Shown in pieces: positions 1 to 64,000 of a DNA stretch of 64,000 nt (its first letter is position 1; every line of letters starts with the position of its first letter). The stretch comes from Isoetes taiwanensis (Eukaryota; Streptophyta; Lycopodiopsida; Isoetales; Isoetaceae), in the NCBI GenBank assembly GCA_021234155.1, contig JAJEKV010000409.1:62001-126000 (forward strand), read 5' to 3'. The position numbers were made by a program, and so were the translations under genes. Under the pieces are notes generated by a model. The model ran no database searches, was not told the origin of the DNA, and saw only the letters and a list, made by a program, of their open reading frames with translations.

Positions 1-161
1 CTCTGTTATGCTCTTCTCTCTCATGGTGTTTATGTTACTTTCTCCTGTTTATCTGCCTCATGTAATTTTATGTTGCCTAATCCATAGTGGTACTATCTCC
101 TGTTTATCTTCCTCATGTAATTTTGTGTCACCTAATCTATAGTGGTTGGTTTTGTTTATAG

Positions 162-335
162 GCTGCAAATTATTTGAATGTGAAAAGTCTGCTTGACCTT
201 ACTACTCAGACAGTTGCTGATATGATCAAAGGGAAGACTCCCGAAGAGATCAGGACAATATTCAATATCAAGAATGATTTTACACCTGAGGAGGAAGAGG
301 AAGTCCGCCGTGAAAATCAGTGGGCATTTGAGTAG
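162..335 (+). CDS. SKP1: SKP1-like protein, last exon (gene truncated by window edge)
   Basis: This is the C-terminal exon of SKP1, the adaptor of SCF (SKP1-CUL1-F-box) ubiquitin ligases, which links cullin to F-box proteins in nucleus and cytosol. A tatag acceptor precedes the exon, and 58 codons are open in phase 0 to a TAG stop. The translation starts [13 protein letters not shown] and ends RRENQWAFE, the signature end of plant SKP1/ASK1 proteins. It contains TPEEIR and [11 protein letters not shown], the helices that contact the F-box. The intron just before AANYLN sits where plant ASK genes have their single conserved intron. The upstream exon lies outside the window. No defect is visible in this exon, so a functional SKP1 paralogue is likely. 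Confidence 0.95.
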
Positions 336-1174
336 TTCTCTGAATCATCTTTTTGTTGACCCGTTTGTAAAGCAATAGACTAATATATAGGCTGGGCTAC
401 TTAGTAATTTCATACTCCCCAGGCTTCCATACATTTTTGGCCACCAATGACTTACCTATGACTCTTTTTTATTCCAATTGTAAGTTAAATTGACGAAATT
501 GAAGCTTTATTGGCCGCCATCTCTCAGAATTTTGTTGACTGAGTTGTTCTGAAGTAGTTAAAAGAATAGTTAAGTTTGTATGATGCGCGAAGTAGCTGCA
601 CCTATTGCGACTATCTAAATAAAGAAAACAGTTTCCTAATTCAGAGAAATTAAAGACGAGTTCCCCATTTAGGGATGTACTGGAACAAGTTGTAGTGCTT
701 GATGTGGTTATTAAGAAAAAATAATTCTGTTTTTAAACACGTTTCATATTAAATTACAATGTGACATGACTGATGTTAACATAGGGTATTAGTGTCCTGT
801 ATTTAGGGTGTATTCTATATGTTGATGTTACAATGTAACATGATTGATGTTAACATAGGGTATTAGTGTCCTGTATTTAGGGTGTATTCTATATTGAGTC
901 TTAATAAGAACACGCCAAACATACCATTGTCCATGAGCCATAGAATAAGGCAACCAAATTGCTTTTCTAGTTTGTTAAATCACAAAAATGTCGTTTATTC
1001 ATCAAATTTACAAGGGCTATTATGTTTTTTCAAGGGTTTATGGGATTTGTTTTTAAGATTGAATATAAACCATTGATCTCCAGCATATCCAGAGCATCAT
1101 ACTAAACTAGTAATGGTGCCCAGCGTTGCGGGGCATAAATTAGGAATCTGTGCGGACAAAAACCTATTCATTCT
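336..1174. other. SKP1 3' UTR and downstream intergenic DNA
   Basis: No further coding sequence is recognised after the SKP1 stop. The first few hundred bases should hold the SKP1 3' UTR, and the DNA is AT-rich. It includes the 75-bp tandem duplication listed separately. Confidence 0.6.
755..895. repeat. Two tandem copies of a ~75-bp unit
   Basis: Both copies contain gatgttaacatagggtatta followed by gtgtcctgtatttagggtg. The second copy starts at about 830, and the copies differ at only a few positions, so the duplication is fairly recent. No coding role is seen. Confidence 0.9.
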
Positions 1175-2745
1175 ACCATTTTTTCACTCTCTTTTTTTTC
1201 TTTTTTAATCCCCTTGTCCCTCCCTTTACCTTCCCTTTCCCCTTCCCCTTTTTCCCTTTCTCTTTTTTTCTGATGGGCTTTTTTCCTTTCTTTTTTATCT
1301 TTCTCAGCTCTTTCTATTTTTCCCTTTGTTTTTTCCCTTCCTTTTCCTATTCTTTTTCTCTTTCCCGTTTTCCCATACACATTTTTTCGTTCTCTTTTGC
1401 TCCCTTTTTTTTGCCATTTTTTCTTCCTTTCCCACCCTCTTCCTCTTGATCACGTGCCCTTTTTCCATCTCTTTTCCCATTTCCCTCCCCTTTTCCTCGC
1501 GGCCCTTTTTTTTTTACATCTCTTTTCCGCTTCCCCTTGTCCTTTCAACTTTACATTTTTCATCCTTTTCCCCCACCCTTTTTCTTTTTCCCTTCCCTTT
1601 CCCCTTCCTTCCCTTTTGTTTTTCTCTTCCCTTTCCCTTTTTTATATGCCTCTTTTCTATTCCCCTTTTCTCAACTTTTTTTGTGTCTCTTTGCCTTCTT
1701 TCCCCATCCTCCTCCCCCCCTTTTTGCCTTTCTTTTTCCCCTTTACTCACCCTTTTCTTCCTCCCTTGTCCCATGCCCTTTTCCCCTTTCCTCCTTTTTA
1801 CGTTTCCTTGTTCCTTACCCTTTGCCTCTTCTACTCTTCCACCACCATTTTCCTCCTTTTTCCATCTTTTCCTCCTCCCTTCTTCTAGATGCTCTTTTTG
1901 CTTCCCTTTTCCTCTTTTTTCACCTTTCTCTCTTCCCGTTTTTTTCCATTCCTCTTTTCCCCCCCCTTTCCTCGTACCCCTTTTCAGTTCTCTTTTGCCC
2001 TTTCCTCCCTCTCTTTTTTCTTTTCCTTTCCATTTCACTTTTCCCATGCTTTTTGTTTCTCCTTCTTCCCACTTTTTCTTATTTTCCCTTAACTTTTTTT
2101 CTCCTTTTCCTACCTTACTTTCTACCCTTTTTCCGTTGCCCTTTTTACCTCTCCTTTTCTCTTCCCTTTTCTATTTCCTTTTCCTTTCCTTTTCCCATCT
2201 TTTCCTTTTTTCACCCTTTCTAATTCCTTTTTCGGCCCCTTCTTAGTTTTTATTTTTTTTCTTTTTTCTTTTCACTTCATTTCTTTTTCACTTTTTATCC
2301 TTTTTACCTTTTTCCTTCTTTCCTTCTTTTTTTCCTCTTCCCTTTTTTTCTTTTTTCTTTTTTTCCTATTTTTTTTTCTTGTTTTTGTTTCCCTTTTATC
2401 TTTATTTCCCTCTTCCTTTTTCCCTTCCCTTTTCTTTTTCCTTTTCCCCATTTCCCTTTTTTGACTATCGATTGAGGAATTTTGGCCATCTCGCCATTTT
2501 ATCTTCCCCCTTTTCCCTTTTATCCTTTTCTCTTTTTGTTTTCCCTTCCTTACCCTTTTTTGTTCCTTTTCCTTCTTCCCTTTTTGTTTTCTATTTTTCC
2601 TTTTCCATTTTTATTTTTCATATTCTTATTTCTCCTTTTCCTTTTTCCTTTTTTCCTTTTGTCCTTTTCTCTCACTTTTACTTTTCCTTTTCTTTTCTCT
2701 CCTTTTCCTTACCCTTTCCTTTTTCCCTTTTTCGGATTCATCGTT
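1175..2745. repeat. 1.6-kb polypyrimidine (C+T) tract
   Basis: The plus strand is almost entirely C and T for about 1.57 kb, with runs such as ttttccctttt and ccccttttc and only isolated purines. The long open frames on both strands (Phe/Pro/Ser/Leu-rich on plus, Lys/Arg/Glu/Gly-rich on minus) are composition artefacts and are not proposed as genes. The tract is not a perfect microsatellite; it is an irregular homopyrimidine array. Such DNA can form triplex (H-DNA) structures under superhelical stress, but that is general knowledge and is not shown here. Confidence 0.95.
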
Positions 2746-3968
2746 CGAATGCCGGATTGAATTGAATCGTATTGGAGCCATGGTCAAGATGAAACTTTAG
2801 TTGAAGACACGCATTAACATCATCTCCACCGTTGGTCAATCAAATCCTTGATCGTCAGATCTAGGGCTCCATTGAAGACACACGCGCTATAACATTATAA
2901 TATAAGATCAATGGCTAACATCTTTTTGGCAAGAAAATCCTCTGCCACTTTCTAAGGTCCTTTTCAAACCCATGGTGCAGACAAAAACACCCCTGGCGAA
3001 GGTATGGGCTTAAACCATAGCCACTTCGTCGCCCGAACGAATAAAGCCCTGGCTGCATCCCTCGCTCTACCCTCGCCGAAACCAATCCCCCATGCCCATT
3101 TGCATGCAAACCCGTAAACTGGCTGCCAGCGGGGTTTTTTAGCGGTGCCTAACCCCCGCCCGATTTTCTGCATTCCTAGCTATGCCACATGTCGTGCCAT
3201 GTCAGTTGTTTTTAATCTCAACCGTTAGATCTATTAATTTATGAATCGACGGTTATGAAAAATAGAAAACCCAGTAATTCCGCAGTCGCGGGTGGTGAAA
3301 CCATTTCGACCCAGGCATGTTGCCTTCAAGTCCTTCCAATCTGGCAAACTCCTGCGACCCGCCGGAATGGCAAGTTCGTCTCACCATTATCAGCCTCAAC
3401 ACAAGGGCTTTAACCACGCGTTTGCGCCGCGAATCGTCCTTTACCCATTTCCCTCGCTCTTTTGCCAGATTTATTTTGAACACATGTCGTCTTCTCGCAC
3501 TTGGGCGCCCCAGATCAACAACAAATGTCTGCTAATTCGTCTCCAAAAGTCTGACCTCGAGCTCTTTACATCCAATATTTTTTCTTTTTTCTCTTCGGCT
3601 ATCCTGAAAGATGTTTTCACCTTGCGATGGTTTCAAAGCATGAGGACGGAGTTAGGTTGTGTTCGTTACTAGTGGAGCTGGTTTTATTCGATCATATGTT
3701 GGAAGAAGGGAACATGGTCACACGGTCGGTATGCCCATCATTCTTCATGGTTTTCACCGAGGTTTGCATGCACATCCATAAAATACAAGTGAAGTCTTGC
3801 CACGCCATTCCTATCTTTGTCTTGGTAAAATATATACCTTCACCTTCAAATTTAAGGCTTGGGCTATGATGCCTTTAAATTTAAGGTTGGCTGCGAAGGT
3901 ACCATATCATTTCCATGACCAGCTAAAGAAGTACAATGACCAGCTAAAGAAGTACAGAACTATTAGAT
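2746..3968. other. No recognised gene
   Basis: Several short overlapping open frames exist between 2.9 and 3.9 kb on both strands. None resembles a family I know, and they overlap one another. The 3' half may contain the promoter and 5' UTR of the FAX-like gene. A 21-bp tandem duplication (atgaccagctaaagaagtac, then a) lies at 3915-3956, just before the candidate start codon. Confidence 0.5.
3915..3956. repeat. 21-bp unit tandemly duplicated
   Basis: The unit atgaccagctaaagaagtac plus one a occurs twice, back to back. It lies 12 bases upstream of the candidate FAX start codon, so it may sit in its 5' UTR. Confidence 0.85.
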
Positions 3969-5791
3969 ATGGCTACCCGCTCCCCCTTGCATCATCTTCA
4001 GGAAGGTAAACAACTACTTTTGCTTATGCAATTCTTTCATTTCTCAGTGCATGAGTTTAGCCTCTATTTTTTCTATTCTAATGCAACATAGGATTGCCTT
4101 TGTTTTGGGATTTCTGTAATCAATAGCATACAGTGTCAGCACACTTATGAAATTAGAGTTGGAATAGCTGCATTTAACATCCACATATTTACTGCTATTG
4201 ATTAGAGATTGATCTATGTGTGAGATGAGGCATATTGTTGTTACAAATAATTTGTGCTACTCAAGGACAAGTTTCTATACCAAATTATGTTGCAGGAGAA
4301 GGATGCTTTTGGATTTCATCCAAGCTAGTATGCAAGCTAATCTTTGTGGTTGGATGACGCATCTACCGGCAAGAGACGAAGATTTCAATTTTTTCCCAAT
4401 ATGACGGCTTCGGCTTTGTCCAGGGAAGCTTCTGGAGTACAGGTATGTTATTAGGTTAAGCTGGATTGCTTCTCTTAGAGTTAACCAAGAAAAAAGCTTC
4501 TTGTCGATCGGGAGGCGGGTGTAGATTTTTATTCGTGATCCGTAATTTGGCCTCGGATATAGTGGTCTCTTGGTTATGGCCAAAAGTGTCAAATAAGTCT
4601 CGATCATTTCAACCAAGTTAATAAACTTCTCTCATTACTCTGTAGAAGCTAACCTGTTGTTTTACAGTTGCATTTTAGCAGTTTACTAAGTTCTTGTGAT
4701 TATTGTGCTCTGCATATTTAAAATGGATTACATGCTAACATAAGATCTTTATATTTCTTAAAGGGGGTGGTGGATGTCAATCCCAGGGAATGGAGCAGTA
4801 ACAATGATCAACAAATAACAGAGATGTCTACAGAGACTAAAGAAAATGATGGATTGCATCATGAATCTCATCCTTTTGATGCTAAAGATTCCATTCATAC
4901 AGCAGCTCAAACTACCAAGAAAGCCAAAATCCATGATTTCTGTCTTGGAATACCATATGGTACATTGCATCCTTGTACCACCATCTATATGCACATGCTA
5001 AATCTCTTAGAAACTGGACTTCTATCAGAATGTATTATTATTTACATTTTGTCACTCCTTTTTGAGAGCTTTGCCACTAAATTAACTTATTTTGTAATAT
5101 GGTCTGAAAATTGCAGATATGCCCCGTAATGAATAGCCATGCTTAATAATACATCAATAACTTTGTCTGTTTGGAAACATTTGATCAGGTGGCATCCTTT
5201 CTGCCGGAGGTTTACTTGGGTTTATTATTACTCATGCACCTTCTGCTCTTGGGATTGGAATTGTGGGAGTGGCCATTTTAGCTTTGGGCTTTCAAGTTTG
5301 AACGTTTTGAAGCAAGAGAAGTCTTGCACGCCTTTTATACAAAGCCAAGCAGGTAGTTGTTGGAATAATCCAAGAATTATGTGGCTAAAGGATGTCCGAT
5401 TCTGCTTCACTTAATCAGATTTCATAATATGCTAGGAACAAGAAACCTGTGATAGCTTTTTTAAAATACTGCCTTACATTATATCTGCAGGAATAGCTGC
5501 TCTAGTTCTTGGGATTGGAATTCGGAGATTCATCAAGGTAGATAAGATCTGGCCAAAATACATATATCTCAATATGGAGTTAAACTTACCTATTACATCT
5601 CACAGGTTCCTTCATTTCTTGTAGCAGCTGTAGTTCTTTTCAGATATTTGTTATGTACATTAAGGCTTTGGTATGTAAATACTAGCAATTGCTGACCCGT
5701 TCATTTTTGGCAGTGGAGCAATGGTCGGATTTTATTGCTATGTGTTGCTATCTGGGGAAATCCAAAGAAGAAGGTCAAAGTAAAAAGTTAA
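3969..5791 (+). CDS. FATTY ACID EXPORT (FAX/TMEM14-family) protein, plastid envelope; 5' end uncertain
   Basis: FAX proteins are small membrane proteins of the TMEM14 family; the plastid members move free fatty acids out of plastids. Exons seen: up to 4442; 4764-4959 (ends KIHDFCLGIPYG, the FAX hallmark before the first membrane helix); 5189-5352 (Gly-rich helix AGGLLGF, then LKQEKSCTPFIQSQA); 5491-5537; about 5606-5670; and 5714-5791 (VGFYCYVLLSG). Splice sites are GT-AG and phases agree. The candidate start ATG at 3969 (MATRSPLHHL) would begin a transit peptide, but the frame breaks before 4345, so ATG 4401 is the alternative. Two further breaks lie in G runs, near 5284 and 5757. At the second, one extra G would restore the typical GNPKKK tail ending at 5791; as written the frame stops at 5783. 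The gene is either functional with consensus errors or a young pseudogene. Confidence 0.75.
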
Positions 5792-8700
5792 AGTGGTTCA
5801 TATAAAAAAATAGGGTGCCAACATGTAATGTCATTCCAATTTCCATGTAATATGGCATTATTTCCAGATAGCTGGGATATCAAGACAAAAGAAAATGTTT
5901 GCATATTCCTTTGCCTATGGAAAACATAGGTTTCCTTTTAGCAACAGAAGAGGTGCCAAATTTAGTGAAGCTGTAGCTCTTTAAAAACTGCAATGCATTT
6001 TGAGTTTTTAGCACTTGGGAATTTTTGGTAACAAGGTACAGAACAACTACAGAAAAGTAGAGAAACTTGGACACAAATGTTGCAATTATAGATGCTCTTA
6101 AGGATGAGAATTCTACATATTCTTTGGAAAAATGAAGGCACTTTTAAGATGCCTCAAATTTTACAAAGTAGAGCTTTTCAGCCTTTCGATCACCAAAATT
6201 CACCCCTCGCACCAGTAGCTTCAATCTTTGTTTTTTCCAAAATACATCTTGACTTCTACCTCTCGCCCTTTTGCATCTTCAAAACCGAGAAATATCCATA
6301 GTCTACCGCCTTCGAATGCATTCTCGTGATCCATTTGTATAAAATTTGGGGACGGTCTTTGTCTAGGGAAAACATTGGAATAACTGGAGTCTTTTGCCCG
6401 CAACAAGTAGGAAAGGAGATATGCTCAATAGATGAATTGATAGGTATGGACTGATTTTTCTCCACACATTCCTTGCAACCATCCCTAAACAGGAGCCTTG
6501 ACGGATCCCCATACTCAAAAGTATCTTGCTAATGTAGTCGTTTCAAAACCTGTGGCGACTCCATTTCGCCGTGCGAGGGGAAACAATACATCTCCAACAC
6601 ATTAAACCAAAAAGCATGTTCAAGTAGTTGTTTGATGACCAATACTCAAGCTTTTAATTCCTATATAGAACTTTGGACTTTTTCCACTTGGACTTTTGAC
6701 CACAATAGTCTAGTCTTTTTTACCAAACGCTTATTTAGACATGATTGAGTAGTAGGGACGTGCATTACAAGCAACCAAGCCTTTGCAGGTATGCCTGCAA
6801 AGGCAACCAAGCTTTTGCAGGCATACCGGAAGAGAAAAAAAACCCTAAGAAGGTCGTCGCCGATCCTCGACGGGAAAAACCAATGCGAGCCCAACTGCCT
6901 AGCCTTCTTCCCAAACCCAAGCTGCTTTACGCTTTTTTTTTTTTTTTTTAGGCTTATGTTATATGCTAAATTCCTGACCTTGAATCCTTAGCCCATATTC
7001 CACCTAAAGTATAAACATAAGCAAATGTTTTCGTGGGCATGGGTTACATTGAGCATCAAAGCGACCCCAGTTGAGCTACATGCAGATTCCTTGCTGGAAA
7101 CCACAATGGTGGCACCCCCTTTTAGAAGTGCTCATCTTTTTAAGAAAGGTCAATCATTTCTTGGTTTAATTCTTTAACAAAGTTTTTAATATGCCATTGT
7201 TTGTTTATTTAGACTTAAATGCGTTAACATGTTGAATTATTCCCCAATTACTCTTATTAGACCTCAACATTTGTGACGAGCCTGCCGAGTTGACCCTAAT
7301 CGGGATCTTGTCAGTATTGCCCTAATTCTAGGTTGGTGTGACAAACAATTGAATATGGTGAAGAATTGAATCTTCCTCTTGCACAGTTGAAATTGCGCAC
7401 TCAAACTCAATGAGCAAATACTTGAGATCTCAATATAATCAGATAACATTAACATCCAAAAAATCCATATTCTCAATGGTTACAACATCCATGTTTAAGA
7501 ACTCAACCCTAGAAGCTTCTCGCTCATCCATGAGCCACAACAGCGCTGGTGCCATCGCCTTGCTCTTTCACTGCACATGCACTCACTGGGGTTAGTCCTC
7601 GTGACTAAGTGGGGATCCCATAGCTGCTGCTGCATACATAGGAACACTCTGGCATCTTGGACAACATAAACATGAACAATTCCAAACACAAGATACTATG
7701 GTGCAGTGCTAGACAATGACAATAAAAGAAACATCACAAGCATGAGGAGCAAAGAGCACATAGTCAGAGTACCAAAACAACATAAACAAAGCTCCGGGAC
7801 AATGAGAAGCTCATCCAGCCTACAAGCAGGCCCTGTTAGCAGAGAAATGCCCGGCCAACTCACATTCCGAGCCCCGTTGCCGGAGTTGGTGGGGTGAACC
7901 TCGTATGCGCATACCCTTCCCAGCTCACGTCTGGCACTGGAGGACCTTTTACCATGTAGTCACAAGAGTTGACGTAGCATCCTGATCAGGGAAAACTACG
8001 CCCCGGTGTCACAGAGCACAATAAGACCACAGAGTATCACAGATGAACATGAGCATGCCAGAGCAACCTAGGCCACCGAACCTAGAAGTCTGACCTCGGA
8101 GGTTCCAAGTACATAATCAAAATACCAAGACAACAATGGAACAATGCAAAGGCCATAGCATGTGATGTTCATTATATGTTTACTATGCATGTGTCTACAT
8201 CCCTTGACATTCTCCTACAATATCGAAGTAGCTTGTCCAAAGATCGATGTAAGTCCCAATACCTCTAACACTTACCACCACAGAGTATTCTCCCCATAAG
8301 GATTACAACTTTCTATATTAGCCCATGGAATCCATTAGATATTTTAACTTGTCACATTTTCCTTCATGTGATCTTGTCCATACGAGCTTTGAATTCTTTT
8401 CCCTATAGGGACTGCACACATCTCATGTAAAGTTCCCCGAGCCATTCCTTGGTATTCCAATAGTGGCACATGCCGTCGCCATGTTCTGGAAGCCCCCATA
8501 AGCTTCTCACAATTCTCTACCACTCAAATCCTCATGGTCCATCTCAATGTCCATGGTTTACAATAATATATTTAGCCATGGTTTTAATACTTTATATTAA
8601 AACACCACTTCCGTAGCTTCCAATTTTATAATACAATACTTACAAGGTCCCCATATAAATTGATGTCGAACTTAATTATCTTTGATGCCGAGGTTCCGTT

Positions 8701-11700
8701 GACGCTCTGTATCTGTACTGGGCTACTTTCCAGCAAAGGCCCCATCTCCAGGGCTACAAGCACCATCCCCTATATAGCCTTGATTTATTAGACCCAAATT
8801 AGATATATCCTCTTAGTTATTTTCACCCATTCAAAGCATTGCATGGCTTAACTAGAATTATTATATTTCCACATGTATCTCCCCTATTTAGTTTACTCAT
8901 CTACAGACTCCTAGATCACCTGCACTAGACCACTGGTTCTTGTACTTGAACATACATCTCTTTAGTTTCATAACAAAGGCAATTACTAGACAAGAAGCAA
9001 TGAATAGCCAATGGTTGTTATTAGATAAGAACAATCAAACCATAAAGAACAGCAGCAACGGCAACGACACAAAAAGGGCGGCTCTAGAAAAATAACAACA
9101 GAGCACGTTTCAAGCATCGATTTTCCAAATCGAAGCATTTCCAAGCCAAATCGACCATTCCCAATCCAATTTCGGCTCTTTGTAAGCAATCTTCGCCTGT
9201 TTTACTTTGAATCCGAGCCCAGTCTGATAGCCCAAAAATCGGTGTAGAAGTCTCTGATTCTATGATTCCCGGGCAAATTGATCCTTCTTAGGGTGCTTTC
9301 CCATGGACGGCCGGACCTGGATGAGGTCAGGCCCAGGTCCAAAAGTATTCGTCGGGATTAATTTCTAAATGAGGTTCTTAACCTCAGCCACTCTGTTTCT
9401 CAGCTCATGGGAACATGGGAAAAGCAGACCAGACCTTCAGGAAGCCTGGAGGTTTTCTGCCCATGGGAAAGCACCCTTCGGCCCTTTAGCAATACAAATC
9501 GGCTCTTTCTTTTCATCCCTAGTTTCCCATGTTTTTGCAGATTCTCAGAGAATCCAATACACCCACTACAAAACAATCAATCATTCTTAATTTGGCACTT
9601 TGGCCTCAAAATCGACTCTTCCAAAGTCGTTTCGGCCCATTTCTACTTGAATCCAAGCTTTTTATCCTTCAGATTATCCCTTTTGATCCTAAATGTGATA
9701 CCGAATACCCGTATAATTCATTGCTGCTACGGTAAAGATGACTGTTCATGTGAATCCAATTTTTTCAGGAGGAAAACCGTCCTTCTTAAGCAAAATCAGC
9801 ATGTTTTTAAAATGTATCTTATGGCCTTCCTCTAGTTCTTATATGCTACATATGGCATAAAAATCCCCCTTTAGCAGCACTCAGAGCCACAGATCAATAC
9901 AATTTATCTCCGATTCAGCATCAATACATAAACCTCATGAGTTTTTATCAATACTTAAGTGCCACTTCTCTTACCATAAGACATGAAGGATTTTCCTCAT
10001 AGCACAACCATGAATTCAGAGAATCAACAGAAAACCCCACCTCTTAAATACGATTTGATGCAGTCTCCAAGCTCTGGCATCCTCACTTGAACTGCCAATC
10101 CTCCCAGCGCAATCCTTCTTTGCCTTCACGCTCCAGGTTGCCTCCTCCTGCAAAAAAGCCTCACGTTTGCCAAAAGCCCTCTTTCCCAAAATTGTCTTTT
10201 TGTAAACCTTTTGTTTACATGAAATGCTGCATGCATGGCACAAGTACGTATACAACTCATATACGTACCATACACAAATACATATACTGACCCACTAGGT
10301 GGCCAGGTCCGTTACAACATTTTTTCTTAAGACCTAGGGGCTAGCCACCTATAGTTATTTTCAAGGGGGAGCAAACTCTCAAGGTCAATGCTTTGCTGAA
10401 ATAAAGTCTCATCAATATGCTTTTGTATGGATTAGTCCCGCATGTTCACAAGAGTCTCTTGTAATTCACGTTTACCAATACTTTCAAGTCTTTGGAGATA
10501 CTTGCTGCCGCTCCTTGTTGCAAATGGTATTGTACAAAGTCTTGTCTTCCTTCTCACCTATCTCCAAGACATGAAAACAACTTAGGTCTTGCTACCCTGA
10601 CACAATAGCATCATCTTTGTTGATTTCTAATTGTGGGTTGCTTAAAGAAGGATGATCCATAGTAACCTTGTATTCCCCTTGAAAGATGTTCATTTCACGC
10701 TTCCTCCATGAAATCTCAGCTTGTACGGCATCTAACCATTCAGAGATACAACCTCCTTTCACAAGCTCTATTGAAGATGAGGCTACCTTTGCAGAGTTGA
10801 ATGAAGCAGCTCTAGCTACCATTCCTGAAGACAAAATTGAAAAAGAGAACAATACAGGACATTGCAACTACAAGCAACAAAATGAGGAAGACTTCGATGT
10901 TGACCTTTGACTTGTTCTGTGATAAGTATTTATTGATAACATCAATTTAGCTTCCAGAATCGATGTACTGAAAAAAAATATTGAAATTATTATTATTCTT
11001 TCTTCTCAAATCTGATGTTATTACTTGCTGAGTAGCCAAATTGCACGAAAAAAGTTTTTAACCTTTGAAAATTCTCATTCTTAGCTCAAAAATGTCACTT
11101 TTAAGAGCATGTTGTGTTTTTTGAGGGAATCTTTGAAATGGGAGTGCAGCAACACTTCCGTTTAATATGCAACCTTGTTAATTACAAGAATGAGATAAAC
11201 TTGTCAAATGATTAGCTTTGAACTCTCTGCTATAATCTTATCTAAAACATCCTGCTATAATCTTATCTAAAACATCTTTGAAAGAAATAACTAAAGAAGG
11301 ATCAACAATTAAAGAACTAGCACCTTCAGCAACAAAGTATAAATTTTAGCATGTACATTCTCTGAAAATTTCAAAACTATGAAATCCAAAATTGCTTCCA
11401 TCTCATATATATTACACAAGACATTTCTTATAACTTCCATAGGTTGCATCTTCATTTGATTGAATGCTTTGAGCATCATAGTTGTCGGTTCCATCATTTT
11501 CAATCCAGGCATTACATTCACTCCGCTGCACGTATCTATGTTTGTCCTTTGACTAAATACCCATTGATACTCACATCACAAAGAAATGGCCCTGGATCCT
11601 TGGACTGCCAGGCTGGTGGCTCTATTATACTCTTATTCTATCATTCGATAGAATTTGTTGGATTGAAATTTTCTTCTTCCTTTTAACTCTTGCAACAATT

Positions 11701-11869
11701 AGGAGAATAATGCATCAATTGCTCAAGAGTAAGTGTGATATCAGTAACTAAAACTTGGATGATCACATCATCTTCACTATGAATGTCCTCCTCCACCATA
11801 GGAGGCGTCAAACATGATAGACTGAAACTATTCATTCTGATGCATCAGTCAAACATGATAGACTGCCAT
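5792..11869. other. Long stretch without a recognised gene
   Basis: I find no convincing exon or element ends here. There are short scattered ORFs, a T homopolymer near 6931-6950, and a hairpin at 6779-6804 listed separately. The composition around 7.7-8.9 kb, and the copia remnant just to the right, suggest that part of this is decayed internal sequence of an old retrotransposon in minus orientation. I cannot prove this from the sequence. An ORF at 10592-10867 (-) is 91 codons with no family I recognise. Confidence 0.4.
6779..6804. repeat. Perfect 11-bp stem, 4-nt loop hairpin
   Basis: GCCTTTGCAGG, TATG loop, then CCTGCAAAGGC. The right flank repeats a variant of the same words (gcaaccaagcttttgcagg, then catacc), so this is a small locally duplicated and inverted sequence. 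No function is assigned. Confidence 0.85.
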
Positions 11870-12245
11870 GCTCTCATTTAAGTCCCTTTATATACCATTG
11901 GATATCCAGTACATCATTTCTTGCAACCTTCCAATGAACTATGGCTTTGAGAACCGCAATATACCGCTAATTTTCCAACGCATATTCACCACTTCAATAC
12001 AAATGCCCAATTTGTGTATGGATCTTCTTTTCATGCTCTTAGATGAGAGCATTCCATAAATCATTGCGGTTCTCCTTTTAAACTTCATCAAGAAGAGATT
12101 TAGCAACATAAAGCCCAATCGTAGCCATAGTCTTATCATCCTGGGGCTGCCAAGCATCAAGAAAAGCTCTGTTCTTGCCATCTGATGCAAGCTCGGATTG
12201 CCACTAACAATTCCCTAAACTCCTTCAACCTTAAGAATGACAGTC
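11870..12245 (-). pseudogene. Ty1-copia gag remnant
   Basis: Read on the minus strand, one frame gives fragments of a copia-type gag: FLDAWQPQDDKTMATIGLYV, then AKSLLDEV, NDLWNALI and EHEKKIHTQIGHLY. This matches the usual order of a W-x-x-D region, an A/T-x-I-x-L-x-(L/V)-A helix and a W-x-x-L motif. Several in-frame stops interrupt it. It lies directly downstream, in minus orientation, of a primer-binding site and LTR end. The rest of the polyprotein is not recognisable to the left. This is decayed and non-functional. Confidence 0.6.
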
Positions 12246-12362
12246 ATTCTTCTCTTCCATTGCTAGAATTTGTGCTTCAAAGATTTGAATCACACGACCA
12301 CCAGGGAAGGTAATCTGGCTATATAGCTGTGTTGATTTTGAATCAATCTCAGCCTACCTAAT

Positions 12363-12374
12363 GCTCTGATAACA
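12363..12374 (-). other. Retrotransposon primer-binding site (initiator tRNA-Met type)
   Basis: On the minus strand this reads TGTTATCAGAGC, one mismatch from TGGTATCAGAGC, which is complementary to the 3' end of plant initiator tRNA-Met. It directly follows an LTR end (..ccttgaca) and precedes the gag remnant, as expected for the start of a copia element. Confidence 0.75.
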
Positions 12375-12650
12375 TGTCAAGGTTGCACCAAACAAGGGAG
12401 AGAAGGGAAAGCACACCGATATTCGCGAGTGCAAGCTCCCAAAACAAAGGCAAAAATGAGTTGTATTCAATTGTATGTGAGAATACAAGATATACAAAGG
12501 GCAGTCAATATATTAATTGCTCCCGTTATCAACCACTCTAATTATGCCGTAGCTAATTATGACAAGCGGTGGGTCATTGCTAGACTGTGATACAATGGCC
12601 AGCCAGCACCTATGTGCTAAATGCTGTAAGTATGATACATCACATCTAGT
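12375..12650 (-). mobile_element. Ty1-copia 5' LTR (partial; outer end not defined)
   Basis: The inner boundary at 12375 is set by the CA terminus next to the primer-binding site. In minus orientation the segment contains ttgtatatcttgtattctc, a plausible TATA/R region, and ends with tttggtgcaaccttgaca. I could not place the outer TG end or a target duplication, so the right coordinate is approximate. Confidence 0.5.
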
Positions 12651-14660
12651 GGCAAGATGGTGATCTCTTGACACCACTTAGGAGCATACAAGGGAGCATA
12701 TAGGACACGTTATCACCCTCTGTAACTATAATCTGGCGATGGGCAAGATCCACATCACTCTTGGCGCATTTGACATGCAGGACAATCTCTGATGACACCT
12801 CCATGGTCAAGCTAGACCTTGCAACAGCTGCAACCTCGAGAGGGATAACCATATAGTTTCTGATGCGAAAGCTGCTAGGTGTGGTAGAAGTGGTTGAAGA
12901 AGATGAAGAAACCCATGTCCTTTTGGCGGGGGAGGGGGTCCTTCTCTAATAGTTGAGGGTCCCATGTAGCGATGTGCATCCGTATATGGTGAGCTCTAAA
13001 AGCTACTTATCGGCAACGATGAAGCAAAAAATTAGTTGATTGAACTAAAAAGAATGAGAAGAGCAGATGAACACGGATAGGACATTTACCTTTGACCCTG
13101 TTATGCTAAAAGAAGAGGAGTCAAATGCTGCTCTCGAATAACTTGAGCCTCAATTTAAACCCCAACCGCAATGATCATACTGCCCCATCTATGTGAGGAC
13201 GGATTTAACCTGGGCTTTAAATTCAAACTCCCTTGGCTGTAATTGGGGCAGAGGGATCCGGTCAATTTTAGTAGGGATAAGCCCAGGAATTGGTCTTTAG
13301 TTCCTGATTTGGGCTGCTATTTTAGCAGTAGGTAGCCCACCATTTAGGCAGCAAAGCTAGTTGAATAGATCCAAGGTGGGTGGATGAGGCTACTATGTAG
13401 CTAGCCTCAGGGCTCGTGACCACGAGAACATCGTAGGACAAAAAAACCATTGAATGACTGTGGGAGCTTGGCCCCGATCATTATTTGCATTAACTTGCAT
13501 GGCAGGAAGCGCCAATTGCGCGGTCAGGGGCCCATAGGCCTGGTGCGCCCAAGCCTGCACGGCCACGATAGGGGGCTAGGTTTGTAGCGTGGGGGGACCC
13601 AGACCCCCCTAACTTTGACTGACAACAACTTTCTAGCCCCTCAACATTTCAACCCAAAAGTTACACAACACAATTGCGGACAACGTAATAAACGGGAGGT
13701 TGAAATTACTGTCAGGTTTTTGTTTTTTTTTATAACCCATAAAATGTCTCCGACATTTGAGGAGCGGCGCCGCTAAACTGTCCCCTGTTTTATCACAAAA
13801 CATTGGGGCGCCATAGTTGCGGCCTATTCCGTCCGTCTTGTTTGCATATCTTTGCATTTTTTTTCCTTCTACTTGTTCGAGCTTGCCTTTTGCCATTCGT
13901 CTGTTTGCCTGGACCGATTTGGGCAGGGCATCGCGTCGTTTTGTGGGCTCTTCTAAGCCTCATATCTGGGACAGACCTTCTGCTCCCACCATCTGTTTTA
14001 ACGGGATTTGGACTCCCTCTGCTGAAGTTTTTTGTTTGAAGTCGGAACAAACTCTTGGTCTGCTTATAGATTCAAGCTCAAGGAACCCACCGAAGTTGCC
14101 TATGCAATCCAAAACAGGGGGCATTCATGTTGTGGGGCAGAGACGCAGATCCAAGAGATTTGTTTGGTCTCGGTTTGGTTTTGAGGCAGATCCAAGAGTT
14201 TTGTCATTTCCTTCATATAAAGGGCTTTCCAACAGGGTACATGGTTTCTGTGCAATCTACCAAACATTCCAGGCCATATATATCTAAATTTCAAGTTGAC
14301 ATGAAAACATTCAAAGAAAAGAATGCTCCATAGCCACGTCCGGTAAGGAAGCTCTCTTTGCCGTAGCTGCTTCAAGAACGTAATTTCATCCTCCCGTTTA
14401 TTACGTAAGGGAATCAATTTTTCTCGGATTCTCCACCTCGGAATATTCTTCGGTGGCGCCGCCAGCCTCAGCGGTGCACTCGCGGCTCCGCCGCTCATGC
14501 GCTGCCTCAGCTGGCAGCCCCGCCTCAGAAATTCCTCGGCGGAAAATCCTCGAACCATTGATTCCCTAATACATTAGGTGTCCTTGGGGTTTTTCGCGCC
14601 GTAGTTGAATCTCACCCTTAAGTGAGCCCGATCATACCCTAGGTAGAATGCAAGATAATT
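12651..14660. other. No recognised gene; upstream region of RRP36
   Basis: The open frame 13817-14287 (+) and its overlapping minus-strand frames have no family signature. GC rises near 14440-14540. The last few hundred bases presumably contain the RRP36 promoter. Confidence 0.5.
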
Positions 14661-14668
14661 TTGCCAAC

Positions 14669-14726
14669 GGCCCAAAAAAAAAATAATTAAGACCTTTCAC
14701 CATATCCGTAGCCCAGTTAGGGTTTA
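14669..14726 (+). promoter_or_regulatory. RRP36 core promoter: site II motifs plus telo-box
   Basis: A site II-type GGCCCA lies at 14669-14674 and a second GCCCA at 14711-14715. They are followed by the telo-box TTAGGGTTTA at 14717-14726, only 12 bases before the start codon. The telo-box plus site II pair is the known hallmark of plant ribosomal-protein and ribosome-biogenesis promoters (TCP and telo-box-binding factors). The pairing fits the identity of the gene downstream. Confidence 0.8.
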
Positions 14727-14737
14727 AGCAGAAAACA

Positions 14738-17645
14738 ATGGGCGAAAAACTTGAGTCAAACTCGGATCCTCCAGATGACGAAGAACTTGGAAGCTCAGAT
14801 GATTCGTTTCAATCAAAATCTGATGAAGAGGTCGGTATTCCTTTTTTCCGTTCTATTTGTCTTTCTTGTAAATCACATATCCTTTTGAGCCCCCATACCA
14901 CTTATCAGGAAGCATTGCAACAAGAAATTGCTGATATTCCCTTTGAGGATCTTCATAAGGCCAAATCTGAAGGCCGACCTACAATTGGACATGTGAAGAA
15001 AGTCACTAAAATGCAGCGATTGAATAAGAATAGGTGCTTTTGCTGTGAAATTCGTATGTTGCTTCCTCACAATATGCATGATAACTGATTTTTTTAGGTT
15101 ATTGTTGCCAGACCTCTAGAAATTACCAGCAAAAAACCAGTTGGACGTTACAGGGAGGTCATTCAGGCACCAAAAAAGGCAAGGCTCTATTGTACTTTTA
15201 AGTTTTGTTGCAGCATAGTTACGAAACACGGCCGTTTCGGCCGTGTCCCATTGCAATGGATTTCTAGGAGAATCCGTGGTGAACACGGCCACGACCGTGT
15301 TTTTGGTGCTGATACAAACAAGGGCCGTGTTTAGCTGTTGCCAGGCTGTGGTATAAGCAAACAACGACCGTGTTTGATAAAAAAGCCCTGCAACTGTAAC
15401 AAAAAATTCCAGAGATCTATTTTGTTTTTCCCTTTTCGTGTTTCCTTTCTGTGCAGCTTCTCTAGCAACAATTAGATGCCGTGCAGACATGTAGAGCCCT
15501 AAGCAGGCAGATTTTGCAGATATGTAGAGCTTTAGCAAGCACATATGTCTAGCAAGCAAGCTCCATCGTGACATATCAAAATATAATCAGTTGGATAGAC
15601 AAGATGAGGCTCAAGAAGAAACAGGCTGGAAACTTGTCGATGGGGATGTGTTTAGACCACCAACAAATGCGGGGTTGCTTTGTGTGCATGTCGGTACAGG
15701 GGTGCAGTTCTTTGTGATGACAGTGGTTACCATGATATTTGCATTGTTAGGGTTTCTTTCAAATCGTGGTGGTCTGATGACTGCAATGCTCTTGTTATGG
15801 GTTTTTATGGGCCTGTTTGCTGGTTATGCCTCTTCAAGGCTGTATAAGCATTTAAAAGGCCAGACTGGAAGAATAACACACTGAAGACTGCATTTTATGT
15901 TCCCTGGAACTATGCTCATCATTATTTTTTTATCCTCAATTGTCTCATCTGGGGAGAGAAATCATCAGGTGCTGTGCCATTTGGAACCATGCTTGCCCTT
16001 TTCTGCCTGTGGTTTGGCATCTCTGTGCCATTGGTCTTCATTGGAAGCTACTTTGGCTACAAAAAGCCAACCATTGAAGATCCTGTTCGTACCAACAAAA
16101 TTCCCAAACAAATTTCTGATCCGGCCTGGTACATGCAGCCCATTTTCTCTGTCCTTATTGGAGGGATATTGCCATATGGTGCTGTCTTTATCGAACTGTT
16201 CTTTATTCTGACATCAATATGGCTGCACCAGTTCTATTACATCTTTGGCTTCCTTTTTATAGTCTTCCTCATTCTAGCAGTAACATGTGCAGAGATCACC
16301 ATTGTCCTTTGCTATTTCCAGTTGTGTAGTGAGGATTACCACTGGTGGTGGAGGGTCTATCTGACATCAGGTTCAAATTGCACTTATGGATATCAAGTTG
16401 TGAGACACAAATTCTGTTTTTTTTTTTCAGAAATTTAAAGTATCTTTTGGGAATATCCCCGTGTTATCCGTTTCCCTGTTCCGTTGTCATTTCCGTTTTC
16501 TAAAATTTAGGGGCCCGTTGCGTTTCCCGTGGCCGTGTTTCGTAACTATGTGTTGCAGCAGAAGTCTTAAGCCACTGAAAAATAACGTGCCCCATTTCTT
16601 GAATATTTGTTGATGTTGGAAAGTTTTACATGACTGGCGTTGCATAGCAGAAACCAGTAGAGATCCTTATGGGCTAAAATATTTTATGAGCAATAATGTG
16701 CATGCCCTGTTGCAGGTTAATCGGGACCCCCGTTTTGAGGCCCTATGTGGCAGATTTGATGAAGCTAGGTATTATGGGACATTTTCCTTCTGATTTGATA
16801 TGCTGACAAAGTTGGTTATTTGACCTCATAGTTTATTTTGTAATTCTCAGCTTTAAAAAATCGTATAGTTTTCTTTATGAGGAGCAGCTACCAGCAGAAA
16901 AGGAAGTATGTGTACTTTTCATTTTTGGTCCCTTAATTTGTAGACACACTCATATTTTCTTTTCTTTTCAGAGGCTACAAGAATTACTGCGAAAGGCAAA
17001 GTTCCCTGAAGCTAAGGAAAAAATCCAGTCGGAGATGATGTGGATTGTAAGTTTGAGATGCCTTCAAAAGATCAATTATTGTTTTGGATTTGTTTTTTCT
17101 AGATTTTCTTAAGATCCTCTAAGCATTTCAGAGAGCTAAAATTCTCCTCCAAGCATTTGTGAACAGGATAATCAGTTAAATAGTGAGAGACTGAGAAAGA
17201 AGCGTGCTGCAAAGTCTTTAGAGCTAAGAGCAAAGGTGAAGGATGCTGTGAAGCAAGGGAAAAAGCCATATTATCCGAAGAAATGTGAGTTACTATTTAT
17301 GTTTCTTCTGAACAATAATCAGGGAAAAAATGGTAGTATCACTTACCCACTTTAAACAAGAATATAGCTTCAGCTGTACTTGAAACTGTACAATGGTGCT
17401 AATAAGAAACTCTATTCCTTGGCAGCTGAAATGAAGAAGCAGGAACTTGTGGAGAAATATAATGAGCTGAAGGTCTATAAGATACTATGTTTTTAGGTAG
17501 TGATTGATACATGTTAGAATTTAATCAAGCTAAAGTTTCTCACATGCAGGCTAGTGGAAAGCTTGAACCATTTCTTGCTAAGCGACGCCATAAAAATGCT
17601 TCTAAGGATCACAGATATGTTCCATACAGACGTCAAGGCAGTTAA
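14738..17645 (+). CDS. RRP36: rRNA biogenesis protein RRP36
   Basis: RRP36 is a nucleolar component of the SSU processome needed for early 35S/45S pre-rRNA cleavages and 18S rRNA production. Nine exons are inferred: 14738-14830, 14909-15033, 15112-15178, 16716-16768, 16851-16905, 16972-17046, 17167-17284, 17426-17472 and 17550-17645. They sum to 729 nt, giving 242 residues with no frame break, the usual length for plant RRP36. Landmarks in order: acidic N-terminus (DDEELGSSDDS), IPFEDL, RLNKNRPLEITSKKPV, VNRDPRFEALCGRFDEA, SYSFLYEEQLPAEKE, a basic coiled-coil middle, GKKPYYPKKSE, LVEKYNELKASGKLEPFL and the C-terminal KDHRYVPYRRQGS. Intron 3 has a GC donor (AAAAAG^gcaagg) and carries a 1.3-kb transposon. 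All other introns are GT-AG and short. The gene looks intact. Confidence 0.92.
15214..16550. mobile_element. Pack-type TIR transposon (hAT-like) in RRP36 intron 3
   Basis: The ends are perfect 20-bp inverted repeats: CATAGTTACGAAACACGGCC at the left and its reverse complement at 16531-16550. Immediate flanks are identical 8-bp direct repeats TGTTGCAG at 15206-15213 and 16551-16558. An 8-bp target duplication with short TIRs fits hAT best; Mutator elements usually give 9 bp. Subterminal copies of the word CCGTGTTT cluster inside the left end, and the left end itself can fold (ACACGGCCG TTT CGGCCGTGT). No transposase is present. The interior is a TM9SF gene fragment, so this is a non-autonomous, gene-capturing element. 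Confidence 0.85.
15565..16385 (+). pseudogene. Captured fragment of a TM9SF (transmembrane nine/EMP70) gene
   Basis: The intact protein is a nine-helix Golgi/endosomal membrane protein. The fragment starts at EETGWKLVDGDVFRPPTN, at the end of the luminal domain. It continues through NRGGLMTAMLLLWVFMGL, PFGTMLALFCLWFGISVPLV, the signature IFSVLIGGILPYGAVFIELF, and YYIFGFLFIVFLIL to CYFQLCSEDYHWWWR. It then degenerates before the last helices. No introns interrupt it. A frameshift near 15880 separates two readable blocks. It lies wholly within the TIR element inside an RRP36 intron, so it is spliced out of RRP36 and is unlikely to make protein. The donor gene is elsewhere. Confidence 0.9.
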
Positions 17646-18539
17646 GGTATCGTTTTTCATTGCAGTTCAGGCCTGATATCTTTGTGGAAGATGAATGCAA
17701 CTACTCATGGAGTAAGTGTTTGACTTGCAGGCAGTTTGTTAAGAATATATTGTACGATAAATGTTTTAGCTACCTGTTTTCTGTTTGATCAAGTAAGGGA
17801 ACAGATTTGCCTTCACAAGGACCAAATATAACTCAAAAGAGCGTTCCTTCAGTTTGGTTAACATAATGCTATTTATTCCAGGCTTTGTGAGATCAACTGA
17901 AGGTCTGGAATGTGTCAGAAATGCAAGTATTCAATACATATTTTTATGTGCATACAAGATGGTGGTACTGCGGCGGTGCCGCCGCACTGGTTGCATTTGG
18001 AAGTTTTTGAAGTCCTGAAATTGATAGTTAATCACCAAGACGTAAAATCAATATTGTTTCGAGTGGACTATTTGTCGAAATTTGTTTGGACTTTAAAGTT
18101 TGTGTTTAACATAGAATAACCTAATAATTTCGCGTAGCTGTATTACAGGTTAGAACCTTTATGGGAGCATGATTATATACATGCATGAGCCAATTAAAAC
18201 ACGTTTTGAAGAGATTATGCAAGATCTGTACATTTGGATGCCTAAAAAGTGGCTGTTGATTGTCGTAAGGGGCTCTGTGACGTATAAAGGGGCATGGTTG
18301 GCACTAAGATTTTGGAGGGGGAAGTATGTGTAAAAATTTGCAATTTGCTGATGCTGGAGCCCTTGTTTTGGGCAGGCGCTAGGGTTTTTTGCTTTGAAGG
18401 ATGTATAACTTACATCAAAGACTAAAAAAAAATTACAACAATATTAGATGAGATGGAGATGAGATCCCCAAGTCAAATCTTTATCATCATGAGATAATGT
18501 GGACACCAAATACTGATCATATAATTTATCCTTAATCTC
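17646..18539. other. RRP36 3' UTR and intergenic DNA; no gene seen
   Basis: There are only short ORFs (for example 17910-18119, +) without a recognisable family. The 3' UTR of RRP36 must begin here. The 5' end of the LINE described next may lie near 18.3-18.5 kb, but I cannot see a target duplication that would fix it. Confidence 0.5.
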
Positions 18540-19578
18540 TTGAGGTATTTTTGGAGTAGAGTAGAACGAACGTTTTTAAATACCATGTGGCATCGGTTTT
18601 TTTTAAATGACCCAGCAGGCACGATTTGGCCACAGAGGCTGCTGTTGCGACTGTGGCAGCTCCAGGTCAATATGTTCCCAGACCAGCATGATCTCTCCAA
18701 CATGCACAAAAAGCTTATGAGGCGAATCTTCAAGCTAGAGGTGCATCTTCCCTCGGATTCTCTCATGCTGTAGCATGAATAATCTCAACATCACAGGCTG
18801 GTGGTGGTACAATATCTGCCGTGAATAGCATTGAGATGTTCAAGTCCTCGGGATCTTCTATTGGGTATTGCACAGATGTGATGCTGAAAAAATCCAAGAG
18901 TCCTGGACAAAGTTAGCAGTGTCCATGCTATGCTCCATTTGGGGGTCGCTTTGGAGATACACTAGTAGCATATGAAGTATCTTGAGAATCTAGTGGCATA
19001 TTTTGTTGTCGGCTATTGGCTTTTTTCTTATAAGAAGCAGAGGACATTAATAAGTTGGTGGCAAGAGAGTAGTTGACACCGATGTGAGGCACTATGGTCT
19101 TGTTTCAGAACTATTTCCTAGGCTTTCCTTTAAAGGCCAAAGGCCAAAATTCTCTGTTCCGTATTTCCGATGTCGCCAAGATATGTGTGGCACTTCCAAT
19201 GGACAAGGAGATTCCAAAGCTGTTTATGATCCAAAGTGGCTTATTTCGCTCCTGCTTCAAGCTTCGACTGTTGAACGCAGTAGTCTCGCTGGTTATTTCC
19301 TTTCAAGGTTCCAATTCTTGCTCCTCGTTCTGTCTAGAAAACAAAAGTGCACCCATCATCTGTCTTGGACTGATCAGGTTGACGGTGCAAACACATCCTC
19401 CTGCATTGTAGATGATTCAAAATTAGCTTCAGATTATTCCCTCGATGGGAATGTGGCAATGCAACTAGTTGACCAACTAGCAGTGGTCGTGCATGATGGG
19501 GAGTCTCGATCTACACATAAAGTATCAAAAAGAAGAAAGAAAAAAAGTGTGTTTGATTCACTGTTTCCACCTTCGTGA
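18540..19578 (+). pseudogene. LINE ORF1 (gag-like) remnant
   Basis: The clear open part is 19084-19578, ending KVSKRRKKKSVFDSLFPPS. Its TGA stop shares an A with the ATG of LINE ORF2 (TGATG at 19576-19580), the coupling expected for a two-ORF LINE. Upstream, around 18640-18900, an alternative frame reads like coding sequence (VATVAAPGQYVPRPA, then AGGGTISAVNSIEMFKSS) with stops. I do not see an intact zinc knuckle. The identification rests mainly on its position before ORF2. Confidence 0.55.
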
Positions 19579-19611
19579 TGAACATTGTTAGTTGAAATGT
19601 AAATGGGCTTA

Positions 19612-21904
19612 GGGTGATTTTCCACTACCGAAGTGTCTCATTTTTCACCGAATAACTTTCCGCCACATCAGAAAAAAAAAAAAAAACTTGTTTTTCCACA
19701 CAACGAAATGAGACATGTCCCACTCTGATTCCGTACGAACTGGGAGTCCCATTTTCTTCCGGGGGAAATCCCCCGGAACATAATACGACAGCAAGTATCT
19801 GCCAATCGGAAGGCTTCCTTCCCGTAAAATTTACAAGGATTGAAAGCGGGATCGCTCTTGCCAAAACAAGAGCATGCAGTTTCCCTCCATCGAAATTCCT
19901 GTTGTTTCCCTCCATCGAAATTCCTCCATCGAAATTCTCTGCTAACGCCATTGCCTTCCTGTGAATTTTTTTCAAGAGGTCAGTGTTCTTCAAATTCGTA
20001 GGGTTCTAAACAGGAGTTTTATTGTGTGTATTCCTCAGATTTGGCTCACTGTATTTTCCAAATGTGCTTATGCTGATTGATTTTCTGTGCCATCATGCAT
20101 CAATCTCATTGAATTAGGATGTACATGGTTTCCTAATAATTGCTTATTATTTGCTAATGCTGAACTTTTCCGTGGCATTTGACATTGTCATTGATGTTTC
20201 ATTCAATTGTTTGTTGATGTTGCTGTGCATTTTCTCAAGTTTTCATTGTAGAATAGAGCAAGCCAAACTCTAATGCTATTTTGACCGAATTAGAGATGTA
20301 TACTTTCAGATGATATTCTTCTGTTTGGATTAAATCCAACTTTAAATTGCGAATGATAATCTACTTAACAGATAGAATGCTTTCTGCTCAAGAAGTCCAA
20401 GAATGATATAGATTACTTCATCAAGAATTTAATTCTGTATTAGTATAGTTTTTAATCTTCTTTTTGCTTTGCCTCTTTTTCAGACATGGCAGGATTTGAG
20501 CCTTACAGCCAAATGTCCCAAACAAGCTATTCCTTCTTCGTTCCTCTTTCTCAAGGCATTGATGACAATTCCTCTCCAGACATGCCAAACATCCAACCAA
20601 CACCTCCTGTCGTTCACTATCCCTACCGTCCAGTTAGTCGTCCACATTATCCTTATGTTGTACGTTCAACCCTTTCGGACATATGCGAGATATCCTCTCC
20701 TCCTCCGCTAGCATCTTCACTGTCCACCTATGTTTCAAAATGACACACCTGGCTCCCAAGGTGTTTCCAATGAACCATCTGAGAAAAAAAAGCGAGGTCG
20801 CAAACCCAAGATTGCTAAAACGCCAGTAGGAGATGTTGTGAAGGGCAGGGGCACTAACTGGAAGGATCACTGGGTCGTTACGCTAATTCATCTTCGTGGA
20901 CAGATGCACGAGGAATTTCTCACTAAAGCAGGTAGACAAGGTGTTGATATTTGGCACAAACTTTACGTGCAATTGGTTGCAAAGTGTCCGGACTTGGACA
21001 AGGACAGCGAGGCTTGCAGGAAGAAATGGCAAGCCATGTATAAGGAGTACAAAGCTGATAAAAAACAGAATAACGTGTCTGGTGCGGAATGGAGTGAGAC
21101 ATGCAGGTGGTATGATCTTGTAGATCAATACATGAACCAACGGGCACATGTTGTGTGCTATGCTCATGAAAGTGCAAGTGATGCTAACACTCCAATAGCA
21201 GATGATCTAGATGAAGTTGAAGAGATTGATGTGCCTAGTGTGGAAAAAAGAAAGGCACCAGAAGATACACCAAAGGAATCTGAAGAGAAACCCACCTGCG
21301 TGGCCCAGAAACCCAAGAAAATTAAGAATGCTGCAGCAGAGGTTGCGAAGGCTGTTAGTGCTATGATGGAATTCAATAAGAAGGCTCATGAAGAGAGCTT
21401 AGAATTGGAGAAGAAGAAGTGCTCCTACGAGGAGGAGAAAATCCAAGAGGAGCTACAAGAATGCAGGGATAATGCTGCTCGAGACGCTTTACGAGAATTA
21501 GGTGTGGCTTCTGATGGTGTTGCAAATGTTTCAGATTCTGATCTTCAAGAGGAGGTGGTTATACTTCATTATCCATTGGAGGATACTGCAAGAAGAGACG
21601 CATTAGCTAGAGCTTTGTATGAAGTAAGGAATTGCAAACATGGAGGAGGATTGATATGGATTTGTGCTGTAACTAAACAAAGTATTGCTACGTTGAATTA
21701 TATTGTAAAGGACATGGCTCATATCATGTAGTGGAAAATGTAAACTTTTAAGACATGTCTTATATTATTGAGACATGTCTTATTTGTTATAATGAAAAAA
21801 TGATAAAAATAAGACATGTCTTAAACATGATGTGGCATCATAAAATGGTGTCATATAATTATATAACTTGATCCTAAAAATGTATTTGTAGTAGAAAATC
21901 ACCC
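19612..21904 (+). mobile_element. PIF/Harbinger-type DNA transposon carrying an ORF1-like trihelix gene
   Basis: The left end GGGTGATTTTCCACTAC (19612-19628) and right end GTAGTAGAAAATCACCC (21888-21904) are 16/17 inverted repeats. They are flanked by TTA on both sides (19609-19611 and 21905-21907), the TWA target duplication typical of PIF/Harbinger. Total length is 2293 bp. The only substantial ORF encodes an AT-hook/trihelix protein. No DDE transposase is visible, so the element is non-autonomous. It inserted into the start of a LINE ORF2. Three palindromes AAGACATGTCTT (the middle one GAGACATGTCTT) lie between the ORF and the right TIR. Confidence 0.85.
20486..21731 (+). CDS. AT-hook/trihelix (Myb/SANT-like) DNA-binding protein of the Harbinger element
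   Basis: Harbinger transposons usually encode two proteins, a transposase and a Myb/SANT-like DNA-binding partner; this resembles the partner. The ORF starts MAGFEPYSQMSQTSYS after a strong acceptor (gcctctttttcag), suggesting an untranslated 5' exon. The N-terminus is Pro-rich, followed by an AT-hook-like KKKRGRKPK. A trihelix domain comes next: NWKDHWVVTLIHLRGQM, DIWHKLYVQL, EACRKKWQAMYKEYKADK and CRWYDLVDQYM. An acidic stretch and a C-terminal Lys/Glu coiled coil (EESLELEKKKCSYEEEK) follow. A frame change near 20735 separates the first 80 codons from the main 333-codon frame, which is open to TAG at 21731. It could instead be a captured host trihelix factor. Confidence 0.75.
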
Positions 21905-22352
21905 TTAAATCCTCCCCACAGAAAGGGCTAGAGCATCAGCGGTAGTTAGAACCGTAGATTTTATATTTGCAAGAGCATAAATGTCATAGGGGTTCAGTTG
22001 GTGGCTTTGTTAAACCTCATGGGCCGGTGACATGTTGGGTTCGCAAGTGTTTCTGGTCATTCCCGAGGTGGCACTTTCATATCATGGTCGCGAGACATCA
22101 AAGTAGTTTTCACATCAAAAGATAAATATGGTAGATGGTCACCCATCAAGTGGAAGCAAGGTGAACAGGTGTGGGGCATTGTAAATGTCTATGCCTCCAA
22201 CGTGCCTAGGCAGCATGTCGCCATGTGGACTTTTTTAAAAAATAAATTGAAAAAATAGGGAGATAATACAACTTGATTGCTGCTTGGAGACTTTAATATG
22301 GTTGATGCCAATTTTGACAGGCTTGATGGTGGTTCAAGAAGGAATGTGATAA

Positions 22353-23871
22353 GGTGACGTTCCACATATTTATATGCCTTTTGGAAATACATGACATGTC
22401 ACTATGAATAATTAATGGTGCATTAATTATTCATAAGCTAAGGGTAGCTATGTTAATCATTAATTGTTAAGGTGGAAACCTAACCTTAAATCCTAATTCG
22501 AATTTAGGGCCTAACCTAATATTAAAAGGGGTTAATATATTAAATTAGTTAATAATAACCAATCCAGAGTTGCCACCTGGCCCAAATCGATTGGGCAAGG
22601 CAGGCTTGCTAATTTGGGACATCCAAATTGGGGCTTCCACCCCAATTTGCCCCAATTTGAATTGGGAGAGATTGGTGGAGGAGAAGCTACTATTCAAACT
22701 TCGTTCCAGCCAGAAGAATGGAGAACCAGAGAGATAGCTACGATACCGCTTAGTTTTAGCATAGCTTGTATTCTTCTGACCCTGTTTGAGTAGGTGGATG
22801 ATTAGATTTGATTCTATGATCTATTTATGATGATGATGGATGTTTGTATTTGATTGTTGTTTTCTCTTTCAGTTCCTCCTCTGTTTTATTGGATTAAGGG
22901 GGGTAGAGACCTAAAGGCAGAATCCCTTAAATCCCATTAAATGCGGCCTGTGCACAAGATCCCACTTGGCTGTAGATGCTATGTTGTGATTCAGCACCAG
23001 ATAACGAGCATGATGGTGGAACGGAGATGGAATCCTACCTAGTTTGACTACAAGATTCCTATAGTGTGCTAGGCTTATAGTTGGTCCTCGCGTTGGGGCC
23101 GAGTATGGGTCTGACACACTCCGGGTCATAAGATACGTGCCTAAACGGACGTCTTGGGCTCAATGAGCGCGCCAGTGCAGCCTATGGATTTTGGGGGGTT
23201 AAAGTCAGGTACAGATGTGTGTTCACCAAGGATGGCACAATCCTCTAGCCACCCATGGAACCATCATGTTCTGGGAGTGAATTCATTTCCTCCCTGCTTT
23301 ATCGGACCGGGGAGATGTAATTCGGAGTAGTCTCATCGGGTGAATCCATGAGATTGAGCCTCCGGAAGGCTATAACCACGTCATAACATGATATAATCTA
23401 TCTGCAAAGTGTGCACAGGAGGGGCGGATAGAGTGGCCCAACCTAACCATTGTTCTATGCCAGCCAATGCCATTGTCATGATTCCTTCTGTTGTTATCCG
23501 GAGGCCCTGACTGTCAGTTGACCCCCCCTTGAGTCTGAGCCCAGAATCCTTATTCCTGATGCATTTCCTATGTTGTATTGGTACTCTGTTGTTATTTGTG
23601 TGATGATGGATGGGCTGTCGTTCATGATGGCAAATTATTTATTTGTATTGTTGCCAGGTGCTAACATGTATGTACGCTTCTGCTATATAGGATTCCAATA
23701 GAAGGCGTGGGACGAGTGACACCTCTGTGTCCTTCACCCGGACATCTGGCCATCACAGGTGGTCCGAGGTAGACGAAGAGCCTTTCCATGGTGGTGTAGT
23801 CGCCATGGAAGAGGGGATTTCCCATATTTTTTATACGATGGGAGCATCGTATAGGTTCGGGGAGTGTCACA
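22353..23871 (+). mobile_element. Solo Gypsy-type LTR inserted in LINE (unit 1)
   Basis: It begins GGTGACGTTCCACATATTTA (family consensus TGTGACRTTCC) and ends ggggagtgtcaca at 23871, giving 1519 bp. It carries the family landmark ggggggtagagacc near 22900. LINE sequence is readable directly on both sides. No target duplication is evident, and the first base is mutated. It belongs to the same family as the LTRs at 25111, 29734, 33025, 48857 and 54288. Confidence 0.8.
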
Positions 23872-25110
23872 CTGTTTGAGCATAGCTTCTTGGAGATCTC
23901 AGGTGACCACAATTTCACTTGGTGCGACGATGCTCAGGGACAGGCACACGTTGCAACTAGGTATGATAGGTGCTATGCCAACATGCATGCGCAACGTATG
24001 CTACCTCGACTGCATCATAAAAATTATGTTCTCCAAACTATTTTTGACTATCATCCTCAGATCATTGGTTCAATGGACCTGCCTCTCATGTTCCCAATGA
24101 AATTGTATTCAAGCTGAATGCTCAGTATTTGAAAATTGAGGATTTCATTGCTGGGTGTCGTTGGGTCTAGGAGTCTACACCCTCCGATCCCAGTCTAATG
24201 AGGAGACTTATGAGCACATTGGCAAATGTCAAGGCGTACGCTAAGCAGTAGAGTGGGAATTTTAACCAATAGTACAATGAGCTCTAGCAGATTTGGCTTC
24301 AGGGAGGCTCTCATGCTCGGGGAAGCGAGTTGGTCGAGGAGAGATCTGGGAACTTGAATCCAAATATCAAAGCGGGATAAAGTGAAACCAGGCCTTTTGT
24401 GGTTAAGGGAGGGTGACAGGTACACAAAATCATTTTTCTCAACTGCTCGACTGTGGTGCCAAAGTTCGGCTCTCACCTCTATCCAGGTGAAGTGAAGACC
24501 ATGTTTCCGCACCTGAGCACATAAAACAATTTCTCATTTTGCATTTCACGTCTTCCTTTCAGAGAAAAGCACTCTCTTTTCACGAGGAAGCGATAGACCT
24601 TGTACTCTCAAAAATCGTACCTATTATCTCTTCTATGCAGCGGCAGAAACTCAAGGTTTCCCTCACATAAGCAGACATATTTTGGATAATATAGCTGCGG
24701 CATACAGAGGCACGTATTGAGCGAGGAAAACTAAACAGAAAGTAGTTTACCTCATGGATGTTCATGATAGCATCTCATGGATGTTCCTCTGTCGCATCAT
24801 GGACAAACTAGGTTTTGGTCACGCGTTCACCTCCATAGTTTGGAAATTATTGAGGTCTGCTAGAGTACTTCTTCACAATAGCATCTCATGGATATTCATC
24901 TGTCGCATCATGGACAAACTAGGTTTTGGTCCCACGTTCGCCTCCATCGTTTGGAAATTGTTGAGGTCTGCTAAAGTAACGGTTCTTTTTCAAGGGCATT
25001 CATCAGATTTCTTCACAGTGGAAACAGGCATTAGGCAGAGCTGTCCACTTGCCCCATTCCTTTTCACTATTATAGCCGAGGGATTCTTCTGTAGGGCGAT
25101 GGATGATGGT
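23872..25110 (+). pseudogene. LINE ORF2: endonuclease end, linker and reverse transcriptase start (unit 1)
   Basis: The endonuclease end reads HNFTWCDDAQGQAHVATRYD, the FTW..R.D motif. The linker has KPGLLWLREGDRYTKSFFST, typical of plant L1. The RT fingers and palm follow with FQGHSSDFF, TGIRQSCPLAPFLFTIIAEG and then an LTR insertion at 25111. The YADD/FADD catalytic box is not found in this piece. An internal 111-bp tandem duplication (24771-24991) repeats the SISWMFLCRIMDKLGFG motif, a change that would inactivate RT. Confidence 0.85.
24771..24991 (+). repeat. 111-bp tandem duplication inside LINE RT
   Basis: The segment starting catctcatggatgttcctct is followed 111 bp later by catctcatggatattcatct, and each encodes W-(M/I)-F-(L/I)-C-R-I-M-D-K-L-G-F-G. 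The same duplication is present in unit 2 (29394-29614), so it predates the segmental duplication. Confidence 0.85.
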
Positions 25111-25484
25111 TGTGACATTCCAGCATAATATACGATATGAATATGTATATTATACTGCCACATCACTAGTACATGTCGACCTTGACGAAATGTACATGGC
25201 GACCGTAAAGGGTTGCACCCTAGGGGGAAACTTCTCATGTTGCACATGCCTTTAAAATGTGCATATAACCCCATCTTGCCATGTGGCAAAGCCCTACATG
25301 ACCTTTTGGCCGTAATCTAAAAGGGTCATGTAAAAGAGACTAGAACCCTAAACTTTTCCTTTTCGGATTCCACTCTCCAAGAGCTTGCCTCACCAGCCCG
25401 GTTGCACCATTCACGCCTACCAAGCAGCGGAAAGCCGCTTTTGCGCCAGCGGATCTTCGAACTTCGTTCGTCTTCAGCCCGATC
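25111..25484 (+). mobile_element. LTR, 5' part only, cut by duplication junction
   Basis: It starts TGTGACATTCCAGCATAATA inside LINE RT and matches the full LTR at 29734 for 374 bp. It then ends abruptly where unit 2 of the duplication begins. Confidence 0.9.
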
Positions 25485-25512
25485 TTCTTTTTGCTTTGCC
25501 TCTTTTTCAGAC

Positions 25513-26764
25513 ATGGCAGGATTTGAGCCTTACAGCCAAATGTCCCAAACAAGCTATTCCTCCTTCGTTCCTCTTTCTCAAGGCATTGATGACAATTCCT
25601 CTCCAGACATGCCAAACATCCAACCAACACCTCCTGTCGTTCACTATCCATACCGTCCAGTTAGTCGTCCCACATTATCCTTATCTTCATGCGTTCAGCC
25701 TTTCCGGACATGTCTGAGATGTCTGCTCCTCCTCCTGCTAGCATCTTCACCTATCCACCTATGTTTCAAAATGACACACCTGGCTCCCAAGGTGTTTCCA
25801 ATGAAACCATCTGAGAAAAAAAAGCGAGGTCGCAAACCCAAGATTGCTAAAACGCCAGTAGGAGATGTTGTGAAGGGCAGGGGCACTAACTGGAAGGATC
25901 ACTGGGTCGTTACGCTAATTCATCTTCGTGGACAGATGCACGAGGAATTTCTCACTAAAGCAGGTAGACAAGGTGTTGATATTTGGCACAAACTTTACGT
26001 GCAATTGGTTGCAAAGTGTCCGGACTTGGACAAGGACAGCGAGGCTTGCAGGAAGAAATGGCAAGCCGTGTATAAGGAGTACAAAGCTGATAAAAATCAG
26101 AATAACGTGTCTGGTGCGGAATGGAGTGAGACGTGCAGGTGGTATGATCTTGTAGATCAATACATGAACCAACGAGCACATGTTGTGTGCTATGCTCATG
26201 AAAGTGCAAGTGATGCTAACACTCCAATAGCAGATGATCTAGATGAAGTTGAAGAGATTGATGTGCCTAGTGTGGAAAAAAGAAAGGCACCAGAAGATAC
26301 ACCAAAGGAATCTGAAGAGAAACCCACCTGCGTGGCCCAGAAACCCAAGAAAATTAAGAATGCTGTAGCAGAGGTTGCGAAGGCTGTTAGTGCTATGATG
26401 GAATTCAATAAGAAGGCTCATGAAGAGAGCTTAGAATTGGAGAAGAAGAAGTGCTCCTACGAGGAGGAGAAAATATCAAGAGGAGCTACAAGAATGCATG
26501 GATAATGCTGCTCGAGACGCTTTACGAGAATTAGGTGTGGCTTCTGATGGTGTTGCAAATGTTTCAGATTCTGATCTTCAAGAGGAGGTGGTTATACTTC
26601 ATTATCCATTGGAGGATACTGCAAGAAGAGACGCATTAGCTAGAGCTTTGTATGAAGTAAGGAATTGCAAACATGGAGGAGGATTGATATGGATTTGTGC
26701 TGTAACTAAACAAAGTATTGCTACGTTGAATTATATTGTAAAGGACATGGCTCATATCATGTAG
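25513..26764 (+). pseudogene. Second copy of the trihelix ORF (Harbinger 5' end missing)
   Basis: Same protein as 20486-21731, starting MAGFEPYSQMSQTSYSSF. In this copy the N-terminal part reads in one frame through 26505, but its Pro-rich segment (about 25670-25800) is frameshifted. An extra base near 26474 (aaaatatcaag against aaaatccaag) breaks the coiled coil, and the C-terminus continues from 26498. The left TIR was not included in the duplication. The right TIR is present and ends at 26934, followed by TTA. Without a left TIR the copy cannot be mobilised. Confidence 0.85.
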
Positions 26765-26937
26765 TGGAAAATGTAAACTTTTAAGACATGTCTTATATTA
26801 TTGAGACATGTCTTATTTGTTATAATGAAAAAATGATAAAAATAAGACATGTCTTAAACATGATGTGGCATCATAAAATGGTGTCATATAATTATATGAC
26901 AGTCCTAAAATGTGACTGTAGTAGAAAATCACCCTTA

Positions 26938-27398
26938 AATCCTCCCCCACAGAAAGGGCTAGAGCATCAGCGGTAGTTAGAACCGTAGATTTTATATTTG
27001 CAAGAGCATAAATGTCATAGGGGTTCAGTTGGTGGCTTGTTAAACCTCATGGGCCGGTGACATGTTGGGTTCGCAAGTGTTTCTGGTCATTCCCGAGGTG
27101 GCACTTTCATATCATGGTCGCGAGACACCAAAGTAGTTTTCACATCAAAAGATAAATATGGTAGATGGTCACCCATCAAGTGGAAGCAAGGTGAACAGGT
27201 GTGGGGCATTGTAAATGTCTATGCCTCCAACGTGCCTAGGCAGCATGTCGCCATGTGGACTTTTTTAAAAAATAAATTGAAAAAATAGGGAGATAATACA
27301 ACTTGATTGCTGCTTGGAGACTTTAATATGGTTGATGCCAATTTTGAAAGGCTTGATGGTGGTGAGGCCATTTCAGAATTCAAGAAGGAATGTGATAA
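26938..27398 (+). pseudogene. LINE endonuclease, unit 2 copy
   Basis: Copy of 21908-22352 with the same stops. It keeps a short segment (ggtgaggccatttcagaatt at about 27361-27380) that is deleted in unit 1, so unit 2 better preserves the ancestral LINE text next to the LTR. Confidence 0.85.
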
Positions 27399-28636
27399 GG
27401 TGACGTTCCACATATTTATACGCCTTTTGGGTATAAATACATGACATGTCACTATGAATAATTAATGGTGCATTAATTATTCATAAGCTAAGGGTAGCTA
27501 TGTTAATCATTAATTGTTAAGGTGGAAACCTAACCTTAAATCCTAATTCGAATTTAGGGCCTAACCTAATATTAAAAGGGGTTAAAATATTAAATTAGTT
27601 AATAATAACCAATCCAGAGTTGCCACCTGGCCCAAATCGATTGGGCAAGGCAGGCTTGCTAATTTGGGACATCCAAATTGGGGCTTCCACCCCAATTTGC
27701 CCCAATTTGAATTGGGAGAGATTGGTGGAGGAGAAGCTACTATTCAAACTTGGTTCCAGCCAGAAGAATAGAGAACCAGAGAGATAGCTACGATACCGCT
27801 TAGTTTTAGCATAGCTTGTATTCTTCTGACCCTGTTTGAGTAGGTGGATGATTAAATTTGATTCTATGATCTATTTATGATGATGATGGATGTTTGTATT
27901 TGATTGTTGTTTTCTCTTTCAGTTCCTCCTCTGTTTTATTGGATTAAGGGGGGTAGAGACCTAAAAGCTATCTAGATTTAGTGATGCTCCTAACTAGAAT
28001 CCCTTAAATCCCATTAAATGCGGCCTGTGCACAAGATCCCACTTGGCTGTAGATGCTATATTGTGATTCAGCACCAGATAACGAGCATGATGGTGGAACG
28101 GAGATGGAATCCTACCTAGTTTGACTACAGGATTCCTATAGTGTGCTAGGCTTATAATTGGTCCTCGCGTTGGGGCCGAGTATGGGTCTGACACCCTCCG
28201 GGTCATAAGATACGTGCCTAAACGGACGTCTTGGGCTCAATGAGCGCGCCAGTGCAGCCTATGGATTTTGGGGGGTTAAAGTCAGGTACAGATGCGTGTT
28301 CACCAAGGATGGCACAATCCTCTAGCCACCCATGGAACCATCATGTTCTGGGAGTGAATTCATCTCCTCCCTGCCTTATCGGACCGGGGAGATGTAATTC
28401 GGAGTAGTCTCATAGGGTGAATCCATGAGATTACGCCTCCGGAAGGCTATAACCACGTCATAACATGATATAATCTATCTGCAAAGTGTGCACAGGAGGG
28501 GCGGATAGAGTGGACCAACCTAGCCATTGTTCTATGCCAGCCAATGCCATTGTCATGATTCCTTCTGTTGTTATCCGGAGGCCCTGACTGTCAGTTGACC
28601 CCCCCGACTGCCAGTTGACCCCCTGACTGTCAGTTG
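27399..28636 (+). mobile_element. Solo LTR, unit 2 copy, 3' end deleted
   Basis: Copy of 22353-23871, starting GGTGACGTTCCACATATTTA. It is broken near 28600 by the deletion. Three near-identical words (ctgactgtcagttgacc, gactgccagttgacc, ctgactgtcagttgacc) lie at the joint, after which LINE sequence resumes at acctcgactgcatcataaaa. Confidence 0.85.
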
Positions 28637-29733
28637 ACCTCGACTGCATCATAAAAATTATGTTCTCCAAACTATTTTTGACTATCATCCTCAGATCATT
28701 GGTTCAATGGACCTGCCTCTCATGTTCCCAATGAAATTGTATTCAAGCTGAATGCTCAGTATTTGAAAATTGAGGATTTCATTGCTGGGTGTCGTTGGGT
28801 CTGAGAGTCTACACCCTCCGATCCCAGTCTAATGAGGAGACTTATGAGCACATTGGCAAATGTCAAGGCGTACGCTAAGCAGTAGAGTGGGAATTTTAAC
28901 CAATAGTACAATGAGCTCTAGCAGATTTGGCTTCAGGGAGGCTCTCATGCTCGGGAAGCAGAGTTGGTCGGAGAGATCCAGGAACTTGAATCCAAAAGTA
29001 TCAAAGCAGATAAAGTGAAACCAGGCCTTTTGTGGTTAAAGGAGGGTGACAGGTACACAAAATCATTTTTCTCAACTGCTCGACTGTGGTGCCAAAGTTC
29101 GGCTCTCACCTCTATCCAGGTGAAGTGGAGACCATGTTTCCACATAAAACAATTTCTCATTTTGCATTTCACGTCTTCCTTTCAGAGAAAAGCACTCTCT
29201 TTTCACGAGGAAGCGATAGACCTTGTACTCTCAAAAATCGTACCTATTATCTCTTCTATGCAGCGGCAGAAACTCAAGGTTTCCCTCACATAAGCAGACA
29301 TATTTTGGATAATATAGCTGCGGCATACAGAGGCACGTATTGAGCGAGGAAAACTAAACAGAAAGTAGTTTACCTCATGGATGTTCATGATAGCATCTCA
29401 TGGATGTTCCTCTGTCGCATCATGGACAAACTAGGTTTTGGTCCCGTTCACCTCCATAGTTTGGAAATTGTTGAGGAATCATTTAGAGTACTTCTTCACA
29501 ATAGCATCTCATGGATATTCATCTGTCGCATCATGGACAAACTAGGTTTTGGTCCCACGTTCGCCTCCATCGTTTGGAAATTGTTGAGGTCTGCTAAAGT
29601 AACGGTTCTTTTTCAAGGGCATTCATCAGATTTCTTCACAGTGGAAACAGGCATTAGGCAGAGCTGTCCACTTGCCCCATTCCTTTTCACTATTATAGCC
29701 GAGGGATTCTTCTGTAGGGCGATGGATGATGGT
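28637..29733 (+). pseudogene. LINE linker and RT, unit 2 copy
   Basis: Copy of about 24003-25110 with the same landmarks: KPGLLWLKEGDRYTKSFFST, the 111-bp internal duplication, and TGIRQSCPLAPFLFTIIAEG. It starts later because the endonuclease end was deleted. It ends at the LTR insertion at 29734, the same site as in unit 1. Confidence 0.85.
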
Positions 29734-31126
29734 TGTGACATTCCAGCATAATATACGGTATGAATATGTATATTATACTGCCACATCACTAGTACATGTC
29801 GACCTTGACGAAATGTACATGGCGACCGTAAAGGGTTGCACCCTAGGGGGAAACTTCTCATGTTGCACATGCCTTTAAAATGTGCATATAACCCCATCTT
29901 GCCACGTGGCAAAGCCCTACATGACCTTTTGGCCGTAATCTAAAAGGGTCATGTAAAAGAGACTAGAACCCTAAACTTTTCCTTTTCGGATTCCACTCTC
30001 CAAGAGCTTGCCTCACCAACTGGTTGCACCATTCCTGCCTACCAAATGCCGGAAAGCCCGCTTTGCGCAACAGATCTTCCGAACTCGTTCGTCTTCGGCC
30101 CGATCAGGAGCATGGACACCTTCCGAGGAGCTGGAGCAAGTCAAGGATCAGGTAAACGGCTATTTTGTTGTGCAATGCCAACTTCCAGTTCGGCATTAGG
30201 CCGAGTTAGTATGTTAGATTAGCCTTAGAGGCCTTATAGATTCCAAGATCGTAATCTCTAACGAAAGAACCTAACCATGTATGTTAGATAGATAGATTAG
30301 ATGATGTTCTATTGTTCTGTTCTACGGATGATTATGATTGAATTCTATGAATTCATATGTATTAGGAAGGGGGGTAGAGACCCTGAAGGCCTTAGTAGAT
30401 TATGCACCTAGTTAACCTCCATAATTCCCAAATAAGTGCGGCCCGTGCATAAGAGCCCGCCTGGCTGTGGGTGGCAGGCTAGATCGGTGTATAAAGACGA
30501 CATGTTCCATTACAGATTGATCTCTCTGGTGTATAAAGCCTACCAAGAATCTTAATGAGCTAGGCCTGATGGTTTGGCACTGATGTGGGCAAGGCATGGG
30601 CTCGACACCTCTTGGGTGATGCGTCACCTTCAATGGGATTCAAGTCATAGATGAGTAGTGGCTCTCTAGCCACATGTAATGGGCATGCGTGGCTTTGGAG
30701 GGAGTGATCTCCTCCTGCCTTATCGAGACTAGAGGGATGCAACCCAAGAGTAGCCCCTTTGGCTATGCACCCGGTAGGCTACGGTCAAGTCCAAGACATA
30801 TCAGTCTATTCTACAAAATATGCACAGGAAGGGCGGATGGAGCGGACTACCCAATGACCATGTTCTATGCCAGTCAAGTCCATTGTTATGAACTCTGTCT
30901 GCTTTGGCCTCTGGAGACCTGAGCCGTTAGTCGATCCCCATGAGTCTGAGCCTTGGGTAGGATTCCCCTTATGTTGATGTTGTTATCGCAGGTGCTATGT
31001 TATGTTGAGCCACCTTCCAAGGTGGAACTATATGTATTTAATACTATGCGCTTATCTCGTTTACGCTTCCACAGCTAGGTCGATCCCGAGGGTGATGGGA
31101 TGAATGACACGTTCATTCTGCCCCAT
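29734..31126 (+). mobile_element. Gypsy-type LTR in LINE RT (3' limit approximate)
   Basis: It starts TGTGACATTCCAGCATAATA directly after LINE RT and carries the family landmark ggggggtagagacc near 30370. It can be followed to about ttcattctgcccca at 31126. A clear GTCACA terminus and target duplication are not visible, so the 3' end is uncertain or eroded. The first 372 bp belong to duplication unit 2; the rest is single-copy here. Confidence 0.75.
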
Positions 31127-33019
31127 CGAGTTCTTGTTGCGTAGCAAAAATTCGATGTTAGGTGGACGGTCTCTGTCAGCATGCACGTTATCACGAGGGA
31201 TAAACTACCAGATTATTTGGAGTTTCTTTTGGAATGGAGATTTTAGCAGTTCAAGGGGACCCTCTTGGCCCGGCATAAGCATGCTACATGTGTCCACTTT
31301 TGGAACCTGCCAAAGCATCTACACTAGGTGTTTTAAAAATGGATACTGTTTTCGTATTCTTTCTATCAAAACTACTTCAAAAGTTCAAAATAAAAGTCAA
31401 AAGCATGTTAATGTTGAAGGTCACCATAAAGACAGTACTATTGGAGGTGAAAACAAATGAATCGAATTTAATACTATTAGTTATTGAAGCATTATATAAG
31501 TATCCAGGCCTAGAGTTGGGTACTTTTTTAGGTAGTTTTATGGTCCCTAATTAATATTTTTTACACTATAGCATGCTTATGCCCGGCCTTCAAAGACATT
31601 TGCTTTGGTGGAGAGGGGCTAACTTATCTATGGTTGCAAGAGTGCAGAAAGCTAAATCTGTCCTAAATACACGCATGTGTATGTGGTTTCAGTGTTGCTA
31701 GCTCCTCCTCAAAAATTTAAAGAGATCATTGCATTAGTTCATAACTTTGTGTGGGGTGGCAACGAAATAGGTGCAGTAGTTGCATAGAGCAAATGGATGA
31801 GGGCCTAGGTATGTCCGATTTCAAACTTCATAGTAAAGTTCTCCTCTCCAAGTTTCTTTGGCAGACTCTATTAGGCCGTGTACGATCATGTGGAATGTGT
31901 GTGCTTGTTCAGTCATTGCAGCACTATGTTTCCTTTTTCAAACTTGCACTTAAACCTCAATTTTGATGGGCTCTATTCTACCCCTACCCCCAAAAGATGT
32001 TTCCCCATGCATCTCCCTTTCTCAAGGGTGTCTTAAACGCATAGCAAACTGTGAGACGTTGGTGGCTATTGATCCGCTACATTGCAAGCAGAATTCTTCC
32101 CCCTTTTTGTGGCTTCCTCTTGACTGCCTCCCTCTTGTGGCGTCTCTGCACCTTAGAACACAAAAGAAGTAGTTAGACATTGGTGTCTCCATGCTTGGGA
32201 CATGGTATCACAATGAATTATTGCTAACATGGCCAACATTTCGTGAAAAATATCATCTGACGGTGCAGGATTTTCGTGTATGGGAGATCATTGTAGACAA
32301 CATCCCTCTTGTCCCTATACGAAGAGGAGTGGATCAGAAAAACTAATGGAGATATTTCATTGAATAAGGATTTGCAGCACTGCTACAGGTTCCTAATGTC
32401 TGCTCTACCCTTACCCCCAGTCTCACATTGGGTGTTTATGATGCAAGAGGAGCATCTCCATCGCATATGGAACTGCATTTGAGATAGAATTTCATTGTTC
32501 ACCGATCAATTAGAGTAATGAAGGTTCGTTCGTTTAATCCACGAGTGAGCCATTCTACCCTATATGCAAGTGGCTGCCTGAAAGTGCAGCCATTTGAGAT
32601 AAGAGTTTCATTCTTATCTTGCCCATTATGTGGAATGAATGGGATTCTTTCCTTCTGTGGAGATAATCATTGTCTTCATCCAGTTTCTTGGCCTACGGGA
32701 TAAATTCTAGAGGCAAAGGAAGGTCTGCAACAGGTATTTTGAGTAGTCAATGGAGCAGTCCTTCTGAAGATTCCAGAAGGTCTACTCTTGGAGCTGTGGG
32801 TTAAGAGACGTGCTTTTATCTTGCAGAGAGCGGATGCCATTGGTGGTTTCCAAATGCAGCCAGAAACTAGGATACATGTTCCAGGTTTCACTTCGAAGGT
32901 AGAAAGAAGCAAGAGAGCTTTTGGTAATGGCTTCATGGTCAAGAGGCTCAATTCCCTTGAGCTGTTTGTGTTTTCCTTGTATGTTATTTTTTCTTTGGTA
33001 TGCAGCTCTGCTTTTAATT
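31127..33019 (+). pseudogene. LINE ORF2 distal RT region, decayed
   Basis: Readable L1 blocks: WWRGANLSMVARVQKAKSVL near 31610, HNFVWGGNEIGAVVA near 31740, and LGMSDFKLHSKVLLSKFLWQ near 31805-31870. These are the conserved region after the RT palm in plant L1s (G-L-G-(I/M)-x-D/F..N/S-x-A/V-L-L). The YADD catalytic segment was not found between the LTR and these blocks. An AT-rich segment bounded by a 15-bp inverted repeat (31272-31286 and 31569-31583) interrupts the text. The chromovirus begins at 33025. Confidence 0.7.
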
Positions 33020-33024
33020 CTAGC
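33020..33024. other. Chromovirus target-site duplication, left copy (CTAGC)
   Basis: CTAGC immediately precedes the TGTGACATTCC start of the left LTR and recurs at 50368-50372 immediately after the GTCACA end of the right LTR. This defines one integration event of 17.3 kb. Confidence 0.92.
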
Positions 33025-33505
33025 TGTGACATTCCAGCACAGTATACAGTCCCAGGACGTATACTGTACTGCATCGTCATACATACACGCCATCCCGATT
33101 GACGTATACGCCGACGTGTAGCTAAGCAAGTAGCGCCCTAGGGGGCAACTTGCAAGTGTGTGTACATTTATTCATGTGTGCACTTTAACCCACTTAAATA
33201 ATAAGTGGGCATCTCAAGGGTCGATGGAAACCCTAGCCCTAACTTATAGCCTATATAAGGTATCCAAACCCTAACTTTCCATTTTCGTCCACAGCCTTCT
33301 AGGGATCCGTTTCGCTTGCTCCAAGAGTCGATCTTGGCTCCCGAAGTCTGTCTGAGCAGATCAGCTCATCAGCTTTCCTTTCCGGCTTCATCTTCAAGCA
33401 GTTCAGCAACATGGACGCGCTCAGGGCAGGAGGAGCAAGCCAGGGATCAGGTATTTTGCCAATTCAATAGTCTAATCCGCCCCCCAGGCATAGAGTAAGT
33501 AGGTT

Positions 33506-34285
33506 TCTAGAGCCTAGTTGCACTCAACCAACACAATGCAACAACCTGCTGATAATGAGCCATGTGGCCCTCCCCTTTATTTCCAAAATAGCAGTACAAC
33601 AATATTTCACTTCTAATAAACCGTCATTTCTAATAATCCCTCATGCACACCGGCCTTTTTGGGTATACAAAAGCATCAAAGTACCACAAAGGATCCAAAA
33701 CTCAAATAAGTTCATAGAGATTTATAGACCTCCGTCGCTAATGTCCAACACGACCCCAACAAGTCAAGATTCTTGCGAAACTCGCAAAGGGCATCTCGAC
33801 ATCCACCTTGAGCAGATCTGCAAAAGACACAAAGAAACACCTGGTACGAGGACCCCAATCTTGGCACAAAGGCTGCCACATCTAAGGCATACGAGGGCCT
33901 ACCACCAAGGCGCAAGGGCCCTCGACATCGACTCCACTGACAACCCAACATTCAAGACATAAGAGTCGCCCCAACAACAATGCTTGGCATGAGAGCCTCC
34001 AACCCATTGTACAAGACAACCTCGCAAGATCGAGAAGTCGAACAAGGAGCCAATCAACATAAAAAACTAAGACATTGACTATAAGAATACTACAATCATG
34101 CAAGGTTGTAACGCATGGCTAAAACTAAAAAGGGGGGGCATGCGACTACAAAGGGGAGGCTCAAAAGACGGCTGATGAAGATGGGAGGAATGCAACAAGT
34201 CTATAAATACTCCAAGGGGGACTCTCACAACTAGCCTCAAGAAGCGGATTTATCTGCTAATCTCAAAACGCAGATAAATCGCACT
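33506..34285 (+). mobile_element. Rolling-circle-like (Helitron/Helentron) unit 1, 780 bp
   Basis: It starts TCTAGAGCCTAGTTGCACTC and ends ..gcagataaatcgcact. Near the 3' end is a hairpin, gcggatttatctgc / gcagataaatcgc (13 bp with one bulge, 12-nt loop). It shares its first 47 bp and last 149 bp with the adjacent unit, but the interior is unrelated. There is no target duplication: the host reads gtt^tag with the unit inserted between two Ts. A TC start, a 3' hairpin, no duplication, head-to-tail tandem copies and conserved ends with differing interiors all suggest a rolling-circle element. The CTRR terminus of classic Helitrons is absent; insertion between T and T is what Helentron (Helitron2) types do. 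Confidence 0.65.
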
Positions 34286-37200
34286 TCTAGAGCCTAGTTG
34301 CACTCAACCAACACAATGCAACAACCTGCTGAAACAAGAGGCAGAAAGACAAGAAACTAAAAGTCTAAACTATCATAAGCTTAGCACTCAAAACATAGCC
34401 GAAAGGAACCAATCCTAGAGCATCTCACAAAAATGAAATAAAGTGCAAGGGAAGGAACATCAAACGAGAAAAGATCATGACGTAGGGACCTGACTCACTA
34501 AAAATAACATCAACGGATGCCGAAAAATCAAACTATAGCTCCATCAACAAGGGGTGGGGACTACACGTGTCCAAACCACCACACCACCATCGCAATTCCG
34601 AAAGGTTAAACACAACATACTCACTTACTAAAAAAATAGTACAACATATTCACTCGCTAAGAAAAAATAGTGGACCTAAAAAAAAGGCTCCATCAAACCA
34701 ACCAAGCTACCAACATGAACGATCCTAAGTTTAATAACTCAACATACCACTCCTACTCAATTACAATGAATGCTAGGACTAGAAGACACAACAAAATGCT
34801 ATGACGCTACAAAAATCAATGAAGGCATGTGACTACCACAAAACAAGGCTCGAAGGACAACTAGGCTGAAAGATCTTGCACTACCACCGCATACCGGCAC
34901 AAGGATTAACCAAGGCGGACTGCCCTTCAAAAACCCACGCGGGCACGTGAACACCACTCAACTCTGTACATACCAATCAACTCCATAGAAAAGTAGACAA
35001 TTATCAACTTCAGAAGGAGGTGAGGAGCTTCAAAAATCGAAGTACCATTGCACCACTTGGAACCCAAAATACTATGAGGATCGAAAGGCACTAGAAGTCA
35101 CAGGGAGTCCCTAACTTCTACTCCCCTAAACCAAGTAGGCAATAAGGCAAGAGCCATTCACCACCTAGCACAAAGGTCATTTTCACCTCTCAACAAACAA
35201 CATCGACAAAATAAAATCTCTAACCCTCATGAATCGGCAACCGCACAAAGGTAAAATATGAAGTCACTCATGTGCATACGACCTAAACCTAAGGAGAGGA
35301 ATTTGACGTTGCAAAGATAGACAATATAAGTTGGAAACTACGCAAGATATAATAACAGACTGGCACTACGATTGCTAAGGGCTCTTGAAAACCACAAGAG
35401 ATGAAAATACAAACAAATAAACCCATGAACTAGACGACACAAGACTTGGGAAAAGAAAAAGTGGACATTAACAGAAATGAACTCTAAAATGAAATAGACT
35501 ACTAGCGGGACATCAAAAGCAAAACAGCACGCCATACTCTATTCCGCTTCCTGTTCTTAATGTCTTGCCAAGCAATTCTTTAACATCTTGCCAAGCAACA
35601 CAAAAATCTCAGTCCACTTAAAAATCTATATTGCTTGCCCAACAATAAAATGGAGAAAATGACATTTCTCGGCACACTGGAGCCCCCTAGGACTTCATCT
35701 ACTGTACCCTCTCTCTTCCATACATAATGGGACTAAAGAGAATCTTGTTGTGGTTGCTACCCGAAATGAAACATGCACAGAAACAAGCTTAAAGAACCTA
35801 ATGAAACTCAAGCTGGAATAAAAAAGTCCAAACCATGCTAGCATATGATAAGGCGCTCTTGACGAGAAAAATGAGAACACAGACCACACTCTAAACTAAT
35901 GCCTGTAAACAATCCACACCCTAAACTAATGCCTGCAGGCTGGTACATGACACCGTAAGAGACTAAAGCAGCACCACAAAGTAGGAAGGACAAACTAAGG
36001 TACAAAAAACAAAGAGCAAAAAGGACACTGTTACAAAATCCCAAGGCAGTTACCACAACTCATGCCAGCCACACCTCGAGCCAATTAGGAAGACTGTAAC
36101 CCCAAATAGGGGCCCTACAAAACTAGCAACCAAGCAGTACTAGAAAGTTCTAGGAAACAATAAATAGCAGCATACTTTGGCAGTCTCTATGCTAGCATCT
36201 ACTGAGAGAAATTCCAGCATCTAATGAGAGAAGTTCGTGCATCTAACAAGAGAAATTCCAAATGAAATAATAGGGACAGGCTACTAATAAACACCCACAA
36301 GTTGAACATACTCAATAGGGGCAAATAAAGATAAGGCAAGGACAAGATAGAATCAAAGAGCCCAACTACTGCTTTATTAAAATCCACAAGGGCTTAACTA
36401 TCCATACGCTAAGTGAAGATTGTACCATCAGGCTGAAGGGAACCACATCCAAGTGAAAATTGTACCAACGTAGCTACCAATAAACACTCACAACATGCAG
36501 ACAACATGCTCAATAACAACAACATGCTAAAAATGAATGGGTACTTGCTGCTCAAGACCGTATCTAGAAATGGACAAGAGAGGACAAAATCGCCTAAAAA
36601 AACCACTAGTACCTACTGAACACTCATGAGATGTCACACTCCAAGCAAAATTAACTAATGAACACTCGTGAGATGTAGACCACACAATCTAACATAAAAC
36701 AAAGGCCTACTTACTAGCTGCTTAGAACTGTATCCAGAATGCCCATTTCCGCTACCCCACAATCTAACAGAAATCAAATGCCTACTTACTTGGCACTACA
36801 AGCTAAAACAGACTTAGACAAGGATGTCCAACAAAATCGAAGTGTTGTGGCATAAACATGTATCCATACGTTATCAAACTAGCCATCATAAACAAAGACG
36901 AGAAGGTAAGCACACCTCCTAAAATCAAAGTCGCATGCAAGAAACCATCTGTACATGCGCACAAAATGTCAGTTTATAACACATTACAAACTGCCATGGA
37001 CTATTAGTTCATGCGCACGATTCTGCAGTGTACTACATCTCTTGCAGTTTACAGGGCTCAACTCACAGCTCCAACACCACGGCGAAGAATCCAGCATCAT
37101 ACATAACCATCTAAGGCCATGGCAGCTATGCAGGAAAACCAAGATAACAGCTCCATCTCTACTGACCAACTGCTTTGCACAATGCTATGAAGCTCAAACC

Positions 37201-39601
37201 AAGCTGGGATCCAAATAACACAATGGTACACGGTCAACAAAAACTAAAAGGCCTTAGCAGATTCAGACAGATGGGAAAGAGACCGACATTCAGCAGGAAA
37301 CCAAACCTATCCAAGTCTCATAGCAAGTATTGTGTGTATGCAGAAGTTAAAACTGTCCAGTAACATAAACTATAAGAATTGTGACGAAGTCAAACCCTGC
37401 CAGAAAGCATTACTGCACGGTGATGTGAACAATTGTGATGAAGCCAAATCCTACCAGAAAAACATTACTGCACGGTGATGTGAACAATTGTGATGGAGGC
37501 AAATCCTGCCAGAAAAGCATTACTGCACGGTGGTGTGAAACTTGGACTATAGAAATAGAGATTACCACAAAGAGACTGGCACAAACTCAAAGGAAGAGAG
37601 ACATTGGAAGTGCTGATCAAGCGAGACAAATAACACCTGCAAGAGAGACTGTAATAACGTTCGGCCATGGATATGCAAAATTCACAGGGTCTCTAAAGGA
37701 ATAGATGACAAAACGCTGCTGGATATACTGACAAGCATGAGAGCAAGGGGGCACAATAGTCCAGCCAAAAAGCCGCATCAAGCTGTGTTCACCTAGCTCA
37801 TCACATCTTCCCTATCTCAACATAACGGAAAGCATGCTAATAGCATAGTGGCAACCAAAACCTATGACCCAGGGCATCCAAAAATACTATCTTTGGACCA
37901 AGCGAAAAGCACCCGGGAGAAGAGTGGCTAAGGATGGGCAAGGAGAAGAGTAACCAAGGACATCCGGGGACGGCGACTTCAAAGGAGAGACAATAAAATG
38001 CCAGACTACAGAATGTGGACCACTACAAGAAACAAAGAGGGAGGAACTGGGGGCAAAAAAGGATTAAGGCAGGCAATGGCACCTGAGCAAACAGATCTAG
38101 ATCGAAGTACTATACAAATCTGGTGAACCAACAAAAGAAGATTGCCAAACAATCGCCGATTATCTCAAAACTCCTGATAGGCCATCGTGACAAGTCTCCA
38201 GAGATCAACTAAACCCAAATAAAATCAATCTGAGGCAACTTATAGGCTTACCGAGATCACAGGGACGAACTTTACTGAAGGGCACAAAGCACAGAGATGG
38301 ATACCTTAGGCTCAAGCAACACCAATATTAAATGAAATTAGCCATCTCCAGACACGTCCATAGCCAGTACCATCCATGAGATTGCAATCTTCTAGGTGAA
38401 CGTAACTTGAGATACTGCAATAGACTTAGTCCGAGCCACCAATTGCAACACAACATCATACTCCAAGCTCTGAACAAATGCATTCATTCCAAAAAAACAT
38501 AGAGAAGGGATCAAAATTTCACTCAGCTTGACACGTTCAAATCGAAAGGAGTGCATCAGAAACACGAACGTGAATCTGGAAGCTTAAAATGGCTAGAAAT
38601 AGAATAGGAGATGGAGCAATCCAAGGATGCACAAAAGGCCTTTGGACGTCAACCAAGGAATGTCATAGTGCAAAGAAAACAAATAGATCGGCTAAAATAC
38701 TCATCATGAACACAACCAATCAGCTCATGCATGCCAGAAATTATTGCGAAATTGACTTTACAGAGTATGTGATGCAGGGAACACTCATCCCACAACTATA
38801 ATACCTCCTTGCAACTGCAATCCTTCTCCGAGCAAAGCTATGGCAACTAAGGATATGACGTAGGAATTTATAGCCACGCCCAGAGACCGACGAACCTGTT
38901 CCTGCTAAAGCAACAAATGACAGAGAAAGCATCCTTGTCCTTCAAATAAAAACATAAACAATAAACCATAAAAGAATATCTCAGATCTCTATGCCAGCCT
39001 GGTCGGCAAGTGCCTGATGCCACAAGAATTTCAAAGAGAGCTCACACAATAGAACCACCGCCTCTGCAAAAGACTTTGCCCAGAATCCAGCCCCAAACCC
39101 TAGCTTGGCAGTTTACATGCAACAACGCACTCCAAAGGCTAGCTCGAACAACTCCAACACAAGTGCTTAAGTGCCGACTCAACCTGCTAAACCGCTGGCC
39201 TAGCTGCCGACTTAAACCGGAAGAGCATCTCTGGAACCCAACGCTGCTTTTACAAGAACTAAACCAACGAAAACATGGCTCTCGTAAACTCCTCGAGATT
39301 ATCTTGCACGAACACAACTGTTTGAACCAGGCACAAAATTGAACAATCAAATGGTCGCGGCCCACGTGAGAACGGGATCGCCCGCAACGAAAAGGAAATC
39401 GAGAATCCACAGTCGGCCACAAAGGGAGAGAATCGCCCAGAGAAGAAAATGGCATGCGACTACAAAGGGGGAGGCTCAAAAAGACGGCTGATGAAGATGG
39501 GAGGAATGCAACAAGTCTATAAATACTCCAAGGGGGACTCTCACAACTAGCCTCAAGAAGCGGATTTATCTGCTAATCTCAAAACGCAGATAAATCGCAC
39601 T
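34286..39601 (+). mobile_element. Rolling-circle-like unit 2, 5.3 kb, head-to-tail with unit 1
   Basis: The 5' 47 bp match unit 1, and the 3' 151 bp (39451-39601) match 34137-34285, including the terminal hairpin. The interior is A/C-rich on the plus strand, with only short ORFs on either strand. I see no Rep/helicase motif, so it is non-autonomous. Small internal tandem repeats occur at 36180-36260 and 37370-37540. The junction with unit 1 reads gcact^tctagagcc. Confidence 0.65.
37370..37540. repeat. Three tandem copies of a ~57-bp unit
   Basis: Each copy contains attactgcacggtgatgtga (ggtggtgtga in the third) preceded by aaatcctgccagaaa variants. It lies within the 5.3-kb rolling-circle-like unit and has no coding role. 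Confidence 0.85.
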
Positions 39602-40508
39602 TAGCCTATTGAATTGCCCATAGCAGCCACCTAGACCTCTAGATATCAAGCCATAACTAAAGAACCTAACTTCTGTGATTTAGATTAAATCTTGTTATTT
39701 AGTTCTTCTATGATATGAATGTGATGATGATGATCTCTGTGGAGATCATTGTATTGGGAGGGGGGGGTAGAGACCCTAAAAGCCTAGTAGTTTGATGCTC
39801 CTAGCTAGTCCTCTTTAATGCACTATTAAATTCGGCCTGCGTACAAGAGCCACACATGGTTGTGGGTGGAGGGGCCAGACTGGCTTACAAGGAGGTTCAT
39901 GTCCTGGCTCATGATCCGCCCCCTTGGGTAGTAAAGCCTATGGGGACTACTGATTGCACTAGACCTAATGCTGCCGCCCAGCGTCGCGGGCTTTGCATGG
40001 GTTCGACACTCTTGGAGTGGTGTACACCTTCCATGGAGTTCAGTCGAGTACAGGCAGTGGCCCTCTAGTCACCTTGAGTCAGCATGCCAGCCTCTTGTGG
40101 GAGCAATCCCTACCTGCCCCATCGGAACTGGGGAGATGCAACCCAGGAGTAGCCCCTTTGGCTATGCATCCCGCGGGCTACAGTCAGGTCCCAAGACTTT
40201 TCAACCTACTCTGCAAAGTGTGCACAGGAGGGGCGGATGGAGTGGACAACCCTAAGCCATGTTCTTATGCCAGCCAAATCCAATTGCCGTGAATTCTGTC
40301 TGCAATGACTTCTGGGGGCCCAAGCCGTCAGTCATCCCCCTCGAGTCTGAGCCTTGGGTAGGATCTCCATAGTCCCAGTAGTACTAACTTAGTAGGATTC
40401 TCAAACCTCGAAAAAGTGGAAAAAAAAAATTTCTCATTTTTTTTGTAGTATATGCTAAGCTAGTAACAGTTAGAAATTGAACTAAAATTTGACTAAGTGT
40501 GGAAATTG

Positions 40509-40571
40509 CTCATGGTATGCGCCAGAGCATCGACCTAAATTTTAGGTCAAACCCCAGGTGCACACCATGAG
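40509..40571 (+). repeat. 63-bp nested hairpin module, copy 1
   Basis: Outer arms CTCATGGTATGCGCC and GGTGCACACCATGAG pair at 13 of 15 positions; inner arms form GACCTAAATTTTAGGTC. It lies upstream of ORF1 in the chromovirus leader. Compared with copies 2 and 3, the T-A pair in CTCATGG/CCATGAG replaces C-G, a compensatory change that keeps the stem. Confidence 0.9.
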
Positions 40572-40699
40572 TAACTCACCCTATTCACCTTCAAACTTGA
40601 TGAATTTGAACAAGATAATATGCTAGATCGAATTTTAAGGTAAGGTTTAGCTGGAGTTATATATAACACCCCAGTAGGAGTACCGACTTGAAGTAAAAC

Positions 40700-41721
40700 A
40701 TGGTGCACACCAAACAGACTGCACGCAAATATCGACCAAGAGGAGTCGAGGCAAGAATCACTAGACGACCTGGCCGACATCATCAACCAGCGCTTAGACG
40801 AAGAAGCAGACATTGACTCTGAGGGTTCAATGGACGAAGAAACCCGCAGAGTATACGAGCAACTTGAAGAGGAGATACTACAGGAGGAGAGGGCAGAACG
40901 AGAACAGGCTGCCGACGAGCAAGACGAACTGAAGGAGCCCTCTCCCGAACCCACCTTAGAAGAAGAAATCGAGGTGTGGATTCAAATACAAAAGGCGAAG
41001 TCACAATGCCACAAGAGGAAAAAGGCCGAGAAGAAAAGGAAGCTAGAAGAACAGGAGGCAGAGGCAAAGAAGAAACTCAAGGGAAAGGGCAAGGAGGAGC
41101 CCAAGAGGAAACTGAAGACGACACCCAAGGTAAAAATTGTCATCAAGAAACGACAGCCTGACCAGCCACCATCTACTGACGACTCTGATGACGAGGATTA
41201 CCAGCCCTTCCCCAGCGGAGACCAAGAAGTAGGGAGCTCCTCAAAACAGCCGAGGATCAGCAGGTACAGGCACCCCCACCCTACCCCACGTGGGAGAAGG
41301 AGAAAGATCCAAAGAAGCTGACCCGACCTGCCCGGGAGTCGTACGTGGTAGACCATCTCAGGGTCTAGAGATGGTCTACCAGAAGAAATTAAAGGCCTAC
41401 AAGGAATACATGAAGAAATGGGAGGCCTACAACTCCTACTATCAGGCAAACAAGGTCACTTACATCGAGGGAGGATGGCCATCGAAGAAGAAGACTCTCA
41501 AGCCGCCTCCAGAGAAGCCAGTACCCCCCAAGAAGCCAGTAGCAAGGAAGCCGAGAGATCCGGCATTTTCAGAGAAGTTACGGCCTTCTCATCCCCCGAG
41601 CACCATTCGCCAGACTCGTCAAGGAGGTCGTACAAGAGTTCGACACGAGCATGAGAGTCACAGGCGAAATGCTGCTAGCCTTACAGGAAGTAGCAGAGCA
41701 GAAGTTGGTGCAGCATTTTGA
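40700..41721 (+). pseudogene. Chromovirus ORF1: histone H3-tail-like start plus charged coiled coil
   Basis: The ATG at 40700 opens MVHTKQTARKYRPRG. Residues TKQTARK are identical to histone H3 residues 3-9 (K4 to K9). A one-base shift near 40733 moves into the long frame DQEESRQESLDDLADIINQR, followed by an acidic/basic Glu-Lys-Arg coiled coil (about 40830-41110), a basic region KVKIVIKKRQP and DDSDDEDYQPFP. Two more frame changes near 41260-41330 lead to MVYQKKLKAYKEYMKKWEAY and a Pro/Lys-rich end, PPPEKPVPPKKPVARKP. I know no family for the body of this protein. Its position before gag is unusual for a chromovirus. It may be an accessory nucleoprotein, or part of another inserted element. 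Confidence 0.6.
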
Positions 41722-41954
41722 GGATTCGAGGGCGTGCATTTGCACACCAAGAGAGTAACATTGATGACCAAGGACATGCTTGGCAAGTTCTATTAAAGGA
41801 GAACGTTAAATCTTGTAAATAATAAATTTTGTAAATAAAAAGTTTTGTAGAACAAGTTTTAAGTTTATAAATGTTGTTAATGAGGTTGAATTAGCAGTAA
41901 TTGCTTTTTGTTTTAGTTAAAATGGACTTCATATGGTCAAGGAGTGAGAATTTA

Positions 41955-42017
41955 TTCACGGTATGCGCCAGAGCATCGACCTAAATTTTAGGTCAGGCCC
42001 CAGGCGCACACCGTGAG
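41955..42017 (+). repeat. 63-bp nested hairpin module, copy 2
   Basis: Outer arms TTCACGGTATGCGCC and GGCGCACACCGTGAG; inner GACCTAAATTTTAGGTC. Same length and spacing as copies 1 and 3. It lies between ORF1 and ORF2. Confidence 0.9.
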
Positions 42018-42158
42018 TATTTTGCATCAAAAAAGGGTCCTAACCATCTCCAAACTGGGTAAGTAAGGGGTCAATCTTGCATATCTCGGTGAGACCATCA
42101 TGTTTTGACCGTTAGTTCATCCTGTTTAGATAAGTTTTGACCAAGTAGGGCCGAATTA

Positions 42159-42221
42159 CTCACGGTATGCGCCAGGACCTCGACCTAAAATTTAGGTCAG
42201 CCTTCTAGCGCACACCGTGAG
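42159..42221 (+). repeat. 63-bp nested hairpin module, copy 3
   Basis: Outer arms CTCACGGTATGCGCC and (A)GCGCACACCGTGAG; inner GACCTAAAATTTAGGTC. The sequence just upstream (ttttgaccaagtaggg.. gaatta) resembles the upstream context of copies 1 and 2, so the repeated module is longer than the hairpin itself. Confidence 0.9.
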
Positions 42222-42415
42222 TATTTTCAGCATTATCTCTTTCATGCTACCTCCAATTGACCTCAAATTTGTTGCAGTAGGTTCATTAGGTAGTCTTATT
42301 CATGTTCAGACCCTCAAAATAGCCTTCAAATCCTCATTTTGACCTCAAAATAGGTGAGACATGCCAAACCCAAAAATTTACCAAGTTTTCCAAAAAATTA
42401 GGGTTTTTCCCTTTT

Positions 42416-42427
42416 TCCTATAAATAG
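42416..42427 (+). promoter_or_regulatory. Internal TATA box in chromovirus leader
   Basis: cctataaatagg is a textbook TATA box, about 520 bp upstream of the ORF2 start and well outside the LTR TATA. It may drive a separate transcript for ORF2/gag, or mark the LTR of another element whose ends I cannot see. It is a prediction from sequence only. Confidence 0.5.
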
Positions 42428-42944
42428 GCCCCCCATATCTCGTTAGCACCTTACGGGTTTGCTCCCAGCTTTTAGGGCGATCTTCCAAACCCCTTTAGGC
42501 TTCAAGAGTCGTTTGCTAGTCTCACTCGGTCGAGATCAATGGCAACTTCTGATTTCGTGCTGATGCGGTGCCGGTGCTCATGTGGGCGAGGCTGATATCA
42601 ATGCCATTTTGCAGTTTTCCGGAAGGAGATAGACATCCAAGCCACCTTGCTGTGCAAGCCCATCCTATATGGAAGTCATGATCGAAGTTCCAAACTAGGG
42701 TAGGACCCTTCTTAGTATGACTTCCCCTTGCCGCGAGGGGATATTTTGTTCCTAAGCAATCCCTCCAAGCGACCTTGGGTGATGTCCCGAACATTGCCAA
42801 GTACACGAACAACAAGGTTGCTAGATTGCCGATTACATGGTCATGACAGTTAATAGGGCGAAATATTTCTCCTATACCGCTGCCATAGCCATCTTTCTCT
42901 CTCACCGTGCCCAAAACCCAATCGGGGAACCATCTATCCCGGCC

Positions 42945-44014
42945 ATGGATGTAGACTCCTTAGCCTCTTCAGCAGAAGGTCAGCTCCTCTTGCAATATCA
43001 AACGGAGCAAGGAGGAAGAGCCGAAGACGAAGAGTTCAACTCAGACGACGAAGACTACGTCGAGCTCAACCCCAACCAAGGCGGCAACAAGCGGAAGCGA
43101 AGATCTGATCTTTTCGACCCGAGGACGTAGACCCACAGGATCGCTCCCCCCGCTCGGGCTAGGTATCACAAGCCTAGCCCCCATCATCATCAACGGCCAG
43201 GAGTACCTACTCCTGAGTGACATCCAGAACCTCCCCGAATGCAGGGCCAGGGAGTACAGGCGCGATGAGTTGCTGCACCTTCTGCGGCAACAACCAGATC
43301 TGGATGAGTTTATCGATCGGGAGGCTTTCGACTTCCCAATCAACGTAAGAGAAGCCGACGCCTACACCGGGAAGTCGACTTCAGATATTCAGGCATATAG
43401 CAGCATCCGCCAATTGATGACTATTTCGGGATCCGCCGAAGAAGAAAGAATCGCCATCCAAGAATGGATGGGGATCTGCAGCAAGACCACAAGTATTTTG
43501 ATGCCGAGTTCTTCGACACCAGCTTCCCCGATGTCCGAAGAAGGCGAGATCAACCCGGCGAGCCTCGCATCAACAATAAGGGACGGCGAGACCGATGGAG
43601 GTGCGATGGATGAATATGCGGGGAAGACATAGAGCTAGTGCCGAACCCGACGAAGAATCAACAAGAAGGCGAGGGGACAAGTCCCTAAGGTATTACCTTC
43701 CTCTGCTGTTGGACGGGAGAATAGCGATCATCCACCGCAAATTCAGCCCAAGGGGCGAAGAAGAAGTATTCATGCTCATCGCACTCTCAGGCTTTGGTAG
43801 GCATGCTCGGCTAATTCCAACAGTTGACCATGTCATCCTAGTCAAGAGAATGGTGGCACTGGATATCTTTGACTTCGCGGTACCCTACCAACGGCAGGGA
43901 AGATTAGCAGTGACCGCGGCCTACACTTCCGACCGCAGGGTAGAAGACTTGATGGCAGCCTTGCAGGGCGGAACACTAACGAACATCCTCAGGAACTTGG
44001 GAAGCTCGGTATGA
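42945..44014 (+). pseudogene. Chromovirus ORF2, unknown acidic protein
   Basis: It starts MDVDSLASSAEGQLLLQYQT and has an acidic patch EDEEFNSDDEDYVELNPN and a basic GNKRKRRSD. After a frame change near 43120 it continues with APIIINGQEYLLLSDIQNLP and DELLHLLRQQPDLDEFIDRE. Another frame change near 43600 leads to SLRYYLPLLLDGRIAIIHRK and ALDIFDFAVPYQRQGRLAVT, then a stop at 44014. I do not recognise the family. It precedes gag and could be a second accessory ORF or part of a long gag precursor; the LINE and LTR families nearby offer no match. Confidence 0.55.
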
Positions 44015-44245
44015 ACGGCCCAGGTTATGAAGTTCCTTGAGGATAACCCATCTCGCCGGCGATTCCAAGAATAGTTAGACTCTTGATCCCGGAAGCATTG
44101 TAACTAAGTTTTCTATATATATATAAATACATTTTGTTTGGCATTCTAAATGTTTTGTTGATGTATTTTGCTTCCACAACTATATCAGCAAACACATATA
44201 ATGCAATAAAACAAACAAAGCTAATCGTAAGGCTATGACCTACTT

Positions 44246-45540
44246 GTGTATGCAGCTAGAGGTCCAAGAGCAGCTGAGCAAGACCGGCGAGTCCATAGAG
44301 ATGAAGAGACCCCGGCCAAACAACACATAGCAAGGAACCTGTACGAAGAATTCGGTCCCATGACTCCCGAAGAGGAGATGTCGCAGATGAGATCGGACCT
44401 TCAAGAAATAAAGGCCTTATTGGCAAATAAGCAAAGCGTGGTGGCCTGCACCACAACGCCGGGGCTGTCGTAAGCACCACCTCGAAAGACGGGAAAGGAT
44501 AAGAAGAAGAGTAAGAGAAGGAGGTCCCCTAGCATGGACTCCTCCGACACAAGCTCACAATCAGACTCCGACTCCGAGGAAGAGGTGGAAGAGGTGCAGG
44601 ACCGTAGGGATGGCAGACTCAGGGACACAAGGACCTCAGACTACCAGAAGAAAGTAGACTCCGCACCGAGCAATGTGTGGAAGGCAAGAAAGCTCGAACA
44701 GTTCTCAGGTGACAGTCGGTCAGGCATGGAGGCAGAGGCCTGGCTGGACGAGATGAGGGAATATGGGAATGCATACGGAATGAAGGACAAAGACAAAGGC
44801 ATGGTGGCTATACAGCAAACTTGAAGGGAGCAGCCAGAATATGGTGGACGGGATATGCTAAGGCACATGGATTGAGCAGGGACAGCTGCAGATTCAAGAA
44901 GTTCGCTAAAGCATTCAAGCGCCACTATGTGCCAAGGGAGCACAAATGCCACATGATGCAGCAATTCTATCGGCTAGAGCAGAGCAACAAATCCGTGCAG
45001 AAATACACGGAAGAGTTCATGAAACTGAGGCTTTATGTGCGAAGCCGAAAGTGAACGCCTTATGCAATCTGGAAGGGTACATCGAGGGATTAAACGATGA
45101 GATAAGGAAGATGGTAAGAGCAATTAATCCTCGAACAAGATCGTGGCCAAATCGAAGTAGTCACCAAGAAGGATCCGCCCTTAGAACAAGGCGTAAAACA
45201 AAGAAGCATTACCGTGATAAGGGCAAAGCACGGGGAGTTATAGCCCTAGGGCAGCTAGGAAGAGGGACCAAAGAAAGGCCCCATACGCTGGGGATTATGG
45301 GAGGCAAAGAGAAAAGAAACGTGTATCCTTCAAGGATAAGCCGCAGCAAGAAGGGTCAAACTACTTGAAGACGGTGCGATCCTTTTTACACGCAATGCCT
45401 AAGGAGAAGAGGCAGGAGTGCATTGAGAAACAGCTCTACTTCAGGTACTTCCAGCCAGGCCACAGAACAACAAACTGCCCTTTTGTCATGAGTGCAGCAT
45501 TAGCAGAGTTGGGTGGAAGCGCGCGACTTCATTCAGGGTG
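44246..45540 (+). pseudogene. Chromovirus gag (retrotrans_gag domain)
   Basis: An N-terminal linker (YEEFGPMTPEEEMSQMRSDL), an RS/acidic region and then the capsid-like domain: KLEQFSGDSRSGMEAEAWLD, GAARIWWTGYAKAHGLS, FAKAFKRHYVPREHK, MMQQFYRLEQSNKSVQKYTE, EFMKLRLYV. A zinc-knuckle relic follows near 45435-45480: FRYFQPGHRTTNCP keeps His and the last Cys but has lost the first Cys pair. Frame changes occur near 44820 (a T lost from a TTT), 45050 and 45370. Gag normally packages element RNA into virus-like particles; this copy cannot. Confidence 0.85.
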
Positions 45541-45589
45541 AGTGTCACATCTTTTGAGCCATAGATTCAGACCAAGCAGAAAATTAGTA

Positions 45590-45907
45590 TCAGGTAATCT
45601 CCACAGTAGGGAAGGACAAGGCCAAGTCTTTTATAGTCCTGATAGATACGGGAGCACCCACAATTTTGCGTCTCCAAGAATGGTCGAGATGTTGAAGCTC
45701 AAGCCGTTGAAGTCGAAACCGAGATCCGTGGTGCTAGCAAGCGGGGCAGTGAGACACACGGCAGGCAAGAGGATAAATTTTGACATCGATTTGCCAGGGA
45801 TCAACATCCAAATGGGGAGCGTAGTGATGAACATCGGAAGTATGATTTAATCATCGCGATGGAGTACCGCCCAAAGAAAGGCCATCATCGACCGTGGAAA
45901 TCGTAAA
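45590..45907 (+). pseudogene. Chromovirus aspartic protease
   Basis: FIVLIDTGAPT holds the D-T-G catalytic triad of retropepsins. After a one-base shift right behind it the frame continues THNFASPRMVEMLKLKPLKS and GKRINFDIDLPGINIQMGS, the usual body of Gypsy proteases. The shift and later stops make it inactive. It lies between gag and RT, as expected. Confidence 0.85.
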
Positions 45908-46990
45908 GTGACCTTGACGGCGCCCAACGGCAAGATCATAGAAATTGCAGGTAAGGGAGTTGTTCCTATCATGCAATGTATGTCTAGTAAGCGGCTGCTT
46001 AAGTGCATAAAGAGCGAGCAGGTAGCCTATGTCTTCAAGCTTCAGATCGAAGAGCCCGAGTCAGAAGAAAGCAAGGAAGATAAGATGCTCAGCAAATTAC
46101 CAAAGCAGATAGCTAAGTTGGTAAAGGAGTTCCATGATCTCTTCCCAGACGAGATCAAGCAGCTTCCTCCTTACAAGGGAGTCGAGTGCGAGATAGCACT
46201 CGAATCAGGTACGAAGCCAACGAGCAAAGCGCCGTACCAGATGAGGACGCAAGAGCTAGCCGAGTTGAAGAAGCAATTGCAGGAGTTGCTTGACCTAGGG
46301 TTCATTAGACCTAGCGTCTCACCATTTGGGACACCTATCCTTTTTGTGAAGAAGAAGGATGACAGCTTGAGGATGTGCATAGATTATAGGCAGCTAAACA
46401 AGCACACCATCAAGAATAAGTATGCACTCCCGAGATCAGACGATCTGATGGATCAGCTCCAAGGCGCGAAGGTTTTCGCCAAGATAGACCTGAGGTCAGG
46501 GTACCATCAGATCAGGATTAAGGAAGAAGAAGTCCACAAAACAGCATTCAGGACCAGGTATGGGCATTACGAGTTCATCATAATGCCATTGGTTTGTCAA
46601 ACGCCCCAGCAACGTTCATGAGGCTTATGAACGACGTCTTCAGGGAGTTTTTGGATACTTTTGTTATAGTATTCTTTGATGATATTCTAGTGTACAGCAA
46701 ATCCCTGGAAGAACACGTACAACACCTCAGGAAAGTGCTCGAGAAGCTAAGAAGGCACCAGTTGTACGCTAAGTTGTCGAAGTGCCACTTCGCAACGGAG
46801 AGGGTAGAATATCTGGGGTACGTGATCTCAGCGGAAGGAATTCAAATCCTGCCAAGATCGAAGCAGTCATACATTGGCCAGCGCCGAAGAACATCCATGA
46901 GGTCAGAAGTTTTCTCGGCCTAGCAGGGTATTATAGAAAGTTCGTGAAGAACTTTGCAAAAATAGCGGCCCCGCTAAAGGATTTGACGAG
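45908..46990 (+). pseudogene. Chromovirus reverse transcriptase
   Basis: RT landmarks in order: [95 protein letters not shown], then [15 protein letters not shown], the catalytic box FFDDILVYS, and [11 protein letters not shown]. The primer-grip/thumb region follows in another frame: [20 protein letters not shown]. There are two frame changes: one at 46593 (ccattgg for the expected ccatttgg) and one near 46850. RT normally copies the element RNA in particles. The domain is complete apart from these shifts. Confidence 0.93.
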
Positions 46991-47660
46991 GGCGGATTTC
47001 ATGAGTGCCTTTTGGCAGGACCTTTTTGCGATGATCCAGACGAAACTGTCCATGAGCACGGCCTATCATCCTCAAACGGATGGGCAAACAGAACGGACCA
47101 ACAGAATCTTGAAAGATATGCTAAGAAACTATGTCTGGAACAAGCAAACTAAGTGGGAAGATTACATTCACTTGGTTGAGTTCGCTTATAATAGCACCAA
47201 GCAGGAATCATCCCAGATGTCGCCGTTCATGATCAACTACAGCTACCAATGTCTGACTCCAGACACTTGGCACAATCCTGTGTTAAAGGTAGAGGTTTCG
47301 CAGCAAATGTTGGCCGACATGCAGCAGCTGGTAGAAGAGGTTCTAGGATATCTTCATCTTCTTGCAGCAAGGAGCCGATAAAAGAGCGTCGCCGACAAGC
47401 ACCGAACGGTCAGAGAGTTCCAGGTTGGCGACAACGCCTGGCTCAAGATCAAAGTGAAGCAGGCAAAGCTCCGCATCGGAAATTGTAAGAAGCTTGCTCC
47501 AAGGTGGGCTGACCCCTTCATAATAGCCAAGAGAGTAGGTAACCAATCCTACAAGTTAGAGCTGCCAGCACACCTGAAAATTCATAAAGTCTTCCACGTG
47601 AGTTTGCTGAAGAAGCATACTCCAAACCAGAAGAAGTCTTGGACACGCCAACGTTGTTGT
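46991..47660 (+). pseudogene. Chromovirus integrase C-terminal half; RNase H and integrase N-terminus deleted
   Basis: Directly after the RT thumb ([10 protein letters not shown]) the text jumps to [20 protein letters not shown] and [16 protein letters not shown], the end of the integrase core with the catalytic Glu region. RNase H, the HHCC zinc finger and the first two catalytic Asp motifs are missing, so a deletion of roughly 2 kb joins RT to integrase in frame. Downstream, after a stop near 47381, come VADKHRTVREFQVGDNAWLK and the GPY/F-type module APRWADPFIIAKRVGNQSYK, then HKVFHVSLLKKHTP. Confidence 0.9.
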
Positions 47661-47662
47661 AA

Positions 47663-47974
47663 ATGACAGAAGAGCAGCTAGAGATAGTCCCAAACTTAAT
47701 CCTTGATAAGGCGATCAAGAAGACAAGGAGATCAGAGTTTCTCCAATATTTGGTCAAGTGGAAACACTTGCCAGTGGAAGACGCGACGTGGGTACTTAAG
47801 CAGGACCTCATAAGGCAGTACCCGCAGTTCATGGAGCAATGGGATGGCAAGGTAATCTCCGAAGTAATCGGCTCAGGCATGTCGATTACGTTTAGAGTAG
47901 TTTCATGTGTAGTTAAGATTAATCTACGCGTGCAGCCTATGCTAAGTATGGGTTGCATGTGTAATTACCGATGA
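47663..47974 (+). pseudogene. Chromovirus chromodomain (end of pol)
   Basis: LEIVPNLILDKAIKKTRRSE followed by FLQYLVKWKHLPVEDATWVL and KQDLIRQYPQFMEQW is a chromodomain. The central Trp of the methyl-lysine cage is present (VKWK). The first and third cage positions are not aromatic (I in EIV, L in WKHL), the group II pattern described for many plant chromovirus chromodomains. In functional elements it steers integration toward heterochromatin. It sits directly after the integrase module, separated by a frame break. Confidence 0.9.
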
Positions 47975-48802
47975 TGGGACCACTACGATGATCTCTAGGA
48001 CATGGTGTAATGTCATCGTAGGCATGACCGCGGTTTTGCTTGAATTAGTTAAGCAAATGGTGAACATGAGCAATGTTGCACCGTAATGTAAGCATGTCCA
48101 TAGGGGAAGGACATGCGATTAAAGGTAGAAGTGAACATGGGCGAGGATGAGATCATCAGAGATGTTGTCTAGCTTAAACCCTTTGGGCCATGCTGCACTG
48201 GGGTATGCATGATCAGGGAGGTCATGCATAAGGTAGCACCCAATCATGGGCTATGATAGGATCGTCTTAAACGACCCTTACGCTTAAACCCTCACGGGCC
48301 ATGATCGAGTGCGGGGTATAGGCATTATAGGGCGCTGTCTCCACGGCCACGATGGAAGAAGCATCCTCTTCCTACGCCGGGAGATTAGTCATGCATTCAT
48401 TTAGTTAATTAGATGGGTGGTCCCCTTATAACCATAATTTTATTAATAATTAAAATGGTACTAACGTAGTATCGACCTGCAGGCCAATAGAGCGCTTCGG
48501 AGGGCAAGGAGGTCGAGCTACGAGGACTTGCAACACAAGTTGTTGGAATGTGTTGCAAGGAATGAAGGGTACCTAGAAGGATAATTTTATATGCAATTGC
48601 TAAATTTTGATAAACTTAAATGTTGTATTAAGTGGGGCTAGTAAGCACCTTGCTTTAATGAAGTTATAAATTGATGTTATTGGGATAATGTAATGTCGTA
48701 GTAATGTTTTGAAAATATTACCTTAGGGTAATTCTAATAATTGTTTAAGTATAATAATAATAAATTGTATGCATCAAGTTGGTTGCAGAACAAGAAGATC
48801 CC
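47975..48802 (+). other. Chromovirus 3' untranslated region
   Basis: No ORF of note. It contains repeated words around gcttaaaccc and ggccatg near 48172-48300. It ends with the polypurine tracts. Confidence 0.6.
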
Positions 48803-48855
48803 AAGGTGGGGAGACCCACAATGCTGCGGACAACATCATTTTTAAGGTGGGGAGA
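48803..48855 (+). other. Duplicated polypurine tract
   Basis: AAGGTGGGGAGA occurs at 48803-48814 and again at 48844-48855. The second copy ends one base before the right LTR start TGTGAC, the position of the plus-strand primer. The first copy could be a second (central-type) primer or a local duplication. Confidence 0.8.
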
Positions 48856-48856
48856 A

Positions 48857-50367
48857 TGTGACGTTCCAGCACAGTATACAGTCCCAGGACGTATACTGTA
48901 TTGCATCGTCACGCGTACACGCCATCCCAATTGACGTATACGCCGACGTGTAGCTAAGCAAGTAGCGCCCTAGGAGGCAACTTGCAAGTGTGTGTACATT
49001 TATTCATGTGTGCACTTTAGCCCACTTAAATAATAAGTGGGCATCTCAAGGGTCGATGGAAACCCTAGCCCTAACTTATAGCCTATATAAGGTATCCAAA
49101 CCCTAACTTTCCATTTTCGTCCACAATCTTCTAGGGATCCGTTTCGCTTGCTCCAAGAGTCGCTCTTAGCTCCCAAAGTCCGTTCGAAAGGCATCAGCCA
49201 TCGCCTTTCCTTTTCGGCTTCATCTTCGGCGGTTTAGCAACATGAACGACTTTCGAAAGGGGGAGGAGCAAGCCGGGGATGGGTATTTTGCCAATTCAAT
49301 AGTCTAATCCGCCTTCCAGGCATAGATTAAGTAGGTTTAGCCTATTGAATTGCCCATAGCAGCCATCTAGACCTCTAGATATCAAGCCATAACTAAAGAA
49401 CCTAACTTCTGTGATTTAGATTAAATCTTGTTCTTTAGTTCTTCTATGATATGAATGTGATGATGATCTCTGTGGAATCATTGTATTGGGAAGGGGGGTA
49501 GAGACCCTAAAAGCCTAGTAGTTTGATGCTCCTATCTAGTCCTCTTTAATGCATTATTAAATTCGCCTCAGGTACAAGAGCCACACCGATTGTGGGTGGA
49601 GGGGCCGCATCGGGCTTACAAGGAGGTTCATGTCCCTCGCTCATGATCACGCCCCTCGGGTAGTAAAGCCTATCGGGGACTACGGTGCACTAGACCTAAT
49701 GCTCTCACCTGCAGCGGCTTTGCATGGGTTCGACACTCTTGGAGTGGTGTACACCTTCCATGGAGTTGACCGAGTACGGCAGTGGCCCTCTAGTCACCTT
49801 GAGTCAAAGATGCGGCCTCTTGTGGGAGCAATCCCACCGCCCCATCTAACCGGGAGATGCAACCCGTGAGTAGCCCCTTTGGCTATGCATCCCATGGGCT
49901 CTGATCAGGTCCCAAGACTTTTCAACCTACTGCAAAGTGTGCACTGGGAGGGGGATGGAGTGGACTACCCTAAGCCATGTTCTTATGCCAGCCAAATCCA
50001 ATTGCCGTGAATTATGTTTGCAATGACTTCTGGAGGCCCAAGCCGTCAGTCATCCCCCTCGAGTCTGAGCCTTGGGTAGGATCTCCATATGTGATGTGCT
50101 GATCTCTGTCTATGCAGATATGCGGTGAACCATCCTTCGTGATGGTCAGGTGATGTTGATGTATGTATACTTACATGTATGTTACGCTTCCGCAGCTAGG
50201 TAGGCCCTGAGGGAGACAGGGTAAAATGACCCCTTCATTCTTCCCACTGGAACTCGTCAAGGTTGTAGTGATACGTGGAGGGCCTTGTATCAGCATGGAG
50301 CTGGTATGGGGGATGAACTCCTGTTTGTATACGGTGAGTGCACCGTATATGAGTAGGGTACGTCACA
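48857..50367 (+). mobile_element. Chromovirus right LTR, 1511 bp, intact
   Basis: It starts TGTGACGTTCCAGCACAGTA, ends gggtacgtcaca, and is followed by CTAGC. Its TATA box is cctatataagg near 49083-49093. The landmark aaggggggtagagaccc lies near 49490. Inverted termini TGTGAC/GTCACA are present. Its internal sequence shows the empty site (gtaggtttagcc near 49331-49342) for the rolling-circle insertion in the left LTR. Confidence 0.93.
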
Positions 50368-50372
50368 CTAGC
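50368..50372. other. Chromovirus target-site duplication, right copy (CTAGC)
   Basis: Identical to 33020-33024; LINE sequence follows. Confidence 0.92.
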
Positions 50373-51826
50373 CATTGTTGGTCTACTTCAGAACAAATTC
50401 TGGCATTGAAGACAAGTAGATCAAGTCCAGTTTTATGGTCAGAGCTCAGAAAAATCTCGTATTTCTTCCATTAACCTTAATGGCAGACAACCCTATGAAT
50501 AGGAAGGAGTCAAATCGGCTAGGAAGTACAAAAGAATCATAGATCAGACAGATGTTCTTCAGTCTGCAAAGGCCACCTTGGGTGAGCAAAAGTTTCTCCC
50601 TTTTCTCGTAGTTTTTCTGGTGATATATCAGGACCTTTGAGGCAATGCTACGTATTTTGTATCCAGACCCTTTGAGGCTGCTTGTAATGAAACCTCATTC
50701 AAATGTTTTTAGAATCTATTAATAAAGTAATGGTTGTTTGGTAGCACTAATATGGCCATGTGTTTTTAACAAACAAAAAATAGTGACCTTGGATGTGAAA
50801 GATTATAAGGAATTTTTCATGATCCAAAGGCCAAGAATTAAAGATAGAAAAGAACACAATAATAAACTCTTAGCCAATCGTATCTTATGCCATTTAACAA
50901 CATTTGCATTTAAAGACATTGGTAATAATATAAAAATAAAATCATGTTAATCCTAGCAACATTGTTCTTAGTCGAATTGAAGGTTTGGCCTTCAACATGG
51001 GACAGACCTATATAGCAAAAGATTGCTAGTACTCTGCCATTGGTTGCTCCAGAGGCTATTGAAGGGTGCATGTGGGTTTCAGTGTTTACGAGCATAGGCT
51101 TGTGAACTCTATGTATAAGCTGCTTGTAAATAGTGATATCCTTCCACCATCCACTAGGTGGTCCCTTCAGCTTTCACCTCCTAATTGGTTGGAGACGTAT
51201 GTGGACTTGGGCTTGGAATAAACTACTCCATCCTAAGGTGGCGGTGCTTTGGTGGCAGATTCTTCACAGATGCCCTCGTGTGAATGTGCTTGTCCACAGA
51301 TTTGATCCTCGAAAAGGTGTCGGCCTAATCGCAATGCAAGCAAAGGGACGGAGACTATTAAGCATTGTTTCTTTTTATGTGTCCATCTCCAGCCTGTTTG
51401 GTCTTGGCTGCTTTCTCTTTTTCATGTGACATTGACAAGTCAGCAAGTGCTTTTGGCTATTTATCCGGATGCTTGGAGTAAGTTGCAGAGCCAAGCATTT
51501 CATTTAGCATCAGGATGGTTGTTGTGGTCCATCCGAGGCCGCGAAGACCGTGTATATCTTTCAGGGTTTGGATATTCCTCCTGCAATTGTCCTCCAGAAC
51601 GCACAAGCTAGAATCGCTAAGGCATACCATTGTTCTTCGCTTGCTCCTGCCAAGCGACAGTTGATATTTGAGTCCTACTTGAGTGTGCTGTCTTATGCAT
51701 AGGCTGGTGGTTCTACTCAGTGGATCATGATTGTCCTCTGAGACTTTATTCCCGCCTCTGCATTTGTATTTTGCTTTTGGCTTGGAGTTTCAATAAAGTT
51801 TGTCGTTCTTCAAAAAAAAAAAATTG
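50373..51826 (+). pseudogene. LINE 3' end: zf-RVT-like region and poly(A) tail
   Basis: WTWAWNKLLHPKVAVLWWQI and LHRCPRVNVLVHRF near 51200-51300 resemble the C-terminal zf-RVT region of plant L1 ORF2 (W-x-W..PK-V..F/L-W..H...P). The 3' end has caataaagtttgtcgttctt followed by a run of A at 51813-51823. This is the same LINE as upstream of the chromovirus; CTAGC lies at both sides of the interruption. Confidence 0.75.
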
Positions 51827-54241
51827 TTTTTGAGGAGGAGAGGCCTTTTAATGCATTGATTCCACAGGGATTCGACAAAATGGAAAACTTAACGTCCCTA
51901 AAATCTGGTGAAATGCGTCCTCCTATGCCGGATCCATCAGAAGAAGATCCCCGTCCTATTATAAAAATATTCATACTAGATTAGCCAGAAACAATGGTAT
52001 CTAACCCGTAAGAATATTCCCAGTAGATTAGTCAGAAACAATGATATGTAATCCAATTTTGACGAATTGGAAGTACTAAAAAACAAAGGTTAAATAAGAT
52101 TTTACCTCACTGCTCTATTTCTAAACACAAATTAAGCTTGATACAGGGATTGTTGTGCAACCTGAGCTTCAAAATTAAATATTCAATTCAAGCTATTAAA
52201 TGTCATATCCAATTTTTCAAAGCACGAGATAACCACTATGTTTTGATATGTACTTATACCTCATTCACGTGTTCTTGTTTTTTCTGTATTCCTTGGTGGT
52301 CTGTAAAAAGTTCCTTTCATGATGTCCAGCCTCTAGTGCAGAGTGACAAAACATTCATCATACAAAATTGTAGCTATTCACATGTATTATATTGTACAAA
52401 GGATTGTATAAGTGAATTTCATCACATCTCAAATCTCGTTTATCCTGGATCTATTAGCCTTTTGATATCGAAACATCCATTTGAATGTCAATGATGGAGA
52501 AATTTTATACTTCACCCTGATAACATTGACCATACATTCTCGAATAAGGGCTCGCATGAAGCTAGCTAGGCTTTTCATTCATCTCAACAGAATTCTACAA
52601 TGATTGAGAGTGATTAGCTGCACATTTGGAAACTACCCACAATGAAAAAATACAGGGAATATCCAGTTATAACATCTAGACCTCAAAAAAATTCTACAGA
52701 TGTCGGTTAAGTGTACCTGCCGAGAGCTTATCGCCGGGATTAAAAAACCCCGCCCTTTCGGGTTTTCGAGGAAAAACCCTCATGATAAGCCCTCTGCAAG
52801 GGGCTTGGACACAACGTAAAGCTGTAGAAAAACGATCCCACAAAGAAACCCACAAAGCCTGAAGAAGACGGAGTTGCACATCCCACTTTACCTGCACATC
52901 AACAAACTAGAACACAAAGATAAGAAAACAATAACCTCAAAAAGCGAGGGGCTGATCACGCGTGCCACGCGACAAAAAACAACCTTAAAAAAGCAAGGGG
53001 CTGGACAAAAAACAACATTTACAATAATATGTACATTAAGGAAGGGTGGGTGGGAGTCAAGGGAATTGCTGAGAGAGGAGAAAATGCCGATGAGAAGTCG
53101 ATGAAGAACCTGCAAGAAATAGCGATCTCCAAATGAACCAGAGCCCCAGAAAATGCATGCAATGCATGCATGCATACAAGAGATGCATGCTCACCCATTC
53201 AAGAATACCGATCCGATGGCTCAGATCGATGGCATTCTCGAATAAGGGCTTGCATGAAAAACAGACGGAAGCTCCCGACAAAAAGAGAACTTCCTTATCA
53301 AAATGGGATCGAGGTTGACGGTTGAAGGATGGCCAAAAAAAGGACAAGGTCAGGGAAGAACATGTCCCAACATGGAAAATGATGCCAAACTGTCAAACCA
53401 AGCAAGGAGAAACCCCTCCCCTGCCCGGTATAAAAAAAAAGAGAGTCAAGGGAACTACTGAGAGAGGAGAAAACGCCAATGAGAAGTCGATGAAGAACCT
53501 GCAAGAAATAGCGATCTCCAAATGAACCAGAGCTCCAGAAAATGCATGCAAGAGGTGCATGCTCGCCCATTCAAGAATACCGATCCGATGGCGCGAATCG
53601 ATGGCATTCCTTTTTTTCAATCAAATAGCATTGTAAAGCCCTCCATTAGTGTGAGTTCTTCCTCGTCATTCCATGGATATTGCTATAATTTCGAAAGATT
53701 ATTGTTATTTCTTGCTCCTCGGTTTTTATTTATCCATTTTTTGTGTATTCAATCTGTCTTGCCAATTACTTGAAAATTTTTAGAATGTTATGTTTCGACT
53801 TATCAAATACTTCAAAACAAGGTATTTGACTTGCCAAATACATTATTGTTACATTCATCTGGTAACAATAAAATTACAAGCCATTCCTAACCTCGAGATG
53901 AATAGCTAGCCCTAGGCATGATAGGAATCCGTTTCCATTTTTACCTTAATGAGGGGTGATCCTCATCCATAATGTATTACATAGTATTTTGAATGCTAAT
54001 GTCACCATGATACTACAGATCAGTAGCAAATGGCTGCTTCTTGCAGAATCCTGTGTGGTCCCCTGAGGACAATAATGATTGTGTTTTATTTGAACTTGTT
54101 ATAACATAGATATTCCATGTCTTTTGTGTAAATGACTCCAGTAAAAAACAATAATCATGTTTGATCAATGTACCATCTCTTTCTTATACTAAATTGTCAC
54201 TTATTTCATAAATTTTTAGTTTAATTAAGTTCCTCTCTATA
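51827..54241. other. No recognised gene; contains a duplicated segment
   Basis: The ORF at 52138-52494 (118 codons) and others have no family signature. A ~180-bp segment is duplicated (53052-53240 and 53443-53612). Neither copy is coding by any evidence I can see. Confidence 0.5.
53052..53612. repeat. Direct repeat, two copies of ~170-190 bp about 390 bp apart
   Basis: Both copies contain gagaagtcgatgaagaacct, gcaagaaatagcgatctcca and cattcaagaataccgatccg. Between the latter two the first copy has an expanded atgcatgc run (53151-53175), which is shorter in the second. The copies start at about 53052 and 53443. Confidence 0.85.
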
Positions 54242-54287
54242 ACAAGGTTCAATATCCCGTACCTTAATGCCGAGGACAAGGGGAGTA
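54242..54287 (+). mobile_element. Remnant of retrotransposon interior with polypurine tract
   Basis: gaggacaaggggagta directly precedes an LTR start, the normal arrangement of a Gypsy polypurine tract and 3' LTR. The rest of the element is not visible to the left. Confidence 0.6.
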
Positions 54288-55499
54288 TATGACGTTCCAG
54301 TACTTTGTACGTAATTTGTACAAATATGTGATATATTACCATGAATTATTAACAGCTCTACTAATTATTCATAATATTATTAAGAAAGTGAAGTTAGTTA
54401 TGTTAGTTAAATTACTAATTTTACCTCTAGGATCATGCCATTTGAATAAACTTGATTGACTAAAGCCGAGATTGCTATCTGGGGAATTACCCCTTAGGGC
54501 AAGCTTTTCAAATCCTTCCCAAGTCGATTTTGAAAGCTTGAGGAGGGAGGAACACTCTCATATGCTAAGAAGGTGGACACACCTCGCAACAACGGCTCCA
54601 GCCAAGAAATCAATAAGTGAGCTAGATAGATTGAGTTCTTAGATAGAAAGTGACCCTTGTTTAGTAGATGGATGTTAGATCTCATGCTGATTCTTAGTTA
54701 TGAAGTTATGGATGGGCGTATGGTATTCTTGTTCTGCGCTACTTGTGCTTGTGGGAAAATGGTGTAGAGACATAAAGGCTAGTAGGATATACTGGTGTTT
54801 TTAGCTAGACTCCACATAAATCCCGATATGGAGCCCACCTGGTTATAGATGTTATGCTGTGATTGAGCACTAGAAAATAGACGCAATGGAGATGTGGTGA
54901 TAGGGCCTTACTGAGCATGGCTATTGGGGCCCTTATAGTGTGCTAGTCTTATAGTCAGTCTTCGTGTGTGGGCCGAGTATCCTGGCTCGATAGGTTGCAG
55001 GTGTTGTCCTGGCCTTTGGTTTGGGGAGGTTAAAGTCAGGTATGGATATGTGTCCCCACAATTCTCTAGCCATCCACAGATCCATTGTGCATTGGGAAGG
55101 GACTTGTCCCATTTCCGCATCATCGAACCGTGGAGATGCAATCTGGAGTAGTTCCATAGGGCGACTCCATGCAATTATGTCCCTCTGTAAGGTTACAATC
55201 ATGCCATAACATGTTTCAGCTATTTGCAAAGTGTGCACAGGAGGGGCGGATGGAGTACCCTAGTCAATGTTCTATACTAGCCAAAGCCATTGTCATGACT
55301 ATATTTGTTGTTATCCGAAGTTCTTGACCGTCAAGTGAGCCATTATGTATGTCTATGATAATATGCAGTATGTTAATAGATGGGCCACCCTTTGTGGTGG
55401 CATATATTATATACATATTCTTGTTGTGTGTTAACATGTAGATATGAAGCGATCTTCGGCAGCCACGTGTGACTTAGAACAGAGTCACACTAAATGAAA
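54288..55499 (+). mobile_element. 3' LTR of a related Gypsy element, 1.2 kb
   Basis: It starts TATGACGTTCCAGTACTTTG (consensus TGTGACRTTCC) and ends agagtcaca at 55499. It shares the ggtgtagagacataaaggct landmark near 54763 and the gtgtgcacaggaggggcgga word near 55231 with the other LTRs. It is more diverged and shorter, so probably older. No 5' partner is in the window. Confidence 0.75.
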
Positions 55500-57117
55500 T
55501 TCTGAGATGTATAAGTAGCCTTGCATAAAGGAAAATTTCTTCCTTTGAGTTTTAAATATGTCTCTGAGCTTATTGTGCTTTTTTCCCTGATTGGTGATGA
55601 AATTTACCTCTTGTCGTTCCAAAGGAAAAAAAAAATCACTAAAAAATATATACACGCCCTTCAAAAAGAAAAGTTTCTTGTTTCTTTATTATTCCATTGC
55701 AGAGGATGCTAATGTAGAAGTGATGCCCTTTGTCCCAGATGCTTCTTTGTTTCAGCATAAAAGCAGTTGTTTTGTTGCTGGGACCTAGTTCTGGAGAAGC
55801 CAACCAGTAGCCATGTTACTTTCATGCTCGTGTAGTCATTTGTTATGAACATCTGCTTGCCAGCCATGAAGTCACAAGCTATAGAGTATAGTAAGTTTTA
55901 TCTCTATGAATCGACTTTTGCTTATTCTCTATATCTTTATTTTATTTGTATTTATCAATTTATCTATTTTTGAAGTGGGAAGGACAAGAACTTTGGTAAT
56001 CGCCCAGAGCTCCAACATTTCAGGAATCCCTCTCAATGATTTGAGTATCAAATCTTGTTCTTTTCCTATGCATATATTTTGCCAAGACAAATACAACGCA
56101 ATACATCATAAATAAGTATTTTATCATCATATCATCACATGTTGATTGTTGACTTCATAGCCCTCTAAAGATGCTTTTATCCCTCTTCTGCTCTTTTTAA
56201 ATAAATTCAAGTGCACGTGTAAAACTTTAAAGAAAGCAAGAAAGGAAAAAAGAAAGAAAGGAAGAAGCATGCCATGTTAGTTGATATGAGCGCAAAAGTA
56301 AAGACATCATTAGTCTAGTTGGACCCGAATGAAAGTTTATTTCCAGAATTTCTTACATACAAGTTATTGCTCAACTTCTTTCAACATTGTAAGTTGCAAA
56401 AAACAACATCAGAGCTTTTAGAGATATTTAAACCATCAAGTGACATACATTCAAATTTATTAATAATTTTATTCAATGCATCACATGCAAGTAAGAGAAA
56501 GAATAGGAAGGAAAAGTGGTCAATGTAAAAGTTTAAAATTTGTGTGAACGTATTACATGGATTGAAAAGCAATAACATTTCTGGTTAGATTAGGCAATGA
56601 GAACTTAAGGTTGTGTATAATACACAGCAATAAATCTGCGTTATCTAAAGTGATGAAGGATTGTACTTGTACTTTTTATTTCCTATATAATATAAAAACT
56701 CTAGATACCTTTAACAATAGATGTAGATTTTGCATTTTAAATATGTTTTTAATGAACAAAATATAAATAAGAATGCACATCCGGTATCATCCATTGGTGG
56801 TCAATAAAGGAGTTACTCCATCCATCCAAACATTGTCTGCTCCAAGAATTTTTGGGGTAAGGTGGATTTGAAATCACACCGCACCATTATATAGCCGAGG
56901 AAGATGCGTTAAGGGCTAAAAAAATGATTTGAGGTGGCATTGTCTACAAAGAAGACACCCAAAAGCCGACTTATTTTAGTAGGCACGGCCACATGAACTT
57001 TTTTTTGGGTACCCCCTTCCCCATTTTTCAAATTTAGGGGTGGAGGCCCCCCACTTAAATGCGGAGGTCACATTTGTGTACCCCTCCTTTTAGCGCCCCT
57101 CCTTTGAAGTTAAAATA

Positions 57118-57168
<51 letters not shown>

Positions 57169-58308
57169 ATAATTTCCTTAAGATTTTTGGAGGCCCTTTC
57201 CTTTTTGTTGAAGGCCCCCTCCTCTCCCGTATGGGGAAACGTACATGGAGGGGGTAAGGAAAACCATCATGTGGTCGTGCCTAGTGTCTCCTATGACAAT
57301 GCCCAGTCCTTCCATCCTCTGGGGGGGCCGAGGAACATGGCGTCGATTCAAGAAACACACGCAGACACCATTGGTCATTATTATCAATCACCATATATTG
57401 AAGGAAAACTTAACGTATAAGTTTTAAAGAACATCTCTCATTTTGGAATTTTTTTTGTCCCCTTTGCTTTGGCCCTCACTTGTAAAAAAGTCGATCGAGC
57501 CAGCATGCTTGCCATTCTTTGGACGCAATTGGCAACCACATGAATCCAACTTTACAATTTGCAAGTTGATCCAGGCTCCATTCCATTTTGAAAACAAGAG
57601 ATCACCAATACATCCAGTTTTCCACTTTGCTAGAAGGAATATTTTCAATTCAGGGCGTGCAGTGCAGGACGTGCAATGAATTTACGTGTGGAAAAGGAAT
57701 AGTGCACAAGTCTAAAAGTCATCGCTTGAACTGCTTATATAACAAATAGAAGTTGTTCCACCTAACCGAGGTGCAAACGGGGATACTTTTCACTCAAGAG
57801 AGGGCTCCAAACTCTATTATTGTATCATTTACACAAGTCCATGTCAACCATACAGAGCGTTCTAGTGAAATGACATAGGGACAATATACTTCACATGTAA
57901 GAGAGGGCTTTATCTAGTGAAATTTCCATAGGTCCATGTCAACCATACAAAGGCTGTGCTAAGCTATGTGCGCCATACAATGAGGACAGAATTGACATGC
58001 CAAAAGGAGACAAGTATTCACCAACAGTCACATCATTGCCAAGTTGATGGTTTTGTCATTATAACAAGCTGACAAACTTGACATGCAAGTTGGATATTAT
58101 GCCATTAGGGTTTGCCAATGTGCCAATAGCCTAACCCCACCTAGATATAAAAGATAGAATAGAATAATGATTTGTAATCCCTATAGTAGCCTTTAACTAG
58201 CACATCCTCCTAAAGGCCTCCAAAATTGTTGCCTTGTAAGTCCATCAAGTCAAGTGAAAGTCCATCTTAGTTAGGTAAAGTCATATTAGTTAGGTGAGTA
58301 TATAATCT
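55500..58308. other. No recognised gene
   Basis: AT-rich intergenic DNA with short ORFs on both strands and a CTAT microsatellite near 57117-57168. The right end should contain the 3' UTR of the minus-strand NPF gene. Confidence 0.5.
57117..57168. repeat. (CTAT)n microsatellite, about 12 units
   Basis: An uninterrupted run of the tetranucleotide ctat. Probably length-polymorphic. Confidence 0.95.
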
Positions 58309-60438
58309 TTAGACTGTATTTTGCTCTTGCTCTTGATTATGATCATGATCTTGAGTATCAGTCTTCTTATATGCATACCATTTACTGATGGCAACATAGC
58401 AGCAAAAACTTACCCCCATCAAGCCAGATAAAAGCCAGTAAAATCTATCTAATCTGCCCTCATTTAGATTATTTGATATCCATGGATCATTTCCATGACT
58501 ACTAGTGATATTGTTAACTATGGTGATCAGAAAACTGCTTAGAAAATTTCCAACACCAATGTTAGCCAGGTACAGAGCAGATCCCAAACTTTGCATAGAA
58601 TCTGGAGCCTGATCATAGAAAAATTCTATCTGCCCAACAATGGTAAACACCTCGGCAATTCCTAGAAGTATATACTGTGGCAGAAGCCAGAAAATGAGGA
58701 TCGTATAACCTGAATGGCTTGCTCTTAATCTTCTCATCTCAACTCCTGCTGCACTTGCCATGGCTGCCATGGTGATTACCATTCCAATCCCTATCCTCTG
58801 TAGCATGGTAATACCTCGAGGATGCGCCGAAAAGCGCCTCAATAATGGCACTAGAATTCGGTCATAGAAAGGAACAAATAGAAACACTGTTATGCTTGTG
58901 AATGCATGCATGGAGGCTGCAGGTATTTTAAAACCCCCTGTAAAAGATCTGTCCATTGTGCTTCCTTGTCTGACAAACAGTGTGTTGATTTGGGGTGTGA
59001 TTATGTAATAGGGTAAACAACCAAACCAAATTGCTATCATTCTGATAACCAGTTTTGTGTTTTCCACTTGCTCTACAGTGCAAAGTCTCCAAGGATTCAA
59101 AGCTTTCTTTGAGTCTGACTCAGATTCGTCTTCGGACTCTGGAATGATGGCTGCTTTGTCCAAACATCTGCAAATGTTGCGCATGTTGATCAGTGAATGA
59201 AATATGGTGCAGAAACTTGGATGTTAATTAGTTGCATGATATGATAAACATGCAACTTACATGAATTGATTTGTGTGCGGGATCGCGCGCATCGCAGGAG
59301 ATTTTATGTAGTTATGGTAAAGATGACTATCATCAGGTGGCATCTGAAGGTTCCTTTTACACAATGCTGCAACAATTACCTGAGCAATCTCAGTAAGAGG
59401 GCTGCCAGATGGTTTCCTGAATCTGTAAAACTGCATGCCTGCAATAAATATGGTAAGGGCAAGAACCATGATCATAGTAGGGATTCCAAATCCCCAAGAC
59501 CAGCCAACATTATCTTGAACATACACCAAAAGAGTAACAGAGAGAAAAATCCCTGCATGAATGCCCCAAAACCACCAGTTAAAAAAGGAGGTCTTCTGCT
59601 TCTTTTCCTCATCATCTGTCTCATCAAACTGATCTGCTCCAAAGGAAGAAACACATGGCTTCATCGCACCAGATCCTAATGCCACAATATAAAGAGCAGC
59701 AAAGAAAAACCCAACTTGGGTTGATGTTGCAGGAGGACATGCATTCCTATCTGTGCACTTTTCTGGTTTGAATATGCTCACAGAAACTGATAATGTGAGC
59801 AATGCTAGGCCCTGCATCAGAAAAAATGATTAAAAAAGTTATTTACTTGTTTGTGTTCATGATAGAGTATTTTAACGGACAAGAAAAGGATTTGTTCTCA
59901 CAATCAAGTACACAATTGAGGTAATGATAATAGTTCTAAAACGACCCCAATAAGTGTCTGCTACAAAAGCACCCAATAAGGTAATCATGAAAACTGTGCC
60001 CTGCCAATCGTTCACATTCTTGGCTGCAGTGGCAGTGCCTTGATGCAGCTCTTCCACCAAGTAGCTGATCAGATTTGCAGAAACACCATAATATGCAATT
60101 CTGTCAGTGGCCTCATTGGCTGCAATTATATGGAGCAGATCAGAACCAAAAAAGGGGCAAAAAAAATCCAAACTTTTAGTGCTCAAACTGATTCCAACCT
60201 ATTGCTACAAAGCAGAAGAAAAAAACCAAGCAAGAACATGAGCATGAGGCAAGAAAGAACCAAAGATGAAGGCAGAGGCGCGCCATCGACCGGAAGAATG
60301 TTTATTTGCTGGAAATCCTTTGGAATCAACGGTGCCATCATGGACAAGATCAAGGTCTTGTTTGAGAAGGGCAGTGCAAGTTGAGGCAGAGGGGTTAGAG
60401 GAAGAATGAAAGATCTGGTTCATGCCTGCAAGTGCCAT
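58309..60438 (-). CDS. NRT1/PTR-family (NPF) transporter
   Basis: NPF proteins are 12-helix, proton-coupled membrane carriers of nitrate, di/tripeptides, hormones or glucosides. Four exons on the minus strand: 60438-60261, 60119-59902, 59811-59261 and 59167-58309, all with GT-AG introns. They sum to 1806 nt, giving 601 residues, typical of the family. Landmarks in order: VDSKGFPANK..GRWRASAFIF, ANEATDRIAYYGVSANLISY (the ExxER motif as E-A-T-D-R), VNDWQGTVFMITLLGAFVAD, TYWGRF, GSGAMKPCVSSFGADQFDE, FFNWWFWGIHAG, LDKAAII, VIRMIAIWFGCLPYYI, DRILVPLLRRF, LRRLRASHS-like loop, and QYILLGIAEVFTIVGQIEFF. The C-terminal tail is Asp/Gln/Glu-rich. The ATG at 60438 is chosen (MALAGMNQIF); an upstream in-frame TTG is not used. 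The subfamily is uncertain, with a di/tripeptide (NPF8)-like or NPF5-like look. The gene looks intact. Confidence 0.92.
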
Positions 60439-60728
60439 AGCCAAGCTAAGCTAAGTTAAGGGATGAGGAAAGAAGAAGACATATTAAGTAGATGCAGATT
60501 CGGCAGTGGGATTGAAGGGCAAGCAATTTCATTCGCCCAAGGCCATGCGGGCCCTCCTCTTCTTTTTGGGTGGATGCCCTCCCCCCCTCTTTAGTCCATG
60601 GACATAGCATGCGCTTATTTTAACACTATTTTAGGTTGGCGCACCCAACTCCCGTACCCCCACACCATATTATGCATGCACCTTTGTGCCCTAGTTGTTA
60701 CCATGTTGCCTCCCCCAGTTGCCCTCTC
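60439..60728. other. NPF gene upstream region
   Basis: The 5' UTR and promoter of the minus-strand NPF gene must lie here. No distinct element is recognised. It becomes C/T-rich toward 60700. Confidence 0.5.
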
Positions 60729-60870
60729 TCGCCTCGTTTCGCTCCGTCCCTAGGCGCCTCATAGCCACCCTCGGCCCCTCCTTCATCCCTCAAAGCTCTC
60801 GCCTCATTCCGCTCCGTCCCTAGGCGCCTCACAGCCACCCTCGGCCCCCCTTCATCCCTCACACCTCTAA
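60729..60870. repeat. Tandem duplication of a ~73-bp C/T-rich unit
   Basis: gctccgtccctaggcgcctc followed by a(t/c)agccaccctcggcccc occurs twice, in the upstream region of the NPF gene. Confidence 0.85.
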
Positions 60871-60967
60871 CCTCTTCCACCCCAATGGCGAAAACAGAAT
60901 CTCGCATCTACGGAAAATTGTGGTTCATATGTAAGGTGGTTGGAGGTAGGACCCAACAGAGCAGCGT

Positions 60968-61160
60968 TTTTATGGCACATAACCTATGTCTAACTAGATG
61001 TCGTCTTGGTGTGGTGTGTGCATCATATGTCCAAATACTGTTGTCTTGATGTGTGTATGTATCATATGTCCAAAGCAATATTGGTGTGGTTTGTGCATCA
61101 TATGTCCAACTGAATGCCATCTTGATATGGTGGTATGTGCATCATATGTCCAACTAGATG
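60968..61160. repeat. Imperfect tandem repeats with atcatatgtccaa word (4 copies)
   Basis: The word (g/t)(c/g)(a/t)atcatatgtccaa recurs four times at roughly 40-60-bp spacing together with (t)cttgatrtggt words. No coding role. Confidence 0.8.
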
Positions 61161-61376
61161 TTGCTAATTGGACATGATGTAAAAATTACCCCTCCTCGTC
61201 CCTCTCCTCCTCCTCAACCCTTGCACTCATCGGTGCCCAGCCTTGCTGCTACACCACTTGTCTACCATGACACCATCCCTTACCCCACTATCCCACTTGT
61301 CTACCACACCATCCCTCCCTATATACACCCCTACTCCACTATGTCGCCCCTAACCTCTCTAGTCATTACCTTGTCG

Positions 61377-61580
61377 AGTGTCTCCCACTGTCCTGCCCTT
61401 GCCTTCGTCTATGATAATGATACCCGACCTATCAGCCCCTTTCCCTCCCTGTATACCTCCCCTGCTCCATTGTATTGCTTCTAACTCTATTCGTCACCTA
61501 GTCAAGTTCTCTCCCACTGACCTACACTTGTCTTCGTCTATGATAATGATACTCGAGCTATCAACCTCTTCCTTTCGGTC
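61377..61580. repeat. Imperfect duplication, C/T-rich, ~125 bp
   Basis: cttcgtctatgataatgata occurs twice, followed by c(c/t)cgacctatcagcccctt and ctcgagctatcaacctctt, with matching leaders (ctcccactg.cct). Confidence 0.8.
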
Positions 61581-61599
61581 AGACTAATTCCTTGTCTCC

Positions 61600-64000
61600 C
61601 ATTACTCACGTGGACTGCATTTGTGCCAGTTCTGACACCATCCAATTTACCGTTTGACCGCTCAGTATGACTCATTGTGCAATTCATTCCTGTTCATATG
61701 TGAACTCCAAAGCAGTCCATCATTATACGCAATGGTTTCATTCTTGCACTGGAAGACAGGCACAATCCTAGAGTCTATGGCCTTTAACATTGCTTTTATG
61801 AATGTAGGATAGGTCGAGGCTCGTCTACTTTCTCGAGGATCTTGTTTGCATCTTGTATGTGGACATAGAGACAAGACAACCCAGGTCATAGCTGTGCAAA
61901 ATAACTTACATATTTTTTTTATTCTTATTGTCCTTCATAACAAATGTTGAGCACAACACTTCCATGAAAATTGCCAAACTGGTTGACTTCTTTTGCCTTT
62001 TCAAAATATCCATTTTGGCTTATGTTTTATGCTTTATGCATGTCTATTAATACAATTCTAGTATGTAAGGATGGCCATCAAGTTTAAGAAACATATATCC
62101 TACTTATATTCGACTTAAGGACTTTATACCATAATTGGCCTCTTTTTATTATTAAAAGGACATGCTTTTCAATTTCAACCCCACTTGGCATCAACAAAAG
62201 AGATAAAGATGGAATTATCCATGCAAGCTAATAATATTTTCTCCATTATCATATCCAAAGCAAATCCTTATCCCAAAGCCGTAAAGCAATCCACCATGTC
62301 CATGCCCATGAAAGTGCGCACAACAATGTAGCTCACATTTTCAAGGAGAACTTGTAATTATCTAGAATCTTTGCAAGGCAATTGCAATGATTAGTTACAA
62401 TTGGTTATTCGACTTGATAATGAACAACTAAACATAAGAAAAAAATTTGGAAAACAGGATTTCATAAAGTAACTTTGTTTATAGAGAATTATTTCATTTC
62501 TTTTCATCCTTCGTGACGAGGTTATAAGATAAAGAGACTTTAGTAGCTTTCTTCATTTCCTTCTTTTGCAAGATGAAAAATGATGGTAATGTTACATCAA
62601 TGAGGAAAAATACACAAAGGTATATTCCATCAATGTAACAAGAGGAATCGTAGAGGAAGTTGGTGCAAGTACACTACTATCCAAGAAGCTCTGTCAAGAT
62701 CATTAAATCAATAATGATACTCACACATATATTTGTTTAATATAATATGGACAAAGGCTACTTTCTTTCTTTTTTTCTATCTTTCTTGTAAGTTCCTCTT
62801 TTATACCCTAGTAGAGTGCAAGATACCTATGCTTTTGTAATTGATACATTATTATAAAGAGCTTGTGTGGGGCCTTACGAAATTTCGAAGGATTTTGCTT
62901 TCATTATACTTTAGATTTCCATTAGTCAATTAGCTCTAATAAATTGTATCTTCTTATTGAGGCTCTTGGTAGCGTATATTTCCCTGCATCAATGGGTAAC
63001 ATTGTCGATATCTCAATGGGTTAGATAATAAGATCATAGAGGATGGCATGAAATAGTGCCTGGCTAGTGGTAAAGCTTTGGTTCTTCAAGATCATATTTA
63101 TGAAATGTGTACCAAATAGGATTTAGATTCTCATTTATATTTTTATATTTTCAAAATTTTCAATATATACCATTTAGAAGAATCTGAATTGGCTTTCTAA
63201 ATATTGCACATCATTGTGGTTGAATTGGGGGGTCATTGAGTTAACAATATGAGCAAAGGGTTTTCAATTTATATGTAACATTCTCATTGAGTTAACAATA
63301 TGAGCAAAGAAGAGTCCAATTTACGTGTAACATTATATACTTATCATAATCATAAAATTGTCAACCATATGGGTATAATATGGAGATGGTCGTCACACAT
63401 ATGCAAAACCCTATGTTAAAGATATGTTTTGAAACAATGATCTTTAGGTTCTAAATCATCAACACTTTCTTAGTGCACTAATGCCATAATCATACAATTG
63501 TTCTATTCTATAAAAAACTTCGTATTCTAGATACACCAAGTGCCATTCATGCATCTATGCAGAATGGCTTCCTACATGCCCGCCAAGTGGCGCACATTCA
63601 ACTATGCTAGGTAGCAGCTATACGCTATTGGAGTTCATGCAATAGGGTACTATATATAATGATTTTCGAGGATGAAAAAACCATTCCGCTTCAACGCCAG
63701 TTACAATGTTCTCGTATATGTTGTTCTCCTTGTCTTGTTCTAGCTTTAGATCTTGTCGGTGATCTCGAGCCTTCTTGTTCATGAGTTCTTATCCTTGATT
63801 TGCCCTTTGGGTCTTTGTACATATTATAGTCACTATAGTACGTTTATTATGGTTTATACATGCATTTATCTTGCATTTTCTCATATTTTGCTCGTAGGCT
63901 TGTGAAAGTTTGAAGCAGAATCCTTATTTAGTTCGCACTAGTCTGCGAATTTTCTTCCATCATGGAGAATCAATTGGAACATATTACGTAACTAATAGAG
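61600..64000. other. No recognised gene
   Basis: AT-rich, with short ORFs only. A 52-bp imperfect tandem duplication lies at 63234-63336 (cattgagttaacaatatgag repeated). No promoter or exon is supported. Confidence 0.5.
63234..63336. repeat. ~52-bp tandem duplication
   Basis: cattgagttaacaatatgag followed by caaa(g) and ..caattta(t/c)(a/g)tgtaacatt occurs twice in direct succession. Confidence 0.85.

Follow-up and report, generated by a model that had tools for sequence, protein, structure and literature searches.

Quillwort (Isoetes taiwanensis) chromodomain Ty3/gypsy retrotransposons with an apparently captured histone H3 gene as their first open reading frame

Introduction

A retrotransposon family of the quillwort Isoetes taiwanensis appears to make its own version of a protein that packages the DNA of its host and marks it, since a captured histone H3 gene has been kept under selection in many copies. 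The window analyzed here, a 64 kb stretch of DNA, is best read as holding a broken chromodomain Ty3/gypsy LTR retrotransposon whose first open reading frame (ORF1) encodes a captured and modified H3. The assignment of ORF1 as a captured histone H3 is regarded as nearly certain. Its layout is a methionine followed by the first nine residues of H3, a charged insert of ∼250–330 residues and an H3 core that ends where H3 ends, and it is repeated across the quillwort genome in at least six sequence groups. The best explanation of the case as a whole, and a rather probable one, is that a chromovirus makes its own H3 variant from this H3-derived ORF1 and that the variant acts in nucleosomes.

Short mimics of the H3 tail (SNAG-type LSD1 ligands, influenza NS1 and ADNP, for example) present H3-like N-terminal or tail sequence but are not known to have a histone core, whereas here tail and core stand in one H3-derived protein. 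Viral histones, such as those of nucleocytoplasmic large DNA viruses and bracovirus H4, are parasite-encoded core histones with an altered tail. To our knowledge, the present case differs from these in its LTR retrotransposon carrier, in involving H3 only and in a tail that is split by an insert.

In Dothideomycete fungi, hAT DNA transposons have been reported to carry H3-like (H3L) genes (PMC3538342; PMC6710886), with 26 near-identical H3L genes in Pyrenophora tritici-repentis (PMC3538342) and 784 copies, mostly truncated and inactivated by RIP, in Pseudocercospora fijiensis, one of several species with such genes (PMC6710886). As in these fungi, a captured histone H3-like gene has been amplified by a mobile element (PMC3538342; PMC6710886), and as in the Pyrenophora genes the N-terminal tail bears insertions (PMC3538342). 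However, the fungal carriers are DNA transposons that have TIRs and encode a hAT transposase, instead of which LTRs and a reverse transcriptase were found here. Compared with what is described there, the quillwort case also differs in its diverged groups, its long-term purifying selection and an exact copy of H3 residues 1–9 beside a very long insert. The non-seed-plant chromoviruses such as Tcn1 and Galahad share the Ty3/gypsy order and the chromodomain and are known from lycophytes (PMC2864245); in contrast to the present element, no histone ORF is described for these or the others in the accessible text of that paper, in which the word 'histone' occurs once, on chromodomain targeting. No retrotransposon-encoded histone was found in the open-access literature, and 'histone' is absent from the accessible main text of the I. 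taiwanensis genome paper (PMC8566536).

Structure of the element in the window

All of the parts of the element listed here, from LTR to LTR, are on the forward strand. The element is bounded by a 5′ LTR at 39601–40371 (ends approximate) and a 3′ LTR at 49337–50089, which pair with 90.9% identity over 778 aligned columns. A leader inverted repeat at 40510–40573, found by a repeat search and self-BLAST, has relatives at 41956–42019 and 42153–42227; these three related copies of 64–86 bases lie around ORF1, with the arms GGTATGCGCC and GGTGCACACC, and may fold as RNA in the leader. The H3 tail motif that starts ORF1 (40700–40732) begins 0.33 kb past the 5′ LTR. It is followed by the first part of a charged linker at 40734–41321, open in another frame than the motif and matching the ORF1s of the relatives L006 (from query residue 38) and L038, by a second part containing the AYNSYYQANKVTYIEGG segment at 41374–41550 (end approximate; tblastn with the L038 and L023 ORF1s) and by the C-terminal H3 fold at 41552–41806, which is broken near 41.74 kb and was located by tblastn to host H3, L038 and L023.

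Remnants of a second frame, ORF2, which encodes a protein common to related elements, occupy 42837–44014 (tblastn to L072–L077 and alignments). A conserved stretch, RYYLPLL.DGRI..HR.FSPRGEE..ALSGFG.HAR, occurs in this region of the window, in L072–L076 and in L149. Neither the window nor the frames of its relatives gave a Pfam family for ORF2; this protein between the histone ORF and gag may be gag-like, a movement protein or a captured host domain. The gag remnants span 44534–45368, of which 44534–44821 matches frames of L074 and L075 and 44946–45368 is assigned by position; Pfam Retrotrans_gag was matched by the gag frames of L074 (1.1e-5) and L075 (5.5e-17), and no gag family by the window frames themselves. 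The protease region at 45542–45850 reached Asp_protease_2 below the cut-off (0.03) and matches the protease frame of L075 (RVP_2, 5.7e-10). The reverse transcriptase at 45908–46923, with a frame change near 46.6 kb, gave two matches to Pfam RVT_1 (1.2e-11 and 1e-19), and plant Ty3/gypsy reverse transcriptases were among its best protein matches. The end of this domain runs into an integrase remnant at 46782–47381 (rve_3 below the cut-off at 0.012; 77% identity over 70 residues to L072), and a group II-like chromodomain lies at 47663–47974 (Pfam Chromo, 4.7e-10). LTRs, gag, protease–reverse transcriptase, integrase and chromodomain thus stand in the order of a chromovirus, in a degraded copy with a weak integrase match and no identified RNase H. 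In five of six representatives, ORF2, gag and, where reached, protease–reverse transcriptase likewise follow ORF1 on the same strand.

Three further observations concern neighbouring insertions. Downstream of L006, the stretch L077 has its gag, protease and ORF2 matches on the opposite strand, so that another insertion follows that ORF1 copy. Within the window, 20455–30105 contains two 3 kb stretches that are 96.6% identical together with more repeats and represents a younger element, either nested or in tandem. The flanks outside both LTRs (39451–39602 and 48857–49338) match pieces at 33025–34332, a pattern suggesting that insertions with common ends are nested here.

The sequence-only reading had placed an H3 tail at the very start of an accessory chromovirus ORF, and this description holds: the ORF precedes gag, and the element is of the Ty3/gypsy type with a chromodomain. 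It had also proposed that the tail, once methylated, is read by the chromodomain of the element itself, which would tether the integrase. The chromodomain at the end of pol is present as this proposal expects, but it looks group II-like, with KWKHLP where HP1 has KWKGY, and the cage residues of HP1 are missing here. Group II chromodomains are described as devoid of an aromatic cage in the accessible text of PMC12786077. On these grounds the proposal is very improbable and the least likely among the functional readings.

The H3 tail motif

In the window, the ATG at 40700 starts MVHTKQTARKYRPRG, which meets a stop codon after 38 residues and opens with M-V-H-TKQTARK-Y (MVHTKQTARK). Its TKQTARK (40709–40729) is the sole match in the 64 kb, and none was found in 100 shuffled controls. 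Across the I. taiwanensis assembly (1,658,258,908 bases in 1110 contigs), TKQTARK is encoded 551 + 599 = 1150 times, compared with 0 + 1 for a reversed-pattern control. A chance match of seven residues, of which a single instance was met in a phage contig, where the start-codon pattern is off frame and interrupted by a stop, is therefore a negligible explanation given 1150 against 1 and an H3 core within the same ORF, and the original view that the motif is hard to put down to chance is borne out.

Seventy motif places, the first in order among 100 listed, were read together with the window; two of these 71 are host H3 genes and 69 are non-H3 copies, the window included. MARTKQTARK, which is Met plus H3 residues 1–9, starts 62 of the 69, the remaining starts being MAK, MER, MAL, IAR, I*R, WLG and MVH. 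In the window copy, V-H replaces the usual A-R, which limits its match to H3 residues 3–9; the earlier equation of the motif with these residues is right for this copy and too short for most of its relatives. Over their first 30 bases the 69 copies show 41 distinct sequences. The search left positions 2 and 3 free, yet Ala and Arg are each kept there in 65 of 69, with all four Ala and all six Arg codons in use. Conservation ceases directly past K9: residue 10 is P in 31, R in ten, F in nine, Y in six, V in six, A in five, T in one and a stop in one, and is never S. A plain H3 fragment running on past K9 was rejected, as the ORF1s with the 1–9 tail (class I) have no S-T-G-G-K there and their core resumes after the long insert.

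The break after the motif in the window, previously described as a frameshift, is real but more extensive. When residues 14–103 of L006 were used as an ORF1 query, the match to the window began only at query residue 38, so that ∼37 codons are also missing. Further breaks in its ORF1 lie near 41.3 kb and within the histone fold near 41.74 kb.

The histone core of ORF1

The three longest open ORF1s, L038, L023 and L033 (434, 388 and 382 residues), all end in a histone fold, with Pfam Histone E-values of 3e-23, 2.4e-21 and 5.4e-9, respectively. Against H3 chains in the PDB, the best match of L038 was 2.9e-24, and its tail gave a separate, weak alignment. In the alignment to host H3, columns 1–10 and the core match, and the 250–330 residues between them are insert. 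By tblastn the H3 fold was found in 57 of 68 non-H3 motif loci, many of the stretches ending about 1.5 kb downstream, and the other 11 of the 68 gave no fold match; the search as a whole matched 59 of 76 stretches, which include the two host H3 genes and six downstream stretches without the fold.

In the window the core is recognizable 0.85 kb downstream of the motif. Its fold (41552–41806, with stops) is 46.5% identical to host H3 (tblastn, 4e-17), 63% identical to L038 (3e-27) and 70% identical to L023 over 63 residues; the frame 41290–41718 alone has no Pfam match. The H3-type core thus rests on Pfam and PDB chains in the open relatives and on tblastn in the window copy. H3 residues 1–9 are found in class I, and residues 3–9 only in the window. 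The description of ORF1 as a histone tail mimic was correct in that the H3 tail is real, but a short linear mimic has no histone homology elsewhere in the protein, and here an H3 core lies in the same ORF1. Equally, no continuous K14–K36 tail joined to the core in a protein of about 136 residues was seen; because an insert of ∼250–330 residues follows K9, the ORF1 protein is H3-derived rather than a canonical H3.

Searches of public proteins with the window ORF1 linker (493 candidates, lengths 107–341) gave none at E 0.01, and none of 253 and 54 pattern stretches from GTDB and IMG/VR contigs was confirmed for it. Residues 275–434 of L038 gave 55 matches among 215 candidates (lengths 239–760) at identities of at most 58%; none of the 55 is named as a retroelement protein, and several are plainly H3 inside long gene models.

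Conservation of tail, linker and core

Loci were also found without the motif, using ORF1 from residue 14 on as the query. For each, the 160 bases surrounding the start were examined in all frames, and the frame matching best gave the score. Overall, 44 of 80 such loci were exact and 72 of 80 kept at least eight of the ten residues. In F6, the group of the window, 15 of 40 loci were exact, 32 had at least 8/10 and eight had fewer, two of these eight having an unrelated upstream stretch in common. The 20 F4 loci, taken at even list steps, included 15 exact tails and all had at least nine of ten residues; the F3 sample of 20 included 14 exact tails and all had at least eight of ten. The evidence for F1, F2 and F5 comes from motif-selected loci, motif-blind sampling covering F6, F4 and F3. 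The motif therefore recurs in other copies, including those found blind to it; its absence from them was what the sequence-only reading had named as grounds for abandoning its interpretation.

The tail is relaxed or changed in some branches. A7Y was present in 4/20 and K9R in 1/20 of the F4 sample, and K4E and R8P in 3/20 each of the F3 sample; because some sampled copies have lost K4, A7, R8 or K9, not every branch requires the tail. Sub-branches with tail variants (L161–L169 in F3; L126 and L135–L137 in F4) carry the changes K4E, T3M, R8P and A7Y, and offer natural variants for asking which tail residues matter.

The tail is constrained while the linker diverges. In the groups F1, F1A, F2, F3 and F4, tail pN/pS was 0, 0.11, 0, 0 and 0.03, compared with 0.43, 0.45, 0.46, 0.19 and 0.32 for the linker; as these loci were motif-selected the tail values are biased low, and the motif-blind sample is the fair test. 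F5, a single nearly identical pair, gave a linker value of 1.02 and an undefined tail value. The linker is highly charged in every ORF1 translation inspected, and ORF1 lies directly before ORF2 and gag. These features would suit a packaging protein whose histone fold and K/R-rich linker condense element RNA or cDNA in the particle, as a nucleocapsid does, with the tail as a by-product of capture. However, a by-product would not hold H3 residues 1–9 while the adjacent residues diverge, and this role is considered improbable.

The core is likewise under purifying selection. Among 18 open copies (16 element and two host), the median core dN/dS was 0.064 (IQR 0.041–0.078) in the 29 usable of 153 pairs; the other 124, among them the host H3 gene pair, were saturated, silent-site divergence between the sequence groups being very high. 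F67, E73, R83, C110, K115–T118, L126 and A127 are invariant in 16/16 class I and 7/7 class II cores (the second class is described below), and R63, a DNA contact in H3, is changed to P in 14/16 class I cores. Many copies are broken, the window among them, as would be the case if a captured gene fragment had merely been amplified with the element as a functionless passenger. This explanation is barely plausible in view of a core dN/dS of about 0.05 and of 67 among 150 scored F4 matches lying in open frames of at least 350 residues, a few of these matches containing a stop.

A second class of element-borne H3

A search with P0163, a protein of Paspalum vaginatum that is annotated as hypothetical and that we take to be a CENH3 by its sequence, including MARTKHPAVRK, gave 7562 first-look candidates, of which 146 were scored and ten fetched. 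Two of the ten are host H3, and the other eight belong to a second class of element ORF: seven are open, with 404–453 residues, and L146 was seen in part. Class II combines a different N-domain with a linker that is either Q-rich or charged and with an H3 core close to the canonical one (Pfam Histone 3.4e-43, 5.2e-41 and 2.2e-41 in the three ORFs tested). It is without the H3 1–9 start; its N-domain, MPRFKLTVDL... in six of the seven open ORFs with a relative in L143, is without a Pfam family. Core dN/dS was 0.05–0.07 in 14 of 15 pairs and 0.30 in the closest pair. The class II loci are L138–L143, L146 and L147, with the flanks L148 and L149, and many are in long open frames. ORF2-like frames, gag, protease and reverse transcriptase were found downstream of L139, the last three being 55, 54 and 64% identical to those of the window; downstream of L138, the proteins of the window were unmatched within 4.9 kb.

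Origin and comparison with CENH3

In trees of the core (about 90 residues), class I forms one side of a branch with support that is not strong (86/89), and class II groups near host H3. A single clade of all element H3s had a p-AU of 0.255, so that one origin is neither shown nor rejected by these alignments. Class I resembles plant CENH3, as represented by P0163, in its MARTK start, its long divergent tail and cores with LIP-AP in helix 1 and VTLM. In contrast, class I cores align to H3 without an insertion where CENH3 has its longer loop 1 (CATD), the insert is far longer and the gene is element-borne; core identity is 47–61% to P0163 compared with 49–67% to host H3. No CENH3 of the host was recognized in the 146 scored matches to P0163, ten of which were fetched.

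Discussion

In the proposed mechanism, removal of the methionine would leave an N-terminus equal to that of H3, with A1-R2-T3-K4 exposed, and the ORF1 core would pair with host H4. The protein would then join nucleosomes or nucleosome-like particles on new element DNA or on chosen chromatin, and its tail, on a long arm, would show K4 and K9 to host enzymes without S10. The element could thereby shape the chromatin state where it is inserted or packaged. Of the residues relevant to such assembly with H4, C110, K115–T118 and L126 are retained in 23/23 cores, and R63 is replaced by P in 14/16 class I cores.

The same tail could also act in solution, as a decoy that offers H3 residues to host writers, readers, erasers and chaperones of H3 and so weakens silencing of the element; KYP/SUVH, SHH1, ADCP1 and LDL are plant candidates. 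An exact A1–K9 tail with a free N-terminus on a long arm, kept in many copies, is what such a decoy would need, and residue 10 was never S in the 69 copies, so that S10 phosphorylation would be blocked. Competition with H3 for readers or, as the sequence-only reading had suggested, for modifying enzymes may occur. However, the constraint on the core exceeds the need of a decoy made of tail only, and in class II the core persists although the 1–9 tail is absent; this objection would not apply if the decoy worked by binding H4 or chaperones. We consider the soluble decoy unlikely, although less so than the packaging protein. A nucleosomal H3 is preferred to it because constraint on the core equals or exceeds that on the tail and because class II has lost or lacks the tail but retains the core.

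A nucleosomal role of the ORF1 protein, taken by itself, is given about an even chance. A fuller proposal is tentative and falls somewhat short of that: a long-lived chromovirus lineage may possess its own H3 variants in two architectures, which would form element-specific nucleosomes with host H4 and whose K9-capable, S10-free tail would write a heterochromatin address of its own on the element's DNA or landing sites.

These elements provide a test case for the gain of histone genes by mobile elements, and they call for caution, as homology searches for H3 or CENH3 in such genomes return element copies beside host genes. Tail, arm and core vary independently between the groups, so that nature itself has tested which parts of H3 are needed by a parasite. 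Chromoviruses are known to read chromatin at integration through their chromodomains; a lineage that makes a histone would write it and, if this is true, would be a retroelement carrying part of the chromatin that it inhabits.
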